DNA of 61,934 bases from a virus: positions 1 through 61,934 of the IMG/VR virus record IMGVR_UViG_3300037133_000055; one strand, given 5' to 3'. The notes beneath the pieces are model-generated. The model was not told where the DNA came from. It saw nothing but the letters and a program-made list of their open reading frames with translations, and did not search any database. Positions 1-61,934 of the stretch are shown here, one piece after another. How positions within the stretch are numbered: the first letter of the stretch is position 1; the number at the start of each line of letters is the position of its first letter. Made by a program: the position numbers and the translations under genes.

Positions 1-198
1 ACACTTAAACTCATCCTTCTCTAAATCTACTATGACATTTATGATCGGCATTACATCTCTGGGCTTTGTGTTATCTTTATAGTGCATGTCGTACATATGT
101 GCAGATACAAACTGTATCTGCGTTTCCTCTAAGTAGGCATAGGGCGCGAAGCCGCGTTCTTTCATTTTATCCTCTACTATTTGCTTATCTAACAACAA
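1..198 (-). CDS. Hypothetical protein, 3' end outside the window
   Basis: This leftward reading frame is open for 66 codons and runs off the left edge, so the C-terminus is unknown. I start it at a TTG (198) because AGGAG lies six bases upstream; an ATG at 204 is in frame but abuts the ribosome binding site. The product is mixed charged and hydrophobic, with several Met and Tyr residues and no motif I recognise. It follows two tiny genes in the same orientation and probably shares their transcript. It is a real gene by ribosome binding site and composition; its function is unknown. Confidence 0.6.
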   Translation of the reverse strand, partial: MLLDKQIVEDKMKERGFAPYAYLEETQIQFVSAHMYDMHYKDNTKPRDVMPIINVIVDLEKDEFKC

Positions 199-269
199 GA
201 CCATCTCCTAGTTATTATTTTTATTGCCTTCCTATAATGTCTTCTACCAATCACTCCGATCGTTCTCAT

Positions 270-353
270 TTAATAGCCCTTGTATTTAAGATACTGAATA
301 AATATCTTGGGATGATTAACATACATAGAGCAGAGTTCATACAGATCGTACAT
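270..353 (-). CDS. Very small hypothetical protein (27 aa)
   Basis: A 27-residue leftward ORF beginning MYDLYELCSMYVNH and ending KYKGY, rich in Tyr. The chosen ATG has AGGGG five to six bases upstream; an in-frame ATG at 368 lacks a good site. It overlaps the end of the 30-aa ORF upstream by 17 bases, the kind of overlap seen in compact phage early operons. No domain is recognisable. The call rests only on the ribosome binding site, spacing and plausible residue composition. Confidence 0.45.
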   Translation of the reverse strand: MYDLYELCSMYVNHPKIFIQYLKYKGY

Positions 354-429
354 GTCTTCCCCTTTCATCTTTAGTAAAATTCTCACGATACCTTTGTTTA
401 GCTGTCTCTAACGCCTCATTGTGTGACAT
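337..429 (-). CDS. Very small charged hypothetical protein (30 aa)
   Basis: A 30-residue leftward ORF, rich in Lys, Arg and Glu (starts MSHNEALETAKQ). It is preceded by an excellent ribosome binding site, GGAGGAGGTG, seven bases from the ATG. It starts three bases downstream of the stop of the 72-aa gene at 433 and overlaps the next small ORF. It looks like one short helix. Function unknown. Confidence 0.5.
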   Translation of the reverse strand: MSHNEALETAKQRYRENFTKDERGRHVRSV

Positions 430-432
430 AGA

Positions 433-651
433 CTACACCTCCTCCCACCATCGTCCTGGTCCCATAATATGTAAGCAATCAGGGCAGAAAATATCTCTGC
501 CCCAGTCAAACGACATGATCTCTGGGTCTGTTTCAAGCAACCCAGTATAATGATCATCAGTTTCTTTGCCACACACCGTATGAAGTTCGTCCTTCATCAA
601 GTGAGAGACAACTTTCTTTGCAGAGATATCATTCTTGTAGAAGTATTTCAT
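433..651 (-). CDS. Small Cys-containing hypothetical protein (72 aa)
   Basis: Leftward gene with ATG at 651 and AGGAGGG at good spacing. The product has one Cys near residue 27 in a TVCGK context and a CPDCL knuckle near residue 57, which with nearby His residues could bind a metal. The C-terminus is acidic and Trp-rich. It is the first gene downstream of the leftward terminator at 677-712, so it probably has its own promoter in the intervening 25 bases or relies on readthrough. No named family recognised. Confidence 0.7.
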   Translation of the reverse strand: MKYFYKNDISAKKVVSHLMKDELHTVCGKETDDHYTGLLETDPEIMSFDWGRDIFCPDCLHIMGPGRWWEEV

Positions 652-676
652 CTAATTAACCCTCCTTATTTTAGTA

Positions 677-712
677 AGGCAATAAAAAGGATCGCCATTT
701 TCAACGATCCTT
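677..712 (-). terminator. Leftward rho-independent terminator
   Basis: AAGGATCG (687-694) pairs with CGATCCTT (705-712) around a 10-base loop. Read leftward, the stem is followed by TTTTTATTG. The downstream flank reads AGGCAATAAAAA on the plus strand, resembling the AGGCACTATAAA flank of the two other leftward terminators in this cluster. It should end transcripts coming from the gene at 965 and the repeat array. Confidence 0.75.
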
Positions 713-788
713 AAAAACACTAAGCCGAAGGCTATATTTCTCTGGATACTTGAACACCATGATTAGATAGATTAGTTTGAGTAGCTTT

Positions 789-926
789 GATTATGCAAAA
801 GAGACCTGGCTAGACTCTGGTGCTCTGATTGTGCAGAAGAGAGGTTGATTGTGCAAAAGAGATGCTGGTTGTGCAAAACAACTGCTGATTGATTGTGCAA
901 AACAACTGCTGATTGTGCAAAAGAGA
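789..926. repeat. Iteron-like array, six copies with about 20-bp period
   Basis: Six copies of GATTGTGCAAAAGAGA or close variants begin at 789, 827, 847, 867, 891 and 911, giving steps of 38, 20, 20, 24 and 20 bp. Copies at 847 and 911 are identical. Copies 4 and 5 end in CAAC instead of GAGA. The core TTGTGCAAAA is nearly invariant. The spacing puts most copies on one face of the helix. No convincing gene crosses the array; frames on both strands are open only because of the repeat. An initiator-binding or operator array is likely, but which one cannot be told. Confidence 0.7.
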
Positions 927-964
927 GGCATTCCCCGAGCACCAAAGCTTCCCGACCAGGCACA

Positions 965-1237
965 TTATGCAGGGCCTATACGCATGCGCGTAACGAGGCC
1001 CTGTACCTCTACACAAAAGACACTAGGGTGCCAGTCATTATCCATCTCCACCAACAAACAGAAGCAGTCCTCTACTAACTTCAAAGCATCTACTATGTCT
1101 TCACGCATGCATGTTATGCTATGGTCTACACCTGCTAGAGTGAGACCATCATTGCACTGAGATATCTCCCGGGCGAGCACTCCATGAATTACATCTATGG
1201 GAGACACTACTTCATATACTGCATTCTTATTATGCAC
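965..1237 (-). CDS. Hypothetical protein (90 aa)
   Basis: The leftward frame extends to an ATG at 1291, but I start it at a GTG (1237) because AGGAGG lies nine bases upstream of it and nothing useful precedes the longer start. The product is balanced and globular-looking, with a Cys-rich patch EDCFCLLVEMDND and an Ile/Val-rich first half. No family recognised. It lies just upstream of the iteron-like array in the direction of transcription, so the array would be in its 3' region. Confidence 0.65.
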   Translation of the reverse strand: MHNKNAVYEVVSPIDVIHGVLAREISQCNDGLTLAGVDHSITCMREDIVDALKLVEDCFCLLVEMDNDWHPSVFCVEVQGLVTRMRIGPA

Positions 1238-1439
1238 TTTTATCAACCTCCTGAGATTTAGTATGCTACCAACATCGTGAGTTAGTAGCAAGTTTGTTTA
1301 GTATGCGTTCCGACGCAACACCACCTTTGAAGAATATACATACACATAGGGTGAGATTGTTAACACCAACCAGCAGTATTACCCAGTTCAGTATAGAGTT
1401 AGCATAGTTAGTATTAACTCTCTCACCGGCGCTACACCA

Positions 1440-1467
1440 AGATATCTACACAAACATGCAGATATCT
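1440..1467. promoter_or_regulatory. Pair of AGATATCT palindromes, operator-like
   Basis: Two identical 8-bp palindromes, AGATATCT, at 1440-1447 and 1460-1467, are exactly 20 bp apart. They lie in the non-coding gap 1238-1474 between two leftward genes, just downstream of the 46-aa gene and upstream of the gene at 965. The same octamer occurs once more at 1160-1167 inside that gene. They could be a repressor site or a small hairpin. No clear -35/-10 pair was found beside them. The rest of the gap holds nothing I can name. Confidence 0.4.
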
Positions 1468-1474
1468 GACAATC

Positions 1475-1615
1475 TTAACATTGTTCGTCGTACTCGGGCT
1501 CGTAGGTCATGACGTATTCGACTATCTGCTTGATCTCATCGAAGGCCTTCTCTGGCCACAGAAACTCGTGGTTAACAACATCGCTAATCTTTTCAAACGC
1601 TTCTTCCTTATTCAT
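1475..1615 (-). CDS. Small acidic hypothetical protein (46 aa)
   Basis: Leftward ORF with AAAGGGG seven bases before its ATG. The product is acidic and helical-looking, beginning MNKEEAFEKISDVVN, with Trp and a Tyr/Glu-rich end. The sequence pattern suggests a compact regulatory or host-modifying early protein, but no family is recognised. The gene stands alone, with small gaps on either side. Confidence 0.65.
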   Translation of the reverse strand: MNKEEAFEKISDVVNHEFLWPEKAFDEIKQIVEYVMTYEPEYDEQC

Positions 1616-1684
1616 GTCTGTACCCCTTTCTAATTTAATTAGTCTTGATATACTGGAATGGTAAGATCGTTACATCCAGGTAAC

Positions 1685-1948
1685 CTACTTATCCCAGCCG
1701 TCACCAAACGGAGGCTCGTCCATGTTCTCGTACAGGCAGCACTTGAGACACTGATCAAGATGCTCCTGACTACCCCTACAGAGCGGGTATGGATCATTAT
1801 TCGACGTATAGCAATCAGGACATTCACTGACAATCCGGGAACCGTTCGCAAACACAAAGCCACGGTCTTTCAATTTAGTCGGCCTCTCACCCGACTGTGT
1901 CCTCACTGCATAACCAGAAGCTCTACTCTGGATAGAACTGTTGACCAT
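1685..1948 (-). CDS. Small Cys-rich, possibly zinc-binding protein (87 aa)
   Basis: Leftward ORF with ATG at 1948. The ribosome binding site is poor, so the true start may lie further in. The second half contains a CPDC knuckle followed by single Cys residues and a CLKCC pair, a pattern compatible with a zinc ribbon. The end is acidic and aromatic (ENMDEPPFGDGWDK). Function unknown. It is followed by a 46-aa gene in the same direction. Confidence 0.55.
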   Translation of the reverse strand: MVNSSIQSRASGYAVRTQSGERPTKLKDRGFVFANGSRIVSECPDCYTSNNDPYPLCRGSQEHLDQCLKCCLYENMDEPPFGDGWDK

Positions 1949-1986
1949 AGCTGAGCAGGATGACCTGACAATTGTTGTTGATACAC

Positions 1987-2082
1987 ACTGGCTTCTTATG
2001 CCAGTATGATACTCCTATCTCTGTCAAGGAATGTTCCAAACCAGAATTGCAAACATCTCTAAGAAGAAACAGGGATAGGAGT
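1987..2082. other. Stem-loops in a gene-free interval
   Basis: ACTGGC (1987-1992) pairs with GCCAGT (2000-2005). Directly after it, ACTCCTATCTCTGT (2011-2024) can pair with ACAGGGATAGGAGT (2069-2082). As plus-strand RNA this is a 14-bp stem with a single G-U pair; as minus-strand RNA the same position is an A-C mismatch. The interval 1949-2185 has no credible gene on either strand. A small RNA or processed leader is possible, but no promoter is evident. Confidence 0.4.
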
Positions 2083-2133
2083 CTGCAAACACCACTGATG
2101 AGAAATGCTACATACCCCCCCCTCGTATACGAT

Positions 2134-2179
2134 CTCGCCGCCGAAGGCGACTGTACAGGAAACAGTCGCCGGAGGCGAG
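2134..2179. terminator. GC-rich two-part hairpin after the 117-aa gene
   Basis: CTCGCC (2134-2139) pairs with GGCGAG (2174-2179), and inside it GGCGACTGT (2146-2154) pairs with ACAGTCGCC (2162-2170) around a 7-base loop. It lies seven bases beyond the stop codon of the leftward gene at 2186. There is no U tract on either strand, so it is either a non-classical terminator or a 3'-end stabilising structure. A run of eight C lies just outside it. Confidence 0.5.
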
Positions 2180-2185
2180 GTGTTG

Positions 2186-2539
2186 CTAGAACTTTCTTGG
2201 TATGAAAGTCTGACAGAACTCCGCCCTTTCTCTCATGGCATCAAACTCCATTGACACCACAGATCTATACTGACGACGTTTATCATTAGCAGATGGATCC
2301 GTAACGAACCCACCTCTGACAAACGCCATACGGTTTGAGTTGATCATCTTAGCAACAGAGTTGCACACGCAGCGTTCTGTTGCAGATAGATCAGCCCATG
2401 CTGATTTCTCTGGCTCATCTTCCATATCGCACCCTTTGCAGGAGCTATACGGAATGTGCTGCATGCTCATCCAGGGATCATCCCCAGACAAGGCTTTGTC
2501 ATATGCTAAAAAGTGTTGACACATACTGCATATTTTCAT
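2186..2539 (-). CDS. Cys-rich hypothetical protein (117 aa)
   Basis: Leftward gene. I choose the ATG at 2539 because AAAGGAG lies four to five bases upstream. An in-frame ATG at 2566 overlaps the stop of the preceding gene (ATGA), so coupled translation from there is an alternative. The first half carries CSMC, CKGC and CVC pairs, consistent with bound metal. The second half is Arg-rich and ends in FCQTFIPRKF. No family recognised. A strong hairpin follows its stop. Confidence 0.65.
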   Translation of the reverse strand: MKICSMCQHFLAYDKALSGDDPWMSMQHIPYSSCKGCDMEDEPEKSAWADLSATERCVCNSVAKMINSNRMAFVRGGFVTDPSANDKRRQYRSVVSMEFDAMRERAEFCQTFIPRKF

Positions 2540-2562
2540 TAGACTCCTTTCAGCCAGCTCCC

Positions 2563-2679
2563 TCATCTGAGTGGAGACTTACAGCTAACACCATTGACAA
2601 GCAGATAGAGCTCAAGATTGCTCATATCTGTCACGTCAACGTACTCACCGTCGACGAACAACATGATCCTGTCATCCAT
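2563..2679 (-). CDS. Small hypothetical protein (38 aa)
   Basis: Leftward ORF beginning MDDRIMLFVDGEYVDV. Its leader contains GAGGAGGTGATTGAT immediately before the ATG, identical over about 23 bases to the leader of the 26-aa membrane peptide at 3855-3935. Its stop overlaps an upstream in-frame ATG of the next gene (ATGA). It looks like a short beta-hairpin plus helix. Function unknown. Confidence 0.65.
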   Translation of the reverse strand: MDDRIMLFVDGEYVDVTDMSNLELYLLVNGVSCKSPLR

Positions 2680-2706
2680 ATCAATCACCTCCTCTCTAGT
2701 GCTAAT

Positions 2707-2750
2707 AGGCACTATAAAGGGCAGGAGTTCATTCTCCTGCCCTCTGGTAG
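2707..2750 (-). terminator. Leftward terminator with conserved flanks
   Basis: GGGCAGGAG (2719-2727) pairs perfectly with CTCCTGCCC (2734-2742) around TTCATT. Read leftward the stem is followed by TTTATAG. The plus-strand flanks AGGCACTATAAA (2707-2718) and TGGTAG (2745-2750) recur around the terminator at 3236-3279. It lies just past the stop of the 135-aa gene. Confidence 0.75.
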
Positions 2751-2756
2751 CACCGA

Positions 2757-3164
2757 CTAGCGGTTGTTGAACGCAGCAACAACCTCGTCAGTAATTCTGT
2801 CACCAAGCGACTTGGTGAACCCAGTGAGTGACGCATACTGAGTCACACCTTTGGCATCCTTATAGCTCCGGCTGGGAGCCATGAGCGCAGTCCACTTGGT
2901 ACCCTTCTTGCTGGTGAGCTCCCTCAGAGAGAAGCCCGTCATGACCATCCCCTTGAAGATGAGGGTGGTGAAGGCCAGCAATGTGTCACTGGTATTGTTG
3001 GCAGGTGTATGAAACGACACACCTATCAGCCCTGCACTACTCTCAGGGATTAATACGGTCTCCTTCCAGTTGACATAGACACCAGATTCTGTTGCCACGG
3101 TATGAACCATAGCGGTCAGTTTCTTCATGTCTACGGAGGCTACTACTGTGTTGGTGTTTTCCAT
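2757..3164 (-). CDS. Hypothetical early protein with a weak SpoVG-like look (135 aa)
   Basis: Leftward gene with AAAGGGG before the ATG at 3164. The product has an alternating beta pattern and ends with FSLRELTSKKGTKW, then APSRSYKDAKG, then a helical tail KSLGDRITDEVVAAF. This order (strand, small-residue turn with PSR, charged helix) recalls SpoVG/septation-type proteins, which bind nucleic acid, but the match is by eye and weak. It sits between two terminators with matching flanks and is probably a single-gene transcript. Confidence 0.6.
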   Translation of the reverse strand: MENTNTVVASVDMKKLTAMVHTVATESGVYVNWKETVLIPESSAGLIGVSFHTPANNTSDTLLAFTTLIFKGMVMTGFSLRELTSKKGTKWTALMAPSRSYKDAKGVTQYASLTGFTKSLGDRITDEVVAAFNNR

Positions 3165-3235
3165 TTGAACCCCTTTCTGACCGTCTGCTTCCTCTCATGA
3201 GTGAAGGCTAATGACGATCGCAGCACCCTATTTCA

Positions 3236-3279
3236 AGGCACTATAAAACCCAGGACCTTACGATCCTGGGCTATGGTAG
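3236..3279 (-). terminator. Leftward terminator with conserved flanks
   Basis: CCCAGGA (3249-3255) pairs with TCCTGGG (3264-3270) around an 8-base loop. Read leftward the stem is followed by TTTTATAG. Flanks AGGCACTATAAA (3236-3247) and TGGTAG (3274-3279) are the same as at 2707-2750. It ends the transcript of the gene at 3289. Confidence 0.75.
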
Positions 3280-3288
3280 TGCACTGAA

Positions 3289-3489
3289 CTACTCGTCTTC
3301 CTGAACAAGGTGGCCAACGCCGATCACATCGTCGACCATGTAGCTACCATCCACATCATGGATGAAAGCATTGACCATCTGGCAGCGAGAGAACCACTTG
3401 CACTCGCCACCCTCGTCAAAGCAGATGCCATCGCAGGAAGCCTGATATGCCTCCTGCTCACGTACTATCTCATACATCATTGGTAACAT
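3289..3489 (-). CDS. Small Cys-rich hypothetical protein (66 aa)
   Basis: The frame is open to a GTG at 3501, but GGAGG lies five bases before the ATG at 3489, which I choose. The product is acidic, with Cys in SCDGICFDEGGECKWFSRC, a spacing that could form a metal site. The C-terminal half is Val/Asp-rich. No family recognised. It is one of several tiny Cys-containing proteins in this leftward cluster. Confidence 0.65.
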   Translation of the reverse strand: MLPMMYEIVREQEAYQASCDGICFDEGGECKWFSRCQMVNAFIHDVDGSYMVDDVIGVGHLVQEDE

Positions 3490-3552
3490 GTCTTCCTCCA
3501 CAGAGAATAGAGGCCTCTCACCCTCTCAGTCTTCACTGTAATACTGGACAAT

Positions 3553-3819
3553 CTATTCCCCGGGGTATACAATAAACACGGGTGTTCTATCTACCGTTAA
3601 CAAACGGTAGGCAGACTGGAAGCTTTTGCGGAGCTGCCCAGTCTTAGTAAACCAGGCGGCCGGGACTCTAATCTCCCGGCCATTTTTAGTTATCACCATG
3701 TCTGCAATAGGACCAGACATGGCCAACCGAGGCCGTTTTGGACGAGACCCATGTGTCATACCATGAGCCCCTCTTGCAATCAGTCTCATTTCTTTTTGAT
3801 CCTGTTCCCAATCAGTCAT
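3553..3819 (-). CDS. Basic hypothetical protein (88 aa)
   Basis: The open frame extends to 3900, but GGAGG seven bases before the ATG at 3819 and a separate small ORF in the upstream part argue for this shorter start. The product is basic in its first half (HGSRPKRPRL) and ends in beta-like hydrophobic strands (TVDRTPVFIVYPGE). A nucleic-acid-binding role would fit the charge but is not shown. Function unknown. Confidence 0.6.
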   Translation of the reverse strand: MTDWEQDQKEMRLIARGAHGMTHGSRPKRPRLAMSGPIADMVITKNGREIRVPAAWFTKTGQLRKSFQSAYRLLTVDRTPVFIVYPGE

Positions 3820-3854
3820 GTCTTTACCTCCACAACAATCTCCAGAGCCTCTAT

Positions 3855-3935
3855 CTACTCTGGGATTAAAGCAATCAGAACACACGCTACAACAAAACAA
3901 AATCCTAACACCTCTGCTAGGTGCAGTATAGCCAT
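3855..3935 (-). CDS. 26-aa single-span membrane peptide
   Basis: Leftward mini-ORF of 26 codons whose product is almost entirely hydrophobic (LGFCFVVACVLIALI), predicting one membrane helix with a very short N-terminal tail. The leader GAGAGGAGGTGATTGAT is the same as that of the gene at 2563, so translation is well supported. Small phage membrane peptides of this type often act on host envelope or lysis timing, but that is only a family-level guess. Confidence 0.6.
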   Translation of the reverse strand: MAILHLAEVLGFCFVVACVLIALIPE

Positions 3936-3970
3936 ATCAATCACCTCCTCTCTATTAATGAATAGACTAT

Positions 3971-4096
3971 TTACTGATTCTTGATACAAGTCCGGCATAC
4001 ATCGCCGGACTTCCATGCACAACCAGAGCACACGTTACCTGCCTCTGCATCCTCTATCATCTGGATGAGAGCCAGGAACTCTGCTGACTTCTCCAT
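3971..4096 (-). CDS. Small zinc-finger-like protein (41 aa)
   Basis: Leftward ORF with AGGAGGTG six bases before its ATG. The N-terminal half is an amphipathic helix (AEFLALIQMIEDAEAG). The C-terminal half carries two knuckles, CSGC and CRTC, separated by ten residues, a classic four-Cys zinc arrangement. A 7-bp inverted repeat lies inside the 3' end of the coding sequence and may influence transcript end formation. Function unknown. Confidence 0.7.
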   Translation of the reverse strand: MEKSAEFLALIQMIEDAEAGNVCSGCAWKSGDVCRTCIKNQ

Positions 4097-4100
4097 GTGT

Positions 4101-4166
4101 TCACCTCCTAGACAACGCAAAGTACATCTCCTTGAGATGTCGATCAGGAGAGCAGTTTAACGCCAT
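4101..4166 (-). CDS. Possible 21-aa leader peptide
   Basis: A 21-codon leftward ORF whose last codons and stop (AGG AGG TGA) form the ribosome binding site of the zinc-finger-like gene at 3971-4096. Its own ribosome binding site is weak. The overlap could couple translation of the two. It may equally be chance. Confidence 0.3.
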   Translation of the reverse strand: MALNCSPDRHLKEMYFALSRR

Positions 4167-4181
4167 GCTCAGGGCGTAATA

Positions 4182-4460
4182 CTAGAGTGTTGCTGCAGCC
4201 AATAGGACGGAATCACCAAGACCATTGAACAACGTCTGTGCAAGATGCAGAGCCTTGTCTAAAGGACAGAAGATATTAGTACTGAGGTCAGAGAAGATTA
4301 CCTTATAATCAACATCGCCTTCCCCATCTGATACTTCTTGAATGTCCAGAGCGAAGTCATCAAAAGCAATCTCGTTATCGTTAACATCGTCGAACGAGAA
4401 GATAAGAGCAAGTTCTTCCTCTACTTGATCGGCCAGGTCAACAAGAACTTCAACCGGCAT
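4182..4460 (-). CDS. Highly acidic hypothetical protein (92 aa)
   Basis: Leftward gene starting three bases after the stop of the 28-aa ORF upstream, with no good site of its own, so it is probably translated by coupling. The product is strongly acidic (many Asp/Glu in VDLADQVEEELALIFSFDD and QEVSDGEGDVD) and ends with a hydrophobic helix. Such acidity is common in phage DNA mimics and anti-restriction proteins, but nothing more specific supports that. Confidence 0.6.
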   Translation of the reverse strand: MPVEVLVDLADQVEEELALIFSFDDVNDNEIAFDDFALDIQEVSDGEGDVDYKVIFSDLSTNIFCPLDKALHLAQTLFNGLGDSVLLAAATL

Positions 4461-4463
4461 GAA

Positions 4464-4550
4464 TCAGTTGCTTAGGTAATCTACTGCTGCTTTCTGAGAC
4501 TCCTTAATACAGACTGCTGATACCTTGCTAATTCCCTCTACAAAGTTCAT
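4464..4550 (-). CDS. 28-aa hypothetical protein, first gene of the leftward cluster
   Basis: The open frame extends upstream, but AAGGAG lies five bases before the ATG at 4550 and the upstream part overlaps a structured leader. The product (starts MNFVEGISKVSAVCIK) looks like one helix. It is immediately followed by the acidic 92-aa gene and may serve as a coupling leader for it. Function unknown. Confidence 0.45.
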   Translation of the reverse strand: MNFVEGISKVSAVCIKESQKAAVDYLSN

Positions 4551-4562
4551 GTATCTCCTTCT

Positions 4563-4608
4563 GTCGCCCACTGTTACTCCCCCAACAGGGTGGAGTGTCC
4601 AGGGCGAC
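4563..4608 (-). other. Leader stem-loop before the leftward cluster
   Basis: GTCGCCC (4563-4569) pairs with GGGCGAC (4602-4608), and inside it CTGTT (4571-4575) pairs with AACAG (4584-4588). It ends 13 bases upstream of the first leftward start codon, so in the mRNA it would be a 5' leader structure. At 46 nt it is too short for a tRNA and fits no riboswitch I know. Confidence 0.35.
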
Positions 4609-4675
4609 CCGCGTCTGATGAGGGTGGGGCTCGAAACACAGACCATATCCCTCAAAACACGTGTCTATATCCCAG

Positions 4676-4704
4676 GCATATTAAAGATGTTCCAGCATAT
4701 TAAA
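4676..4704. repeat. Direct repeat in the divergent control region
   Basis: GCATATTAAA occurs at 4676-4685 and again at 4695-4704, 19 bp apart, in the 335-bp gene-free region between the leftward and rightward gene sets. The spacing is close to two helical turns, as expected for a cooperative repressor or activator site. Confidence 0.4.
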
Positions 4705-4792
4705 CATTCCCCACGATTTCCTCTCCCCCAGAATTGTCTCTCTTCTATATAACAATGCGTTATGCCAATATTTTTTTATACATGAAAAGGTC

Positions 4793-4822
4793 TCTATAAA
4801 TAAATTTTGGTATAAGTGTAAA
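4793..4822 (-). promoter_or_regulatory. Candidate leftward sigma70-type promoter
   Basis: Read leftward: TTTACA (4822-4817), an 18-bp spacer, then TATAGA (4798-4793). It points into the leftward small-gene cluster through the structured leader. It overlaps the first bases of the rightward 42-nt element, so the two may compete. The prediction rests on sequence resemblance only. Confidence 0.35.
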
Positions 4823-4856
4823 ATGTGTTCTTTTTTGCTGTCCTTTAATAGTAGAG
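4815..4856 (+). promoter_or_regulatory. 42-nt promoter-like element, copy 1
   Basis: The segment starts AGTGTAAAATGTGTTC and ends CTGTCCTTTAATAGTAGAG. A copy of the same length and position relative to a gene lies at 53507-53548 upstream of the lysin. They differ at about five of 42 positions, and the last 19 bases are identical. It lies 30 bases before the first gene of the rightward morphogenesis region. A phage-specific promoter recognised late in infection is the simplest reading. Confidence 0.6.
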
Positions 4857-4885
4857 GGTTAATTAAAAAAGAGGGCGATATCAAC

Positions 4886-5512
4886 ATGATGGAGCTGGTC
4901 GCGACCACTGATCTGTCATCGGCATGGAATGTTAGTCCCCGTGGCAGAAAAGCGTTGGACCGTGCCGTTCAGTTGAGGACACACCAGCAAGCATTCTACT
5001 CGGCTATACCTATTGTATGTAAAGCAGAAGAGTGTCCCTATGCAGAGACATGTCAGCTGCTTGATGAAGACCTCGTTACAGTAGGTGACAAGTGTCCATT
5101 AGAGATAGCTGCTGTTGAACAACTCTTCCAAGCTTACGTAGACGAACTACATGTAGATAACATCATCGACTTATCTTTAGTTAAAGAGCTAGTCGATCTT
5201 GATATAGGAATTTTAAGATGTGAGAATAAGTTGGCTATAGACGCTGACATTATTCAGGAGATCAATTTTGCTATTACCCAGCGAGGGCAACTGATCACAC
5301 AGCCTGCGATTCATAAGGCTGCTGAATATAAGGATAAACTTCTTAATAGAAGACACAGTATATTGCAGCTACTACACTCTACCCGTAAGGACAAAGAAGG
5401 TAGTAAGCTGACTATTAACTATGATCCCTCATCCAGGGCTGCTGAACTTCTTGAAAGAGCTGAAGCTTACAAGAAGGCTAAGGCCATCGACATCGAGGGT
5501 GGTAGTGAATGA
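4886..5512 (+). CDS. Putative terminase-small-subunit-like protein (208 aa)
   Basis: First gene of the rightward set. The frame is open from 4823, but that part is the promoter-like element; GAGGGCG eight bases before the ATG at 4886 sets the start. The protein has two Cys pairs near residues 25-75 (KAEECPYAETC and GDKCPLE), then a long helical region and a basic, Lys-rich tail. Position before the terminase large subunit and helical, DNA-binding-like character suggest the packaging recognition subunit. I recognise no diagnostic motif, so this is mainly context. Confidence 0.4.
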   Translation: MMELVATTDLSSAWNVSPRGRKALDRAVQLRTHQQAFYSAIPIVCKAEECPYAETCQLLDEDLVTVGDKCPLEIAAVEQLFQAYVDELHVDNIIDLSLVKELVDLDIGILRCENKLAIDADIIQEINFAITQRGQLITQPAIHKAAEYKDKLLNRRHSILQLLHSTRKDKEGSKLTINYDPSSRAAELLERAEAYKKAKAIDIEGGSE

Positions 5513-5528
5513 GTGGGGTGATAGATAA

Positions 5529-5978
5529 ATGAGTAAAGCTACACTCGTAAGAGGCCTTCTTGATGATGCAGGCGAGTTGCTCTCCAAGGGCAGACTAGAA
5601 GCAAACCAGGCAATTAACGAGTTCCCAGGTTTAACACATTCGGCTACCGTAGCCAAGGATCAGATTATGGATAGCGTCAATAAGGCCTTAAGTAGGACTA
5701 CATCACACGAGGAAAAAGCAGCGGCTGTTAGACGTGGGTTCGGAGCTGTTGCAGATTTCTTTGTGAGGGGCGACCGCGACCATATGGGAGAGCTATTGCA
5801 CAATCAGAGCTGGGGAACTAGCGCTGCTCGTATCGGTGGGGCTGCTGTATTAGGAGCCGCTGCAATTGGCGGAACTAAAGCAGTAGCAAGAGGCATTGGT
5901 AATTCTACAATTGGACAGGATGCATTAGTCGGTGGAGCTATTGTCGGTGGAGCTATTGGTCTGCCCTTCTTACTATAA
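5529..5978 (+). CDS. Small Gly/Ala-rich, membrane-active-looking protein (149 aa)
   Basis: Starts at ATG 5529 after GGGGTGAT. The first 95 residues are helical and charged. The last 50 form two Gly/Ala-rich hydrophobic stretches (GGAAVLGAAAIGG and GGAIVGGAIGLPFLL) typical of glycine-zipper membrane segments. The stop is directly followed by the ATG of the next gene. With its neighbours it forms a run of small proteins between the packaging genes; a virion-internal or ejected role is inferred from the company it keeps. No family recognised. Confidence 0.6.
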   Translation: MSKATLVRGLLDDAGELLSKGRLEANQAINEFPGLTHSATVAKDQIMDSVNKALSRTTSHEEKAAAVRRGFGAVADFFVRGDRDHMGELLHNQSWGTSAARIGGAAVLGAAAIGGTKAVARGIGNSTIGQDALVGGAIVGGAIGLPFLL

Positions 5979-6346
5979 TGAGTGCTGCACAGTTTCTCAC
6001 TGGATTTGCTAAGAACAGCGTTCGCTTTTTGAATGAAGCTCGCGGTGTTACTGCAGATGCTATTGACAATACTCACGCAGCAGCTAATGCACTACTTACC
6101 CGAGACAAGAAGTTTCACCATCTCACATTTTCTAGGTTAGGTAAGGGATTATTAGTTGGCGGCCTTGGTATTGGCGCCGTCAGTGAGTTTAATAAAGATA
6201 CAGAAAGAGCTGAGACGGGAACAGTAACACCTGGCTTTAATCCGTACCCAGCTAATACATATGATGGTCAGTCACCACAGTCTCCTTATAGTACAGGAGC
6301 AGATGGTAATCTGGTGTTTGCATTACATAATCTACGACATGGATAA
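5978..6346 (+). CDS. Small hypothetical protein with one hydrophobic Gly-rich segment (122 aa)
   Basis: The start ATG overlaps the stop of the preceding gene (TAATG), showing coupled translation. Residues about 50-62 (GKGLLVGGLGIGAV) are a short Gly-rich hydrophobic segment. The C-terminal half is Pro/Tyr/Asn-rich and probably extended. It shares the design of its neighbours: helical N-terminus, glycine-zipper patch, flexible end. Function unknown. Confidence 0.6.
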   Translation: MSAAQFLTGFAKNSVRFLNEARGVTADAIDNTHAAANALLTRDKKFHHLTFSRLGKGLLVGGLGIGAVSEFNKDTERAETGTVTPGFNPYPANTYDGQSPQSPYSTGADGNLVFALHNLRHG

Positions 6347-6360
6347 GGAGTATACATATA

Positions 6361-6639
6361 ATGGCTAAGTCAGTTGCACCTAACAACAATGGCAATCCTG
6401 GGACCCTCGGTGGATTCAATTTCTCTTCGCCTTCATTCGGTCCTTTCCCTCAGGTAAATACCTTCAAGTCTGCCACTCCTGGCGATCCGAATCAGGTTGC
6501 CAAGAACGCACCAACTCAGGCGCCACTCTGGACTCAACTTCTAACTCCTCCTCAGGCAAACACTGCATCCCTTGCGAAGTCAATGTCTGTACCGGCACTA
6601 AAGATTAGAACAGGCAACCCGGGAGGCCTTGGTCAGTAA
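6361..6639 (+). CDS. Pro/Asn-rich flexible hypothetical protein (92 aa)
   Basis: ATG 6361 follows AAGGAG. The product is poor in secondary-structure formers and rich in Asn, Pro, Gly and Thr (for example NNNGNPGTLGGFNFSSPS), so it is probably extended or a linker-like virion component. It is flanked closely by genes in the same orientation. No family recognised. Confidence 0.55.
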   Translation: MAKSVAPNNNGNPGTLGGFNFSSPSFGPFPQVNTFKSATPGDPNQVAKNAPTQAPLWTQLLTPPQANTASLAKSMSVPALKIRTGNPGGLGQ

Positions 6640-6777
6640 ATGGCGGTTAAGGGTGGAACTAGAGCACAGACGATTCAGCTAACAAAGAATACTACACTGC
6701 AGGTACTGGCTCAGCCAACGCTCGGTAAAGATGCCGCAGCCTGGCTGAGACCTACGGTGATTAAGAAAGGAAAGTAA
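6640..6777 (+). CDS. 45-aa basic hypothetical protein
   Basis: A 45-codon ORF whose ATG follows the TAA of the previous gene directly. The product is basic and begins MAVKGGTRAQTIQLTKN, with a Trp near residue 36 and a Lys-rich end. Tight packing on both sides and normal composition support it. Function unknown. Confidence 0.5.
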   Translation: MAVKGGTRAQTIQLTKNTTLQVLAQPTLGKDAAAWLRPTVIKKGK

Positions 6778-6783
6778 GTAACT

Positions 6784-7221
6784 ATGGCAAATGCAGCCGC
6801 TCCGACTCCTAGTGGATTTTCAAAGCTACGTCACGTATTCCAGAAGTATCAACTGGATAAAGGACTTGGAGCGCTTAGCTTTGGTATAGATTACATGACT
6901 GATCGCAAGCAAGGCAAGAGCGTTATGTCGTCTCTTGCCAGTGCTGGGGTAAGTAATGCTGCATATATACTCTGGCCAGAGTACGGTCTATTGCAGATTG
7001 GCGCTCAGTTTGGAACTATGGGTGCAGCAGCCCTGCTAAACAATGCCAAGGGCAACGAGTACAAGAGGCAGACGATGGCCAACCGCGGGTACATTGGTGG
7101 TGGCTATCAGGACACGCAGGCTAACGCTACGATGCGTCAGGCTGGTATGCAGTCAATAGCTAACTCCTACGCTAATGTAAATACCGCCTTCGGCAACGAA
7201 GCGAGAATGTATTCGGGGTGA
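6784..7221 (+). CDS. Hypothetical protein, possible minor virion component (145 aa)
   Basis: ATG 6784 follows AAAGGAAAG. The protein has an N-terminal charged helix, a central hydrophobic region (residues about 50-85, including EYGLLQIGAQFGTMGAAALL) and a Gln/Asn/Ala-rich C-terminus. This is the same overall plan as the other small genes between 5529 and 7617. No enzymatic motif is visible. Role in the particle is inferred from position next to the terminase. Confidence 0.55.
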   Translation: MANAAAPTPSGFSKLRHVFQKYQLDKGLGALSFGIDYMTDRKQGKSVMSSLASAGVSNAAYILWPEYGLLQIGAQFGTMGAAALLNNAKGNEYKRQTMANRGYIGGGYQDTQANATMRQAGMQSIANSYANVNTAFGNEARMYSG

Positions 7222-7227
7222 TAGGCA

Positions 7228-7617
7228 ATGTCTGACAGATCATTATTTGAAACGGTTGCTGGTTTTTTTAGGAGTGGCGCTAAGGCAGGAAGACGTACTA
7301 TCATGGAAGAAGGAGGAAAGGCAGAAGAAGATCTACAAGCTAAAGCCTTAGGTCACGATCTAAAACAAAGTAGAGACAATAATCTTTTTTCTGGCGAAAC
7401 GAAACCTAATACAAAACGTTCAAGTCTGCCAGGTGGAGAACTTGCGTCAAATATGTCTGTTGGAGATAGATGGAGAAACCTTAGCCCATATGCGAGAGGT
7501 GGAGTTTATCTAGGCGGTGGTGCCTTGGCTACTGCTGGCATTGTTTCTGCATTGCATGGTCGTCAACACAGAACTCCTAATTCAGAACTTTATTCTAATC
7601 CATATGGCGTGATGTAG
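7228..7617 (+). CDS. Small protein with one C-terminal membrane-like segment (129 aa)
   Basis: ATG 7228 lies seven bases after the previous stop, with a GGGGTGAT site. The N-terminal 90 residues are charged and helical. Residues about 92-112 (GGVYLGGGALATAGIVSAL) form a Gly-rich hydrophobic span, followed by a short polar tail. It completes the run of small Gly-rich proteins before the terminase. Function unknown. Confidence 0.6.
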   Translation: MSDRSLFETVAGFFRSGAKAGRRTIMEEGGKAEEDLQAKALGHDLKQSRDNNLFSGETKPNTKRSSLPGGELASNMSVGDRWRNLSPYARGGVYLGGGALATAGIVSALHGRQHRTPNSELYSNPYGVM

Positions 7618-7620
7618 CTT

Positions 7621-9273
7621 ATGTCTCAACTCACAAAAGAGGAAATACAACAGGCTGAGATTTTGGCTGATCCGGTGCAGTGGGCATGGGTCTATCTGAA
7701 CTGGAAAGCTCGGGACTATCAAGAAGAAATCTTGCGTGATGAATACTATAGGCAGGTGTGGCGACTTGGTCGTCGTACTGGTAAGACCGAAGAGATTATT
7801 ATCAAGAGTCTGCACAAAGCTTATACCAAGAAGAGATTCCGTATCATCATTGTTACACCATACGAAAATCAGATCCGAGTTTTCTGGGATCGCTTTGATG
7901 AACTGATCGACGAATCACCAGAACTAAGGGCTTCGATCAAGAGCAAGACCCGCAATCCTTATACAATAAAATTTAAAAATGGTTCCAGGATCACAGGCTT
8001 CACTGCCGGTACCAAAGCTGGTAACGGTGGAGCTAACGTTCGTGGTCAGGGAGCTGACTGGATCTTTCTTGATGAGGCTGACTATCTGTTGCATGACGAT
8101 ATCGTAGCTGTTACCTCAATCGCCATAGAGGCGCCTGAAAGAATTCATATCTTCGTAAGTTCTACTCCTACGGGACGGCACGACTTCTTCTGGAAGATCT
8201 GTACCGACGCCAGGAGTCCATATAAAGAATACCACTTCTCTTCTAAGGTAAACCCCGAGTGGACAGATAAGGCCGACGAAGAGTTTAGGATATTACATAC
8301 AGAGATCGATTATGCTCATGAAATCCTTGCTGAGTTTGGCGAGGAAGCTGCTGGTGTATTTAGACATGAGTATCTAGAACGGGCCAGCAACCAGATCCAT
8401 TATTGTTATCAGGACCTTAACTATGCACAAGAACAGCACATAAAAAACAACGATATAACAGTAATGAGACTTGGACCATATGACGAGTACTACAAACCTC
8501 CTGCAGGCGGTCTGAGGACCATCGGTGTGGACTGGGATAAGGTCCAAGCGACACCTCAGATTGTTGTGACAGAGTACGTGAAAGAACTGAACAAGTTCCA
8601 GGTAATCTATCACGAGGATATTCCTCAATCGGAGTTCACGCTAGACAAGGCCGTGCAGACTATCATCTCTCTCAATAGTCTCTATCATCCTGACTGGATC
8701 TATTGCGACAGAGGGATGGGCGAGTATCAAGTAGAGATGTTACATGCATATGGAATACAGCATCCTGAGTCCGGTTTAGAGAACAAAGTCAAAGGTTGGG
8801 CGTTTAATCAGAATGTTGAGATAGTGGATCCCGCAACCAGAGAGCTTGTAGCCAAGCCATTAAAACACTTCATGGTTAATAACGGCGTCTGGTTATTTGA
8901 AAGAGACCGTATCTTACTATCAGCTTATGATGAGATGCTTTACTATCAGCTTATGAATTACTCTGTTGTCAGAAAATCTGTGAGTGGTGCTCCTATTTAC
9001 ACGTCACATGACGAGCATGCACTGGACGCCTTCATGCTTTCTCTGGCAGCCTTCGCTATAGAATTCCCTGAGATCACGAACACTATTCAGAATCCTGATA
9101 ATAGTGCTCATCTTCTAAATCTTCCCTCCCCTGCTAAAGCAACTGCTAAGGCGGTATTCCCCGACACCTATAGGAATAGTGGTCGTAACCGTCGTATTGA
9201 TTGCAGGACATCGACCTGGGGTACGCGTGGTGCTACTACAGGTTCCTCTCCAGTCCGCAGGAAATTTTTTTAA
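7621..9273 (+). CDS. terL: Terminase large subunit
   Basis: The ATP-driven motor and nuclease that packages phage DNA into the prohead. The ATPase half shows a Walker A motif GRRTGKT (residues 50-56) and Walker B IFLDEAD with D151/E152; the TPTG at about 180 fits the coupling motif. The nuclease half has an RNase H-like set: D304 in GVDWD, D363 in YCDRG and D469 in EHALDAF. The length, 550 aa, is normal. The last 40 residues are basic and unusual. It starts three bases after the preceding gene, with a weak ribosome binding site. Confidence 0.93.
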   Translation: MSQLTKEEIQQAEILADPVQWAWVYLNWKARDYQEEILRDEYYRQVWRLGRRTGKTEEIIIKSLHKAYTKKRFRIIIVTPYENQIRVFWDRFDELIDESPELRASIKSKTRNPYTIKFKNGSRITGFTAGTKAGNGGANVRGQGADWIFLDEADYLLHDDIVAVTSIAIEAPERIHIFVSSTPTGRHDFFWKICTDARSPYKEYHFSSKVNPEWTDKADEEFRILHTEIDYAHEILAEFGEEAAGVFRHEYLERASNQIHYCYQDLNYAQEQHIKNNDITVMRLGPYDEYYKPPAGGLRTIGVDWDKVQATPQIVVTEYVKELNKFQVIYHEDIPQSEFTLDKAVQTIISLNSLYHPDWIYCDRGMGEYQVEMLHAYGIQHPESGLENKVKGWAFNQNVEIVDPATRELVAKPLKHFMVNNGVWLFERDRILLSAYDEMLYYQLMNYSVVRKSVSGAPIYTSHDEHALDAFMLSLAAFAIEFPEITNTIQNPDNSAHLLNLPSPAKATAKAVFPDTYRNSGRNRRIDCRTSTWGTRGATTGSSPVRRKFF

Positions 9274-9330
9274 TAGGTATCGACGGACCGTTTTTGGTCT
9301 TGTTAATACAGTCGTGTTCCTCCTCTCTCT

Positions 9331-9374
9331 TGTTCGGCTGGTCGGCACACCCCCTCCTACTTGCCAGCCGAACA
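9331..9374 (+). other. Strong hairpin between terminase and the next gene
   Basis: TGTTCGGCTGG (9331-9341) pairs perfectly with CCAGCCGAACA (9364-9374) around a 22-base pyrimidine-rich loop. The gap 9274-9408 also holds a smaller GACC/GGTC hairpin. Only a weak T-rich stretch follows, so it may be a partial terminator or a translation-control element for the next gene, whose AGGAGG site begins 20 bases later. Confidence 0.5.
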
Positions 9375-9408
9375 CCTTTATTCTAGATTCTGCTAGGAGG
9401 GAACAACT

Positions 9409-10323
9409 ATAAATCTTGATTATTCACCAAATATACAGTTCACTCTACCCCCTGCTACTGCAGGTGCCACAACCACGGCTACTACTACGGCAGCCAACGG
9501 TACAGTAACAACGACCACTTCTGGATCACAGTACTCCACTGTCATATCCCAGACTAACTCATATTCTTTGAGTAATACAATTAATCAGATAACTACTCTT
9601 CAGGCAAGTAATAACCTGTCAGGAGAATACTATAACGATGTCAACTCTGCTCTGGCTAATAGCCTGAGTATATTGAATGCGCAGTATGCTTATATAGGTA
9701 ATGACAATAGCGCATGGGCATCAGCCTTGCAGACATGGCAGACTCTCGATCAGACTGCAAGTGCTCAACAAGAATTAATACCATGGATCGCTCAGGTATA
9801 TCCTGATGAATATCCAGAATATACGGATGCAGTTATAAGTTATAACGGATTGCAACAGGACAGTGACAGCGCGCTACTTACCTTCCAGAATCTTAGTCAG
9901 ATAAACTTTTCTGTAGCTGATATGGTTAATGTACAGATGAGTTTTATTGAAGGACTAACCAACGTACTATCTGCTTCTATTATGACATCTGATGTTGATA
10001 GTTACATTACCGGTGCCTTAGCTGCATATCAACAGGCAAAGCTTGCGCCTGGTATTGCCAAGAACACATTGGTATATCGTATGACTAATGCAGCAAGACA
10101 AACAAAGCTCAGTAACTCATTACTGATTGCACAGCAGAGAATGCTCAGCCTTACTCCAACTATACGTTTGCAATTGACAAACGCAGATCAGGCAGCTGGA
10201 GTAACTACCCTTCAAGATCTCGCCGATGGTATCGACAAAGATTATTCTACGAAACTACTTGATCTATATAAGACTTACTCCATATATACGAATACTCTTG
10301 GGACATTGATTCAATCAGGCTAG
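9409..10323 (+). CDS. Hypothetical helical virion-type protein (304 aa), apparent ATA start
   Basis: The frame has a stop at 9394-9396 and a strong AGGAGG at 9395-9400. The first ATG/GTG/TTG-type codon (TTG 9568) is 159 bases further and has no ribosome binding site. The codon at ideal distance is ATA (9409). The first 50 residues read as a Thr/Ser-rich segment consistent with coding. The rest is helical and Gln/Ser/Asn-rich. It lies between terminase and a metallophosphoesterase. Function unknown; the start is inferred. Confidence 0.65.
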   Translation: MNLDYSPNIQFTLPPATAGATTTATTTAANGTVTTTTSGSQYSTVISQTNSYSLSNTINQITTLQASNNLSGEYYNDVNSALANSLSILNAQYAYIGNDNSAWASALQTWQTLDQTASAQQELIPWIAQVYPDEYPEYTDAVISYNGLQQDSDSALLTFQNLSQINFSVADMVNVQMSFIEGLTNVLSASIMTSDVDSYITGALAAYQQAKLAPGIAKNTLVYRMTNAARQTKLSNSLLIAQQRMLSLTPTIRLQLTNADQAAGVTTLQDLADGIDKDYSTKLLDLYKTYSIYTNTLGTLIQSG

Positions 10324-10334
10324 GGGGAACTTAT

Positions 10335-11177
10335 ATCGCTAAGGTAGATATCGACCTTGAAAAGATACTAGAGGATCTTGGTATTGGGGCAAAGCAAGAT
10401 AACGGAACAATCGAAAAGAAGATCTGGTTGCACGACTATTCTGATTTGCCAAGCATGCAGCTCGTACCTCTTGCAGATTGGCATGATGGTAGCTGTGGTA
10501 CCAATCATACATTTATAAATAGTCTTGTGACCTACTGCTTAGCCAACGAGGATTGCTATGCCGTTGGCGTGGGTGATCTAGCGGAGAATGCTACAAGGAC
10601 TTCTGTTGGTGCTGGATTCTTTGAAGAGAATGTCCACATCCAGGATCAGATGGACAACCTATATGAACTGCTTGCGCCACTGGCTGCCACTGGTAGGTTA
10701 TGGGGATTAGAAGAAGGTAACCACTGCTTCCGAACAACAGCGTTACTTGGTCTACATCCAATGAAGATTGTAGCTGATAGATTAGGAGTTCCTTTCCTTG
10801 GATACACTTCCTACCATTTAGTTAAGGTTGGTATGCAGCAGTATCGTGTCTTCGTTGGACATAATGCAGGCGGTGGTGGCCGCACCATGGCTGCCAAATC
10901 CAGGGCTGCAGAAAACCCCAAGGATGTTGCTGACTGTGACATTTACATAACTGGTCATACCCATTTTCTTGGTCACCATAGAGCAACGCATTTTGAATTT
11001 GATGAAGACAATCTGGTTATGCGTGAACGTATGCGTTACTTTGTGTCATGCGGATCTGCGCTTAACTACTTTAATAGTTATGCAGAGATGTCAATCTTAC
11101 CACCGTTATCTATTGGTGCTCCACTTATGGTATTCAAAGGTGGTCCGCAATGGGGCATTCGCATCATAGATGATTGA
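10335..11177 (+). CDS. Calcineurin-like metallophosphoesterase (280 aa)
   Basis: Shows the ordered metal-binding motifs of the family: D48-W-H50, GD with D81, GNH with N129/H130, a GHN near residue 178 and GHTH with H208/H210. These bind two metals and hydrolyse phosphoesters. Substrate is unknown; nucleic acid ends are plausible for a gene between terminase and portal. The start is unusual: GGGGG lies seven bases before ATC (10335), and the first TTG in frame (10428) has no ribosome binding site and would remove 31 coding-like residues. Confidence 0.85.
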   Translation: MAKVDIDLEKILEDLGIGAKQDNGTIEKKIWLHDYSDLPSMQLVPLADWHDGSCGTNHTFINSLVTYCLANEDCYAVGVGDLAENATRTSVGAGFFEENVHIQDQMDNLYELLAPLAATGRLWGLEEGNHCFRTTALLGLHPMKIVADRLGVPFLGYTSYHLVKVGMQQYRVFVGHNAGGGGRTMAAKSRAAENPKDVADCDIYITGHTHFLGHHRATHFEFDEDNLVMRERMRYFVSCGSALNYFNSYAEMSILPPLSIGAPLMVFKGGPQWGIRIIDD

Positions 11178-11196
11178 GGACTAGCGAGGTTGTTAT

Positions 11197-13191
11197 ATGA
11201 GTTGGATAGGAGACATTCTGCGCCGTAGACGGCCAATAGGCGAAGCTGTTCAAGACATTGTGCAGTTCATTGCAAAGTCTGTCAACAAGGGCAAGCCTAC
11301 TATAGTAACGACAGCACGTAATGCTTTCAGTTCAAGCTCCGTCATCAACTTCAAAGAGGTAGATGATGCCTACAAGAACGATGCTTACATAAGACGAGCT
11401 GTTGATAAATACGTTCACCTACTCTTTAAAGAAGGCTGGAACATGGTCGGCAAGAAAGACCAGGCAGTCAACTACATTAAGAGTCGTTTCGATTTGATGG
11501 CAGCTGTCACCAATGTACCTACTGATGTATTCATGGTCAACATTGCTCATGACCTTGTGGAGTTTCACAATGTATTCCTGGTCAAAGCAAGGGTCAAAGG
11601 TGGCTTTACTTATAGCGGAGTCAAGGCTCAATCTACCAATCCGAGAGGACCAGTCGGTGCATACTTCAGAGTTGTACCTGATGAGATCACTCCACAGTAT
11701 GATGAACGTGGAGATATCAAGTCTTATAGACAGAGCGTAGGTACTACGAATAGAGAATTCAAGCCTGAAGATGTTATTCACATTTACATGAACAAACTTC
11801 CCAACGAGTTCTACGCCACACCGAATGTCTCATGCATGTTAGATGATGCTAAATTACTTCGGCAGATCGAAGACAACGTGGGGATGATGATATATCGTCA
11901 CCTGTTTCCATTATTGCAATATACAGTAGGCAACGGAACCCCAGGTAGCGGTGCTTCACAACCTGAGATTGAAACACTCAGGACTGAAATCATGAACATG
12001 CCGGACGACGGCGCCTTTGTCACGACAGACCGCGTGAAGATTAATGCGATCAAGTTAAGTGTCATCAACGCCGAGGCTTACCTGAAGTACTTCGAGAACC
12101 GTGTGTTTACCGGCCTTGGAGTATCTCAGGTAGCCATGGGCCGGGGTGACACAGCATCTCGTGCAACTGCCGAGAGTATCATCTTCGATATGTATGATCA
12201 GATCAAAGCCTATCAGAAAGTTATGCTTGCCTTCGTAAACCAAGGCATGATTACCGAGTTGCTGCAAGAGGGTGGCTATCAACCCTTGACCAGCCCTGAA
12301 TATAAAGTAGAGATGCTTTTCAATGAGATCGATGTGGACTCTTTAATTAAACGCCAGAACCACGAAGTATTTAAGTTTGTTTCTAATCTGCAGACCTGGG
12401 AAGAGACCAGGAAGAGTCTGAATATGGAAGCAAGTGCTGATGAAAAACGCTTGTACTTCAACCTCGTGACAATACCTGTAGCTGCTGCAAATGCCGCTGC
12501 CTACAATGATGACTATACTGCTAATGCAGCCAACCGTACTGAGCCCAAGAACCAACACAGTCAATCAATGCATGAGATGTCTGGGCTTCAGATTAAGTTG
12601 GAGACACCGTCCTTTAGTCAGTTTGTCACTGAAGACTATCGAAGACTACAACACGATGTGTTGGGATTACTTTCTGATGGACGTACATACGACAAGAGCC
12701 AACATGAGATCAATGGCTTGACAGCTCTGACCTTTCAAATTATTACCAATAGACTTGTCAAAGAAGCCATGAGATCGTATCAGCAAGGAAGCGAACAAGC
12801 AATTGCAGATTATAATCAGGCGCCTCTAGGGACGCATGCTCTACCTACCGCCATGAGCACGCGTGTCTATCTATATATGCATAACCTACAGAACGATGTA
12901 AAGAACATGATTGAGAAGGCTGCCAGCAAAGAACAAGTAGTTAGTATCTTCGACAGTACACTCTATCGTTTACGATCTACTGTCTCTGATACAATACCTC
13001 GTGCTTACAATGTTGGTTATGCAATGGTAGCTCGCTCCCTCGGAGTAAAGACTCTTACAGCTGTATCTGCTGGCGATTCCTGTAAGGGTTGCGAGAGTCA
13101 CGATGTTAGCCTGGAAGATCTGGACATCATGTCAGTCCCTCCATGGCATCATTATTGTGGCTGTTTTCTTAAAGCCAAAGGAAGTGATTAG
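11197..13191 (+). CDS. Portal protein with fused MuF-type C-terminal domain (664 aa)
   Basis: By position and length this is the dodecameric portal at the packaging vertex. The N-terminal 420 residues have portal-like alternating helical and beta segments. The C-terminus from about residue 590 has the head-morphogenesis (MuF/gp7-type) pattern: a helix with RAYNVGYAM, then C629/C632 in SCKGC, and PPWHHYCGC (C654/C656). In many phages this domain is a separate gene after the portal; here it is fused. Start ATG 11197 has GAGG upstream. Confidence 0.8.
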   Translation: MSWIGDILRRRRPIGEAVQDIVQFIAKSVNKGKPTIVTTARNAFSSSSVINFKEVDDAYKNDAYIRRAVDKYVHLLFKEGWNMVGKKDQAVNYIKSRFDLMAAVTNVPTDVFMVNIAHDLVEFHNVFLVKARVKGGFTYSGVKAQSTNPRGPVGAYFRVVPDEITPQYDERGDIKSYRQSVGTTNREFKPEDVIHIYMNKLPNEFYATPNVSCMLDDAKLLRQIEDNVGMMIYRHLFPLLQYTVGNGTPGSGASQPEIETLRTEIMNMPDDGAFVTTDRVKINAIKLSVINAEAYLKYFENRVFTGLGVSQVAMGRGDTASRATAESIIFDMYDQIKAYQKVMLAFVNQGMITELLQEGGYQPLTSPEYKVEMLFNEIDVDSLIKRQNHEVFKFVSNLQTWEETRKSLNMEASADEKRLYFNLVTIPVAAANAAAYNDDYTANAANRTEPKNQHSQSMHEMSGLQIKLETPSFSQFVTEDYRRLQHDVLGLLSDGRTYDKSQHEINGLTALTFQIITNRLVKEAMRSYQQGSEQAIADYNQAPLGTHALPTAMSTRVYLYMHNLQNDVKNMIEKAASKEQVVSIFDSTLYRLRSTVSDTIPRAYNVGYAMVARSLGVKTLTAVSAGDSCKGCESHDVSLEDLDIMSVPPWHHYCGCFLKAKGSD

Positions 13192-13196
13192 CTGAA

Positions 13197-14564
13197 TTGA
13201 AGAAGTATCCCAGTGTACAAGTAGACCAGTTTAGATTAGAGAACCTCTTGCCGACTGGATGGCAGGTTCAGGAAGCAGATGGCAGTAAGAAGAACCTGAT
13301 CTGCGATATTGAGGCTATTCATGCCTGCACTACCGGCAATTTCAATACCTATACTACCGAAGAACTTCGTAAAGCACTGCCTACCTGGACGAGTCCTTAT
13401 CATAAACCAATCTTGACTCATCACAATACCCGCGACGGAGAGCCAATCGGCAGGATACTTGATGCCAGAATGGGCTATTCGGAACAGGCCAAGCAAGATT
13501 GCGTGGTAATAAGAGTTGAAATCTCAGACGCTGAGTCCATGCAGAAGGTTAAGGACGGCCGCTACATTACAGTCTCGATTGGAAGTAGAACATCAAAGGC
13601 TATCTGTTCTATCTGTGGACAGGACATCATAGCTGAAGGCTACTGTGACCACGAGGCCGGGGAAGTTTACAACGGTAAACAGTGCACAGTATTACTCAAA
13701 GGCATTACTCATAATGAAGCTTCTTTTGTCAATGTCCCTGCCGATAACAACGCACAGGTAGTCGGCATTGTCAGTGAAGGTTATTTGTTTGGAAGTGACA
13801 GTCTGGTCAGCTTGTCTGATCCAGGCACTAATTTGTTAGAGCACCAGGGCGGTATGCAAATAATGGAGGCTCTAGGCATCAAGGAGGTTGAACAGTTGCA
13901 CGTTTTGCAAGAAGCGCATGATACATTACACACCCAGTTCACTGCAGGACCAAGCGATGCATTGCGTGATGCCCATGCCGAGATTGTACGGCAGATGCTT
14001 GGCGCCACGATTGAACATGCGATGACAGACGCTCTCGACGAAACACTGCCAGAGGATTTGCGTCCAGTTATTGAAAATGCTCCACTTGATTTTGGTAAGT
14101 TCGCTGAACTCTTGGCTCAGTCTGGGCGCGACCTGGAAGCTGTCAATGTAAGTCTGGCTGCTGTAACTCTAGAACGAGATGCGGCTAAGACTGAGGCAGA
14201 GAAGCTGACCTTAGAGAATGAGACTCTTCAGGCCACTGTCACACAGTTAGGTGAACAGCTGGTTACGGTAGAGACGGAAGTCCGCCAGGTATTGGCCGAA
14301 CAACTGGTTGAGTTGGCATTGCCGGCACCAGAAGACCATGCTGTTGCCGTAGGAGAGTTTGTTGTAAAGTCAAAAGATGTTCTTCGGGAATTGCTGACAG
14401 AGTCTCGTAAGCAATTCAAAGAGCTGTATGTTGTTAAAGATCCTACTCTTTCTAATGAGGATCTGCCGGACACTTCTGAAGCAACGGCAACAGCTATGCG
14501 GGTAGAGGCGTTCTCTGGTTTATTTAGAGGACCATCCCGTGCAATAACAAAGGAGGTTAAATAG
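13197..14564 (+). CDS. Putative prohead protease with scaffold-like C-terminus (455 aa)
   Basis: Starts at TTG 13197, five bases after the portal gene. Residues 40-190 resemble a head-maturation protease: an N-terminal PILTHHN/GRILDAR stretch, a strand with ISIGSRT-like sequence, and KGITHNEASFVNVPA, where a His followed by Ser and a VPA end is typical of phage prohead proteases. A Cys4-type insertion (CSICG...CDHE...C) is embedded. From residue 300 on it is a Glu/Gln/Leu-rich coiled coil, as expected of a scaffold. Catalytic residues are not confirmed. Confidence 0.5.
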   Translation: MKKYPSVQVDQFRLENLLPTGWQVQEADGSKKNLICDIEAIHACTTGNFNTYTTEELRKALPTWTSPYHKPILTHHNTRDGEPIGRILDARMGYSEQAKQDCVVIRVEISDAESMQKVKDGRYITVSIGSRTSKAICSICGQDIIAEGYCDHEAGEVYNGKQCTVLLKGITHNEASFVNVPADNNAQVVGIVSEGYLFGSDSLVSLSDPGTNLLEHQGGMQIMEALGIKEVEQLHVLQEAHDTLHTQFTAGPSDALRDAHAEIVRQMLGATIEHAMTDALDETLPEDLRPVIENAPLDFGKFAELLAQSGRDLEAVNVSLAAVTLERDAAKTEAEKLTLENETLQATVTQLGEQLVTVETEVRQVLAEQLVELALPAPEDHAVAVGEFVVKSKDVLRELLTESRKQFKELYVVKDPTLSNEDLPDTSEATATAMRVEAFSGLFRGPSRAITKEVK

Positions 14565-14565
14565 T

Positions 14566-16026
14566 TTGAGCATGATCGATTATGGCGTTAGTGGACAGTC
14601 GATTTTCTCACCGGAAGGCAACGGCCTTATCGGCGGTTATCAGGCCGTCCCCTCCACGCCGCAAGATATTAAGCGGACACAGACCAGGCTAGTCCTGAGC
14701 GAAAATTGGAGAGCAGCCGAGAAGTGGTTGCTTGATCCGAGACTTCCAGATTTGTTCCAGTATCAGTTTGGCGGCCCATGGTGGGTAGTGATTCCGAAGG
14801 GCAGAATCCTCGGAGTAGCCACCAATGGTGGACCGAACAACGATGGTCTGATGAATGGCTACATTTCTCGGTTGCTGTTCAACGCATTGACCTTCGCAAA
14901 CGGCGGCGTGAGTATTACCGGCGAGACCGATAATACTAGTACCTCTACACCTCCGGGTACCTATACCCGTACAGCCAATCGTCCTGTGGGCGTGGCTGCG
15001 AACAACATCATCGAGCAGCGTCCCGATGACATGGCTGATATTCTGCCAGATGTGTTGCCTCGTGGTTCTTACATCGAGCTGCCTCTGATTGATAGCCAGG
15101 CCAATGCAGAACAGATTCAATGGGGTTCAGCATATGGAGTACTGCACGGCGGCGACTTGCTCATGTCCGATGCTTATGGACGTTTCGTTGAGTGGCAGGA
15201 ATATCCTACACTGACTCAGACTATCAACGTAACCTCTTCTGCTGGCGGCGTCGCCACAGTGAACGTTGATCAGCCGATCAAGAACTACGTACCGCTCGGT
15301 CAGACCTACCCTGTGACCGTTTCGGTAGTGAATCATGTGGCTCAGACCATCGTTTCTGGCGCTGAGATTACTGGCGTTGCTTGTGCTGCTGGCGCTGTCA
15401 CTTTGGCAGACCTTGGCACCAGCGCTAATGTAGACGTAACCGTGACCTATGTCACTGCCATTGGTCAGAACTATGACCAGGTAATTGGCCAGGTCTGTGC
15501 GATTGATCCGAACCTTCCACCCGAAGGATGGCTGCGTTGGGTTGAGTGGTCGATGCAACAGAAGATGCAGTCATGGGAATACATCTCTTGGGGCTATCGT
15601 CCTGAAGACATCTCCACCGGATATCCGTATTCTAACCGGTTCCAGGGTCGTATCCTTGGTGACTTACCTGGCCTTGGTATCCCTGGGCTGACCAATGGTT
15701 CTAACATTGAAGTAGCCTATACCAATGTCAAGGTTGGAGTTATTCCGGCCAACCTGCCTGCTGGTTCAATGTTCGATGTATACCTGCCGAACAAGCCGCT
15801 GGTAACGTCTACTCTTTCGCTTACCGTTGGAACGACTGCTATTACCGGCACTAACCTGGTCTTCACTGACCCAGTTTCCGGTTTGGTGCGATTCACTACT
15901 GCTGATCAGTCTGCAGTTGATCGCCCGATCCTGGCAAGCTATAGTGCAACAGGACAGATTCCCGGCGTGCCTACTAACATCGACTTTGTCGGTGCTGTCG
16001 GTGCAGTTCGGATAATGTTGATCTAA
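14566..16026 (+). CDS. Virion structural protein, head decoration candidate (486 aa)
   Basis: Starts at TTG 14566 with AAAGGAGG upstream. It lies between the protease/scaffold candidate and the major capsid gene. The sequence is Gly/Thr/Val-rich and largely beta, with no transmembrane or enzymatic motif. The middle (residues about 215-300) is a Val/Thr-rich Ig-like stretch. A head-stabilising or decoration protein fits the location. No family recognised. Confidence 0.5.
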   Translation: MSMIDYGVSGQSIFSPEGNGLIGGYQAVPSTPQDIKRTQTRLVLSENWRAAEKWLLDPRLPDLFQYQFGGPWWVVIPKGRILGVATNGGPNNDGLMNGYISRLLFNALTFANGGVSITGETDNTSTSTPPGTYTRTANRPVGVAANNIIEQRPDDMADILPDVLPRGSYIELPLIDSQANAEQIQWGSAYGVLHGGDLLMSDAYGRFVEWQEYPTLTQTINVTSSAGGVATVNVDQPIKNYVPLGQTYPVTVSVVNHVAQTIVSGAEITGVACAAGAVTLADLGTSANVDVTVTYVTAIGQNYDQVIGQVCAIDPNLPPEGWLRWVEWSMQQKMQSWEYISWGYRPEDISTGYPYSNRFQGRILGDLPGLGIPGLTNGSNIEVAYTNVKVGVIPANLPAGSMFDVYLPNKPLVTSTLSLTVGTTAITGTNLVFTDPVSGLVRFTTADQSAVDRPILASYSATGQIPGVPTNIDFVGAVGAVRIMLI

Positions 16027-16052
16027 CGTTACGCAAAGGAGGAAATCAAGAG

Positions 16053-17135
16053 TTGGCTTACACAATTGAAGAAAGAGCTAAGGCAATGCTCAGTCATTCT
16101 ACTGATATGAAGCCGGACGACATGGTAACAATCAAGGAAGTACTGAGCACTGCTGATGCAAGTATATTAGTACCGCAAGTAATCGTAGGTGTAATGCGTG
16201 AAGCAGCTGAGCCGATCTATATCGGCTCCAAGCTTCTGCAGCGTATCGACATCCAAGGCCCTGGCCGTATCGTGACGATTCCTGTCATGGGCGAGATTAG
16301 GGCTCATGATGTAGCAGAGGAAGGTCCGTATACCGAGGAGAGTCTGGACTTCGGACTCCAGACTGCACATGGTGCCATTAAGGTTGGCAAGACTGGTCTT
16401 AAGGTCAGCCTGACTGACGAGATGGTTGAAGAGTCACAGTGGGATGTTGTAGGCATCATGTTGCGTAAGGCTGGCCGTGCAATGGCCAGACTCAAAGAAG
16501 AGAAAATCTTTGAGATGTTTGGTCGTCAGGGACACCCCCTGTATGATAACTCTATCATCAATGAATATCCCCAGGCACAGACTACTGGCCGGGATTTCTA
16601 TGGTCAGTATAACAACACTCTTTCGACACTGGACTTTGTCGAGATGGTGCTGGCTGTAATGATGAGTGGTTTCGTTCCGACAGACGTACTCATGCCTACC
16701 TTGGCCTGGCTGGTCTTTGCGAAGAACGAATTGCTTGGGCAGCTGCCTTTCGGCGCTCTCGGCGGGACCCCGGGCCAGATTCAGATCAGCCCGAACTCTG
16801 TACAGGGTAGAGTCCCGATGCCTCTTGAAGTAAACCTTTCACCGTTTATCCGCTTCGACAGAACCAACATGCTGTACGATATGTATGTTTTGGATCGTAA
16901 CGAGGTTGGTCTGATGGTTGTAAAGGAAGACATCTCCGTTGAGAAGTGGGCAGACCTTGAACGTGACATCCAGAACATCAAGGTTAAAGAACGTTATGGA
17001 TGCGGTATGTTAAATAACGGCATGGGAGTAGCAGTTGCGAAGAACCTAGCGTTCCAACTCAGCTACGAGTTGCCTCATCGTCTTATCACCATGGATGCTG
17101 CCAACGTGTCTCCTGCACCAAGCAACGCCTGGTAA
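16053..17135 (+). CDS. Major capsid protein, HK97 fold
   Basis: Forms the icosahedral shell. The 360-aa protein starts with a short helical arm and continues with the HK97-fold order: a long beta segment (GRIVTIPVMGEIRAHDVAEE), a spine helix around residues 135-165 (MLRKAGRAMARLKEEKIF), a peripheral domain with a P-loop-like LMPTLAWLVFAKN, and a C-terminal strand. Start TTG 16053 follows GGAGG. It is followed by a hairpin terminator, which fits a highly expressed gene. No long N-terminal scaffold region is present. Confidence 0.8.
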   Translation: MAYTIEERAKAMLSHSTDMKPDDMVTIKEVLSTADASILVPQVIVGVMREAAEPIYIGSKLLQRIDIQGPGRIVTIPVMGEIRAHDVAEEGPYTEESLDFGLQTAHGAIKVGKTGLKVSLTDEMVEESQWDVVGIMLRKAGRAMARLKEEKIFEMFGRQGHPLYDNSIINEYPQAQTTGRDFYGQYNNTLSTLDFVEMVLAVMMSGFVPTDVLMPTLAWLVFAKNELLGQLPFGALGGTPGQIQISPNSVQGRVPMPLEVNLSPFIRFDRTNMLYDMYVLDRNEVGLMVVKEDISVEKWADLERDIQNIKVKERYGCGMLNNGMGVAVAKNLAFQLSYELPHRLITMDAANVSPAPSNAW

Positions 17136-17159
17136 ATCGTTTCACAGTAAAGAAGATGG

Positions 17160-17182
17160 AGGAGGGGTTAAACGCCCCTCCT
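17160..17182 (+). terminator. Hairpin after the major capsid gene
   Basis: AGGAGGGG (17160-17167) pairs with CCCCTCCT (17175-17182) around TTAAACG, followed by ATCATTCTTATT. It is a probable partial terminator that would raise capsid transcript over downstream connector genes. Confidence 0.6.
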
Positions 17183-17210
17183 ATCATTCTTATTATCCCG
17201 AGGTGCAACA

Positions 17211-17996
17211 TTGGAAGCTCCTTATGTAATGCTCACATCGCCTAATAATGGAGATACAGATATCGAGCCTACTGCTCCGATCAAGGTATGGTTTAACCAT
17301 GACCTAAATCCCGGGACAGTTACAGCAGCTACATTAATGCTGTTCGATATTACAAACAGTGTTGTTGTATCTGGAACAGTAGAGTATTCACAGAAGGTAA
17401 TGACCTTCATACCTAACCAACCACTTAGTCTATCAACTCAATACCAGATAGTTATAATTGGTGGCGACGTAGGCATCAAGGATGTTTTTGGCTCAACTAT
17501 GATGCAGAACTATCAGGTTGTGTTCTTTACAGCAGGATCGACGCTAGTGGCAACACCATTGATAACTATACCGGCTGACCGTACTTTGATTAGCCAACCT
17601 TTCACAGTTGCCTGGACTGGCAGCCAAGCTCCATACGATGTACAGATTGCACTTGATGCAGCGTTCCAGAGTATCTACTGGCCGGTATCTGGCGATGATC
17701 TATCGGTGGTGCAGGCTTCAGAAGACGGCGGAAGTTTAATACCAGGACGTACATTTGCAGACGGATTCTATTATGTCAGAGTACGCTCCGAAGGTGGGGC
17801 ATGGTCTGGTACGATTGGATTTGCCGTAAGTGCTCTTTTACCATCTACGCCAATTGGGCCTCTTAATCTTGTAGTGGCTTCACCTTCACCATTTGCGGCC
17901 AACCAGGATGTGACTCAGTTACAGCTCACGTTTGATAGACCTATCAATGCTCTCAGCGCTAACACTGGAGTTTATATAGTACAGGTACCACTTTAA
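17211..17996 (+). CDS. Ig-like (Big_5/SbsA-type) virion protein (261 aa)
   Basis: Starts at TTG 17211 after GAGGTG. Residues 1-105 match a bacterial Ig-like domain of the Big_5 type (TSPNNGDTDIEP, then IKVWFNHDLNP, ending in YQVVFFTAG). A different beta domain follows. Residues about 220-261 begin a second Big_5-type domain (ASPSPFAANQDV, LQLTFDRPIN) but the protein stops before its last strands, which seem to be encoded by the next gene. Located between capsid and connector genes, so a neck or head-surface role is likely. Confidence 0.65.
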   Translation: MEAPYVMLTSPNNGDTDIEPTAPIKVWFNHDLNPGTVTAATLMLFDITNSVVVSGTVEYSQKVMTFIPNQPLSLSTQYQIVIIGGDVGIKDVFGSTMMQNYQVVFFTAGSTLVATPLITIPADRTLISQPFTVAWTGSQAPYDVQIALDAAFQSIYWPVSGDDLSVVQASEDGGSLIPGRTFADGFYYVRVRSEGGAWSGTIGFAVSALLPSTPIGPLNLVVASPSPFAANQDVTQLQLTFDRPINALSANTGVYIVQVPL

Positions 17997-18019
17997 ATCG
18001 ACTATGGGAGGTGTCTTAA

Positions 18020-18790
18020 ATAGAACCTCTGATCATAGATAACAATCTGGAACACTGGGAGATACCTACTTCTGATGTTTATCCTATGCCTCAGAACGTT
18101 GTCAATGCACAGACCAGTGTGTTCGGATCTACAGTGACTCTTAATTTCGGACAGTTAGCTCCTAACTGTCGCTATGTAGTTGTAGTTACACCAGATCTTA
18201 CTGGGGTGGATGGAAGCTGCGCAGAATTTGGCGCCTACTACTTTACATCTACTTACACTCCACTGTATTGCTCTTATCAATCAGTACTCTCGGAGATTAT
18301 GGCTTTCTCAAATTTATTTACTCCACACCTTGTTTACGAAGCCATAAGAAATGCTAGCACTCAGGCAGACATGCTGATTCAGCAGGGCGGCATGGGTCCA
18401 GGGGTATCCCCCGCTCCATATAACATGAGGCCAACTCCCTATCCAACAGAGATAGTACAGTATGTAAAGTTCTGTGCTGCCTATTTACTAACTCTGCAGA
18501 TATCTATCTGGAAGAGCATGCTCAGCGGAGAGACTAAAGAACTCAATGATTTCACCGTCACCTATGGCCCCAATACTCTTGACCGGATGCTCAAGTATCT
18601 ACAGGAGGAGATGGAGCGTTGGCGTATCGCCATGAATGGATGGGCGCGAACTCGTTGGGTGGTCAGACATGGAATGATGGTACCGACTGGGTTACCAGTA
18701 CCGGGATGGTGCCGCAAACCTCTTGGCAGAGGAGAGGCTACTGGCCTCGAAGGTTCTGCTGCTGGCCGCTTTGGTGGTAGTACCTGGTGA
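18020..18790 (+). CDS. Head-tail connector candidate, apparent ATA start (256 aa)
   Basis: TAA stands immediately before ATA 18020, and GGGAGG lies eight bases upstream; the first ATG (18086) has no ribosome binding site. Residues 23-75 look like the second half of the Ig-like domain begun in the previous gene. Residues 80-200 are helical (SEIMAFSNLFTPHLVYEAI), as in adaptor proteins that sit below the portal. The C-terminus is Gly/Arg-rich. The last base pairs overlap the GTG start of the next gene. Function inferred from position. Confidence 0.6.
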   Translation: MEPLIIDNNLEHWEIPTSDVYPMPQNVVNAQTSVFGSTVTLNFGQLAPNCRYVVVVTPDLTGVDGSCAEFGAYYFTSTYTPLYCSYQSVLSEIMAFSNLFTPHLVYEAIRNASTQADMLIQQGGMGPGVSPAPYNMRPTPYPTEIVQYVKFCAAYLLTLQISIWKSMLSGETKELNDFTVTYGPNTLDRMLKYLQEEMERWRIAMNGWARTRWVVRHGMMVPTGLPVPGWCRKPLGRGEATGLEGSAAGRFGGSTW

Positions 18791-19212
18791 AATTAAGAGA
18801 AGAGTTTAATAGATTCATTCGCGACAACAAGACATCAATAACCTACGTCAGGCGTAACACTCAGATCCGCTGTAAGTGCACAGATTTTTCCACACCGAAT
18901 CCTAACTGCCCAATATGTTATGGCACTGGTTGTCTGGTTAATGTGGAAAGACACCTGGCACGTAGGTCAAGATATTGGGGTTCGGACTCCATGCATGGAC
19001 TAATTCAACCTCAACCCCTCGGATACGTGGACTCCGATGCCTGGGTCTATTACCTCCAAGCAGATTCACAGCCGAAGGAAAAAGATTTAATCATCGACGA
19101 TAAGCATTACTTGATCAGGCGGGTTCACGCAGAGCGTGACGATGAGACGATAGCTTATTATCGTGTCGTGGCTGATGTCAATATTAGGGATGGTCAGAGT
19201 GATCACTTATAA
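18787..19212 (+). CDS. Head-completion or neck candidate with Cys knuckles (141 aa)
   Basis: GTG start overlaps the stop of the preceding gene (GTGA). A possible zinc site, CKCTDFSTPNPNCPICYGTG, occupies residues 30-49, and the rest is beta. The order connector, this gene, then sheath-type proteins suggests a head-tail joining function. No specific family recognised. It overlaps the start of the next gene by 14 bases. Confidence 0.6.
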   Translation: MKLREEFNRFIRDNKTSITYVRRNTQIRCKCTDFSTPNPNCPICYGTGCLVNVERHLARRSRYWGSDSMHGLIQPQPLGYVDSDAWVYYLQADSQPKEKDLIIDDKHYLIRRVHAERDDETIAYYRVVADVNIRDGQSDHL

Positions 19213-20263
19213 CAGTTCCATCTCGTACTCGATGTCACAACCCGGAAGTCAGTCAGTACTCCTGATCGGTACTGCAACTCAAGGGCCAATTCTTACTCCT
19301 GTCTGTATATCGAACCCGCAGCAGGTCGCCAATGTGTTTGGCAGTGGCCCCTTAGTAGAGGCATTCACAGATGCCTATAGTGTTGCCTCACAGTCTTTCT
19401 ATCTGGTGCGAGTGGACGTTGATAGTCCCAGCAACGAGGATTATATTGCTGCGTTAGATAATCTCCTTGGCTATCTGCTTGACCTTCCTTTCATCAACAT
19501 CTATCCAGTAGGGCTGCCTATAGACAATGTCTCAGTGATACCATTGTTAGCTACCTATAGTTATAACAGGTTACAGCGTGGCATGGATTCACTGCTAATT
19601 CTCGGGTTCGCTCCAAACACTATATCGTCATGGGATACCTACTTATTGGGATGGATGGCCGGGATACAATCTCAAGATGCATTCGTTGTTAACGAAACAG
19701 ATGTTTCTAGCTGTTTCAGTTTAGTCGGGTCTCAGTTCGTCAGGTCAGACGGTACATTAAAAAGTGCTGCCAGTATATTTGCTGGACTTATTAGCAATAA
19801 TGCACCAGATGTTAGCCTGACCAACCAGACCACTGGACTAACACAGCTTGCTAATAGCTTCACTCAAACTCAGTGCCAGGCTCTGGCAGACGCCGGTATC
19901 GTGGCCTTCTGCCAGACAGTAAGACATGGCATTGCTGTATACGATGCTGTTACATGTGCTAGTACGACTTCATCATATCATGATCTCTACTGCTACCGTA
20001 TTGCTATCGAGGTATCAGAACGTTTGAACTCCATAGATAGACAGTACCTCGGTCTTGCAGTTGGAACTCCTGTAAATGGAGTGGCAATGAATAGTGCTGT
20101 TCAGAGTGTCTTGCAACAAGCGATAACAGATAACCTGATTACGAGTTTCTCCTTTAGTTTTCAAATAGTTCCTACCTTAAATCAGGTAATGGTGACGGCA
20201 GTCATCCGTGTAGCAGGTATAACCTACAACATCGGTGTCAATACGATTGTATTTGTTACATAG
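19199..20263 (+). CDS. Tail-sheath-like protein, short paralogue (354 aa)
   Basis: Overlaps the previous gene. I choose GTG 19199, with AGGGA eight bases before; ATG 19190 abuts the site. Like sheath proteins it opens with a strand GSQSVLLIGTATQGPIL, continues PQQVANVFGSGPLVEAFTDAY, and ends with the conserved-looking C-terminal beta domain (IVPTLNQVMVTAVIRVAGI). It lacks the large central insertion of the bigger sheath at 20879. It may be a cap, neck or specialised sheath ring. Confidence 0.7.
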   Translation: MITYNSSISYSMSQPGSQSVLLIGTATQGPILTPVCISNPQQVANVFGSGPLVEAFTDAYSVASQSFYLVRVDVDSPSNEDYIAALDNLLGYLLDLPFINIYPVGLPIDNVSVIPLLATYSYNRLQRGMDSLLILGFAPNTISSWDTYLLGWMAGIQSQDAFVVNETDVSSCFSLVGSQFVRSDGTLKSAASIFAGLISNNAPDVSLTNQTTGLTQLANSFTQTQCQALADAGIVAFCQTVRHGIAVYDAVTCASTTSSYHDLYCYRIAIEVSERLNSIDRQYLGLAVGTPVNGVAMNSAVQSVLQQAITDNLITSFSFSFQIVPTLNQVMVTAVIRVAGITYNIGVNTIVFVT

Positions 20264-20277
20264 GTGGTGACAAGAGC

Positions 20278-20844
20278 TTGATCGATCGTACAAAAGTTAT
20301 CCCAAGGTTACGAGCAAATACTCCAATGGATATGGCTGGCATGATCGATATGATCATCGCTCTCTGGCAAGAGGTTGGCAACAACGAAGTGGTTATGAAG
20401 TTTGCTGACATGAGTAAGTGGGAAGATTATCCTTGCGTTACTCTTCGAACAATCAGTTCAGTCTTACCCACCGACCAGAGAGAGCGTCGTCCAAGACATA
20501 GAGAGACAATTATTGACCCTGAGAGACAAGACGAATTTATTGAGATGCTTGGCCAGGTTCGAGAGAACATCATCGAGTTCAAGATCTATGCGCTTACGCC
20601 TGATGAGGCTGACATCTTGCATGAAAAGTTTGAAGACTTTCTGTTTATCTATACACCACACTTTACGCAGCAGGGTATTCAGAAATTCTATTTTTATAGG
20701 CAACTTGAAGATGGCCTGATTACTGAATGGCACAATCCAGTTATTACTAGGACTGTACAGTATCAGGTGCGCATTGAAAGAGTAACCTTTGTTCGCATGG
20801 GTGAACTCAACGATATTCATATTAGCATACAGCACCCGCTTTAA
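20278..20844 (+). CDS. Tail completion/terminator candidate (188 aa)
   Basis: TTG start 14 bases after the previous stop, with GGTGGTG. Mixed alpha/beta, charged, with a DPERQDEFIEMLGQVRENI helix and a strand ITRTVQYQVRIERVTF. It sits between two sheath-type genes, where tail-terminator or tail-completion proteins are often found. No motif proves it. The hairpin 20831-20855 overlaps its stop codon. Confidence 0.5.
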   Translation: MIDRTKVIPRLRANTPMDMAGMIDMIIALWQEVGNNEVVMKFADMSKWEDYPCVTLRTISSVLPTDQRERRPRHRETIIDPERQDEFIEMLGQVRENIIEFKIYALTPDEADILHEKFEDFLFIYTPHFTQQGIQKFYFYRQLEDGLITEWHNPVITRTVQYQVRIERVTFVRMGELNDIHISIQHPL

Positions 20845-20860
20845 TGTTGGGTGCTTTATA
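20831..20860 (+). terminator. Terminator overlapping the stop before the main sheath gene
   Basis: AGCACCC (20831-20837) pairs with GGGTGCT (20849-20855), followed by TTATA. The stop codon TAA of the upstream gene is in the loop. The next gene's ribosome binding site follows eight bases later. Confidence 0.6.
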
Positions 20861-20878
20861 TAAAGGAGAGTGGTTATA

Positions 20879-23155
20879 TTGATGATCCAGGATCTTTCTA
20901 ACATTCCTGGTTTCCAGAATACTTATAACGATTACAATCTGCAGGCCGCATCTACTGTAACATCTAGCTCTAGTACAGCTAGTGTACTTCTGATTGGTAC
21001 TGCGCTAGATGGTCCCGTAGGTCCGTATGCGGTTCAACGTATATCTGATGTTGATTCCTTGTTCGGATCTCAAGTAGATTCTAACGGCATGCCTAATGGA
21101 AAGAGTCTAGTTCGTGCAGCGCATGAAAATTATGCTGCTGGTTGCACCAGCATTTATCTGATGCGTGTTGGTGGTTCTCAGGCTACTGGTAGTTTGTCTG
21201 GGACAGCTATCAGTGAAACTCTTACCACTGAAATAGCAGAGACCGTTGGTAATATTGCCGGTAATGCCATTACTGTAATTTCTCTGATTATTCCCACTGG
21301 TGGTGCATTAGTAACAGAGAGTGTTGTTGTTACTGTCGGTGGAGAATCTGTTGGCTCTGGCATTACAGTTGACAGTGTTGGTAACACTGTTACTCTTGCT
21401 AGTGGAAGCTTCTCAGCTGGTGCTGCAGTTTACATTACCTATCAGTATACTATTGTTACAAACTCAGAAGTAGTTGTAAACGAAGATGCTTTGGTCGACA
21501 GCGCGACAACCTTCTATGTACAGCACAGTAACGTAGAGACGGCTACTTTAGTAGTTAGTGTAGGCGGTACGGTAGCATCTTCATCCAGGTATACCTTTAC
21601 TGCAGCATCCAACAAGATCGTATTTTCTACTGCTCCTACTGGAACAGTTACGGCATCTTATACCTATGACATCGTGTCTACCGCCTCGACGTTTGTCAAT
21701 GGTGTTGTTGCAGGTAGCACTAACATCTTCAGTCTTTCAGAGGTACCTATCTCTGGATCGATGGTTGTTACGGTCGGTAGCACTGTTATCGATCCTTCTA
21801 CTTATAACGTTGTTACTGTAGATCAGAAGCTCTTTGTGAATGCAGGTGTCGGTAATATGGGCGACGCAGTTGTTGCCGATTACGATTATCTTGCAAGCGG
21901 TAGTATTATTCCTACTTTGAATATCACAAGTAAGTACAGCGGTTCTTTGTACAATACTGTAACTGCGTCCATTGCTTATGTTGGTTCGCTTGGAACGTTA
22001 ACTCTTACGGCTCCTACTTCCAAAGGTGGCGCCAGTGTTTCGATTGTGATTAATAAGTACGCATCGATAGCTCAGCTTATTAATGCTATCAATGCCAGTG
22101 CTGCAAGTTCTTTTTGTACTGTATCGACTAATGTCGCATCTTTGGCTCCGACAGTACTGAGTGCTGGCTATGTCCAACTTTCTCAGGGTACTGATGGACC
22201 TAGCGACTTTGATGTTACCTTCAAGTCTCAGATGTATACACTGTTGGATGCGGCGTATACTCAGCTAATCAACTTCCACGCTGACTTTGTGCTTCCTCTC
22301 GATGTATACTTTGGCGATCCTGCGCCTGGCAATTGTGACTTTGTACAACAGTTGGCTCAGTTTACTGCTATCAGTTCTATGGTAAACAGAAGCACTCACG
22401 GCATCATCAGTGTTGCGCCGGTTGCTTCGGTGAGTAGCTTGGCCGATGTTGCCAATTATGTTGCCGGTCTCAGCGTACCTGGTGTCAACCTGCATTACCT
22501 GCAAGATGATTCTGGTAATAACGTGTTTGATGCCAATGGCAACCTGATCGATATCGGACGCTTTATCTCTGTTGTTGCTGGCCCTGACATCATTGTCCAG
22601 AACACTCAGCTTGGTATCTATGGAACACCTGGAGCAGTCCTCTACGCAGGATACATTTCCACTCTACCTGTGAACCAAGGACCAGTTGGCCAGTCGATCC
22701 CGAATACCTACGGATTGCGTTACAATCTATCACTCGCTCAAGTCAATCAACTACTTAAACTGCAGTATGTATGCTTCTATACTCCGGCGAATCAGGCTGC
22801 CCCTTCTCCTGTAGTGATTGCAGATGGTCTGACGGCCGCAGGTCCTACCTCTGACTATCGTAGACTGACTACTGTTCGTGTGGTGGCTGGTGTCGTTGAT
22901 GTAATCATGACTACCTGCAAACCATTCCTAGGTCTGCCGAACTCTCCTCAGAATCAGGGAGCTATGACCACAGCTATTAAAGCTCAATTCACCAAGTTGA
23001 TTGCTGCTGGTGTATTACTAACACCGAGTACGTTCACTATCTATGCTAGTGTGCAGAACGCACTTCTGTCTACAGCATTGATTGATGTATCTTTGTATGT
23101 ACCGCTCGAACTGGCTCATATCCAGACCACAATCACTCTGCAGCCAGCAGTCTAA
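20879..23155 (+). CDS. Tail sheath protein
   Basis: The contractile outer tube. AAAGGAG stands before GTG 20870, ATA 20876, TTG 20879 and ATG 20882 in one frame; TTG has the best spacing among standard starts. The N-terminal domain contains SVLLIGTALDGPVGPY and a DVDSLFGS stretch. A long Thr/Ser/Val-rich beta insertion covers residues about 120-380. The C-terminal domain (LTTVRVVAGVVDVIM, ending SLYVPLELAHIQTTITLQP) is the typical sheath interlocking domain. At 758 aa it is large. Flanked on both sides by hairpin terminators. Confidence 0.85.
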   Translation: MMIQDLSNIPGFQNTYNDYNLQAASTVTSSSSTASVLLIGTALDGPVGPYAVQRISDVDSLFGSQVDSNGMPNGKSLVRAAHENYAAGCTSIYLMRVGGSQATGSLSGTAISETLTTEIAETVGNIAGNAITVISLIIPTGGALVTESVVVTVGGESVGSGITVDSVGNTVTLASGSFSAGAAVYITYQYTIVTNSEVVVNEDALVDSATTFYVQHSNVETATLVVSVGGTVASSSRYTFTAASNKIVFSTAPTGTVTASYTYDIVSTASTFVNGVVAGSTNIFSLSEVPISGSMVVTVGSTVIDPSTYNVVTVDQKLFVNAGVGNMGDAVVADYDYLASGSIIPTLNITSKYSGSLYNTVTASIAYVGSLGTLTLTAPTSKGGASVSIVINKYASIAQLINAINASAASSFCTVSTNVASLAPTVLSAGYVQLSQGTDGPSDFDVTFKSQMYTLLDAAYTQLINFHADFVLPLDVYFGDPAPGNCDFVQQLAQFTAISSMVNRSTHGIISVAPVASVSSLADVANYVAGLSVPGVNLHYLQDDSGNNVFDANGNLIDIGRFISVVAGPDIIVQNTQLGIYGTPGAVLYAGYISTLPVNQGPVGQSIPNTYGLRYNLSLAQVNQLLKLQYVCFYTPANQAAPSPVVIADGLTAAGPTSDYRRLTTVRVVAGVVDVIMTTCKPFLGLPNSPQNQGAMTTAIKAQFTKLIAAGVLLTPSTFTIYASVQNALLSTALIDVSLYVPLELAHIQTTITLQPAV

Positions 23156-23163
23156 GCCCAACC

Positions 23164-23190
23164 AGGGGAGGGATTACCCTCCCCTTTATA
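23164..23190 (+). terminator. Terminator after the sheath gene
   Basis: AGGGGAGGG (23164-23172) pairs with CCCTCCCCT (23177-23185) around ATTA, followed by TTATATT. A nine-bp perfect stem and short loop make this the best rightward intrinsic terminator in the window. Confidence 0.8.
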
Positions 23191-23222
23191 TTAAAACTTT
23201 TTAATTAAGGAGTGATTCGTAA

Positions 23223-23894
23223 GTGTCGGCTATTTCTAGCACAACTGCTTCTACCACGTTAGACACATACACCAAAACGTATACTTCGTTTTCTGGTGCT
23301 GACATTGTAGCTACGTTTAATAACGTGGTTATCGGAGAACTACAGGCCATTAGTTATACAGTAAACAGGGAAAAAGCACCGATTTACACTATGGGGAGCC
23401 CTGACCCCAGATCCTTCTCACGAGGTAAACGAGGAGTCGGTGGTTCTCTTGTTTTCGTGTTCTTTGACAGAGATGCATTACTTGATGCACTGACTGGGCT
23501 GACTGCTACTGGCCAGAGCGGCAATACTGCTCAGGCAATTCAGACGTTTGCTGCTAATGCGGCTGACTACCAGAACAATATCCTGCAGACAGCCTTAAGC
23601 GATCAGGGTTATGCCGGTATCAACTCATGGGATACTACGATGAGTAACAGTGGATACAGTAACCTTACGACTACCATTACCCCGGTGTATGTCGATCAGC
23701 TTCTGCCCTTCAATGTTGCTGTCCACTTTGCAAATGAGTATGGCCAGATGGCGCAACTTGATATCCTTGACGTAGAGATCTTGAATAACGGGATGTCTCT
23801 CTCTATTGACGATGTAGTGACTGAACAAGTGATGAGCTTCGTGGCCAGGAGTGTTACCGCTCCACAGCCTGTTACGCAATTCCTTGGTGGTTAA
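23223..23894 (+). CDS. Tail tube protein, paralogue 1 (223 aa)
   Basis: GTG start with AAGGAG upstream. Typical myovirus tube order: a TSFSGADIVATFNN start, a strand around GELQAISYTVNRE, a GSLVFVFFDRDALLDAL segment, and a final half with LPFNVAVHFANEYGQMAQLDILDVEI. Two smaller relatives follow directly, so this first and fullest copy after the sheath is the best candidate for the main inner tube. The gene ends on the start of the next (TAATG). Confidence 0.75.
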   Translation: MSAISSTTASTTLDTYTKTYTSFSGADIVATFNNVVIGELQAISYTVNREKAPIYTMGSPDPRSFSRGKRGVGGSLVFVFFDRDALLDALTGLTATGQSGNTAQAIQTFAANAADYQNNILQTALSDQGYAGINSWDTTMSNSGYSNLTTTITPVYVDQLLPFNVAVHFANEYGQMAQLDILDVEILNNGMSLSIDDVVTEQVMSFVARSVTAPQPVTQFLGG

Positions 23895-24391
23895 TGTCTA
23901 CAAATTCTCTCATCACTAAACAGTACAATAGTTTCTCGGGTGCTGATATCACTTCAAGCTTTAACATTCAGCAAGCTGATGGAACTTATAGTCACGTGGC
24001 CTTCGGAGAGATATCTACAATATCATATTCATTGTTCACACCGACCAAGCCAGTCCGAGCTCTTGGTTACCGAGCCCCCAAAGCATATACTACGGGGGCT
24101 CGGCTCATAGCCGGATCACTGGTGTTTATTATCTTCGACCATCATATGATCTATGATCTCTGGAATAATGCTTTCGAAGATCGCACATTGATTGATGAAC
24201 TCCCTCCATTTGATGTAACCGTATCATTTTCTAACGAGTATGGGGATCAGTCAAGTCTCAGACTTTATGGTCTGAGGTTACTTGAAGAGGGACAGACGAT
24301 GAGTGTGAGTGACATCTATACAGAGCAGACATTCAGGTTCATGGCTCAGGATATTGCTTATCTGAATCCACTAAATACAGGGAGTGGGTAA
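23894..24391 (+). CDS. Tail tube-like protein, paralogue 2 (165 aa)
   Basis: The ATG overlaps the stop of the preceding gene. Shares NSFSGADITSSFN, GSLVFIIFDHHMIYDLW and LPPFDVTVSFSNEYGDQSSLRL with paralogue 1, but has a shorter middle. It could be a tube cap, a tail-hub adaptor ring or a tube variant. Coupled translation suggests related assembly. Confidence 0.7.
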   Translation: MSTNSLITKQYNSFSGADITSSFNIQQADGTYSHVAFGEISTISYSLFTPTKPVRALGYRAPKAYTTGARLIAGSLVFIIFDHHMIYDLWNNAFEDRTLIDELPPFDVTVSFSNEYGDQSSLRLYGLRLLEEGQTMSVSDIYTEQTFRFMAQDIAYLNPLNTGSG

Positions 24392-24393
24392 TC

Positions 24394-25245
24394 ATGGCTT
24401 CAGCATCCCCTACGATGTTCTACGATAGTACATCTATAGCTGCCGGTAATGGTAGTCCAGGGAATCTGAACTTACTGACATTCACTCCTGAGTATTTTGC
24501 TGGAGCTGACATCAGTATCTACATAGGAGATCAGTTCTTTGATGAAGTAGTAAGTCTGCAATTTGGTATGGTACAACAGAATCAACCTGTATTTTCGTAT
24601 GCTTCGTACACCTATGATGCATTAGCCATAGGGACAAGGAACATACAAGGAACCTTCAGTATTAACTTTAGAGATCCATTATACATTGATAATAAACTTG
24701 CACTGAATGCAAATGCTTCGGTAATTCAAGATTCTGTATTCACATATAACAACACGTTGTTAGGATCACTGCAGTCAAACTCTATAATCTGCACCAAGTA
24801 TCCTGATCTGGTCGGAGCTACTACAATCCCAACGGATGTGATGTTAGCTATTGCCACTGGCACAGATGATGATATCAATAACATTGTTAACGGACTTACC
24901 GCTTACAATTGGAATAGTAGTGATGAGTCTACACTGTTAGATACTCAACACATGTTACCATTTCTTAATCAGACATTCGATATTGTTATTGCGTATGGAG
25001 AGATTCCCCATGTCAATGATTACAATACAACGCTGGGCGGCTCGTATGATAGCAGCATGGGCACGATCAATACTGCATTCAATCTATTAAGCAACCTTGG
25101 TCCAGCAATTATGCTCAGCCAGGTTCAAATAACTGGTGTTTTTCAGAATACTTCCATTGAAGACGATGGTCTCAATCTGCTTGAGGCATATAACTTCGTA
25201 GCTAAAGATCTTATAAAACAACCAACAGTTGGAACATCATCATAG
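24394..25245 (+). CDS. Tail tube-like protein, paralogue 3 (283 aa)
   Basis: Third member of the set, two bases after paralogue 2. It keeps TPEYFAGADISIYIGDQFFDEVVSLQFG and a GTFSINFRDPLYID segment corresponding to the GSLVF region, and ends with LPFLNQTFDIVIAYGE and a final DDGLNLLEAYNFVAKDL. It is longer in the middle and less similar. Possibly the tube initiator or an adaptor to the baseplate. Confidence 0.6.
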   Translation: MASASPTMFYDSTSIAAGNGSPGNLNLLTFTPEYFAGADISIYIGDQFFDEVVSLQFGMVQQNQPVFSYASYTYDALAIGTRNIQGTFSINFRDPLYIDNKLALNANASVIQDSVFTYNNTLLGSLQSNSIICTKYPDLVGATTIPTDVMLAIATGTDDDINNIVNGLTAYNWNSSDESTLLDTQHMLPFLNQTFDIVIAYGEIPHVNDYNTTLGGSYDSSMGTINTAFNLLSNLGPAIMLSQVQITGVFQNTSIEDDGLNLLEAYNFVAKDLIKQPTVGTSS

Positions 25246-25259
25246 GAGGACGAGAGTTT

Positions 25260-25580
25260 ATGGAAGAAGATTTGAAAGATAAGTTGATTGATGACGAGAT
25301 GTTGATCTTGTTGAAGGAACAGTTCGGCAAGGTGTTCAAATCAGAGTTTAGTATCGGATCTTTTGCCTGGCGCATTCTCGGACGAAAGGAATATAAAGAG
25401 ATTACCGAAGACGACAAGCTCACTATCTTTGCCCGTGAGGAAGCTATCTGTACGAAGTGCGTACTAGCGCCAGAAGGTTTTGATTTCACTAATGGGGCAG
25501 CCGGAGTAGCTACTGTACTTTCAGAACAGATCATGGATGCATCTGGGTTCCTTGCATTGAACAGACCGCAGGAGATCTAA
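25260..25580 (+). CDS. Tail assembly chaperone-like protein A (106 aa)
   Basis: Located between tube genes and the giant tape-measure candidate, where tail chaperones sit. ATG after GGAGGACG. Contains FAWRILGRKEYKEI and CTKCVLAPEGFDF, both recurring in the next gene, so the two are paralogues. It is helical and acidic. The usual frameshifted pair is replaced here by two separate genes. Role inferred. Confidence 0.55.
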   Translation: MEEDLKDKLIDDEMLILLKEQFGKVFKSEFSIGSFAWRILGRKEYKEITEDDKLTIFAREEAICTKCVLAPEGFDFTNGAAGVATVLSEQIMDASGFLALNRPQEI

Positions 25581-25581
25581 C

Positions 25582-26103
25582 ATGGCCGATATGAGTGCCG
25601 AGGATGAAGCCTATCTCAAGAAACAATATGATCGATACGGTTTCCTTGGTGTAACTGAGATCACTGACATCGAGTTCGCCTGGCGACGGCTTACTCGTGG
25701 AGAGTATAAGTCGTTGGTTAATCTTGGACTGTCTGATGAGGACAGCGAGGATTGGATCTGTGAACGATGTGTAGTATTCCCCGAGAACTTTGGTTTCAGT
25801 ACAGGAGCTGCCGGTATCCCCACAACTTTATCTAGGGAAATACTAGAGGGGTCATTCTTTGTTATTGATTTAAAACCCGGGCAGAGTAGTCCTGGTCGCG
25901 ACCTGTTGTTAGAGTTCCGTAATGAGATGGAATCGTTCGAGAACCAGATTGACTGCATTATTGCAGAAGCTTTTCCGTCACTTTCAATTGAGGAGATTGC
26001 CGACTGGACCGTCGATAAAACTATGTTTTACCTTTCTAGGGCTGAGTGGACACTGCATCATCTGCGTAACCTGCCGTTGGTGGAGGTCGAATCAGAAAAA
26101 TAG
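25582..26103 (+). CDS. Tail assembly chaperone-like protein B (173 aa)
   Basis: ATG one base after the previous stop. The first 100 residues align with protein A (EFAWRRLTRGEYKSL, then CERCVVFPENFGFSTGAAG). It adds a helical C-terminal 70 residues with Trp-rich ends (SRAEWTLHHLRNLP). This short/long relation mimics the gpG/gpGT products of other phages. I saw no slippery site or overlap between the two genes. Confidence 0.55.
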   Translation: MADMSAEDEAYLKKQYDRYGFLGVTEITDIEFAWRRLTRGEYKSLVNLGLSDEDSEDWICERCVVFPENFGFSTGAAGIPTTLSREILEGSFFVIDLKPGQSSPGRDLLLEFRNEMESFENQIDCIIAEAFPSLSIEEIADWTVDKTMFYLSRAEWTLHHLRNLPLVEVESEK

Positions 26104-26112
26104 GGGATGCAG

Positions 26113-29100
26113 ATGTCCGTACTTAGATCTAATCAATACCTACAATCGAATTCAAATAGAGATATGTCTGATCACGATCAGGACGATCTCAGACCTACGG
26201 CCCCCAGCCCAGTTCCTAAACTATTACTGGGGGCCGCTATATTAGGCGGAGCATTTGCTTTAGCATCTCGTACCAGACTACTGGATACAGTTGCAGAAAA
26301 GCTGATGCCTCGCCTATTGTCAGTTGGAGAGGCAGCTGGTAAATACCTACAGACGAGGAACTCCACACTTGATCCTCGTAAAATTATCCCTGACTTATTA
26401 GGAGAATTGAAATCATTCAGAGGTGCCTATCGAAGTACTCTGGCCTCTCGTCTGGATTACCATAAGGGATTGTTTGAAGATCTCCTGAAACAAAAAGAAG
26501 GCATGATGAAATCAACATTGTCTAATAGCTGGAGTGATGCTATTAGACAGCAAGAGATATACAAGCAGATGACTGGTGCTGGTATGTCTCAGGATATGTT
26601 TGATTTTGTAGGACAGATGAATGCCCAGACTGTAACCAGTCTTAACCGTGATTCGCTTATTGAGTTGTCTAACTCAAAAGGATATAAGTTTGGAGAGTCT
26701 GGTCTTGACGATCTGTTTGGGATCATAAATCCTCTTCAACGGGGGAAGTTTGGTACTGGAGAGTACTATGACAAGCTCCGCAAGGAAGCCAACTCTTTCA
26801 TGGTTGGTGGCATTAAGAGAACCCTTACTCCTGAGAATGGCTGGAAGAATATTATGACCGGTGCTAGACCGGCTACAGTCTCAGAAGTATTGGCTGACAG
26901 TAATTTTAACATGCCAAAAGAAGCTAGAATGCAGCTTGCTGCTCACGTTAATAGAGATAAAGAATACGCCGGTCTTACGTATGATCCCAATGTCCTGTTC
27001 CGTGGTGGACGCGTAGCTGACTGGCGCTCATTCAATGATATGTACAACAAGACCCTCGAGTGGTGGGAAAAAACCATGCCTGGGCGTCTGCTACATATAC
27101 GTGATGCCAGAGAACGTAGCCTTGCTCCAGTTATGAAGATATTGAAGCGTGGCGATATTCATCCAGTAGTGACAGGTGATAATTTACCACTGCAGGAAGA
27201 TCTCTTGTACGCTGGTGGCAAGCTTACACGAGCAATCAATCCTGTCCAACAGTATGCCGGCGACTACGAGATGACCAATGCTCAGTATGGATTGATTCCT
27301 CGTATCTTAAAGCACATGGCAAACGTGGGCGTGACATCAAGAGCTACTACCAGATGGTATGACAAGAGTATATTTGGCCGTGCTCGTAGTTTACTGGACA
27401 TTGGCTACTCTACATCACCTACTATCCTTGGTAAGTTCAAGGGGTTCTGGAGTAAGTTCGGAGATCCTGATTGGTATCGCAATGCAGTTGATGGCGCAGC
27501 CAAACCAGGATCTACCTTCGATGCTTCTACAGTACATAACCTTAATAAGTTCTTCCATGTGTCAACCCCGGCAGTAACAGAACGTGCGCTAAATGTCTTT
27601 GCAAAACTTCATGGATATGACGAGCCATTAGATAGTTTTCAGGATTCATATAGATTACTTTCTTCGATAGCTAGCGGCAAAGGATACAATGGACCATTAA
27701 AGTCCCTATATAATTTCGGAAAGAACTCTTCAAAAGAATTAGAGAACCAACTGCAGATTCTCGGTGGCAGTCAGAAGCTTGGACTGTTTGAAGATAAGCT
27801 CCATCATGCGCTTAATGGTAGAGATATTATCAACAGAGAGATTGCCAAGGAGATTGTAAGACTTCAGGTAGAAAAAGAGCATGGATATGTAACAACTCTT
27901 GATTACCTCAAGCGACAAAAGGAAGGCATCAAGGGAGCCGATGGAAAGTTTACTGGTGGCGGTTGGCTTAATGGCAAAGACTATGAAGTAGCTAAACAAC
28001 TCGTAATGGCATCTGCCTACAAAGATGCCACCAGTGGTTTCGATAGTGGTGATGCAAAACTACGTGCCGAGGCTGTTGCCAGGGCTGAACGTTTATTCAG
28101 AGATGATGTTGTTCCCGGGTTCGTAGATAATGTGCACAAGTGGGCAAGAAGTAACTATCCACTATACAGTAGTAAGATCGGTGGAGGTATGTCCACTGAG
28201 GAGTTAATGGGCCAGAGTAGTGGTGGTGAGTCTGCTGGCGAAGAGAAAGAGTTCTTTGGATCTCGCTATACTGTATTAAAGAAACGCCCAAGAATTGATG
28301 ATGCAGTTACTGCCCTTAGAAAACAGAATGACTGGACCAAGCTCTATGCTTTTGTCAAGCAGCCATTTGAAGGACGGCAGGACTTAACGCAACTTACTTA
28401 TAATACGGTACGTCCTCTCAGTCCCTACCACCTGATGTGGCGTATGTCTGAGGAGCTTAATGAATACGGGCTCGGTTTCTCAGGCAAGAGTAACAGCAAT
28501 TTCTGGAGTGTGTTCGGAGCTTTTGCCCTTAAGAGATTTGCACCAATAGCAGCTAGCATTAGTGCAGCGCAGTATCTTAACTGGGAAACAGGTAACCTCA
28601 CTGGTTACGACATGCACCAGCGCTGGCAGCGAACGATTGCCCGTACTCATCTGATGTTTGCACCTAACGAGATGAGAGCAGCACATAAGCGTCACATCTA
28701 TGCCATGTACCCCTATATCGAACAGATGGAATACTGGCCGATGAAAGGTTCACCTTGGGTTGGCAACATGTTCTCGTATCCCTTGATGGGTATCGGCACA
28801 TCACGCCCAATGTCTAAGGGTGAGCTAGAGGACTATTATACCCGCGGAAATCAGCCAATGCGTAAGGGTCGTTACTGGGCCATTGGTTCCCGCTCTCCGT
28901 GGTGGGGCGATAAGACCACCTACTATTATCCAAACGACTATAAGATGGCAATGAGTAAGTGGCAGGATTCATCTACCGCCCTTCCAGGTAGGATTCGCTG
29001 GAGTCATAGCTGGATGCCTAATCTCAGATATCCATTGGCTCCTATCAATAGAATCATGCAGCCATACTACTACGAATCCTACCATTACAATGATCGTCCC

Positions 29101-32100
29101 TATCCCATCACGGGTCCCGCATTTGAGGAGACAACTCCATGGGGTCCGGCACTTAATGCAACAGTTGGCAGGATGATCAAGCCACAGCGCATGATGCACC
29201 GGAAAGAGCTAGAAGCTGCAATGCGTAGCGGCAATGCTCCACCTCCGATCAATGCAGCTATGGATATCGAGCGTGGCATTCCTTCTTCTAAAGGCCTCAA
29301 GGCTATCGAGCGTGGTGTTCCTTCTGCTAAACAACTCAAGGCTATTGAGCGTGGCGATATGCCTTCTGTTAAAGAACTCAAGGCTATCAACGATCATATC
29401 AAGGTAATGGGTATCTCTAAGGGTGGTGGGATCACACCTTCAACTTATGTTCCCTATGGACCTTACCTGAATCCACATGCTATACCAAATACATATGTTC
29501 AGCAGATGATACCTACATATGGGCCTGGAGTAATACCGCTTATTAATGCACGCGGAGTTGGTGTACATATACCAGTGCCATCCTCGCAGCGCACGTTTGC
29601 CTACAAGGTGTGGAACTGGATAGGTAAGACAGGTGGAGCACCTGATGCTAACACGCTCTCTAGCGACATCTGGGAGGCTACAGGAGGCCAGCCTGGTGGA
29701 ACCTTACCAGCTAACTATTCTGGCGGACAGAAGGTATGGACGTGGCTCGGTAAAGCAATAGGAGTACTACCCACTACAGAGTCTATTCCAGACTTCCACG
29801 CCGACTGGAAACATATGAATGCGGCACAAGAGCTGCGTGAACAGAACGCCATGATCAAAGCTCGTGGTGAGTTCGTTCAAACATTCGGTAGACAGCAACA
29901 GTACTCCGCTCCCTACCCCTTCATAAACCAGTCAGGTATCAAGTATGCGATAGGACAATCAGAATTCTCAGCAAAAGAACTTGCCGGTATATATGGATTC
30001 ATGGGTGAGACCGCTCTAGGCAACCCGCTACAACAGAAGAGTATCTTACAGCCGGCCTCTCGTGCCTATAGCATGGAGCATGGATGGTGGGACGACTCTA
30101 ACATGGGCGGACTGTCTGGAATGATATCCGAGATCGGGCGTCGTTTCCTACCTCACAGAATGCATTATATGAACGAATACAACCCAACAAAAAATACCAT
30201 GCCTACTTGGCTGCCTGGAAGTGACTATTTCCAGAATTTTCAAGTCGGAGATCTTTATCAAAAAGTGCCTTATGGCGAGGTCAGACTTCCTGGCGAAGCC
30301 TATGAACGAACACATCGTTTGCATCCTGACGAGTTTGGAATGTATGGAGCAGTAGATAGGTTTAATATCCTATCCGATGTGGCTCCGTACTCATCTGAAA
30401 CAAAATACTGGCGTGATGTTGTCACCCATATGAATATGCCAGCTGATATGCGTGAACAGGTAGCTATGGCAAAGCGGCGTATGGCTGTTATCAAACGTAA
30501 CCATACCTTCTATCCATATCACTTCCAGATAAACTATAAGAACATGGTCAGAGAACACGTCCATATCACCAGAGTACTGGATTATGGGTTGTTCATGACT
30601 AAAGAACATCCTGATAACCCGATCCATATTGCCGGGATCATGGTACAGGGAATGTCCGCCGATAAGACCAGAGGTCTCCTTGGACGGTCAGCCACGATCG
30701 TCTATGATAAGAACAATCCTATCCAGAATGATACTTATGGTTCGATCAGAGCAGCAGTATTCCGCGGCAATAAGAGTGTAGCTACAGAGATGGTCAACTC
30801 TGGAAGAGCCAAAGAAGCTCTGACTGATTGGTCACCGGCCGGTGTCATCGCTCGTTATATCCCAAGACAGATTCATAAGGCAGCCTTGTACGAGAAGATT
30901 GCGCACATTGATACACCCATAAACACCAAATTTTTACAAGCACGCTCTCCATTAGAATCTTATGAACGTGAGCAGGTATACGGTGAACCGTTTGGCGATT
31001 GGGGTTCTCCATGGCGTTCATGGATTGTACCAACGTACCAGTCATTCATCGAACGCAACCCTGTCATGGCTAGAATATCAGGAGCTGCTGTTGGTTACTT
31101 CATAGGTAACTTCTTCTTTGGTGGTCGCGGTAAGGCCGGGGCCGTCATTGGCGAACTAGCTACAGAGTGGGGCTCGGCCTGGCGCATCTGGGAAGAGCAC
31201 CATACTCACAAGAAGTGGATCCCTGGACGTGTTCAAAAAGTCCGTAACATGAATCAATACTTCGATACTTTGAATTATATCAAGTATCATGGTATGTATG
31301 TCGCAGCTTTAAAGAAAGCACCTCGCACCGCACTGTTAATTAAGCAGTCTGAGCAAGAGCTTAACTCTCGTAAACAGCTATCCAAAAGTTTAATGGAACA
31401 GAAACGTGCCAACTATATTGCTGGCAAGGGCAAACGCAATAAGGGTATCAACAGAAGGTTGAATCTGATCCAGCTAGGGGCTACCAACTACAAACACCTG
31501 ACCAAGAATGAAGCGACTGCGCTTTATTACTATCAGCGTATGCAGTCTACTCTCTATGGATTCCGGCCCGGGGAATCGTTCACGGCGATCATGGGTGCTC
31601 TACCCAAGAGAGATCGAGAATACTTTACGGCATTCTCCAAGGTGACAAACCCCAAAGAGCAGAAGCAGATTCTAGCATTGGTACCAGAGAATGAACGCCG
31701 TGTCTATGAATCAATGTGGCACATGCCAGTTGAGAAGCAACAGCCACTCAGTGAATATTTCAAGACTCATAAACTACCTGGTCCAACCTGGGGTGGTTGG
31801 CGCCCTGATATTAATATGCAGGATGTCAGGGTAAAAGTAGTTCACAATGAAGCCAAGGATATGTACGCATATGATATCTGGCCGAATGACTTGCAGCGTG
31901 AAAGGCAACAGCCTAACCTACCTATGATCAACAATGTCATGAAGGGTGGGCACGCTTACAAGAACCACCTGCATGATCTGATGACAGGCATGGGATTTAA
32001 GAACGTCAGGGTAGACTGGACACCTGGTGCCAACTTGGACTTTCAGATTCAGCTAGAGCAGGATCGCACCGATGAGATGCAACAGTACCTGAAGAATAAC

Positions 32101-32124
32101 CTGAACAGTTATATTTCAGCATAG
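26113..32124 (+). CDS. Giant virion protein, tape-measure candidate (2,003 aa)
   Basis: ATG 26113 has GGGG six bases upstream (ATG 26107 is also in frame). By position it is the tape measure. Residues about 36-55 (LLLGAAILGGAFALAS) and 1655-1680 (GAAVGYFIGNFFFGG) are Gly-rich hydrophobic segments. Residues about 1050-1095 carry three 13-14-residue repeats (IERGVPSAKQLKA type). Residues about 1475-1590 recall a staphylococcal-nuclease fold (IHIAGIMVQG, LLGRSATIVYD, DTYGSIRAAVFRG), but the key YGR Arg is replaced by Ser. Unlike most tape measures it is globular, not coiled coil. Confidence 0.55.
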   Translation: MSVLRSNQYLQSNSNRDMSDHDQDDLRPTAPSPVPKLLLGAAILGGAFALASRTRLLDTVAEKLMPRLLSVGEAAGKYLQTRNSTLDPRKIIPDLLGELKSFRGAYRSTLASRLDYHKGLFEDLLKQKEGMMKSTLSNSWSDAIRQQEIYKQMTGAGMSQDMFDFVGQMNAQTVTSLNRDSLIELSNSKGYKFGESGLDDLFGIINPLQRGKFGTGEYYDKLRKEANSFMVGGIKRTLTPENGWKNIMTGARPATVSEVLADSNFNMPKEARMQLAAHVNRDKEYAGLTYDPNVLFRGGRVADWRSFNDMYNKTLEWWEKTMPGRLLHIRDARERSLAPVMKILKRGDIHPVVTGDNLPLQEDLLYAGGKLTRAINPVQQYAGDYEMTNAQYGLIPRILKHMANVGVTSRATTRWYDKSIFGRARSLLDIGYSTSPTILGKFKGFWSKFGDPDWYRNAVDGAAKPGSTFDASTVHNLNKFFHVSTPAVTERALNVFAKLHGYDEPLDSFQDSYRLLSSIASGKGYNGPLKSLYNFGKNSSKELENQLQILGGSQKLGLFEDKLHHALNGRDIINREIAKEIVRLQVEKEHGYVTTLDYLKRQKEGIKGADGKFTGGGWLNGKDYEVAKQLVMASAYKDATSGFDSGDAKLRAEAVARAERLFRDDVVPGFVDNVHKWARSNYPLYSSKIGGGMSTEELMGQSSGGESAGEEKEFFGSRYTVLKKRPRIDDAVTALRKQNDWTKLYAFVKQPFEGRQDLTQLTYNTVRPLSPYHLMWRMSEELNEYGLGFSGKSNSNFWSVFGAFALKRFAPIAASISAAQYLNWETGNLTGYDMHQRWQRTIARTHLMFAPNEMRAAHKRHIYAMYPYIEQMEYWPMKGSPWVGNMFSYPLMGIGTSRPMSKGELEDYYTRGNQPMRKGRYWAIGSRSPWWGDKTTYYYPNDYKMAMSKWQDSSTALPGRIRWSHSWMPNLRYPLAPINRIMQPYYYESYHYNDRPYPITGPAFEETTPWGPALNATVGRMIKPQRMMHRKELEAAMRSGNAPPPINAAMDIERGIPSSKGLKAIERGVPSAKQLKAIERGDMPSVKELKAINDHIKVMGISKGGGITPSTYVPYGPYLNPHAIPNTYVQQMIPTYGPGVIPLINARGVGVHIPVPSSQRTFAYKVWNWIGKTGGAPDANTLSSDIWEATGGQPGGTLPANYSGGQKVWTWLGKAIGVLPTTESIPDFHADWKHMNAAQELREQNAMIKARGEFVQTFGRQQQYSAPYPFINQSGIKYAIGQSEFSAKELAGIYGFMGETALGNPLQQKSILQPASRAYSMEHGWWDDSNMGGLSGMISEIGRRFLPHRMHYMNEYNPTKNTMPTWLPGSDYFQNFQVGDLYQKVPYGEVRLPGEAYERTHRLHPDEFGMYGAVDRFNILSDVAPYSSETKYWRDVVTHMNMPADMREQVAMAKRRMAVIKRNHTFYPYHFQINYKNMVREHVHITRVLDYGLFMTKEHPDNPIHIAGIMVQGMSADKTRGLLGRSATIVYDKNNPIQNDTYGSIRAAVFRGNKSVATEMVNSGRAKEALTDWSPAGVIARYIPRQIHKAALYEKIAHIDTPINTKFLQARSPLESYEREQVYGEPFGDWGSPWRSWIVPTYQSFIERNPVMARISGAAVGYFIGNFFFGGRGKAGAVIGELATEWGSAWRIWEEHHTHKKWIPGRVQKVRNMNQYFDTLNYIKYHGMYVAALKKAPRTALLIKQSEQELNSRKQLSKSLMEQKRANYIAGKGKRNKGINRRLNLIQLGATNYKHLTKNEATALYYYQRMQSTLYGFRPGESFTAIMGALPKRDREYFTAFSKVTNPKEQKQILALVPENERRVYESMWHMPVEKQQPLSEYFKTHKLPGPTWGGWRPDINMQDVRVKVVHNEAKDMYAYDIWPNDLQRERQQPNLPMINNVMKGGHAYKNHLHDLMTGMGFKNVRVDWTPGANLDFQIQLEQDRTDEMQQYLKNNLNSYISA
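29263..29382 (+). repeat. Three in-frame 39-42-bp repeats within the giant gene
   Basis: Units at 29263-29301, 29302-29340 and 29341-29382 encode IERGIPSSKGLKA, IERGVPSAKQLKA and a one-residue-longer IERGDMPSVKELKA. The DNA is also nearly identical, so the duplication is fairly recent. Confidence 0.75.
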
Positions 32125-32141
32125 GGAGCAGTGGAGAAGAT

Positions 32142-35100
32142 ATGGCAAACAGATATAACAAAGATAGACATCCAGATGAGTTAGGCAATCTCGACAAAGC
32201 TGCTCTCGCTTTTGTTCCTGAACGTAGCGTACAGACAGGGCAAAAGAATGTGCTTGTATCCAATATCAGAAAAACACTTGACCGTCATGTCTGGCGGCAA
32301 CAACATCCTCTCGTTACTAACTATGGATATGGTCCTTATATGAATACCAATATGCCATTGAATAGTATCACTGGTAACGCAGCAGTAGATCCTGAGGCGA
32401 TGTTGTCATCGGTAAGATCATCAGGGTTAACAGTACCTATATCTAAGCCTTTAACAAGAACAGAAAAAGCCGATCTCCAGGTACTTTGGAAACACCTGCT
32501 AGACACTGAAGAACTCAATCTTAATGTAGCCAATAGATCTCAGATAGTTAGCACCCTTGATGGATTCAATCTAGCCGGTGCCGGTCATGAGGATGTTGAT
32601 ATACATGACGGTATACGCAAGAGAACTACTCTGGGTGAACATATATATGACTTACTTGACAACAACGGGTACTTCAAGAAGAAACAGGATACCGTTGATA
32701 CGATGTCTCGTGGCGAGATAGCCGGTTACTTCAAAGACTTCCCTCTACTTGGTAAAATTCAGAGCGTACAGAATAGATTGTTTATGAACACAGGTGTTAA
32801 GTCCATGAGGGCCGGAGACTTGAACTCTGCTCTTAATGCATTGAAGAAAGCCGTAATCGGTGGACCATCTAACATAAGTGATGCAACACTCAAAGATCAT
32901 ATCAACAATTTTAATATGTATATAGATCCATTTAATAAAGAAATGATGAAGTATAGCAAGACTCTGACTGATGGAACTGACAGACAGAGCATTCCTTTTT
33001 TGTCAGATGGAGCTAGCTTTGAAGATCTGAAAGCGGCATTGCAGAATCTGAAGCTGTATAAGACTGTAAAGAGTAGGCATCTTCCCACTCAGGCAGAGAA
33101 GACAGAACAACTTTTCAGGATATCAAGAAAGCTCACCGAGAGACTTTATAACAAGCTGAGTACCCCAGCCTATGCATCACTGCTTAAAGTCATAGCTCCG
33201 CAAGGTCTTGATAAATATGATGGTATGGTTGGCGTCAAGAATCTTACCACTAATAATATAAACAGCGATGCACGGCACGGAGACATAGACTCTGGATTAG
33301 ATTTTGAAGAACGTTTCAATTCTAACCTCACAGATCCTTTTAGTAGTGCGACCAACGCTTTCAAGATACAGCCACATGGAGTGGAATTATTCAAGCAGAT
33401 ATTCAAACATGACGTTAGAAAAGGCGAAGCCAATGGCGATGTGTTTGGTATACCTAGTGGCGAGAGTTCAGCAAGGTGGATGTATGCATATAAGAACAAC
33501 AGATATAGTCCAGATCCCGAAGAGAGTGTTAGAGGCGTAGGTATTCACAGCATGGATGGCGCCAAGGCTCTTGAAGAGTTGGCGTCACATGGTCAGAACA
33601 TAGACCGATTCATCATGGAACGTGAATACGAAAAGAACATGCGTAACATTCCCAAGGAGATGCGAGGTAGTTCTTATAGAGGCCGTCTCAATGATGTGGC
33701 ATCTAGAGCAAGAAAATCAATGAGTGCAGAGGAAATGCAGTCGTGGATTGGTCGTGTCGTCTTTGATAAAGTTGACAACATGCCTTCTAAAATTATTGGT
33801 ACGGTTGGCGACAAATTTCAGATCAAACCTCTCTATGCCAATCTATCTCGTGTCAATGTTAAATATAATGCCAAGACTTTTCAAGAATACTTTAATAGTA
33901 ACATAGCGTCTGGCGTAAGCTCATCTATAAGTAAAGGCTATGACGATCCACTTGACAATGGAGTAATAGCAAGCGGCAAGATCTCTGATAAGGTCAAAGC
34001 TCTTTCTAACGAACTGCTAAGCGGCGACTGGTCATCTCATGATGCAATGTTCGGACAACAGTTACCAATGGTTAACCGTTATCTGAAGAGTTCAGCATAC
34101 ATGAATCAAATTGGTGGGCGTGCAGGCAAAGAGATAATGCAAGAAACCGCTCAGGATGTTTCAGAGTTGATGGTCGAGTTCTCTCATAAGTGGTTGCATG
34201 AACGTCCTGACATTGAAGACATTGGCAAGATGGGATGGAAAGACAAGAAAGCCATAAGCGATGAGTTTGAGAAAGACTTCCAGAGGATGGCGCCTGGGGC
34301 ATTATTAAAAAGAGAGCAACTAAGTAAGGCTGATAGATTCGCTCGTGCGTTCGGAGCTATTAAAACGGTAGATAAAAATGCTACGTCTGTAGCTGATATT
34401 GAAAGAGTGATAGCTAACTTCAGGGATATTCCGCGGCATAGAAGTGCTGTTGGTGTTTTGATGGGGCTTAATGGTAGCGACAGAGACGAACTTGCTGCTA
34501 TGTTGTACAGAGGCAATCTAGGATCTATCGACGCAATAAGCGAAAATGGCGAAGGTCACGAACGTGATAGTCATGGCGATATAGCTAGTTCTGCTTTCGA
34601 TCAGCCAGAAAATGCATTCATAAGAAAAGAGACTGAAGCTGAGAACTACTATCGGATGGAGTATCATGACTGGGTGACTCCTGAAGGATGGAAAAAGTTT
34701 AACAGAATAAAGGATAAGCATGATGAACTCCTCCAGGGAGCCAGCAGTCGTGGCGAGTCGCTTATCAATATAGCAAAACTCAAAAGATCGAAGAATGTAA
34801 CATCAACAATGCTTGCGAAAGTGAATGAAGAACAGGCTCGAATCAGAAAGATTAATGCAGTACAAAGAAGTTTAGCTGATCAGATAGAGATGTCTAAGTA
34901 TCTGTCTGAATCAATGTTACCTGCGAAGGTCAAAAGTGCCCAGGAGTTAGCGCTAATAGCTGATACACTGATGCATAATCCAGGACTTGGCAGTATCAGT
35001 TACACCAGGCATGGTATTGATGAAGACATGTCTATCGCCAGTATTGGTAATGGCATCGTATCTCTACGAGATACTAACGGTAAGATGATACATCTTGGTC

Positions 35101-37796
35101 CAGAATTTAATATGTATCCGAATCAAGCCAATGTATTAAATTCTAGTGATCTGACAAGTCTTTATAACTTCCGCGGAACTATTGATCATGCACAGCGTCT
35201 TCAAAAAGAAGTTCTCCCTTTCTTGAAGAACCCCAACGGTCCTTATAATTATATAGCTAGCATGGGAGATAAAGCAGCCAACCCTCAGTCCGTACTTGAG
35301 ACTATGGATATCATATCCAAATTCAAAGTAGGGCAGAAGGTCGTAGGCCTCGACATTGAAACAACTGCAGGTAAAGGACAACTTGATAGGCTGACAGAGA
35401 TTGCTGCTAAAGAGTATGAAGTTATTGCCGGAGGTAGACTAAGGGCTACCAAGCGCAGTTTTACCAGGTTCATAAAGCCTGAAGGACAGATTATTGATTT
35501 TGCTAATGGCAAGATGCCTGCAGATGTCACGCTCTCAGACAGCGAGAAGTTGATGATGAGCGGAGCACTCGATAACGTAGGTGGCATTGATAAATTAATT
35601 GAGAAGGGTAAGAATGGCCAGAAGGTACAGGATGAATTTCATAAGTGGTTAAATCCAGATGCTGCTATCCTTGGTCATAATGTCAGGTTCGATTTAAACT
35701 ACCTGAACAATATTGGATATCATATTGACAATCAGCTAATTGTAGATACTCAGGCTACAGCCATCCTGCTTGGCAAACACAGTACTGCACTTGAGCAATT
35801 AGTTAAGAGTGACGGTAGTGCCGCAATACAAGCACTTCATGCAGCTAGTAAGCATGAAGGTATGACAGATGTCAAGGCTACTGTTGATATATACAACAAC
35901 CTTGCCCCAGAGGCTGTCAAGAAATATCTGACAGATCCTCGTCTCAATGTTGGCGACTACCTGGTACATTTCCATGGCAAGAGAGCAGCGACCATCTCCG
36001 ATGAGAATACTCGTGGTCTTGTAAAAGTCATGGGATACAGTCATGATGCTAACGGTCATACTATGCACTTAATGAGAGTGGATACTGGAGATGTATACCA
36101 GCTCAGAGAAAAGAGTAAGGCCGATCTTGAGAATGCACTTGCTACAAGCTACTACAATGTCAGTGATAGAAAGTTAGCTGATCTAGCAGCGATAAACGAT
36201 AGTTACGTAAATGATAGAGCTGCTCGTACTGCTCGCAAAATGACTTCTGATTATGATAGTGCTATCTTATACGAGAAGCGTATGGAAGCTCTACATACCT
36301 ACTCTTCTATATATGATAATACTTACGCAGATGCAGAGCATGGCGTACAAAATCTCAACGTAGATAACTACCAAGATCAGGTAGTACTAGACAAGCTAAG
36401 ACTTGCAGATTCTGACGCCGCTGGAATTATGGAAGGCATGAACAAGTCAGAGTTTGTTGGCGCTAAGGCACTAGATCCGTGGTACGTGAATGAATATAGC
36501 AAGGCACATATGGGATTGGTCCACTCTCTACAAGAGCAGGTTGCAGCTAAAGAAGCAGGTGGAGTTGGACTAAATAAATGGGGCGCAAGTAAAGCATATA
36601 AGGCAGCTTCAGATGCTCTTGCGGTTAAGTACCCAGCCAAGTCTGCCGAACGTGCAGCAGAGATGTGGGAGCAAGCGCTTCAGGTTACAGATGGAGACAA
36701 GAATTACAATATCGAGTTTGGCAGACGGCAATGGTCAGAGGCAGCTATCCATCGTTATCTGAGCGACAAGATTAAAAAAGGTAGCGTTGATGATGTATCA
36801 GGTGCCAAGCTTCGTCTCATGAGAAGTGTAGTGATACCCCAGTTAATTAAACAAGGGGTTGATCTTGAGACTCCATCTGATAGTGATATGGGTTATGGAG
36901 ATAGTAGATATGCTCCTGAAGATGCAAGTCTCATCAATAGTGAAAATCTAGAAGCAAGGATTTCTTCTTTGCAGCGTAGTGCTGCTGAAGTTAATGCTGC
37001 TAAACTTAACAACGCAGCACTACTTAGAAACAGTATTCAGACTACCTCTGTAGCAATAGACAATGCTCAGCTAGGCAATCGTACAATAAAATACGATGAC
37101 ATTCTCGCCGGAAGATCAGGCGCCTCAGCAGCCTTCATAGCAGACGCCCTGAATGCAAACAATAATACCTTTGTTAATGCAGTGAGTGCCACTCAGGAAG
37201 CAGCAGAGGCTGCAGGTAACAGCGACAAATATCTGATTAAGCCAACGTCAGGTATATTAGAAGCCTTACAGAATGCACCATTGCGTGCAACTGCTGAGAA
37301 CTCAGGACGATATACCGTCAACAGTGCTCTTGGCATAGATAAGGTTTCTGACATGGTGCGTAACTTGATGAAGCGGCCATGGGCAAAGAAGGTTTTGCCT
37401 GCTGCACTGGCACTCCCCCTATCATACCTAGCTTTCCAGATGATTCGTGGCGATGATCTAAACATGGGCAAGGCAACTCCACGGTCGGTAGCCGGTACCA
37501 ACCTTGGTGAATGGATGCAGACTCCTGATATGCGTATGCTTACGGGTACCGCTATGATGCCGGGGCCACAGCCGACTATCCAGTTCCCCACTGCACCGCG
37601 CCGCGGACACTATAAGATTTCGATGACAGAACAGAATCCTCAGAAACAGACATCAGAGAATGTGAACTCAGCCGTCAGCCAGTCACTAACCAACTCTATG
37701 CCGATACCTGTGAACATCAAGACATCTGTTACAGATAACACAAACGGTATGGATGCTACCTGGTGGTCAAGAAACATTCTCGATGCTATATTCTAA
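32142..37796 (+). CDS. Giant virion protein with embedded DEDDh exonuclease domain (1,884 aa)
   Basis: Follows the giant gene by 17 bases, with GGAG before its ATG. Residues about 1065-1260 form a DnaQ-type 3'-5' exonuclease: VGLDIETT (D and E), GHNVRFDLNYL, and HEGMTD with the H-x4-D spacing; all DEDDh catalytic residues are present. Flanking regions are long, helical and unassigned. Residues about 1748-1770 (VLPAALALPLSYLAF) are membrane-like, near the C-terminus. Its place between tape-measure candidate and hub suggests a particle-borne, ejected protein; a non-virion role is not excluded. Confidence 0.7.
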   Translation: MANRYNKDRHPDELGNLDKAALAFVPERSVQTGQKNVLVSNIRKTLDRHVWRQQHPLVTNYGYGPYMNTNMPLNSITGNAAVDPEAMLSSVRSSGLTVPISKPLTRTEKADLQVLWKHLLDTEELNLNVANRSQIVSTLDGFNLAGAGHEDVDIHDGIRKRTTLGEHIYDLLDNNGYFKKKQDTVDTMSRGEIAGYFKDFPLLGKIQSVQNRLFMNTGVKSMRAGDLNSALNALKKAVIGGPSNISDATLKDHINNFNMYIDPFNKEMMKYSKTLTDGTDRQSIPFLSDGASFEDLKAALQNLKLYKTVKSRHLPTQAEKTEQLFRISRKLTERLYNKLSTPAYASLLKVIAPQGLDKYDGMVGVKNLTTNNINSDARHGDIDSGLDFEERFNSNLTDPFSSATNAFKIQPHGVELFKQIFKHDVRKGEANGDVFGIPSGESSARWMYAYKNNRYSPDPEESVRGVGIHSMDGAKALEELASHGQNIDRFIMEREYEKNMRNIPKEMRGSSYRGRLNDVASRARKSMSAEEMQSWIGRVVFDKVDNMPSKIIGTVGDKFQIKPLYANLSRVNVKYNAKTFQEYFNSNIASGVSSSISKGYDDPLDNGVIASGKISDKVKALSNELLSGDWSSHDAMFGQQLPMVNRYLKSSAYMNQIGGRAGKEIMQETAQDVSELMVEFSHKWLHERPDIEDIGKMGWKDKKAISDEFEKDFQRMAPGALLKREQLSKADRFARAFGAIKTVDKNATSVADIERVIANFRDIPRHRSAVGVLMGLNGSDRDELAAMLYRGNLGSIDAISENGEGHERDSHGDIASSAFDQPENAFIRKETEAENYYRMEYHDWVTPEGWKKFNRIKDKHDELLQGASSRGESLINIAKLKRSKNVTSTMLAKVNEEQARIRKINAVQRSLADQIEMSKYLSESMLPAKVKSAQELALIADTLMHNPGLGSISYTRHGIDEDMSIASIGNGIVSLRDTNGKMIHLGPEFNMYPNQANVLNSSDLTSLYNFRGTIDHAQRLQKEVLPFLKNPNGPYNYIASMGDKAANPQSVLETMDIISKFKVGQKVVGLDIETTAGKGQLDRLTEIAAKEYEVIAGGRLRATKRSFTRFIKPEGQIIDFANGKMPADVTLSDSEKLMMSGALDNVGGIDKLIEKGKNGQKVQDEFHKWLNPDAAILGHNVRFDLNYLNNIGYHIDNQLIVDTQATAILLGKHSTALEQLVKSDGSAAIQALHAASKHEGMTDVKATVDIYNNLAPEAVKKYLTDPRLNVGDYLVHFHGKRAATISDENTRGLVKVMGYSHDANGHTMHLMRVDTGDVYQLREKSKADLENALATSYYNVSDRKLADLAAINDSYVNDRAARTARKMTSDYDSAILYEKRMEALHTYSSIYDNTYADAEHGVQNLNVDNYQDQVVLDKLRLADSDAAGIMEGMNKSEFVGAKALDPWYVNEYSKAHMGLVHSLQEQVAAKEAGGVGLNKWGASKAYKAASDALAVKYPAKSAERAAEMWEQALQVTDGDKNYNIEFGRRQWSEAAIHRYLSDKIKKGSVDDVSGAKLRLMRSVVIPQLIKQGVDLETPSDSDMGYGDSRYAPEDASLINSENLEARISSLQRSAAEVNAAKLNNAALLRNSIQTTSVAIDNAQLGNRTIKYDDILAGRSGASAAFIADALNANNNTFVNAVSATQEAAEAAGNSDKYLIKPTSGILEALQNAPLRATAENSGRYTVNSALGIDKVSDMVRNLMKRPWAKKVLPAALALPLSYLAFQMIRGDDLNMGKATPRSVAGTNLGEWMQTPDMRMLTGTAMMPGPQPTIQFPTAPRRGHYKISMTEQNPQKQTSENVNSAVSQSLTNSMPIPVNIKTSVTDNTNGMDATWWSRNILDAIF

Positions 37797-37820
37797 AGTC
37801 CCAAGCGAGGGGGAACATGC

Positions 37821-40800
37821 ATGATTACTTATTCACAGATGATAATGGCTATAAGCGATATCACTACTAACTTCTGTAGCATAACTCTGTCTGATACTTC
37901 CAGCATTAACGTTAGTAGTGTTAATGAACCTTCTGGAAACGCAGGCACATACTCTATTGTTGGTACGACATTTGCTTCGTTCTTAGCATATGCCATGCAT
38001 TATGAGCAGGCTATGGTTGGACAGATCGTTGAAGTTACATATGATGACGACGGATATATCTGCACGATTAATATAATGCCAGATAGCATAGGCGCATTGG
38101 CTCTTATTGATGTGAAGAACAATATCCCCAAGTTCCAGTTCGATCCCTCAGATCAGTCACCAGCCGCTGCTTCTAATGAATCATCGGCAGGGCCATCAGA
38201 TGATCGTAATCAGGTAATTGGAGAGAATAGAAATTCAGATGGATCTTTGATTGCGGATATGCTGCGTCTTGGCGACGTGCAGTTTAAGATCGCTCCTTCA
38301 CAGATCACTGTTACCGATCGTTATTCTGGAGATAAGATCCCAATCATTGCAGGCAAGTCGTCTATGTTTTCAAGTACCGGCCATAGCGAGACTCAGGTAG
38401 AGATGACTATCTACTTCAATACGTTAGATCAGATCAATGGAGTAGATGCTGTATGCACACTACCTAATGGTAGTAATATTACATATAGTGTTAATGGAAT
38501 CAGGGCACTATTGGCAGAATTCAAGCGCTGTCCATTTCTTCCTGTCGAGAATGATTACCTTAATAATGTATGCGATATCTATGCAGTGGCGTTATCTGAC
38601 CTCAGCCTCAGCACTGTAGAAAATTTCCCAGGGCTGATGTGTATAGATCTGACATGCTATGTGTTCGATCATCTAGCCTATCTACCTAGCTTATACAACA
38701 CAACGTTCAGCACTGCCTTTAACTGGCCGATGTTCAGATGGTACTATCAACAAGCACTCGTGCAGGATCCAAGCCATCCTGATCATACTTACCTACAGCC
38801 GATGACTGGGCTCGCTTCAGACTTCACGTTTAGTGTAATCAACCAGCAGTACCTGGCAGAAAAGAAAGCAGCTACGGATTATGTGAATTCCCATAAGGCA
38901 CCAACTACTTATACTTTTCAAAACCTGAATGCTAGTTTACAACAGCAGGGTTTACCAGAGCTGAACTATGACGAGAGATCCCTACAGGATTACTTTGCTT
39001 ATAGTGATGCAGTCAATCAGTTTGAGAATGACATACTACCACAGTTGCGGATCTATCAACTGACAGGCAAAGAGAGCGACAATCCTGCCAACAAGTTCTA
39101 TTCGTATTGGTCATCTGATAATGGCGGATGTTTGGAAATCAGTATCAGTGGCGCTGCAAATGTAGATGCTATCTGTGCTCCTCAATATAATTCGCATGTC
39201 ATTCTTGGACTTACTCCCGGTATGGGAATCAATATTGGCTACGCAAAGATCTGGTTCAAGCCACCAGAGCTTAGTGGCTCCACAAGTGCTGATGTTGCTA
39301 TCGGAGATATAATTAGAAGAAATGCTTTTACTGACACCGTTACTCATCAATATAGTTCAGCCATAGCAGCTGCATGGGATAGCAACTATACAACGTACTA
39401 TGCAATGTTTGCACAGTCTGAATTAGAGCCACAGGAAACTGGCAACTTTGATGACTATCCTATGGATGGTGTCATCTGTACTTTCATGAGTGCCACGTTC
39501 AATAACATACTGGTACCTATACAAACTCAGATGTGTCCTACACCTACCTATCAACATCTTGGTTCGCAGGATATTTTAATCACGATGAAATTAGAAACTG
39601 TCGACGCCACATCTGCTCAGACTTTGCTCGGTATGTTTCAAAGAGCATCCATGCTGGTGCGCGAGTATAAGCTATATCTAGATACAGGATTTATTAAGTT
39701 GACCAATGGATTGGTGCAGCTCTTTGGGGTTAACTACGTAGTACCTATACAGGTAACGCCAGCAACAACAACTGAACCTGGACACTATGCCATCGAGTTA
39801 ATATTAATGAACTATGATCGTTATCAACGTGAACTCGCTACAGCTAACGAGATAGCTACAGATAAGGTTATTGACTATTCTGACCCTAACCACGCACAAC
39901 TAGAGATTCTAAATGGACAGAAAGTTGTTCAAAGCCTTCAATATTGCGAGATGCGTCCAGACTTAGAACTACCTAACAAAATAGAGTTAGCCCTAGCAGG
40001 TTTCCATGTGGATGTATCTGGCTACTTTGCAGATCCTGATTTTTATATTGATGTTAGAAGCACATCTATCTCTGAGATTATAGACGATGTATTTCAAAAC
40101 GAGCTAGTAGCAACTACTACCGATCCATATGGTGGTGTGATGAAGGTCGCCTCCCCCATTGTTACTAATGGAGTAGCAGGGCCGATGGGCAATCCTACAT
40201 ATAACAACGTAGCCACCGGCATGAACAGTGATGGGCAGGCTGCAGTAAGTAGCAATGCGGCAGCATATGTAACTTACTATGGAGAGAACCCAGATGGTTC
40301 TACTGTATCCCCAGACAATGGTGCAGGCGCAGCGGTACAAGCATTGACGCCGTCAATTCCAAGCACAGGTGTTGATGATACAGGTAATCCGACAACAGCC
40401 GGATTTAATGTCATGTTTAAGACGATGGCTGATAAGTATAATATTCCCATTGGAATGCTTCAGGCTATTGCTGCACATGAGAGCGGTACGCAACAGTTCT
40501 GGCCAGGTACTTCCACTCCAATATGTACATTAGGCAACGGAAGCCATCTAAAAACAGCTGACATTAATGATGCTAGTATAGCAACTTGTACTGGTGTCGG
40601 TATCATGCAGAACAATTGTACCCAGCAGAGTCCGTCCATAGTCCACAAAATTGCCTACGATACCCAGTATAATATCGAACTTGGAGCATTATGTCTTGTC
40701 CAGCACTATCAGATGGTAGTAAAGGCTGGAGCCACAATTCCGTCAGCCTTTGATCAGAACCTTGGCATGTGGATTGCAGCTTATTATTCTTATGAGGGTT

Positions 40801-43800
40801 ATCCAGCTGACTACTGGAACAGCAGCAACACTACAGATTCAGCGAAGTTAGGCATTCTTTATAGTTTATACGATCCTAATACGAAGTCCGGGTTCAAAGG
40901 ATTTGGTTATTACTGTAATGGTGCAGCGGCAGGAGTTCCTTCTCTTGGTACTGGTACGGCGGACCCCACAAGTTCTTCAGGGGCTGTCGCAGAAGATGAC
41001 GTGTCAACCTATTATACAGCAGTAAACGCAGATGCTGGAGCACCTATACCTGCTGACAATGGAGATCTATTCTATCGTTCTACGGAAGATATGCGCGTCA
41101 CAGACTGTCGCGGTAGAATGGTCCGCGCCTTCCCATCATTCTTACTTGTGCTTGTTGACGAGGGCGCCTATATCAATGCCTACAAACTCCACGATAATTT
41201 CTATTCTTATTTTGCTATTAGTGAGATGCACGTCAACAAGAGTAGGAAGATTGCCGGAGACACGGCCACGCTCACTTTTATTAATGTGTTCCAGACATTG
41301 GATACTAGTCCATACGATGCATTCGAATACGCAGTGGATGATTGGACTGCAATCATTGATGATATCAGTAGTCTGTTTGTGGCGCCTCTAGCACAGCTAG
41401 AAGAAGAACGCAACCAAACATTTGATCGGTTATGTCTGTGTGCTGGTGCTAGGGTACATTTGAGGATTGGTTATGGGTCCGATGCTACCCAGTTCCCCAT
41501 TCAGATGAACGGTTGCATCACTGAGATTGGCAGCGGTGAGAACATCGATGTGATTATCCAAGGTGACGGGATAGAATTGACGAGCAAGATTCCATGGCCA
41601 CCCGGTACTACAACCAACCGAGGAGGATACCTTGGTTCATTGCTGGCTACAGGAGATACGCCTCGCCATCTACTCTACACGCTACTCACTTTGCGTGGTT
41701 CCTGGTGGAACTCTTTGCTCCACCGCATTGATGCCAAAATATATTCATTCTTTAGCTCTCAGTCACCAATGGGAATAGCTCACTTCGGAGATCTCGGAGA
41801 GGACATGTTGTTCTTTACGAACACGGCAGCAGAAGCCAATTCTGAGATCATGCAGAACATCTATCCTGGAAATAATCTGGCTACTATAAGTACGACACCA
41901 TCGTCATCATCGCAGACTCCAGCTGTTGGATTTACGATGGGCGTCCCAGTATTTGATAAGGTATCTGCTACCTGGAATTTGTCTGCCACTATTGTTGGCA
42001 ATGCAAATATTCCATTTAAGACATTTGGATTCTTGTATGGCGACTCAATACCAGATATGACAAGCCAAGTGTTCAACCTTGCTAGCACTGGTCTGACATC
42101 TAATGGTGTCACAATAACAGGATCGTTTAATGGATCCATAAATGATGTATATTATTTCTCTGCTTATATAACAGATTCTACTGATACTGCTATTGTATCT
42201 AACATAATATCGTCCCTGTCTTCTGCGAATACTGTACCAGTAGCACCTACGTCTATTATAGTAGGAGCAAAAGGAGAAGTTCCTGATACATCAGGACAGT
42301 CGAACACTACAGTTACTCCTGGCACATCCGAACAGAGTTTTGAGACAACTATCTTTGATAAGTCAGTATGGGATGTGGCACAGATCATGGCAGCCAGTGT
42401 CCCAGATTTTATCACAGCAGTGCATCCATTTGGTTTCAGGTCCACTCTGTTCTATGGCAAGCCATACTACGATCTTATCTATGATTACGATACCATAGAC
42501 GTTACCAATAACACTGGTAATGTACTAACTAAAGCACAGATTAACTCAATCAGTGATCCTGCGGCAGATGCTAACACATATAGCAGTGGTCCTACAGTTG
42601 ATAGAATAGGCCAGACAGTTGCTCAAATCAAGTCAGATAACGCAGTAGAAGAAGGAACTGCTACTACTGATGCTCCAGCCAAGACCATGATCAAGTTTAA
42701 TCCCAAAGCAAAACCATATCGTCAGTATCATATCTTCAGCTCTGACTATGATCTGCTGAATAGTAATAACCTGATCGCTTCAGATAAGAACATGCATACC
42801 TGTGTAATTGGCATGTATACAGACAATAGTAATAATCCTCAGACAACGTCACCTGTCTATCTGGATATAAATATCTATCCAGAGAAGATGAAGACAGATA
42901 TTGTCGACACTTCTCTTGCTTCAGGTGCTACTTTGTTCAAAGGCTGGCCAATATTAGGATGGGTAGTTAATAGTGTTAACTGGATCGAAAAGATTACAGG
43001 AGGAGCAGGTACTACAGTTGCCAATACTATTGCAACCTCAGCCTTAAAGCTAGATGTACAGGAGATGTATCAGGGCAGTTTCGATATCGTTGGAGATCCT
43101 AGCGTCAAGCCATATGATTCTTTCTATCTTATGGATACATATAATAATATGTCTGGCATGGCAGATGTCCGCGCTGTCACTCATCACCTGACTTTGACTA
43201 CAGGGTTCGTGTCAACGATAGAACCAGATGTGTCGATCGTAATGGCTGATCCATATATGTCGCAGTCATGGGGACTGTTTGGTAACGTAGCTTGTGCAGT
43301 GTTCATGAAGTTAGCTATGACAAGTATAGGTAGGTTTTTCAAGTACAATGGAGCAACTCCTGCTCTTGCTGCTATACTTAACGCTGCTCGTTACGGCAAA
43401 TCCAACCTACTGAAAGCAATTACATCAATAGGTAAGACAGCAGGAGCAGACGAGATAGATATCGCAATGGTTACCAAGACTGCCAACGACATTTCTGATA
43501 TTGCTGGCAAAGGTAATGTACTTGGCAGTCTCAGTACGTTTCTACCCAAGCTTAGTAATGTTATTCGTGGAGTAGGTGCCTCAGGAGTAGCGGCAACAGA
43601 GGGAGACGCAGCAATAGGAGAGATAGTAGTAGGAGGACCAATTGGGCTTGCCCTGGTTGCTATCGAGTTCATCGGACTTACTATACTGTCGGCGTCTGTA
43701 GGAACATTACTGACTCGCTGGCTTGCAAACCGAATGGCCTTGAAGATATGTCTTTTAAAGAAGAACGGCCATGAGTTTGCTGCAGGCATTGATGGACACC

Positions 43801-44690
43801 GCGGGTGCGTGGTTGGAGACGCAGGAGACGCACTCACTACAATGTTGCAAACATCTTGGGGACAGGACCTTGCTCAGCTATTTGGAGTTAGTACTATTGG
43901 AAGTATGCCAGCCTATAATGCCCTAGATGGAGTAACACCCTTAGACCCAAGTGAGATGCTCAGCGACATTAATGATGCCATGGTAGACATATCATCTACC
44001 ACTGGTAACGGAAGTGGTTACCAAACCCCTGCTCCTCAGGGGAGTGATAGTGGGGCACGAGCTCATGTCAATCTTACTTATTTTAAGAGTCAGAATGACA
44101 CATCTCTGGCAACGCTTCAACAGGTTTTGGCTACCGATGGCGCCATAGGCCCTACCTGGATTAAGATGGATAAGTGGCAGAGCGCTTCAAGTATAAATCT
44201 AAATCTTTGCGACCAAACATTAGCAAACCCCTGGATCAGGAAAGCTACCTGGGATGTTCTCCAGAATGTAGGTAGAGAGTTTACAACGCAGATTGGTGCC
44301 ACTCAGCCTAGCTGGTATTCGGTGTTAACACTCTCGTCTGCATGGAGAGGTCACGGTGACACTTCCCATGAGACTGGCTATGCTGTAGATCTTCCACTGC
44401 CAATTGCTTGGCAGGTACCTCAAGATGGCGGTCTATGGTATGGAAAAACTTATCCAAAACCTACAACGTCTTTATCTAAATCCGCTAATGATCAGGCTAG
44501 GCAATGGGTTGATACCCTAGTAAGTATCTTAATCAATAATGGAGCCTTAGAGATATTAGTTGGATATACTGATGTGCTTGGTAACATGACTCAAACGTAT
44601 CCAACCGCTGATATTCATATTCTCTTGCCAGCGCATCTTACACATGTACATTGCATGCTAGGCTTGCCATCAAACATACCAACCAGCTAG
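37821..44690 (+). CDS. Baseplate hub with lytic transglycosylase-like and M15 peptidase-like domains (2,289 aa)
   Basis: ATG after GAGGGGG. The N-terminal 800 residues are beta-rich. Residues about 860-1000 look like a lytic transglycosylase: LQAIAAHESG (catalytic-type Glu), a GVGIMQ turn and YNIELGALCL. Two gp27/gpD-like hub segments follow (around ARVHLRIGYG and GDGIELTSKIPW). A hydrophobic helix lies near residue 1960. The C-terminus (from 2170) has the M15/VanY signature TSHETGYAVDLP and HVHC at 2271-2275. It would cut both glycan and peptide bonds at entry. Confidence 0.75.
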   Translation: MITYSQMIMAISDITTNFCSITLSDTSSINVSSVNEPSGNAGTYSIVGTTFASFLAYAMHYEQAMVGQIVEVTYDDDGYICTINIMPDSIGALALIDVKNNIPKFQFDPSDQSPAAASNESSAGPSDDRNQVIGENRNSDGSLIADMLRLGDVQFKIAPSQITVTDRYSGDKIPIIAGKSSMFSSTGHSETQVEMTIYFNTLDQINGVDAVCTLPNGSNITYSVNGIRALLAEFKRCPFLPVENDYLNNVCDIYAVALSDLSLSTVENFPGLMCIDLTCYVFDHLAYLPSLYNTTFSTAFNWPMFRWYYQQALVQDPSHPDHTYLQPMTGLASDFTFSVINQQYLAEKKAATDYVNSHKAPTTYTFQNLNASLQQQGLPELNYDERSLQDYFAYSDAVNQFENDILPQLRIYQLTGKESDNPANKFYSYWSSDNGGCLEISISGAANVDAICAPQYNSHVILGLTPGMGINIGYAKIWFKPPELSGSTSADVAIGDIIRRNAFTDTVTHQYSSAIAAAWDSNYTTYYAMFAQSELEPQETGNFDDYPMDGVICTFMSATFNNILVPIQTQMCPTPTYQHLGSQDILITMKLETVDATSAQTLLGMFQRASMLVREYKLYLDTGFIKLTNGLVQLFGVNYVVPIQVTPATTTEPGHYAIELILMNYDRYQRELATANEIATDKVIDYSDPNHAQLEILNGQKVVQSLQYCEMRPDLELPNKIELALAGFHVDVSGYFADPDFYIDVRSTSISEIIDDVFQNELVATTTDPYGGVMKVASPIVTNGVAGPMGNPTYNNVATGMNSDGQAAVSSNAAAYVTYYGENPDGSTVSPDNGAGAAVQALTPSIPSTGVDDTGNPTTAGFNVMFKTMADKYNIPIGMLQAIAAHESGTQQFWPGTSTPICTLGNGSHLKTADINDASIATCTGVGIMQNNCTQQSPSIVHKIAYDTQYNIELGALCLVQHYQMVVKAGATIPSAFDQNLGMWIAAYYSYEGYPADYWNSSNTTDSAKLGILYSLYDPNTKSGFKGFGYYCNGAAAGVPSLGTGTADPTSSSGAVAEDDVSTYYTAVNADAGAPIPADNGDLFYRSTEDMRVTDCRGRMVRAFPSFLLVLVDEGAYINAYKLHDNFYSYFAISEMHVNKSRKIAGDTATLTFINVFQTLDTSPYDAFEYAVDDWTAIIDDISSLFVAPLAQLEEERNQTFDRLCLCAGARVHLRIGYGSDATQFPIQMNGCITEIGSGENIDVIIQGDGIELTSKIPWPPGTTTNRGGYLGSLLATGDTPRHLLYTLLTLRGSWWNSLLHRIDAKIYSFFSSQSPMGIAHFGDLGEDMLFFTNTAAEANSEIMQNIYPGNNLATISTTPSSSSQTPAVGFTMGVPVFDKVSATWNLSATIVGNANIPFKTFGFLYGDSIPDMTSQVFNLASTGLTSNGVTITGSFNGSINDVYYFSAYITDSTDTAIVSNIISSLSSANTVPVAPTSIIVGAKGEVPDTSGQSNTTVTPGTSEQSFETTIFDKSVWDVAQIMAASVPDFITAVHPFGFRSTLFYGKPYYDLIYDYDTIDVTNNTGNVLTKAQINSISDPAADANTYSSGPTVDRIGQTVAQIKSDNAVEEGTATTDAPAKTMIKFNPKAKPYRQYHIFSSDYDLLNSNNLIASDKNMHTCVIGMYTDNSNNPQTTSPVYLDINIYPEKMKTDIVDTSLASGATLFKGWPILGWVVNSVNWIEKITGGAGTTVANTIATSALKLDVQEMYQGSFDIVGDPSVKPYDSFYLMDTYNNMSGMADVRAVTHHLTLTTGFVSTIEPDVSIVMADPYMSQSWGLFGNVACAVFMKLAMTSIGRFFKYNGATPALAAILNAARYGKSNLLKAITSIGKTAGADEIDIAMVTKTANDISDIAGKGNVLGSLSTFLPKLSNVIRGVGASGVAATEGDAAIGEIVVGGPIGLALVAIEFIGLTILSASVGTLLTRWLANRMALKICLLKKNGHEFAAGIDGHRGCVVGDAGDALTTMLQTSWGQDLAQLFGVSTIGSMPAYNALDGVTPLDPSEMLSDINDAMVDISSTTGNGSGYQTPAPQGSDSGARAHVNLTYFKSQNDTSLATLQQVLATDGAIGPTWIKMDKWQSASSINLNLCDQTLANPWIRKATWDVLQNVGREFTTQIGATQPSWYSVLTLSSAWRGHGDTSHETGYAVDLPLPIAWQVPQDGGLWYGKTYPKPTTSLSKSANDQARQWVDTLVSILINNGALEILVGYTDVLGNMTQTYPTADIHILLPAHLTHVHCMLGLPSNIPTS

Positions 44691-44699
44691 GAGATAACC

Positions 44700-45071
44700 A
44701 TGGGGATATTACAGCAAAGCCCAGTGGCGCAAGCAATCGCAGAAAAGATAGTCAATCCTGCGTTGGCGTCCCGGGCTCAAGGCACTTCAGGAGAAATAGT
44801 TAATTACTATGCTGCCTCTAATACTGCTGATGTAGAAATCTACGTCAAAGGTAAACGTATGCGTCAGTATGGATTGACCATGCCTCATAATGCTGGGACC
44901 ATCGGATGTGATCCCGTTCAAGGCGATCAGGTATGGATTGAGCACCTTGGAGATAATCAGCGCAAACCATTTGTAATTATGAAGTTTGATTCCAATTACC
45001 AATATGCTACAGGTCAAGGCCAGCAGACAACTCAGCAGGCCTTAACCCCCAGCAACTGGGGGCAGTCTTAG
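44700..45071 (+). CDS. Baseplate OB-fold protein, spike-type (123 aa)
   Basis: ATG 44700 ten bases after the hub. Resembles the N-terminal OB domain of gpV/gp5-type spikes: a helix, then beta strands with GEIVNYYAASNTADVEIYV and GDQVWIEHLGDNQRKPFVI. The rest of a normal spike, the beta-helix, is absent here and appears in the gene at 46694 after an interruption of 1.6 kb. The end of the coding region contains a perfect CCCCCAG/CTGGGGG hairpin. Confidence 0.65.
   Translation: MGILQQSPVAQAIAEKIVNPALASRAQGTSGEIVNYYAASNTADVEIYVKGKRMRQYGLTMPHNAGTIGCDPVQGDQVWIEHLGDNQRKPFVIMKFDSNYQYATGQGQQTTQQALTPSNWGQS
45046..45062. terminator. Hairpin between convergent genes
   Basis: CCCCCAG (45046-45052) pairs with CTGGGGG (45056-45062) around CAA. 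It is inside the last codons of the rightward gene and just beyond the stop of the leftward lipoprotein gene. No U tract follows on either strand, so it is a weak two-way terminator candidate. Confidence 0.4.
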
Positions 45072-45077
45072 ATGTCA

Positions 45078-45734
45078 TCACATAAGGTATCCATTATACA
45101 CAATGTATGTTCTGGTGTAGTCAATAAACCATTCATCTTGATCGTAGCACAAAATATTTCCAGATGTGTCACGAAGCAATACAGCATATGAAGATGCATT
45201 GCCTACCGCTCCTCTATCATTTCTAAATGCAAAAGAGATAGTCGATCCATCATGCACTGGAATCGCACGTACACCAGAATTAAATCCACTAATATACTCG
45301 GGCGTACCGCTTTGCAGTGTTTGAAAATTAGCTCCACCTTCTTGATCGCCATTCCCATAATCTTTTGGGGAAGAAAGCTCAGATACTCCGTCCACGCTCG
45401 CAGAGAGATTACTTTCTTCTACGGCATTAGGAGCATTATACAAAATATCTATAGTATATTTTACGTTAGTATTTGCGACTATAGTTTGCGGAGTCGACGG
45501 AGTCATCGCAACTTCCTGCAAAGATTCGCCATCCATACCTTGACCGTTTGGAAGGTATTGAACTGAATATCTAGGATTTATAGAAGGCCAAGGACTACTG
45601 GCTTGAGTTTGTGGAACATTCACAACTAGCGTGTGGTTATCTGTACTAGCCTGGGAGGAACACCCTGCCATTACAATTGATAATATTAACACTGTTGCAC
45701 AACTTGCAATCGATATCCATAATTTTACTTTCAT
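45078..45734 (-). CDS. Antisense lipoprotein, moron-like (218 aa)
   Basis: The only leftward gene inside the morphogenesis region. The N-terminus is a lipoprotein signal: MKVKLW, a hydrophobic core, then VMAGC with Cys at residue 24 and a Ser-rich linker. The mature part is beta-rich and polar with no catalytic motif. It has its own sigma70-like promoter and GGGGG/AGG ribosome binding site. Such isolated, self-transcribed genes are typical morons. A surface role in superinfection exclusion is a guess from this pattern. Confidence 0.75.
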   Translation of the reverse strand: MKVKLWISIASCATVLILSIVMAGCSSQASTDNHTLVVNVPQTQASSPWPSINPRYSVQYLPNGQGMDGESLQEVAMTPSTPQTIVANTNVKYTIDILYNAPNAVEESNLSASVDGVSELSSPKDYGNGDQEGGANFQTLQSGTPEYISGFNSGVRAIPVHDGSTISFAFRNDRGAVGNASSYAVLLRDTSGNILCYDQDEWFIDYTRTYIVYNGYLM

Positions 45735-45759
45735 CCTATCTACCCCCTTTGTTTCCCCA

Positions 45760-45787
45760 AGTTTAACATCGAGAGATTATTTGTCAA
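45760..45787 (-). promoter_or_regulatory. Sigma70-type promoter of the lipoprotein gene
   Basis: Read leftward: TTGACA (45787-45782), 16-bp spacer, TAAACT (45765-45760). The -35 is consensus; the -10 matches four of six. The start codon is 26 bases beyond the -10. Confidence 0.6.
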
Positions 45788-45830
45788 TAGCACCGTCTGT
45801 AGATAACAACATTCTAAAGGAGTGTTTTCT

Positions 45831-46679
45831 CTGTTAGAAGAATCGTACTCTGGAGTTATGGAAGTCCACATGAGTCAAGAAGAGATGGCTCTATTCTATG
45901 AGACTAATACGATCCCCAGTATTGAACCACTCAACAATCAATACGTGTTGCTCTATCTCGATGAAAAATTATATGATGAGTATAAGTTTATTGATGGAAG
46001 TTATGTCGAGTTGGAGATCAGTTTATTAGATTCTCCTAATCTTGGTCGGCTCAGACCGAAGGACGTTCATCAAAGATGTCTTGTAGATGCTCTATTAAAT
46101 GATCAGAGTGGCAATAATAATATCACTCTTATCAAGGGACATGCAGGAACTGGTAAGTCTTTGTTCTCTCTGCACTATTGCTTCCATGCGCTTGATAGAA
46201 ATATTGTAGACAAGATCGTTATTATAACCAACCCCATGCCTACGAAGGGATCGTGGAGGATAGGTTCGCTACCAGGGACCATGGATGAGAAGCTGATGCC
46301 TACTTCAATAGGAAATATGCTGGCATCCAAGCTGGGAGATAAGGGGCACATAGCGGATCTGATTAACAAGAGACAGTTAGAAATACTTCCCTCTTCTGAG
46401 ATCAGAGGATATGAAACTGGCAAGGTATGCCTATATCTAACAGAGGCTCAGAACTATGATATCTACCTGATGAAGTTGATACTTCAGAGAGTCGGAGACA
46501 GAACTAAAGTTATTATCGAGGGTGACTCCGACACTCAGACAGACTCTAGGGACTTTGAAGGAAGAAACAATGGAATGCGCAGAATCAGTGAAGTGTTCAG
46601 GGGCGAGAAGTTCTACAGCGAAGTAGAACTAAAAACTATTTACCGATCACCTATCGCAATGGTTGCCGATCAAATGTAA
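45831..46679 (+). CDS. PhoH-like ATPase, apparent CTG start (282 aa)
   Basis: Has a Walker A GHAGTGKS (residues 103-110), a PMPTKG/LPGTMDEK region and TEAQN in place of the usual DEAQN, then a GDSDTQTD and YRSPIA end: the PhoH order. The family binds ATP and is linked to RNA metabolism; its phage role is unsettled. AAAGGAG overlaps an in-frame GTG (45822), which is too close to be used; CTG 45831 is at ideal spacing. The first ATG is 27 bases further with only two bases from its GGAG. Sits between spike genes. Confidence 0.8.
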   Translation: MLEESYSGVMEVHMSQEEMALFYETNTIPSIEPLNNQYVLLYLDEKLYDEYKFIDGSYVELEISLLDSPNLGRLRPKDVHQRCLVDALLNDQSGNNNITLIKGHAGTGKSLFSLHYCFHALDRNIVDKIVIITNPMPTKGSWRIGSLPGTMDEKLMPTSIGNMLASKLGDKGHIADLINKRQLEILPSSEIRGYETGKVCLYLTEAQNYDIYLMKLILQRVGDRTKVIIEGDSDTQTDSRDFEGRNNGMRRISEVFRGEKFYSEVELKTIYRSPIAMVADQM

Positions 46680-46693
46680 ATGGGGGTTTTGCA

Positions 46694-47323
46694 ATGGCAC
46701 TTGGCATGGTCGATCTTAACGCCGCTATCCAACAGCAGATGCAAGGCACAGCTACTAGGGTGGGCACCGTTCACAAGAACGGTGCCAGCACAACTATTGA
46801 AGATGATGGCAGTATTGAAGGCCGAACTTCTAGCGGGATGGGCTTTCGTATCGATGCTACTACTGGTGTTGTCTCATTGGTTGGATCAGACATCCAACAA
46901 TGGTGTACCACACTAGAGATTCAAGGATCTCAGGGATCCTCAATTGTTTTAAACGACAACCAAATCCAGCTTACTGATGTTCATGGTTCAAGCTTGACGC
47001 TAGATGTAGACCATATCATAGGACTATTTAACGGTGCCAAAGTTGAAGTCATGAATGATGGTTTGACTATTAACGTGACCAACAGCAGTGGAGACGGTAT
47101 TGCAATTAGTGCTGACAGCCTGACAGCTTCTATGAATGGTTCCAAGTTTGAGCTCATGGCTGATGGGTCAACGCTCACAGCCTGCAATGGTGCTGGTATG
47201 GGTCTCTTTGTCACAGGAGAGACGACTACTGTAGTAGGTCCGAGTGGTTGTCAGGAAATACTATCTTACAACTCTGTCGATGGCAGAGTCATAACTATGG
47301 ACTGCGATAAATTTGCATCCTAA
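46694..47323 (+). CDS. Beta-helical spike protein (209 aa)
   Basis: ATG after GGGGG. The middle is a ladder of short strands (SSIVLNDNQIQLTDVHGSSL, KFELMADGST) with the periodicity of gp5/gpV-type spike helices. The last 30 residues contain GPSGCQ and a CDKF ending also found at the C-terminus of the solenoid protein at 51228. It probably forms the membrane-piercing tip with the OB protein at 44700. Confidence 0.65.
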   Translation: MALGMVDLNAAIQQQMQGTATRVGTVHKNGASTTIEDDGSIEGRTSSGMGFRIDATTGVVSLVGSDIQQWCTTLEIQGSQGSSIVLNDNQIQLTDVHGSSLTLDVDHIIGLFNGAKVEVMNDGLTINVTNSSGDGIAISADSLTASMNGSKFELMADGSTLTACNGAGMGLFVTGETTTVVGPSGCQEILSYNSVDGRVITMDCDKFAS

Positions 47324-47337
47324 GGGAGTGTCTATCA

Positions 47338-48171
47338 ATGGCTTTCCAAGGTATTCTTAATGTGGCTATCGACAATCTTCTTAACTATATGTTTGGAGAG
47401 ACAACGTTTGTTCTTCCAACAACGTTTTATATTGCTCTGTCCACGTCTACACCTACGGCAACTGGCGGTAATATTATAGAGCCTGCAGGTAATGGATACT
47501 CCAGAGTAGCATTTGTCAACAACACCACTAATTTTCCTGCTACTTCTACTGAAGTCTCTAAGAATAATACCCTTATCAGCTTCCCGCAGGCAAGTGGCGC
47601 ATGGGGTACTGTAACCAATGTCTGTATCTTCGATGCCCCAACCGGTGGCACGTGTTGGGCAGTTGCTCCACTCACTGCACCAGAGGCCATCACCACAAAC
47701 ATGACCTTGCAGTTACCGATCGGTAACCTGCAGATATCTATGACTCAGGGCACTGGTCCTCAGGGATTTACTAACTACGCAATCAATGCTCTACTTAGCT
47801 ATCTATTTGGACTGACAGCAATCTCACTGCCTGCAAACTGGTACATTGCTCTGTCTACTACAGTTCCAACTGCATCTGGTGGTAACTTTACTGAACCAGT
47901 AGGCAATAGCTATGCTCGTGCCACGGTATTAAATAGCTCAGCATCGTTCCTTCCTGCTACGGCAGATACCGAAGAGAATACTGGAATGGTTTCCTTCAAT
48001 TCAGCTACCGGAACATGGGGTAATGTAGTTTACATTGGCATCTGTGATGAATTAACCGGTGGTAACATCTGGGTGATCGTTCCACTAGCATCTCCAGTTT
48101 CGATCACTCTTGATATGACATTTGAATTGCCGGCTACTAATATGCAGGTCTCTATCACTCAGGGTTCCTGA
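47338..48171 (+). CDS. Tail fibre-like protein with duplicated domain (277 aa)
   Basis: ATG after GGGAG. Two copies of a roughly 130-residue domain: the first with FYIALSTSTPTATGGNI and GAWGTVTNVCIFD, the second with WYIALSTTVPTASGGNF and GTWGNVVYIGICDE. The domain is common in phage fibre and adhesin proteins. It is also present, interrupted, in the gene at 54386. Function: structural, possibly host contact. Confidence 0.65.
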   Translation: MAFQGILNVAIDNLLNYMFGETTFVLPTTFYIALSTSTPTATGGNIIEPAGNGYSRVAFVNNTTNFPATSTEVSKNNTLISFPQASGAWGTVTNVCIFDAPTGGTCWAVAPLTAPEAITTNMTLQLPIGNLQISMTQGTGPQGFTNYAINALLSYLFGLTAISLPANWYIALSTTVPTASGGNFTEPVGNSYARATVLNSSASFLPATADTEENTGMVSFNSATGTWGNVVYIGICDELTGGNIWVIVPLASPVSITLDMTFELPATNMQVSITQGS

Positions 48172-48190
48172 CAAGTAGGAGGAAACAATC

Positions 48191-50233
48191 TTGACTCAAA
48201 CAGTTTTTGCTTCGTACATAAATGGTGATGGATACATGCCGGCCGATATGATGCAACGGGATGCAGACTGGGTAGTACCAGGGGTACTGGCTAGCGCAGA
48301 CCTTCTAGTTACTGCACTTGGCGGCATGGCTGTTCAGGTGTCAGGATCTGCACAGGGTTCTGTTGGCGGCAATGCATGGCTACCAGGTGGCGTGAGATTT
48401 TATAATAGCGCACCTGCGACGCTGGCGATTGCAGCTAATAGCTCTGGCAACCCACGAATCGATCTTGTGGTGGCCGGTATAGATACCAGTGTTGGTAGCC
48501 CATATAATCCGACAGTGATAGTTATCACAGGAACACCAGCAGTTTCTCCGACTGTTCCTGCACCCATCAATACACTTACTCCATATATCCCTCTGGCACA
48601 GGTTGCTGTTGCAAATGGAACATCATCCATTGTGGCTGGCAATATCACGGACGTGAGGACCAGGGCAGGAATGTATACGCCTAACGGGATGGTACTCAGT
48701 GCCGTTGATCCTGGAACAGGTGGTGCTAACGTCTATATTGCCAATCCCTATCCTGCATTCACTGCCCTGACTGACATGATACCGATAGCTGTGAAGATAG
48801 CTACCACATCTACAGGCGCCTCAACCTTAAATGTAAGTGGCCTCGGTGCAAAGGCCATCCTTGATAGCTTCGGAAATGCAATCACTGCCGGTGGCCTGGT
48901 TGCTGGAATCATCTATACATTCAGATATAATGCCACTACATCAAGTTTTATTGTACAGGGTAAAGGAGGCGGTGGCACTGCGGTAGCCAGTCAAGTGCTG
49001 ACTGGAAGTACATTCTCTAATAACTCAGGTGCAAACATACCTGGCACTATGCCCAACAATGGAGCTACTAGCTTCCCGCCACAGGCGTATGCGCAACTTA
49101 TCCCAATCGGATACTACAATGGACTGGGCCAAGTGCCTAGCGTTACTGGATCAGCAACTACTGCAAATGTACTTACTGGATATTCTTTTTGTAGCGGTAC
49201 CGGGGTGGGTCAGTCAGGTACTATGGTTAACCAGGCAGCAAAAAGTTACACGCCTTCAACGTCAGTACAAACAATCACTGCTGGTTATTACAACGGTAGT
49301 GGTACGATTGCAGCAGCTACACTTGCAACAGGTACGGCAGCCGCTGCTCAGGTTTTAACTGGCTATACATTCTCCAATGCTTCTAGTTCTGGCATATCTG
49401 GCACCATGCCAAACAACGAGCAGGTAACAGCTACATCCATTGGATTAAACGCACCAGGAACACTTTATTCAAAACCGCCAATGGGATACTACAGTGGAGA
49501 CAGCAACTGCTGGTTAGAGACATATGATGCAAACTTTACGGCAGCCAATATTTCTTCCACCTCAGAGGTCTTTGGTATATCTGGTTCTTACTACTCGCCA
49601 CATGGAACACAGACATTCACTGGTAATGGAACTTTCACAGTCCCTGCTGGAGTCAATCAGGTTATTGCTTATGTTGTTGGTGGTGGTGGTGGAGGTGGCT
49701 GGGGTACTACATACGGTGCTTTCGGCGGTAATGCAGGTACTGAGGCTCTTGTAATTATTCCAGTGTCTCCTGGACACGTTCATACTGTAACAACCGGTAC
49801 TGGTGGAGCTAGCGCTACCACAAAAGCGCATAACGGAACTGCAGGTACAGCATCATCAATAACTGGAAATGGTGTAACAGTATCTTGTCCCGGTGGAGCT
49901 GGTGGTTCCGATGCTGTACTAAGTGGTTATCCTCCTGCGGCTAGTGGTGCTACTGTTAGTGGGGCGACTGTAATACTTACTTCTACGTCGTACTCTAATG
50001 GTTGCGGCTATAACTCTAATGGTTGCGGCCAATTAGCTACAATTCTTTCAACAGTTGTAGGTGGTGTAAGTGGCGGTAGCTGTTTAGCAGGCGTTGGTGG
50101 TGGTGGTGTGACTTCTAGTGGTGCAGTAGGTCTTGGTGGCGGCTATGGTTGGGGTAACGGTGGCGGTGCTAATGCAGCTGAAGGCCCTTTTTCCGGTAGT
50201 GTTGGTAATGGAGAAGTAATATTTATTTGGTAG
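48191..50233 (+). CDS. Tail fibre with internal repeats and Gly-rich tip (680 aa)
   Basis: TTG start after AGGAGG. The N-terminus (residues 1-170) is a baseplate-attachment-like domain. Residues about 270-420 carry three to four repeats of the type VLTGYTFSNASSSGISGTMP. From residue 480 on it is extremely Gly/Ser-rich (VVGGGGGGGWGT), as in tips of phage adhesins built from polyglycine helices. It is a likely receptor-contact protein. The stop lies one base before the IS605-like relic. Confidence 0.7.
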   Translation: MTQTVFASYINGDGYMPADMMQRDADWVVPGVLASADLLVTALGGMAVQVSGSAQGSVGGNAWLPGGVRFYNSAPATLAIAANSSGNPRIDLVVAGIDTSVGSPYNPTVIVITGTPAVSPTVPAPINTLTPYIPLAQVAVANGTSSIVAGNITDVRTRAGMYTPNGMVLSAVDPGTGGANVYIANPYPAFTALTDMIPIAVKIATTSTGASTLNVSGLGAKAILDSFGNAITAGGLVAGIIYTFRYNATTSSFIVQGKGGGGTAVASQVLTGSTFSNNSGANIPGTMPNNGATSFPPQAYAQLIPIGYYNGLGQVPSVTGSATTANVLTGYSFCSGTGVGQSGTMVNQAAKSYTPSTSVQTITAGYYNGSGTIAAATLATGTAAAAQVLTGYTFSNASSSGISGTMPNNEQVTATSIGLNAPGTLYSKPPMGYYSGDSNCWLETYDANFTAANISSTSEVFGISGSYYSPHGTQTFTGNGTFTVPAGVNQVIAYVVGGGGGGGWGTTYGAFGGNAGTEALVIIPVSPGHVHTVTTGTGGASATTKAHNGTAGTASSITGNGVTVSCPGGAGGSDAVLSGYPPAASGATVSGATVILTSTSYSNGCGYNSNGCGQLATILSTVVGGVSGGSCLAGVGGGGVTSSGAVGLGGGYGWGNGGGANAAEGPFSGSVGNGEVIFIW

Positions 50234-50297
50234 CGCCGTAAAACCCCGACCTTTAGGCCTGGGAATCCCCTGGCTTCAGTCATGGGGAGAAGTCAAT
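50234..50297 (+). mobile_element. Relic IS200/IS605 right end / omega-RNA-like scaffold
   Basis: The 64 bases after the fibre stop contain two consecutive hairpins and the ending GGGGAGAAGTCAA. The second hairpin is CCCC-TGGC-TTCA-GTCA-T-GGGG (50267-50287), with one G-U pair. The first (50245-50263) is imperfect. This layout and wording is that of the right ends of IS200/IS605-family elements, which are also the source of TnpB omega-RNAs. No transposase, TnpB or left end is in the window. It overlaps an in-frame upstream ATG of the next gene. Confidence 0.6.
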
Positions 50298-50323
50298 TGG
50301 TAGTCACTAAAGGAGCGATGTTA

Positions 50324-51166
50324 ATGCTTTCTTATTGGTTTCAATACGACACCATTACAGGAATACTATACGGTGACTTTTTACAAGAGGAAGCCCCTTC
50401 TTCAAGCATGGGTCTGATAGGGCCATACCCCCAAGACACAGCACCTGCAGATGTGATATGGGCAACAGTTTTCCCAGGTAGATATCTTGTACAGAGCGGT
50501 ATTCTTGTAGAGCAACCCTACTTTAACCTGGTAGTAACTGCAGGGACAAACATATCCACTGTTACTGCCACGCTGTGTAACTCACCAGCGACTCCTCCGA
50601 CAAGTGTAACATTTACAGTAGCCGGTTCGAGTCTCGTAGAGCAGATCGTCAACGGAGTGGCTAAGCTTACAATAGGTATTCATCCAGCAATAGCACAGCA
50701 GCTAATAGATATAAACATCTCGGCTATTGGCTGTATGAATAACCTGGCTCAAGTTGGAGGTTTTGCTCAGGAGATTGGATTGCAGCTAGTAACATTGAGT
50801 GGCGTACCTACTGTGTGCCCAACAGGTCCAGGTAGTGAGGCTTTCTTAGATAGCTTTTATTATAGCGACATGGAGCAACAGATAGGCCTTGAGGCTGTAG
50901 CTATGGAAACCACACTTAACATGAACCTCTTGCTTGGCAAGATTATCCCAGCTCTGATGCAGCCCACCTATACTCCGATTACTCTTACTCCTACTGAGAC
51001 AGCTGCCTTTGCAGCCATACAGTCTCAGGTGCTACCGTATCTACCATATACCTTAGCAACTATACCTCAGTCGCTTATCACTGTAATGCAGGGTGTCAAT
51101 GTGCAGGGATCAGAATCAATTATGCAGTTTGAGAAAGACTTAGCAACTATACCGAATCTAGAATAA
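50324..51166 (+). CDS. Hypothetical tail-associated protein (280 aa)
   Basis: The frame reaches back to an ATG at 50282, but that lies inside the IS605-like relic. AAAGGAG before ATG 50318 and ATG 50324 sets the start; 50324 has the better spacing. The N-terminal half is beta, the second half helical and hydrophobic (LLLGKIIPALMQP). No family recognised. Neighbours are fibre genes. Confidence 0.6.
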   Translation: MLSYWFQYDTITGILYGDFLQEEAPSSSMGLIGPYPQDTAPADVIWATVFPGRYLVQSGILVEQPYFNLVVTAGTNISTVTATLCNSPATPPTSVTFTVAGSSLVEQIVNGVAKLTIGIHPAIAQQLIDINISAIGCMNNLAQVGGFAQEIGLQLVTLSGVPTVCPTGPGSEAFLDSFYYSDMEQQIGLEAVAMETTLNMNLLLGKIIPALMQPTYTPITLTPTETAAFAAIQSQVLPYLPYTLATIPQSLITVMQGVNVQGSESIMQFEKDLATIPNLE

Positions 51167-51227
51167 TAGATATGCTTGGATGCCAGCATATTAATCACCA
51201 CGGCGCATTGATAGGTGGTGCAACAAC

Positions 51228-52319
51228 ATAGCTAACGGTTTCTTTTTTCCATTGACTTTCGAACTTACATTTAATCCTGCATCAGGCGCCGGTGTTGCTA
51301 TTTCAGGCGGTGCTGCAACGGCTTATGTCATAGTATCTGAGATGATCTCAGGGGTAACTACTTCATTTGGGACAGTTACTGCCAATATACTGATTCCTGT
51401 AGTAGCTGTCGGAACATCTATATCTAATGGTAGTGTCGTTGAAGAGATTATAGTTACAGATATGGCTACTGCACAATCTGTATCATATGGCATAGCAATA
51501 GCAAATGTAGTTGTGGTATCTAGCATATCTAGTGCGACTGTAACGAATGGCGTAGCTATAGCAAATGTGCTTGTTGAAGATAACATAGCCGCAACTTCTA
51601 TATCAGATGCTCGAGCTACTGCCAATATCATAGTAGCATCACTTACTCTTGCAGAGTCCATAACAGGTGGCACTGCAACGGCCAATATAGATCTGGCATC
51701 CTCTGCTCTCGGATCTTCGGTGTCTGGTGGCAGTGCAATGGCATATATAAATATTATCGCCAATACTACAGGATCTTCTGTGACATTGGGTACTGCCTCT
51801 GCCAGTATTATTGTTGTGGCAGAATCAATAGCAATGTCGATCTCGTACAGTTCTGTTACAGATCGCATTGTTGAGCAAGACCAGGCCAGAGCTGTATCTA
51901 TTTCGGAGGGTACTTCCACACCTAACGTAATTGTTATTGTTCGTACCATGTCGCTTGCACGTGCCATGGCAAGGATTGTAATAGAGCCACCAATTACATC
52001 CATGTCGATCTCTGGCGGTAATGCTACTGCTAAGATATTGTCAACAAGATTAGTATCTGCCATCTCAATAACCAGGGCGTCAGCTACAGCTAACACTGCT
52101 TCTCCGTCTACGAAGACTGGCGTTGGTGCAGCGTCTTCAATTACCAGGGCAAAATCTACAGCAAAGATTATTGCCCCAAATAATGTTACTACGTCATTGT
52201 CGACTGGGGCACTTACTATTATAGGACCCAGTGGATGTCAGCTCGTATTCACGAATGATCCGATCAATGGTCGAGTTATTGTAGCCAACTGCGATAAGTT
52301 TGTGGCCCCTGGCCAGTAA
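51228..52319 (+). CDS. Beta-solenoid repeat protein, apparent ATA start (363 aa)
   Basis: AGGTGG lies nine bases before ATA 51228, in frame; the first TTG (51252) has no ribosome binding site. The body is about 15 imperfect repeats of some 20 residues (typical unit SITGGTATANIDLASSALGS), all Ser/Thr/Ala/Ile/Val: a beta-solenoid or fibre shaft. The last 35 residues (IIGPSGCQLVF and CDKFVAPGQ) match the end of the spike at 46694. Low complexity explains the long open frame on the other strand. Confidence 0.6.
   Translation: MANGFFFPLTFELTFNPASGAGVAISGGAATAYVIVSEMISGVTTSFGTVTANILIPVVAVGTSISNGSVVEEIIVTDMATAQSVSYGIAIANVVVVSSISSATVTNGVAIANVLVEDNIAATSISDARATANIIVASLTLAESITGGTATANIDLASSALGSSVSGGSAMAYINIIANTTGSSVTLGTASASIIVVAESIAMSISYSSVTDRIVEQDQARAVSISEGTSTPNVIVIVRTMSLARAMARIVIEPPITSMSISGGNATAKILSTRLVSAISITRASATANTASPSTKTGVGAASSITRAKSTAKIIAPNNVTTSLSTGALTIIGPSGCQLVFTNDPINGRVIVANCDKFVAPGQ
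51288..52190 (+). repeat. About 15 coding repeats of about 60 bp
   Basis: The DNA encodes a chain of imperfect 20-residue units with the pattern S-I-S-x-G-x-A-x-A-N-I-x-V followed by seven variable residues. DNA identity between units is low, so it is an old protein-level repeat. Confidence 0.6.
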
Positions 52320-52331
52320 AGGAGAGTAACA

Positions 52332-52700
52332 ATGGCCGATTTATTATTGACCAGTCTAGGTGATATTACCATAACTGATGGAGATTTTGCCATATGTTCA
52401 ACAGATGCTATCGAGGACAGTCAGGTGATTATGGCCAGGATTGAAACCAATTCACCTGACTGGTACTGTCACCCAGAGTTAGGCGCTAATTTTGAAGACT
52501 TACGTGGTCAACCATCTTCTCAATCGGTAGGTAACAAAGGTGTTGATAGTATTATAAACACATTGACTGTGGATGGATATTTTTCTACCAATGATCTAAC
52601 AGTCACTGCAATACCAGAAGCTGGTGCGATTAACTTCTTCGTGGTGGCAGATGACAACACGAACGGACCAGTAGTCTTAAACTATAAACTTTCTTCGTAA
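52332..52700 (+). CDS. Baseplate wedge protein, gp25/gpW-like (122 aa)
   Basis: ATG after AAAGGAGAG. Short beta protein beginning with LTSLGDITITDGDFAIC, then PELGANFEDLRGQ and a helix GVDSIINTLTVDGYF, the order found in gp25-type baseplate wedge proteins. It lies directly before the gpJ-like gene, the standard partner. Shares the operon with gap of ten bases. Confidence 0.6.
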   Translation: MADLLLTSLGDITITDGDFAICSTDAIEDSQVIMARIETNSPDWYCHPELGANFEDLRGQPSSQSVGNKGVDSIINTLTVDGYFSTNDLTVTAIPEAGAINFFVVADDNTNGPVVLNYKLSS

Positions 52701-52710
52701 GGAGAATATA

Positions 52711-53508
52711 ATGATTACTTCTTATATGGGCTATAACGATCTGATGACGGATGCTCTGACAAGTTTACAGAACACCGGACTTCCTATCTATGCAGGCAGC
52801 ATTGCCAGTTCTCTTATTGAAGTGCAAAATCAATTCCTGGCCACCTACTATAATACCCTCGATTTCAATCTAACGATGGCGTATGTATCAACCGCTTCTG
52901 GTTCGTTTCTGGATCTGATCGGAACTCTTGTAAATTGCAAGAGGCAATCTCTTGAGTCAGATACCGACTTCCAGTATCGTATCGTTCACCAGACAGATAC
53001 GCTGGCTGCGGCCAATCTTACCTCATTAAGAATTCAGATACTCAGTGTGTCTGGAGTTCGCGATGTTATCATGCAGCGGTTCACTGCCGGTTCAGGTAGC
53101 TTTAGTATAGTGGTAATACCAGTTGTTGCAGGCGCAGTAAGCACAGACTTACTTGCCTCAGTGCAAGCTGTCATAGACGCACAGGAGGGATATGGTATCA
53201 ATGGACAGGCTCTATATGCAACCATGGTACCAGTTGATATCTCTATTCAACTAACTCTGAATGGTAACTCCAATGCAACGTCAGTAGCAGGTCTCGTGCA
53301 GCAGGCTGTATGGAACTACATAGCGAACTTGGATGCAGGTGATACTCTTGTCTATAACACTATCATTCAGACAATCATGAATGCGAGTACCAGCATCAGC
53401 AACTGTAGTATAAATTCTTTTGATGTAGGAGAATTGCCTGTACCCCTACAGGACCAACAGTCTGCGTGGTATGAAGTATTTTATCCAGAAAGTATTTCTG
53501 TATCGTAG
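52711..53508 (+). CDS. Baseplate assembly protein, gpJ-like (265 aa)
   Basis: ATG after AAGGAG. Typical gpJ/gp6-type features: TASGSFLDLIGTLVNCKRQ near residue 70, a LRIQILSVSGVRDVIMQ strand-helix, SIVVIPVVAG and an AVQAVIDAQ-like helix, then a beta C-terminus. It forms the wedge ring that triggers sheath contraction. A promoter-like element starts at its stop codon. Confidence 0.75.
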   Translation: MITSYMGYNDLMTDALTSLQNTGLPIYAGSIASSLIEVQNQFLATYYNTLDFNLTMAYVSTASGSFLDLIGTLVNCKRQSLESDTDFQYRIVHQTDTLAAANLTSLRIQILSVSGVRDVIMQRFTAGSGSFSIVVIPVVAGAVSTDLLASVQAVIDAQEGYGINGQALYATMVPVDISIQLTLNGNSNATSVAGLVQQAVWNYIANLDAGDTLVYNTIIQTIMNASTSISNCSINSFDVGELPVPLQDQQSAWYEVFYPESISVS

Positions 53509-53548
53509 TGTAAAAAGTGTACTTTTTGACTGTCCTTTAATAGTAGAG
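53507..53548 (+). promoter_or_regulatory. 42-nt promoter-like element, copy 2
   Basis: Starts AGTGTAAAAAGTGTAC and ends CTGTCCTTTAATAGTAGAG; it aligns without gaps to 4815-4856. AAAAAGT/ACTTTTT around GT is a near-palindrome in this copy only. It begins at the stop codon of the gpJ-like gene and ends 24 bases before the lysin start, so it should give the lysin and adhesin genes a separate transcript. Confidence 0.6.
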
Positions 53549-53572
53549 AGATAAATATCGAAGGAGATTTCT

Positions 53573-54370
53573 ATGGCATTAGGAGTAGATAGTGCTTCCT
53601 CACTTGCAAGTATAAATTGGCAGAGCTTCTATAACTGGGATGGATCTTACCCTACATATGCAGGTCGTTATTTTGGCGGCAGTTTTAGCTGGGTGCCAGG
53701 GGAGTTCATAGCTGCAATGAAAGAAACTGGTGGCATACTAAATAAGATTGTGCCTATCCAGTCTTGTATAACTGGCAACGAACAGGCTACAGGTGCTGTA
53801 GGCTACAACCTCGGAAAGACCGATGCTATTAATACATGTCTAAGTATTGTGTCTGCTATCAATTCTGGCCAGTTGGTTATTCCTCCTTCAGGTAGTGTCT
53901 ATGTATACCTGGACGTAGAGATGGGTGTAAATCTTTCTGTAGACTATTGGGCTGCCTGGTCTAGTAATATCTTCAACTATGTAATGAATGGCAACTGTCC
54001 ATTCTGGCCATGCATCTATACATGGTATGGAGCACAGCCAAACGGAAAGTTCTCTCCAGGTGAATCTGTTCAGAATGTTCTGAACTCTGTATATACGACT
54101 TACCCAGATCACGAGAGTCTGTGTTACGGCTTGTGGTCTAATGAACCGGAACCAAATGCATATATCGCAGCCAAGGCAAGTCCATCATGGTCAGTGTTCA
54201 ATCCCGTTTTCCAAAAGACACCCGGGGCAAGTAAGCCAGTCCCTCTCCTGTTGTATCAGTTTGCTGAGAAGGGAACCAATACTGCATTCGCTGGAGGCCA
54301 GAACCTGGACCTAGATAGTGATAACAGCGGTATCACGGTAGCTCAAAACTATATGCTCACGATAGCCTAA
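53573..54370 (+). CDS. Glycoside-hydrolase-like lysin, DUF1906/Rv2525c type (265 aa)
   Basis: ATG after GAAGGAGAT. TIM-barrel-like order: LGVDSASSLASINW at the N-terminus, YAGRYFGGSFSWVPGEF, a central VYVYLDVEMGVNLSVDYW with acidic residues, and a LLYQFAEKG/LDLDSDN end, as in Rv2525c-like and GH25-like lysins. No signal peptide and no separate wall-binding domain. It could be the endolysin or a tail-borne hydrolase. No holin recognised beside it. It has its own promoter-like element. Confidence 0.65.
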   Translation: MALGVDSASSLASINWQSFYNWDGSYPTYAGRYFGGSFSWVPGEFIAAMKETGGILNKIVPIQSCITGNEQATGAVGYNLGKTDAINTCLSIVSAINSGQLVIPPSGSVYVYLDVEMGVNLSVDYWAAWSSNIFNYVMNGNCPFWPCIYTWYGAQPNGKFSPGESVQNVLNSVYTTYPDHESLCYGLWSNEPEPNAYIAAKASPSWSVFNPVFQKTPGASKPVPLLLYQFAEKGTNTAFAGGQNLDLDSDNSGITVAQNYMLTIA

Positions 54371-54385
54371 TGGAGGTCAAAATAG

Positions 54386-55129
54386 ATGGATGGAATTATC
54401 GTTCAGTTAGGAGAGCAAGACATCCTCAACTGTTATTTTCGCGGGGCTGCACTGCCCACTGGGTTTCAATTACTACTCTGTGACTATGAGGTCGGACCTG
54501 GTGACACCTTGGCCACACTGGTTGGTGAGCCGGTCGGCAATGGATATGTAAGACAGATGTTGACACCAGACACTGTAGGATGGCCCACTGTGGCCCTTTC
54601 TGGCGGTAGCTACATGGCAACATCAGCACCGGTAACTTTCAATGCGACTGGTGGAACATGGGGTCCTGTAATTACCTGCTGCCTTGCAACGCTAGGCCTG
54701 GTCGTTCCTAACGGATTGACACTCACAGTCGAAGGACTGACAGGCGCTTCTACCTACGAATACGTAGTCACAGCTCTTTCAGAATATGGAGAGACTCTGG
54801 GATCTACACCTGTGCAAGTAGTAAATGCCAATGCCAATCTCAGTAGCTATGACTCTATTGAGCTTGACTGGAACAACGTAGCTAGTGCTGTTGCCTACAA
54901 CGTTTATCGTACTGCCAGCAATGGATCTGGAACGTCCTCCAGTACCGGTCAGATTGCAACTGTAACTTCCAGTACCTACACTGATACCGGCGTTACAGCT
55001 AGCAGCATATCACCTCCGCTCGTGGATACTTCTGGCAAGCTGATCGATGCCTACGCACTTGACGATCCTACTACACTAAATGATGGCGAGAGTATGAATG
55101 TTACTGTGAACTTTTCGATTGGTAGTTAA
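54386..55129 (+). CDS. Fibre-type protein with inserted fibronectin-III domain (247 aa)
   Basis: ATG after GGAGGTC. Residues 1-100 match the first part of the domain duplicated at 47338 (ALPTGFQLLLCDYEV, VGNGYVRQML, GGTWGPVITCC). Residues about 108-215 are an FN3 domain (YEYVVTALSEYGE, then IELDWNNVASAVAYNVYRT). The last 30 residues (LIDAYALDDPTTLNDGES) resume the fibre domain. So FN3 sits in a loop of the fibre domain. Probably a surface adhesin. Confidence 0.65.
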   Translation: MDGIIVQLGEQDILNCYFRGAALPTGFQLLLCDYEVGPGDTLATLVGEPVGNGYVRQMLTPDTVGWPTVALSGGSYMATSAPVTFNATGGTWGPVITCCLATLGLVVPNGLTLTVEGLTGASTYEYVVTALSEYGETLGSTPVQVVNANANLSSYDSIELDWNNVASAVAYNVYRTASNGSGTSSSTGQIATVTSSTYTDTGVTASSISPPLVDTSGKLIDAYALDDPTTLNDGESMNVTVNFSIGS

Positions 55130-55141
55130 GGAGGAATATCT

Positions 55142-56809
55142 TTGTCTAATATTGCTACTAGAATAAATGATTTTATAGATAACAACACTCCGAGGAGTGC
55201 TAATGGCCGGGCACTGACTCATCGTACAAGTCACCCCGGCCTTGACGATCTCAGAATGACTGCTCCGCACCTAATGGGAACTACCGCCATCCCCAATCAG
55301 AGTTACAATGCTGCTGTTCTTTTAGCAGCAGATCCTGATGCATCTATTGCTGATCAAGGTCAGCTTGGTATCTGCAGTGCTAAGAGTTGTTGTAATGGAC
55401 CACTTGTAAAGATAGCTATTGACGAAGGTAAGTATAAAGAACCCTTCTCTGCATTCTTTACCTACTCGCTAGAGAATTACTATGGTGGAGATCCCGGCAG
55501 TGCTGGTGCAGACTATCAGACTCTCGGCAACGTTTGTAAGACATATGGTTCAGTAACAAACTCCATCATGCCAGACAGTGGACAGACGACCGATATTAAT
55601 CTGCCCCTTCCTTCTCTAGCCTTAATGACTGAGGCTACCAAGTTTAAGACGCCAAGTTATTCATGGCTGGTTCAAGTGACTGATGATACTAGGTCGCAGG
55701 CCAGTGTCGATGCTATCTGCGCTGCGCTTGCCCAGGGCTATATTGTTCTATTCGGCATTATCGTTTGTGAAAACTTCATGGATGTAACTGGCCCTAACTG
55801 TGTTATCCCGATTCCTTCTGGCGATGTTTTAGGACTGCACTCAATTCGCATCATCGACTACAATTACACAACTCGTCAGTTCCTGATGTACAATACCTGG
55901 GGTGCTTCCTGGGGCGATAATGGTGCTGCCTGGATGAGCTTCGACTGGGTAACAGAAGGAACTACCCTTAGCAATGCATCCATAAGACACGGAGAGAAAC
56001 TTGCAGCTGCTTTGGGCGATACAGATACCTGGTGGTATGTCAATGATGCCTTCATCCTAATGGGATCGAATTCTCCTATCCCATCCCCTATTCCTGTTCC
56101 GGCTACACCAGTTGTCAAAAGTATTGTTGTAACACCAGAACTTGATACAATAGAAGTTGGAGCCACGGCACAGCTAAAGGCAATAGCGACGATGAGCGAT
56201 AATTCCTTAGAAGATGTAACTGATATAGTTAACTGGCAATCATGTGATCTAGACGTAGCCAATGTATGTGAAGGACTCGTTACCGGTATATCCCCAGGGG
56301 TGTCTAAGGTAGACGCCGAAGATGGTATGATATCTTCTGGTGCTACTATCACAGTGACTGCTGCCCCAACTCCAGCACCTAAGCCTGTTGGCGTAACCTA
56401 TGTGATCAATATGCAAGTAGGAGCTCCTACGTTTACAGCAACAGTTGGTAACATCACCAAAGGTTATACATTCTCAGCTCCTACAATTGACAGCGCCGGA
56501 AGGGCAACTGCAGAGATCAGCCCGCTCTTCACTGCGCTTGGTGCTATTGTAAATTACAATGCTGCCACGAAGCATATTGCTATCATCGAGCAAACTTCTG
56601 CAGGTGTAGAGTTTGAGATTGACATGGCAGTTGGTAGCCCTAACTTCAGCACACTGATTAATAAAACAACTGCTGATTGTGAATTTTGTATAGTCCCTTT
56701 CATTGATAGTGCTGGTCGTACAGTTGCAGAGATCAGCCCAATCTTCCAAGCAATCGGAGCAACTGTAACCTATAATGCAACTACAAAACAGATAGTTATC
56801 TGTAACTAG
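55142..56809 (+). CDS. Papain-like (C1) cysteine protease with Ig-like and stalk domains (555 aa)
   Basis: TTG start after GGAGG. The catalytic set is complete: Q72 and C78 in DQGQLGICSAKS, H233 in GLHSIRIIDYN, N251 in YNTWGASWG. After a Pro-rich linker (residues about 305-320) come a Big_2 Ig-like domain and two copies of a copper-amine-oxidase-N-type stalk domain (IDSAGRATAEISPLFTALGA and its repeat). No signal peptide, so export is not by Sec; a virion-surface protease acting on the host surface is likely. Confidence 0.8.
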   Translation: MSNIATRINDFIDNNTPRSANGRALTHRTSHPGLDDLRMTAPHLMGTTAIPNQSYNAAVLLAADPDASIADQGQLGICSAKSCCNGPLVKIAIDEGKYKEPFSAFFTYSLENYYGGDPGSAGADYQTLGNVCKTYGSVTNSIMPDSGQTTDINLPLPSLALMTEATKFKTPSYSWLVQVTDDTRSQASVDAICAALAQGYIVLFGIIVCENFMDVTGPNCVIPIPSGDVLGLHSIRIIDYNYTTRQFLMYNTWGASWGDNGAAWMSFDWVTEGTTLSNASIRHGEKLAAALGDTDTWWYVNDAFILMGSNSPIPSPIPVPATPVVKSIVVTPELDTIEVGATAQLKAIATMSDNSLEDVTDIVNWQSCDLDVANVCEGLVTGISPGVSKVDAEDGMISSGATITVTAAPTPAPKPVGVTYVINMQVGAPTFTATVGNITKGYTFSAPTIDSAGRATAEISPLFTALGAIVNYNAATKHIAIIEQTSAGVEFEIDMAVGSPNFSTLINKTTADCEFCIVPFIDSAGRTVAEISPIFQAIGATVTYNATTKQIVICN

Positions 56810-56822
56810 AAGGTGGACAATA

Positions 56823-57245
56823 ATGACACAGCCAGCTTTCCCTGAAAGTCCTAACGTTTCATGGCCTCCTGCACCACCTAACAAAAATAATATTACATCT
56901 GTGACAAATGACCCTATGAATTATCTGAAGGTCATGAGCACTACCGTGCTTGGCGCCAACGTCACCTTCACGTGGCCTTCGGTCAATAGGTTTGCTACCG
57001 CTCCTCGCGGAGATGTTGTAAACCTACCAATAGAAGCGTGGGCAGTAGTCAAGTCCGATCAGGCAGGTACACTATACCTTCAAGAATCTGAAGACCAAAT
57101 TACATGGACCAATACCATGACTCAGGCAGTGACCGCTAACAAGACTTTTAGTCCTGCACCAGATACATTCACCAAGCAATATTACCAGTGGCAGTATGTT
57201 AATGGTCCAGTTGCACAGACGACATTCACACTCTTAGTTGGATAG
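56823..57245 (+). CDS. Hypothetical tail-surface protein (140 aa)
   Basis: ATG after GAAGGTGG. A Pro-rich start (PESPNVSWPPAPPNKN) leads to a single beta-sandwich-like domain with Trp and Thr repeats (EDQITWTNTMTQAV). It is small, exposed-looking and free of catalytic motifs. It fits a decoration or carbohydrate-contact role. No family recognised. Confidence 0.55.
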   Translation: MTQPAFPESPNVSWPPAPPNKNNITSVTNDPMNYLKVMSTTVLGANVTFTWPSVNRFATAPRGDVVNLPIEAWAVVKSDQAGTLYLQESEDQITWTNTMTQAVTANKTFSPAPDTFTKQYYQWQYVNGPVAQTTFTLLVG

Positions 57246-57257
57246 ACGAGGGATACT

Positions 57258-58466
57258 GTGGCTACATACACCAGCAACTTAGGATTAAAAATAATAGCTG
57301 GTCTGAGTATAACGTGTCTTAAGTACACACGTTATACTCCGGCTACAGTACCTCCTGGTTATGAGAGTTACTATGCTCAGCTTGGTGGTAATGCCAGCAC
57401 AGTAACCCTATCTGGAGATTACCTTGCGTGTCCAGTCACTCTCTCCATAGTGCCGCAATTAGCTACGGAACAGATCATGGTAACGCAGATCCGTAAGGAG
57501 ACTGTTCCTGCGATCGATGTTAGCAATAGTAGAACATACTATGACCCAAGAGTGACGGATATCATCTTCAGTTTCAGTTCGATCATTCCTGCATTTAATG
57601 TGCAGTTAGACTTGAATAGTATTTTCCTTCCTATCAATATTGGCAGGATGGAGATCATGATTCTCCACAATGGACAATGGGATACTATGGACAGCCAGAT
57701 ATCTGATGGTGTCATCAGTTTTGCAGCGACTCCGGGTACCTATGCTGTATGTCTCAATGTCTATGCATACTCTTCATTGACACAGCGCATGGCTAATCTT
57801 CTGCCGTCATGGATGGCCATTAGAACTAATCCATCTTCTACTGGCCAGCAGTTCTTAAACTACTTCGGCGTTGAACTTGATGACGTAAATGGTTACCTGG
57901 ACTGGACATTAGGAAACTTCTTTATTGGCAGTGCAGATACTAACATGCTTGATCACGCATACCGTGGAGTATTCCCTACCAATATGCAGCCAGGCCAGCC
58001 GGCAAAAGTTATTGGCAACGATCATCAAGTTGCTATCATCACTGATCAATATGAGTTTATGCGCTCCAATAGTCAGGTTGTTTTGTTTGATTACGTAAAT
58101 GGACTTATTCATACCAAGGTGCCGTACCAGGGATATCTACTCGTAGTCTATAACAACCATGAGTACACAGTAGACCTTGCCTATCATCAGGTATGGAATG
58201 CCTTTGATGAGTTTGCTTTGTTGCTAGGTGTTACACGTTGGTCAGGCGAAGCCAACTCTGATCTACGTGAACGAATTCTAGATGTCTTCAGGTATCCGGC
58301 CAATGCTACGCAGCTTGGCCTATATCAATCCATAGGACGTTCGTTGAATTTTGTTCGGCATGCTACCTGGCCAGACGATAGCGTGAACTTTGTTATCCAC
58401 GATCACAGTATCATTGATGGTACCGTACTTGTGGATGGAGTTCATGCTTCTATTGTTAGACTCTAA
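57258..58466 (+). CDS. Tail/baseplate-type protein (402 aa)
   Basis: GTG start 12 bases after the previous stop. The N-terminal half is beta. Residues 185-215 (MANLLPSWMAIRTNPSSTGQ and NYFGVELDDVNGYLDW) and the later LRERILDVFRYPANATQLGL segment resemble proteins that tie fibres to the baseplate. The end (SIIDGTVLVDGVHASIV) is beta. It could be a gpI-like or wedge-extension protein; this is a weak guess. Confidence 0.5.
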   Translation: MATYTSNLGLKIIAGLSITCLKYTRYTPATVPPGYESYYAQLGGNASTVTLSGDYLACPVTLSIVPQLATEQIMVTQIRKETVPAIDVSNSRTYYDPRVTDIIFSFSSIIPAFNVQLDLNSIFLPINIGRMEIMILHNGQWDTMDSQISDGVISFAATPGTYAVCLNVYAYSSLTQRMANLLPSWMAIRTNPSSTGQQFLNYFGVELDDVNGYLDWTLGNFFIGSADTNMLDHAYRGVFPTNMQPGQPAKVIGNDHQVAIITDQYEFMRSNSQVVLFDYVNGLIHTKVPYQGYLLVVYNNHEYTVDLAYHQVWNAFDEFALLLGVTRWSGEANSDLRERILDVFRYPANATQLGLYQSIGRSLNFVRHATWPDDSVNFVIHDHSIIDGTVLVDGVHASIVRL

Positions 58467-58486
58467 CCAATAAAGAGGTGTAAGTT

Positions 58487-59236
58487 ATGTCAGCGTTTGG
58501 AGTTACGATTCCTAGTAGTGGTCCAGTTGTGACAAGTGTCACGCCATCCTATGGACTAAATACTGAGATTACATTAGTAACTATCACTGGCTCTGGATTT
58601 TCTGGTGGTACCATTCATGAAGATACTAATGATGGGACACCTAAACAATTTCAGGACCCAGATGATTCAATATCTGTTTATATCGGGTCAACAGATATAA
58701 CAGTCTTTACTGTTGTTTCAGACAGCGAGATAACAGCAACCATACCAAGCAGCTCTGGATCTGTGGGAGCTCAAGATATAATCATAACAACATCCGCTGG
58801 AGCGAGTGTAACATCTACTAGCGATCAGTTTACCTACTTCCCTCTCGGCCCATCGCCCAACTACGGAGTGACAACACCTAACCTGCTTAGGGACGGTGCT
58901 CCACTCTACCAGGGTCAACCTCCACAACAATCCTGCGGCCTGGTACAGGTACCAGACGGAACAGTATATTTCATTACTGAGATTCATGTATGTAATACGA
59001 CTACGGCTTCTGCAACCTTCTCTCTCTATAAGGTTCCAGCTAGTGGGACTGTCGGTGATGATAACTGCATCTATTGTAGCATCGACGTTGACCCTAATGC
59101 ATCCTATCCGATCCAGCATACTATGTGGATGTTGGGTGGGGAAACATTAGTTGGCTCACAGAATACCCCAGGAGCAATTACCATAACTGTGAGCGGAACA
59201 GTGGCGTCAGTACCGTCAGCGCCAGACGCCGGATAA
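58487..59236 (+). CDS. IPT/TIG-domain adhesin-like protein (249 aa)
   Basis: ATG after AGAGGTG. Residues 10-115 are an IPT/TIG Ig-like domain: VTSVTPSYGLNTEITLVTI, GSGF and a final SDSEITATIPSSS strand. The C-terminal half is a second beta domain with several Cys. Such domains occur in surface and fibre proteins. Likely a virion adhesin. Confidence 0.65.
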   Translation: MSAFGVTIPSSGPVVTSVTPSYGLNTEITLVTITGSGFSGGTIHEDTNDGTPKQFQDPDDSISVYIGSTDITVFTVVSDSEITATIPSSSGSVGAQDIIITTSAGASVTSTSDQFTYFPLGPSPNYGVTTPNLLRDGAPLYQGQPPQQSCGLVQVPDGTVYFITEIHVCNTTTASATFSLYKVPASGTVGDDNCIYCSIDVDPNASYPIQHTMWMLGGETLVGSQNTPGAITITVSGTVASVPSAPDAG

Positions 59237-59246
59237 GGAGGCATGT

Positions 59247-61934
59247 ATGAAGTATCCCATCTATCCACCAGACATTAAGGGAATAGCTCCATTCCGCGTG
59301 CCCTCTACAAAGATCATGGTAGATCCTTCTGATCCTGGCCGCATAGGAGCTAAGTCATACAATGCATTTAAACCAATTCTCTCTGTGAAATATTTTGTTC
59401 ACTCTCCAGAGATTCCTCTGTTGAAGTATAGTATGTCCTTTGTAAATAAAGACAAGACATTTTATCTGCCGCCATTGTTTCATAAAGCTCAGGAGACACA
59501 AGTACTTAACGAGAGTATGACTCTTATTCAAAAGCATAAAACATTTTATACCCCACCTCTCTTTTCCAAGTTTCAAGAGAGCAACAATTCAAAGATTACG
59601 CTTGACGTTAGGGATACAGAAGGGATTACTTTTCTATCATCCCTGACACGAGATTTGGAGTCATCTTCAACATCTATCTGTGATGTTTATACTAGTCTTG
59701 ATGGCTCTACCATCAGTGCTTTTTTTGATGACTCTATGGCTGTCGCTCCAGCATCACCGGCAGGCTTTATAGTTGCCGTGAATGGTAACAATGCTGCAGT
59801 CACAGCAGTAGTCCAGAATGTCAATAACAATCACGAGTATGACTTAACTTTAGATACACCAGTTGAACAAGGACAGACAGTAACATTAAGCTATAGCTCT
59901 GCTGCAGGTGTACAGTCCCTTGGAGGAGTAGCACTTGTTAGTTTCACCAACGTAGAGGCAGTTAATAATGTGCCCTATGCTGGAGGGATAGACCAGTACA
60001 CAACGTTACTACTTCATTGCAACGGACCAAATGGTTGTGTAATCTTCTCTGACTCATCACAGAGTCAACATATTATTACAGCTTCGAATGGAGCCCAGAC
60101 AAGTACGACCGAAGCAGAGTTCGGAACATCGTCTGCCTTCTTCAATGGAAGCAACTCCTATCTGTCTACTCCGTCCAGTGACGATTTTGTTTTTGGTACA
60201 TTAGATTTCACTCTGGATGCATGTGTGTATTTGAATGCCATGCCAGCAGAAGATAGTTGGCCAGGTAGTTGGTCTAGCTGTATGCAGGTCCTTGGAGTTG
60301 GCACTCCCGGCCTTGGAGATGGCTGTGAGATTGTTCTAGGCGCAACCCAGATAATTCTGCAGAGCAATGATAATGAGATTATTCATGGTCCTCATGGCAT
60401 CAGCACTGGAGCATGGCATCATGTTGCAGTAACAAACAATGAGGGTACATTTAGATTATTTGTTGACGGAGTGATAGTGGCAACTGCTACATTCTCTGGT
60501 TCGATGGGAACGGGAAGTAATTTTTATCTTGGGTCTGAGACTGGCCAAGGAGCGTGGCTCAATGGATATATAACTGAGGCCAGAGTTTCTAGGGGTATCG
60601 CTCGTTGGACTGCTAACTTTACTCCACCGACAGAGCCATATTATAGCTCCTCCCCACCGGTTGTTTCTAACGTAAGCACAAGCACAGATGGTAGTACTAT
60701 TGCTGTAGTATTTAGCAAACCTATGGACACTGTGCCAATGGCACCAGCAGGGTTCACTGCAACAGTAGCAGGCAGTGCAGTCTCTATTGCATCCATTGCT
60801 TTTGATAGCAATAATAACAGCAATAATGAGTATGTCTTAACCCTGGCTACTCCGGTTGATGGGTACAATCAAACAGTGACATTGAGTTATGACTCAACAG
60901 CAGGCGTACAATCACAGGATGGGGTAGCTCTCGCTAGCTTCTCTAACTTGACAGTAACTAATGGCATGCCCTATGTCAGTCCCGTCGATGAGTACACTAC
61001 GTTGATGCTTCACTGCGATGGCCTGAATGGCGGCACTACCTTTTATGATTCATCTCCATCTCCTAATGTTGTCACTGTTAATGGTAGTGTATGCACAGAC
61101 ACTAGCACTAAAGAGTTTGGCACAGCGTCAGCCTCTTTTATTGGAGGATATGGGAATCTATCGATTCCTGGCAATGCTGGTTTTGACTTTGGTGTGGGTG
61201 ATTTCACCATTGAATGCTGGCTCAATACAGAGAATGCAGTATCTAATAATACTATCTTTGCTTATGGTGGCGATGGTAGCGGTTCAGGAGTTTATGCTTT
61301 CAGGAGTGCATGGAATGGTAATGTACCATCATTCGGATTCGATCCTGGTTCCAGTGGTCCAGGTATTATTCTTTCTGTTCCAATAGCAATTAATTCCTGG
61401 CACCATTTTGCAGTTGCCCGAAACAGCGATATTCTGTACATGTTTGTTGACGGTATCATTGTGAGTATTTTAAACATTGGAACTTATAGTGTACCTATTC
61501 CCGGCAATTACACATTCTATGTCGGCTCCAATGGAGGATATACTGGAGGATGGTTCTGGGACGGGCATGTAGACGAGTTCCGCGTCTCTAAGGGTATCGC
61601 TCGTTGGACAACCAACTTCACACCGCCGTTGGCACCATACCTGTCATTATCGACAGTTAACACCAATCAGATTCCAATGACAATTGACAACACAAGTGGT
61701 CCGGCTCTGAGTGCATATCAGAATATGATCTCTATTGACACAACAGACTTGATCAATACAGGCAAGATGCGCTCTGACTGTGGAGATATCTACGTAGTAG
61801 ATTCTGATGGAGCCACTCCATTGCCTTTCTGGATCAACCCTATCACAGTTAATACTCCGACCACCATGCTTTATGTTAAACGAGATATGGCTGCCGGAGA
61901 AGTTGCGACAATCTATGTACAGCATGGAGATCTA
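59247..61934 (+). CDS. Large adhesin with two SwmB-LamG units and a DUF2341-like domain, 3' end outside window
   Basis: AAGGAGG before ATG 59243 and ATG 59247; only the latter is open, for 896 codons to the right edge. After 140 unassigned residues come a SwmB-type domain (141-245), a LamG/concanavalin-like domain (247-465), a second SwmB (468-570), a second LamG (580-800, ending GIARWTTNFTPP) and the start of a DUF2341-like domain (IPMTIDNTSG, DIYVVDSDG). LamG folds bind carbohydrate, so this is a strong receptor-binding candidate. The two SwmB-LamG units are clear internal duplicates. Confidence 0.75.
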   Translation, partial: MKYPIYPPDIKGIAPFRVPSTKIMVDPSDPGRIGAKSYNAFKPILSVKYFVHSPEIPLLKYSMSFVNKDKTFYLPPLFHKAQETQVLNESMTLIQKHKTFYTPPLFSKFQESNNSKITLDVRDTEGITFLSSLTRDLESSSTSICDVYTSLDGSTISAFFDDSMAVAPASPAGFIVAVNGNNAAVTAVVQNVNNNHEYDLTLDTPVEQGQTVTLSYSSAAGVQSLGGVALVSFTNVEAVNNVPYAGGIDQYTTLLLHCNGPNGCVIFSDSSQSQHIITASNGAQTSTTEAEFGTSSAFFNGSNSYLSTPSSDDFVFGTLDFTLDACVYLNAMPAEDSWPGSWSSCMQVLGVGTPGLGDGCEIVLGATQIILQSNDNEIIHGPHGISTGAWHHVAVTNNEGTFRLFVDGVIVATATFSGSMGTGSNFYLGSETGQGAWLNGYITEARVSRGIARWTANFTPPTEPYYSSSPPVVSNVSTSTDGSTIAVVFSKPMDTVPMAPAGFTATVAGSAVSIASIAFDSNNNSNNEYVLTLATPVDGYNQTVTLSYDSTAGVQSQDGVALASFSNLTVTNGMPYVSPVDEYTTLMLHCDGLNGGTTFYDSSPSPNVVTVNGSVCTDTSTKEFGTASASFIGGYGNLSIPGNAGFDFGVGDFTIECWLNTENAVSNNTIFAYGGDGSGSGVYAFRSAWNGNVPSFGFDPGSSGPGIILSVPIAINSWHHFAVARNSDILYMFVDGIIVSILNIGTYSVPIPGNYTFYVGSNGGYTGGWFWDGHVDEFRVSKGIARWTTNFTPPLAPYLSLSTVNTNQIPMTIDNTSGPALSAYQNMISIDTTDLINTGKMRSDCGDIYVVDSDGATPLPFWINPITVNTPTTMLYVKRDMAAGEVATIYVQHGDL

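Follow-up and report, generated by a model that had tools for sequence, protein, structure and literature searches.

A repeated 42-nt element ahead of the morphogenesis genes and an adhesin cassette of a contractile-tail phage is a candidate late promoter

The window analyzed here is a whole virus record of 61,934 bases, about 94% of which is coding according to a mechanical gene call. Genes for a terminase, portal, major head protein, and tail sheath were recognized, identifying the source as a contractile-tail phage. The terminase large subunit gene (7621-9273, plus strand) has a PHROG match. Past the head and tail genes, the window encodes three proteins of ~2,000 residues, followed by baseplate and adhesin-like genes. 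The closest named relative is Moorella phage MTATph1 (OR602862.1, 176.6 kb). Gene order is largely common to the two phages, and protein identity is 56% for the terminase and 42% for the sheath. Relatives of the terminase are encoded at 80 IMG/VR loci. Many of these loci lie on contigs of 180-230 kb, so the window probably represents about one third of the phage genome. We looked for closer relatives of the window phage and found none besides a 9.9-kb contig (L007) that is 99.94% identical to window positions 7331-17254 and spans neither copy of the element described below.

A 42-nt element occurs twice on the plus strand of the window, with 48.7 kb between the copies. Copy 1 (AGTGTAAAATGTGTTCTTTTTTGCTGTCCTTTAATAGTAGAG, 4815-4856) is non-coding and lies at the change from leftward genes to the entire rightward block. 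It stops 29 nt short of the ATG at 4886, which starts the first rightward gene (4886-5512, plus strand). This gene codes for a 208-aa four-cysteine protein with 61% identity to its MTATph1 ortholog, and the predicted model of its fold (pLDDT 78) had no PDB match. Copy 2 (AGTGTAAAAAGTGTACTTTTTGACTGTCCTTTAATAGTAGAG, 53507-53548) is non-coding apart from its first two bases, which complete the stop codon of a baseplate-J-like gene (52711-53508, plus strand; Pfam Baseplate_J, E 7.7e-13). The 64-nt gap that holds copy 2 is the most AT-rich gap in the rightward block. From the end of copy 2 it is 24 nt to the ATG at 53573, where a four-gene cassette begins (53573-57245, plus strand; in order, an unknown, a tail-like, an Ig-like, and another unknown protein). 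None of the four cassette genes has an MTATph1 ortholog. The genes flanking the cassette on both sides do have orthologs there, and synteny breaks at copy 2. An initial reading made from the sequence alone had placed the whole rightward morphogenesis region after the first copy and a lysin and adhesins after the second. The morphogenesis block is as described, and the term adhesins fits the Ig-like and structural matches 3' of copy 2, but Pfam and PHROGs gave no confirmation of the lysin (53573-54370).

The two copies align without gaps at the coordinates given in the sequence-only reading, with identity at 38 of 42 positions. That reading had counted about five differences; there are four, with T/A at element positions 10 and 15, T/G at 22, and G/A at 23. 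It had correctly described the final 19 bases (CTGTCCTTTAATAGTAGAG) as the same in both copies. Weaker similarity extends to 51 nt (44/51, E 1.9e-9 by self-blast) and ends on both sides; the weakly conserved extensions lie at 4857-4865 for copy 1 (6/9 identical) and 53549-53557 for copy 2, both on the plus strand. At up to three mismatches, the 19-mer occurs twice in the window, compared to 0.01 occurrences expected from dinucleotide shuffles, and the first 21 nt of the element have two matches with 0.00 expected. The scan for further copies that had been proposed as a check found no third copy at up to three mismatches in the 62-kb record, and both known copies lie outside coding sequence. 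Shorter pieces of the element occur elsewhere in the window at a frequency about or little above chance. Weaker candidate copies were rejected as barely above chance, and one of them (AATAGTAGAG at 172-181, minus strand) falls in a reading frame. Exact 18-mer matches in two IMG/VR contigs (L003 and L004) represent the same locus on unrelated contigs and were taken as chance.

We also rejected a coding origin for the repeat. The frame that is open from 4823 in copy 1 is interrupted by stops in copy 2, which indicates that the element is non-coding. With ~94% of the window coding, chance is unlikely to have placed both copies in non-coding DNA in front of a start codon. Other repeats are present in the window. 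Two terminator-like hairpins between leftward genes (2707-2750 and 3236-3279) have different stems and shared flanks (AGGCACTATAAA ... GGTAG). An identical 23-nt ribosome-binding and start region lies ahead of two leftward reading frames (2676-2698 and 3932-3954), and five copies of a short direct repeat of about 18-20 nt (TTGATTGTGCAAAAGAGA) are found at 787-929.

The placement of the element directly ahead of morphogenesis genes is that expected of a phage-sigma-dependent late promoter. Such a promoter would also recur before several late units, and two copies are seen in this partial genome. A simple scan for sigma-A promoters (TTGACA-like and TATAAT-like hexamers, 16-18 nt apart) found none overlapping either copy. 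With only two copies, the functional core of the element is inseparable from background, so its extent is not readable from conservation. For a pair of copies, a contiguous conserved block in place of separate -35 and -10 elements could equally reflect a fairly recent duplication with an undiverged spacer. A leftward lipoprotein-like gene inside the rightward block (45078-45734, minus strand) has its own sigma-A-like promoter (TTGACA-16-TAAACT at 45787-45760), and the region it occupies (45078-45760, minus strand) looks like a moron-like insertion.

Sigma factors are encoded widely among the relatives. A Sigma70 region-4 search gave matches in 13 of 22 relative records, including MTATph1 CDS0074, which matches Sigma70_r4 and the PHROG 'RNA polymerase sigma factor'. 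We built a family profile from eight of the relatives' proteins, and this profile matches FliA-type sigma factors across regions 2 to 4. It detected a divergent sigma homolog in 18 of 23 relative records, a count that includes the eight used to build it. MTATph1 and all records longer than 140 kb are among the 18, and the five records that lack the homolog are fragments of 70-136 kb. A phage sigma looks like a core gene of this lineage, and the window phage presumably carries its sigma gene in the unsequenced part of its genome. The contiguous block had been taken to suggest a phage-encoded RNA polymerase or a sigma/activator. Proteins of such kind do occur in the lineage, and the copies lack a sigma-A promoter, which lends this idea partial and indirect support. 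However, neither a sigma gene nor a giant RNA-polymerase-like gene was found in the 62-kb window, and the element was not found in the relatives.

We see about an even chance that the two copies are late promoters used by the host core polymerase with a phage sigma. Late in infection, host core RNA polymerase carrying the phage-encoded sigma would bind the element. Transcripts would begin at the invariant 3' part (TTTAATAGTAGAG) or just 3' of it and so have a short 5' leader. From copy 1, transcription would proceed rightward across the packaging, head, and tail block, and at copy 2, 48.7 kb farther on, polymerase would enter a second time to transcribe the adhesin cassette. This late-promoter reading, for which we infer sigma binding to the element, the site of transcription start, and the late timing, is the most economical one. 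It accounts for the position, orientation, and AT-richness of the copies, for the missing sigma-A boxes, and for a duplicate that precedes a cassette without counterpart in MTATph1. The reading leaves unexplained why no relative shares the element sequence. Rapid turnover of late control sites is one possibility, suggested by a clade of relatives that has a leader RNA at the same site.

We compared the element to the corresponding site in the relatives and did not find it in MTATph1 or the others. For MTATph1 and 19 further relatives, homology with the DNA 5' of the first late gene was rejected as not significant over 40 tests, the sole low p (L014) falling in the U-run of a terminator. In 14 relatives, the sequence 5' of the four-cysteine gene contains an invariant GTANAAT box, and the leader RNA comes no more than about 10 nt after it; one gene intervenes before the four-cysteine gene in two of these records. 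The RNA is terminator-shaped, with a long covarying outer stem of 8-9 bp, an inner stem, a loop with ACACCGAUUGGG, and a U-rich tail (L062:6249-6331, L014:6096-6180, L037:7563-7641, L016:7180-7262, L018:7446-7529, and nine more). Across the 14 sequences, 17 of 23 pairs show pairing-preserving changes on both sides, though the alignment follows a model derived from five of its sequences, which biases the counts towards the structure. None of 500 shuffles reaches any of five measures, and slid versions are far worse. The RNA is present in one copy per genome, the single weak extra match being its own reverse strand, and the two examples tested had no Rfam match at threshold. It may represent an RNA family not described before, with a gating role in late transcription. 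A role for GTAMAAT as a general late promoter in the relatives was rejected, its intergenic enrichment not being clear.

The leader RNA is absent from MTATph1 and from the window. Ahead of the MTATph1 late block lies a hairpin-rich sequence of ~240 nt (L011:22870-23110; MTATph1 172870-173110), which folds no better than shuffles (z -0.69) and has no Rfam match. The annotated start of MTATph1 CDS0247 looks over-extended.

The sharpest rival to the late-promoter reading assigns the invariant 19 nt to the transcript. The -10 would be GTAAAAT at the 5' end of copy 1, transcription would start a few bases on, and the 19 nt would lie early in the transcript as the site of an antitermination, processing, or translation factor. 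This box marks the 5' limit of the similarity between the copies, which extends downstream only, and the 14 relatives have their invariant box and covarying RNA before the same gene. We nevertheless consider this fairly unlikely. The box reads GTAAAAA in copy 2, where its final T is missing. A shared hairpin was rejected since the two copies fold differently. The leader RNA models (R1 and R2), run against the window with filters off, gave a best E of 2.3 with no match at the element, and the relatives' promoter profile did not match it either. The likeness between leader RNA and element consists of position and the string GTAAAAT in copy 1 only. A scheme that we judge decidedly doubtful holds that the late block is launched from a dedicated control site swapped between lineages, consisting of a unique promoter and terminator-shaped leader RNA in one clade and of a duplicated 42-nt promoter/leader with a transcript-acting 19 nt in the window phage. 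The leader RNA would then be an RNA-based late switch, a barrier to be passed before late genes are expressed, and the 19 nt would serve the same purpose.

Transcription could also depend on an activator. A phage protein bound to GTGTAAAANGTGTNC, a 9-bp direct repeat of GTGT, would bring the host polymerase with sigma-A to a weak -10 located in the 3' part of the element. Both copies contain GTGT at this spacing, weak -10-like hexamers such as AATAGT are present in the 3' part, and the relatives have a different operator-like palindrome at their early genes. Still, no candidate activator was found, the sigma-A hexamer pair is missing, and 19 identical nt exceed the needs of a -10, all of which makes such a site decidedly unlikely. 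The palindrome of the relatives is 14 bp long (TGTAATGCATTACA) and has many intergenic copies in G003, G009, G013, G017, and G024 (L150-L202), often just 3' of TATAAT-like boxes and ahead of early or middle genes. These copies look like an operator regulon.

The location of copy 2 at the MTATph1 synteny break, next to cassette genes without orthologs there, would suit a non-functional or recombination repeat, either a module border that was duplicated or a leftover from insertion of the cassette. We regard this as very unlikely given that both copies have the same orientation and stand at a nearly equal short distance from a start codon, and a duplicated promoter at a cassette border would remain a promoter.

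Some relatives encode a giant polymerase-like protein. Ten records code for a protein of ~2,260-2,350 residues with conserved R-[YF]-P ... D-x-D-G-D motifs in the same order as in cellular beta-prime, and a sequence search added two contigs (L287 and L289), for about 12 relatives. All 50 PDB matches listed for a 1,140-residue model (pLDDT 73) are RNA polymerase chains, nearly all of them beta-prime or equivalents; the best has an E of 1e-5, whole-model TM-scores are low, and Pfam support is weak. The genes (L284-L295, about 6001-7600 and flanks, and L122-L131) lie ~40 kb 3' of the leader RNA, and one member has a weak exonuclease-like match in its N-terminal part. A 1,884-aa protein of the window (32142-37796) has an exonuclease-like match and lacks D-x-D-G-D, and its last 47 residues are weakly like the giant C-terminus (..DNT..W..). 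Neither the window nor MTATph1, the closest relative with a complete genome, gave a match to the giant protein, which makes it an unlikely partner for the element. The relatives also gave no match to a T7-type polymerase, in a weak search whose control was silent too. Phage-encoded RNA polymerases include those of P23-45 and the giant polymerases of crAss-like phages (PMC10770324). The element resembles the promoters of T7-type, P23-45, and crAss-like polymerases in being a continuous conserved block. We regard a promoter for a phage-encoded RNA polymerase as highly improbable.

In some other phages, late genes are started from phage-specific promoters. Late transcription in Bacillus phage SPO1 uses the factors gp28 and gp33/34. 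T4 late promoters consist of TATAAATA, function with gp55, gp33, and gp45, and are present in many copies. A late promoter specific to a phage sigma would be common to T4 and the window phage; the T4-type box, however, is absent from both copies of the element, and there are two copies here compared to many in T4. The late promoters of Staphylococcus phage K lack -35 elements and show no sigma-A pattern, and they are described by the authors as poorly understood (PMC11598898). The element is similar to the promoters of large Firmicutes myophages (phage K and SPO1), which stand ahead of morphogenesis genes, are not sigma-A-like, and have known or suspected phage sigmas. It differs from them in being a 42-nt block with two known copies and no defined -10 or -35.

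Little is known about late-gene switching in large phages that belong to neither the T4 nor the phiKZ group. Should this lineage's sigma turn out to target the element, a new sigma-promoter pair would become definable. Two features of the relatives, their leader RNA and the giant polymerase-like protein, may merit more attention than the element.
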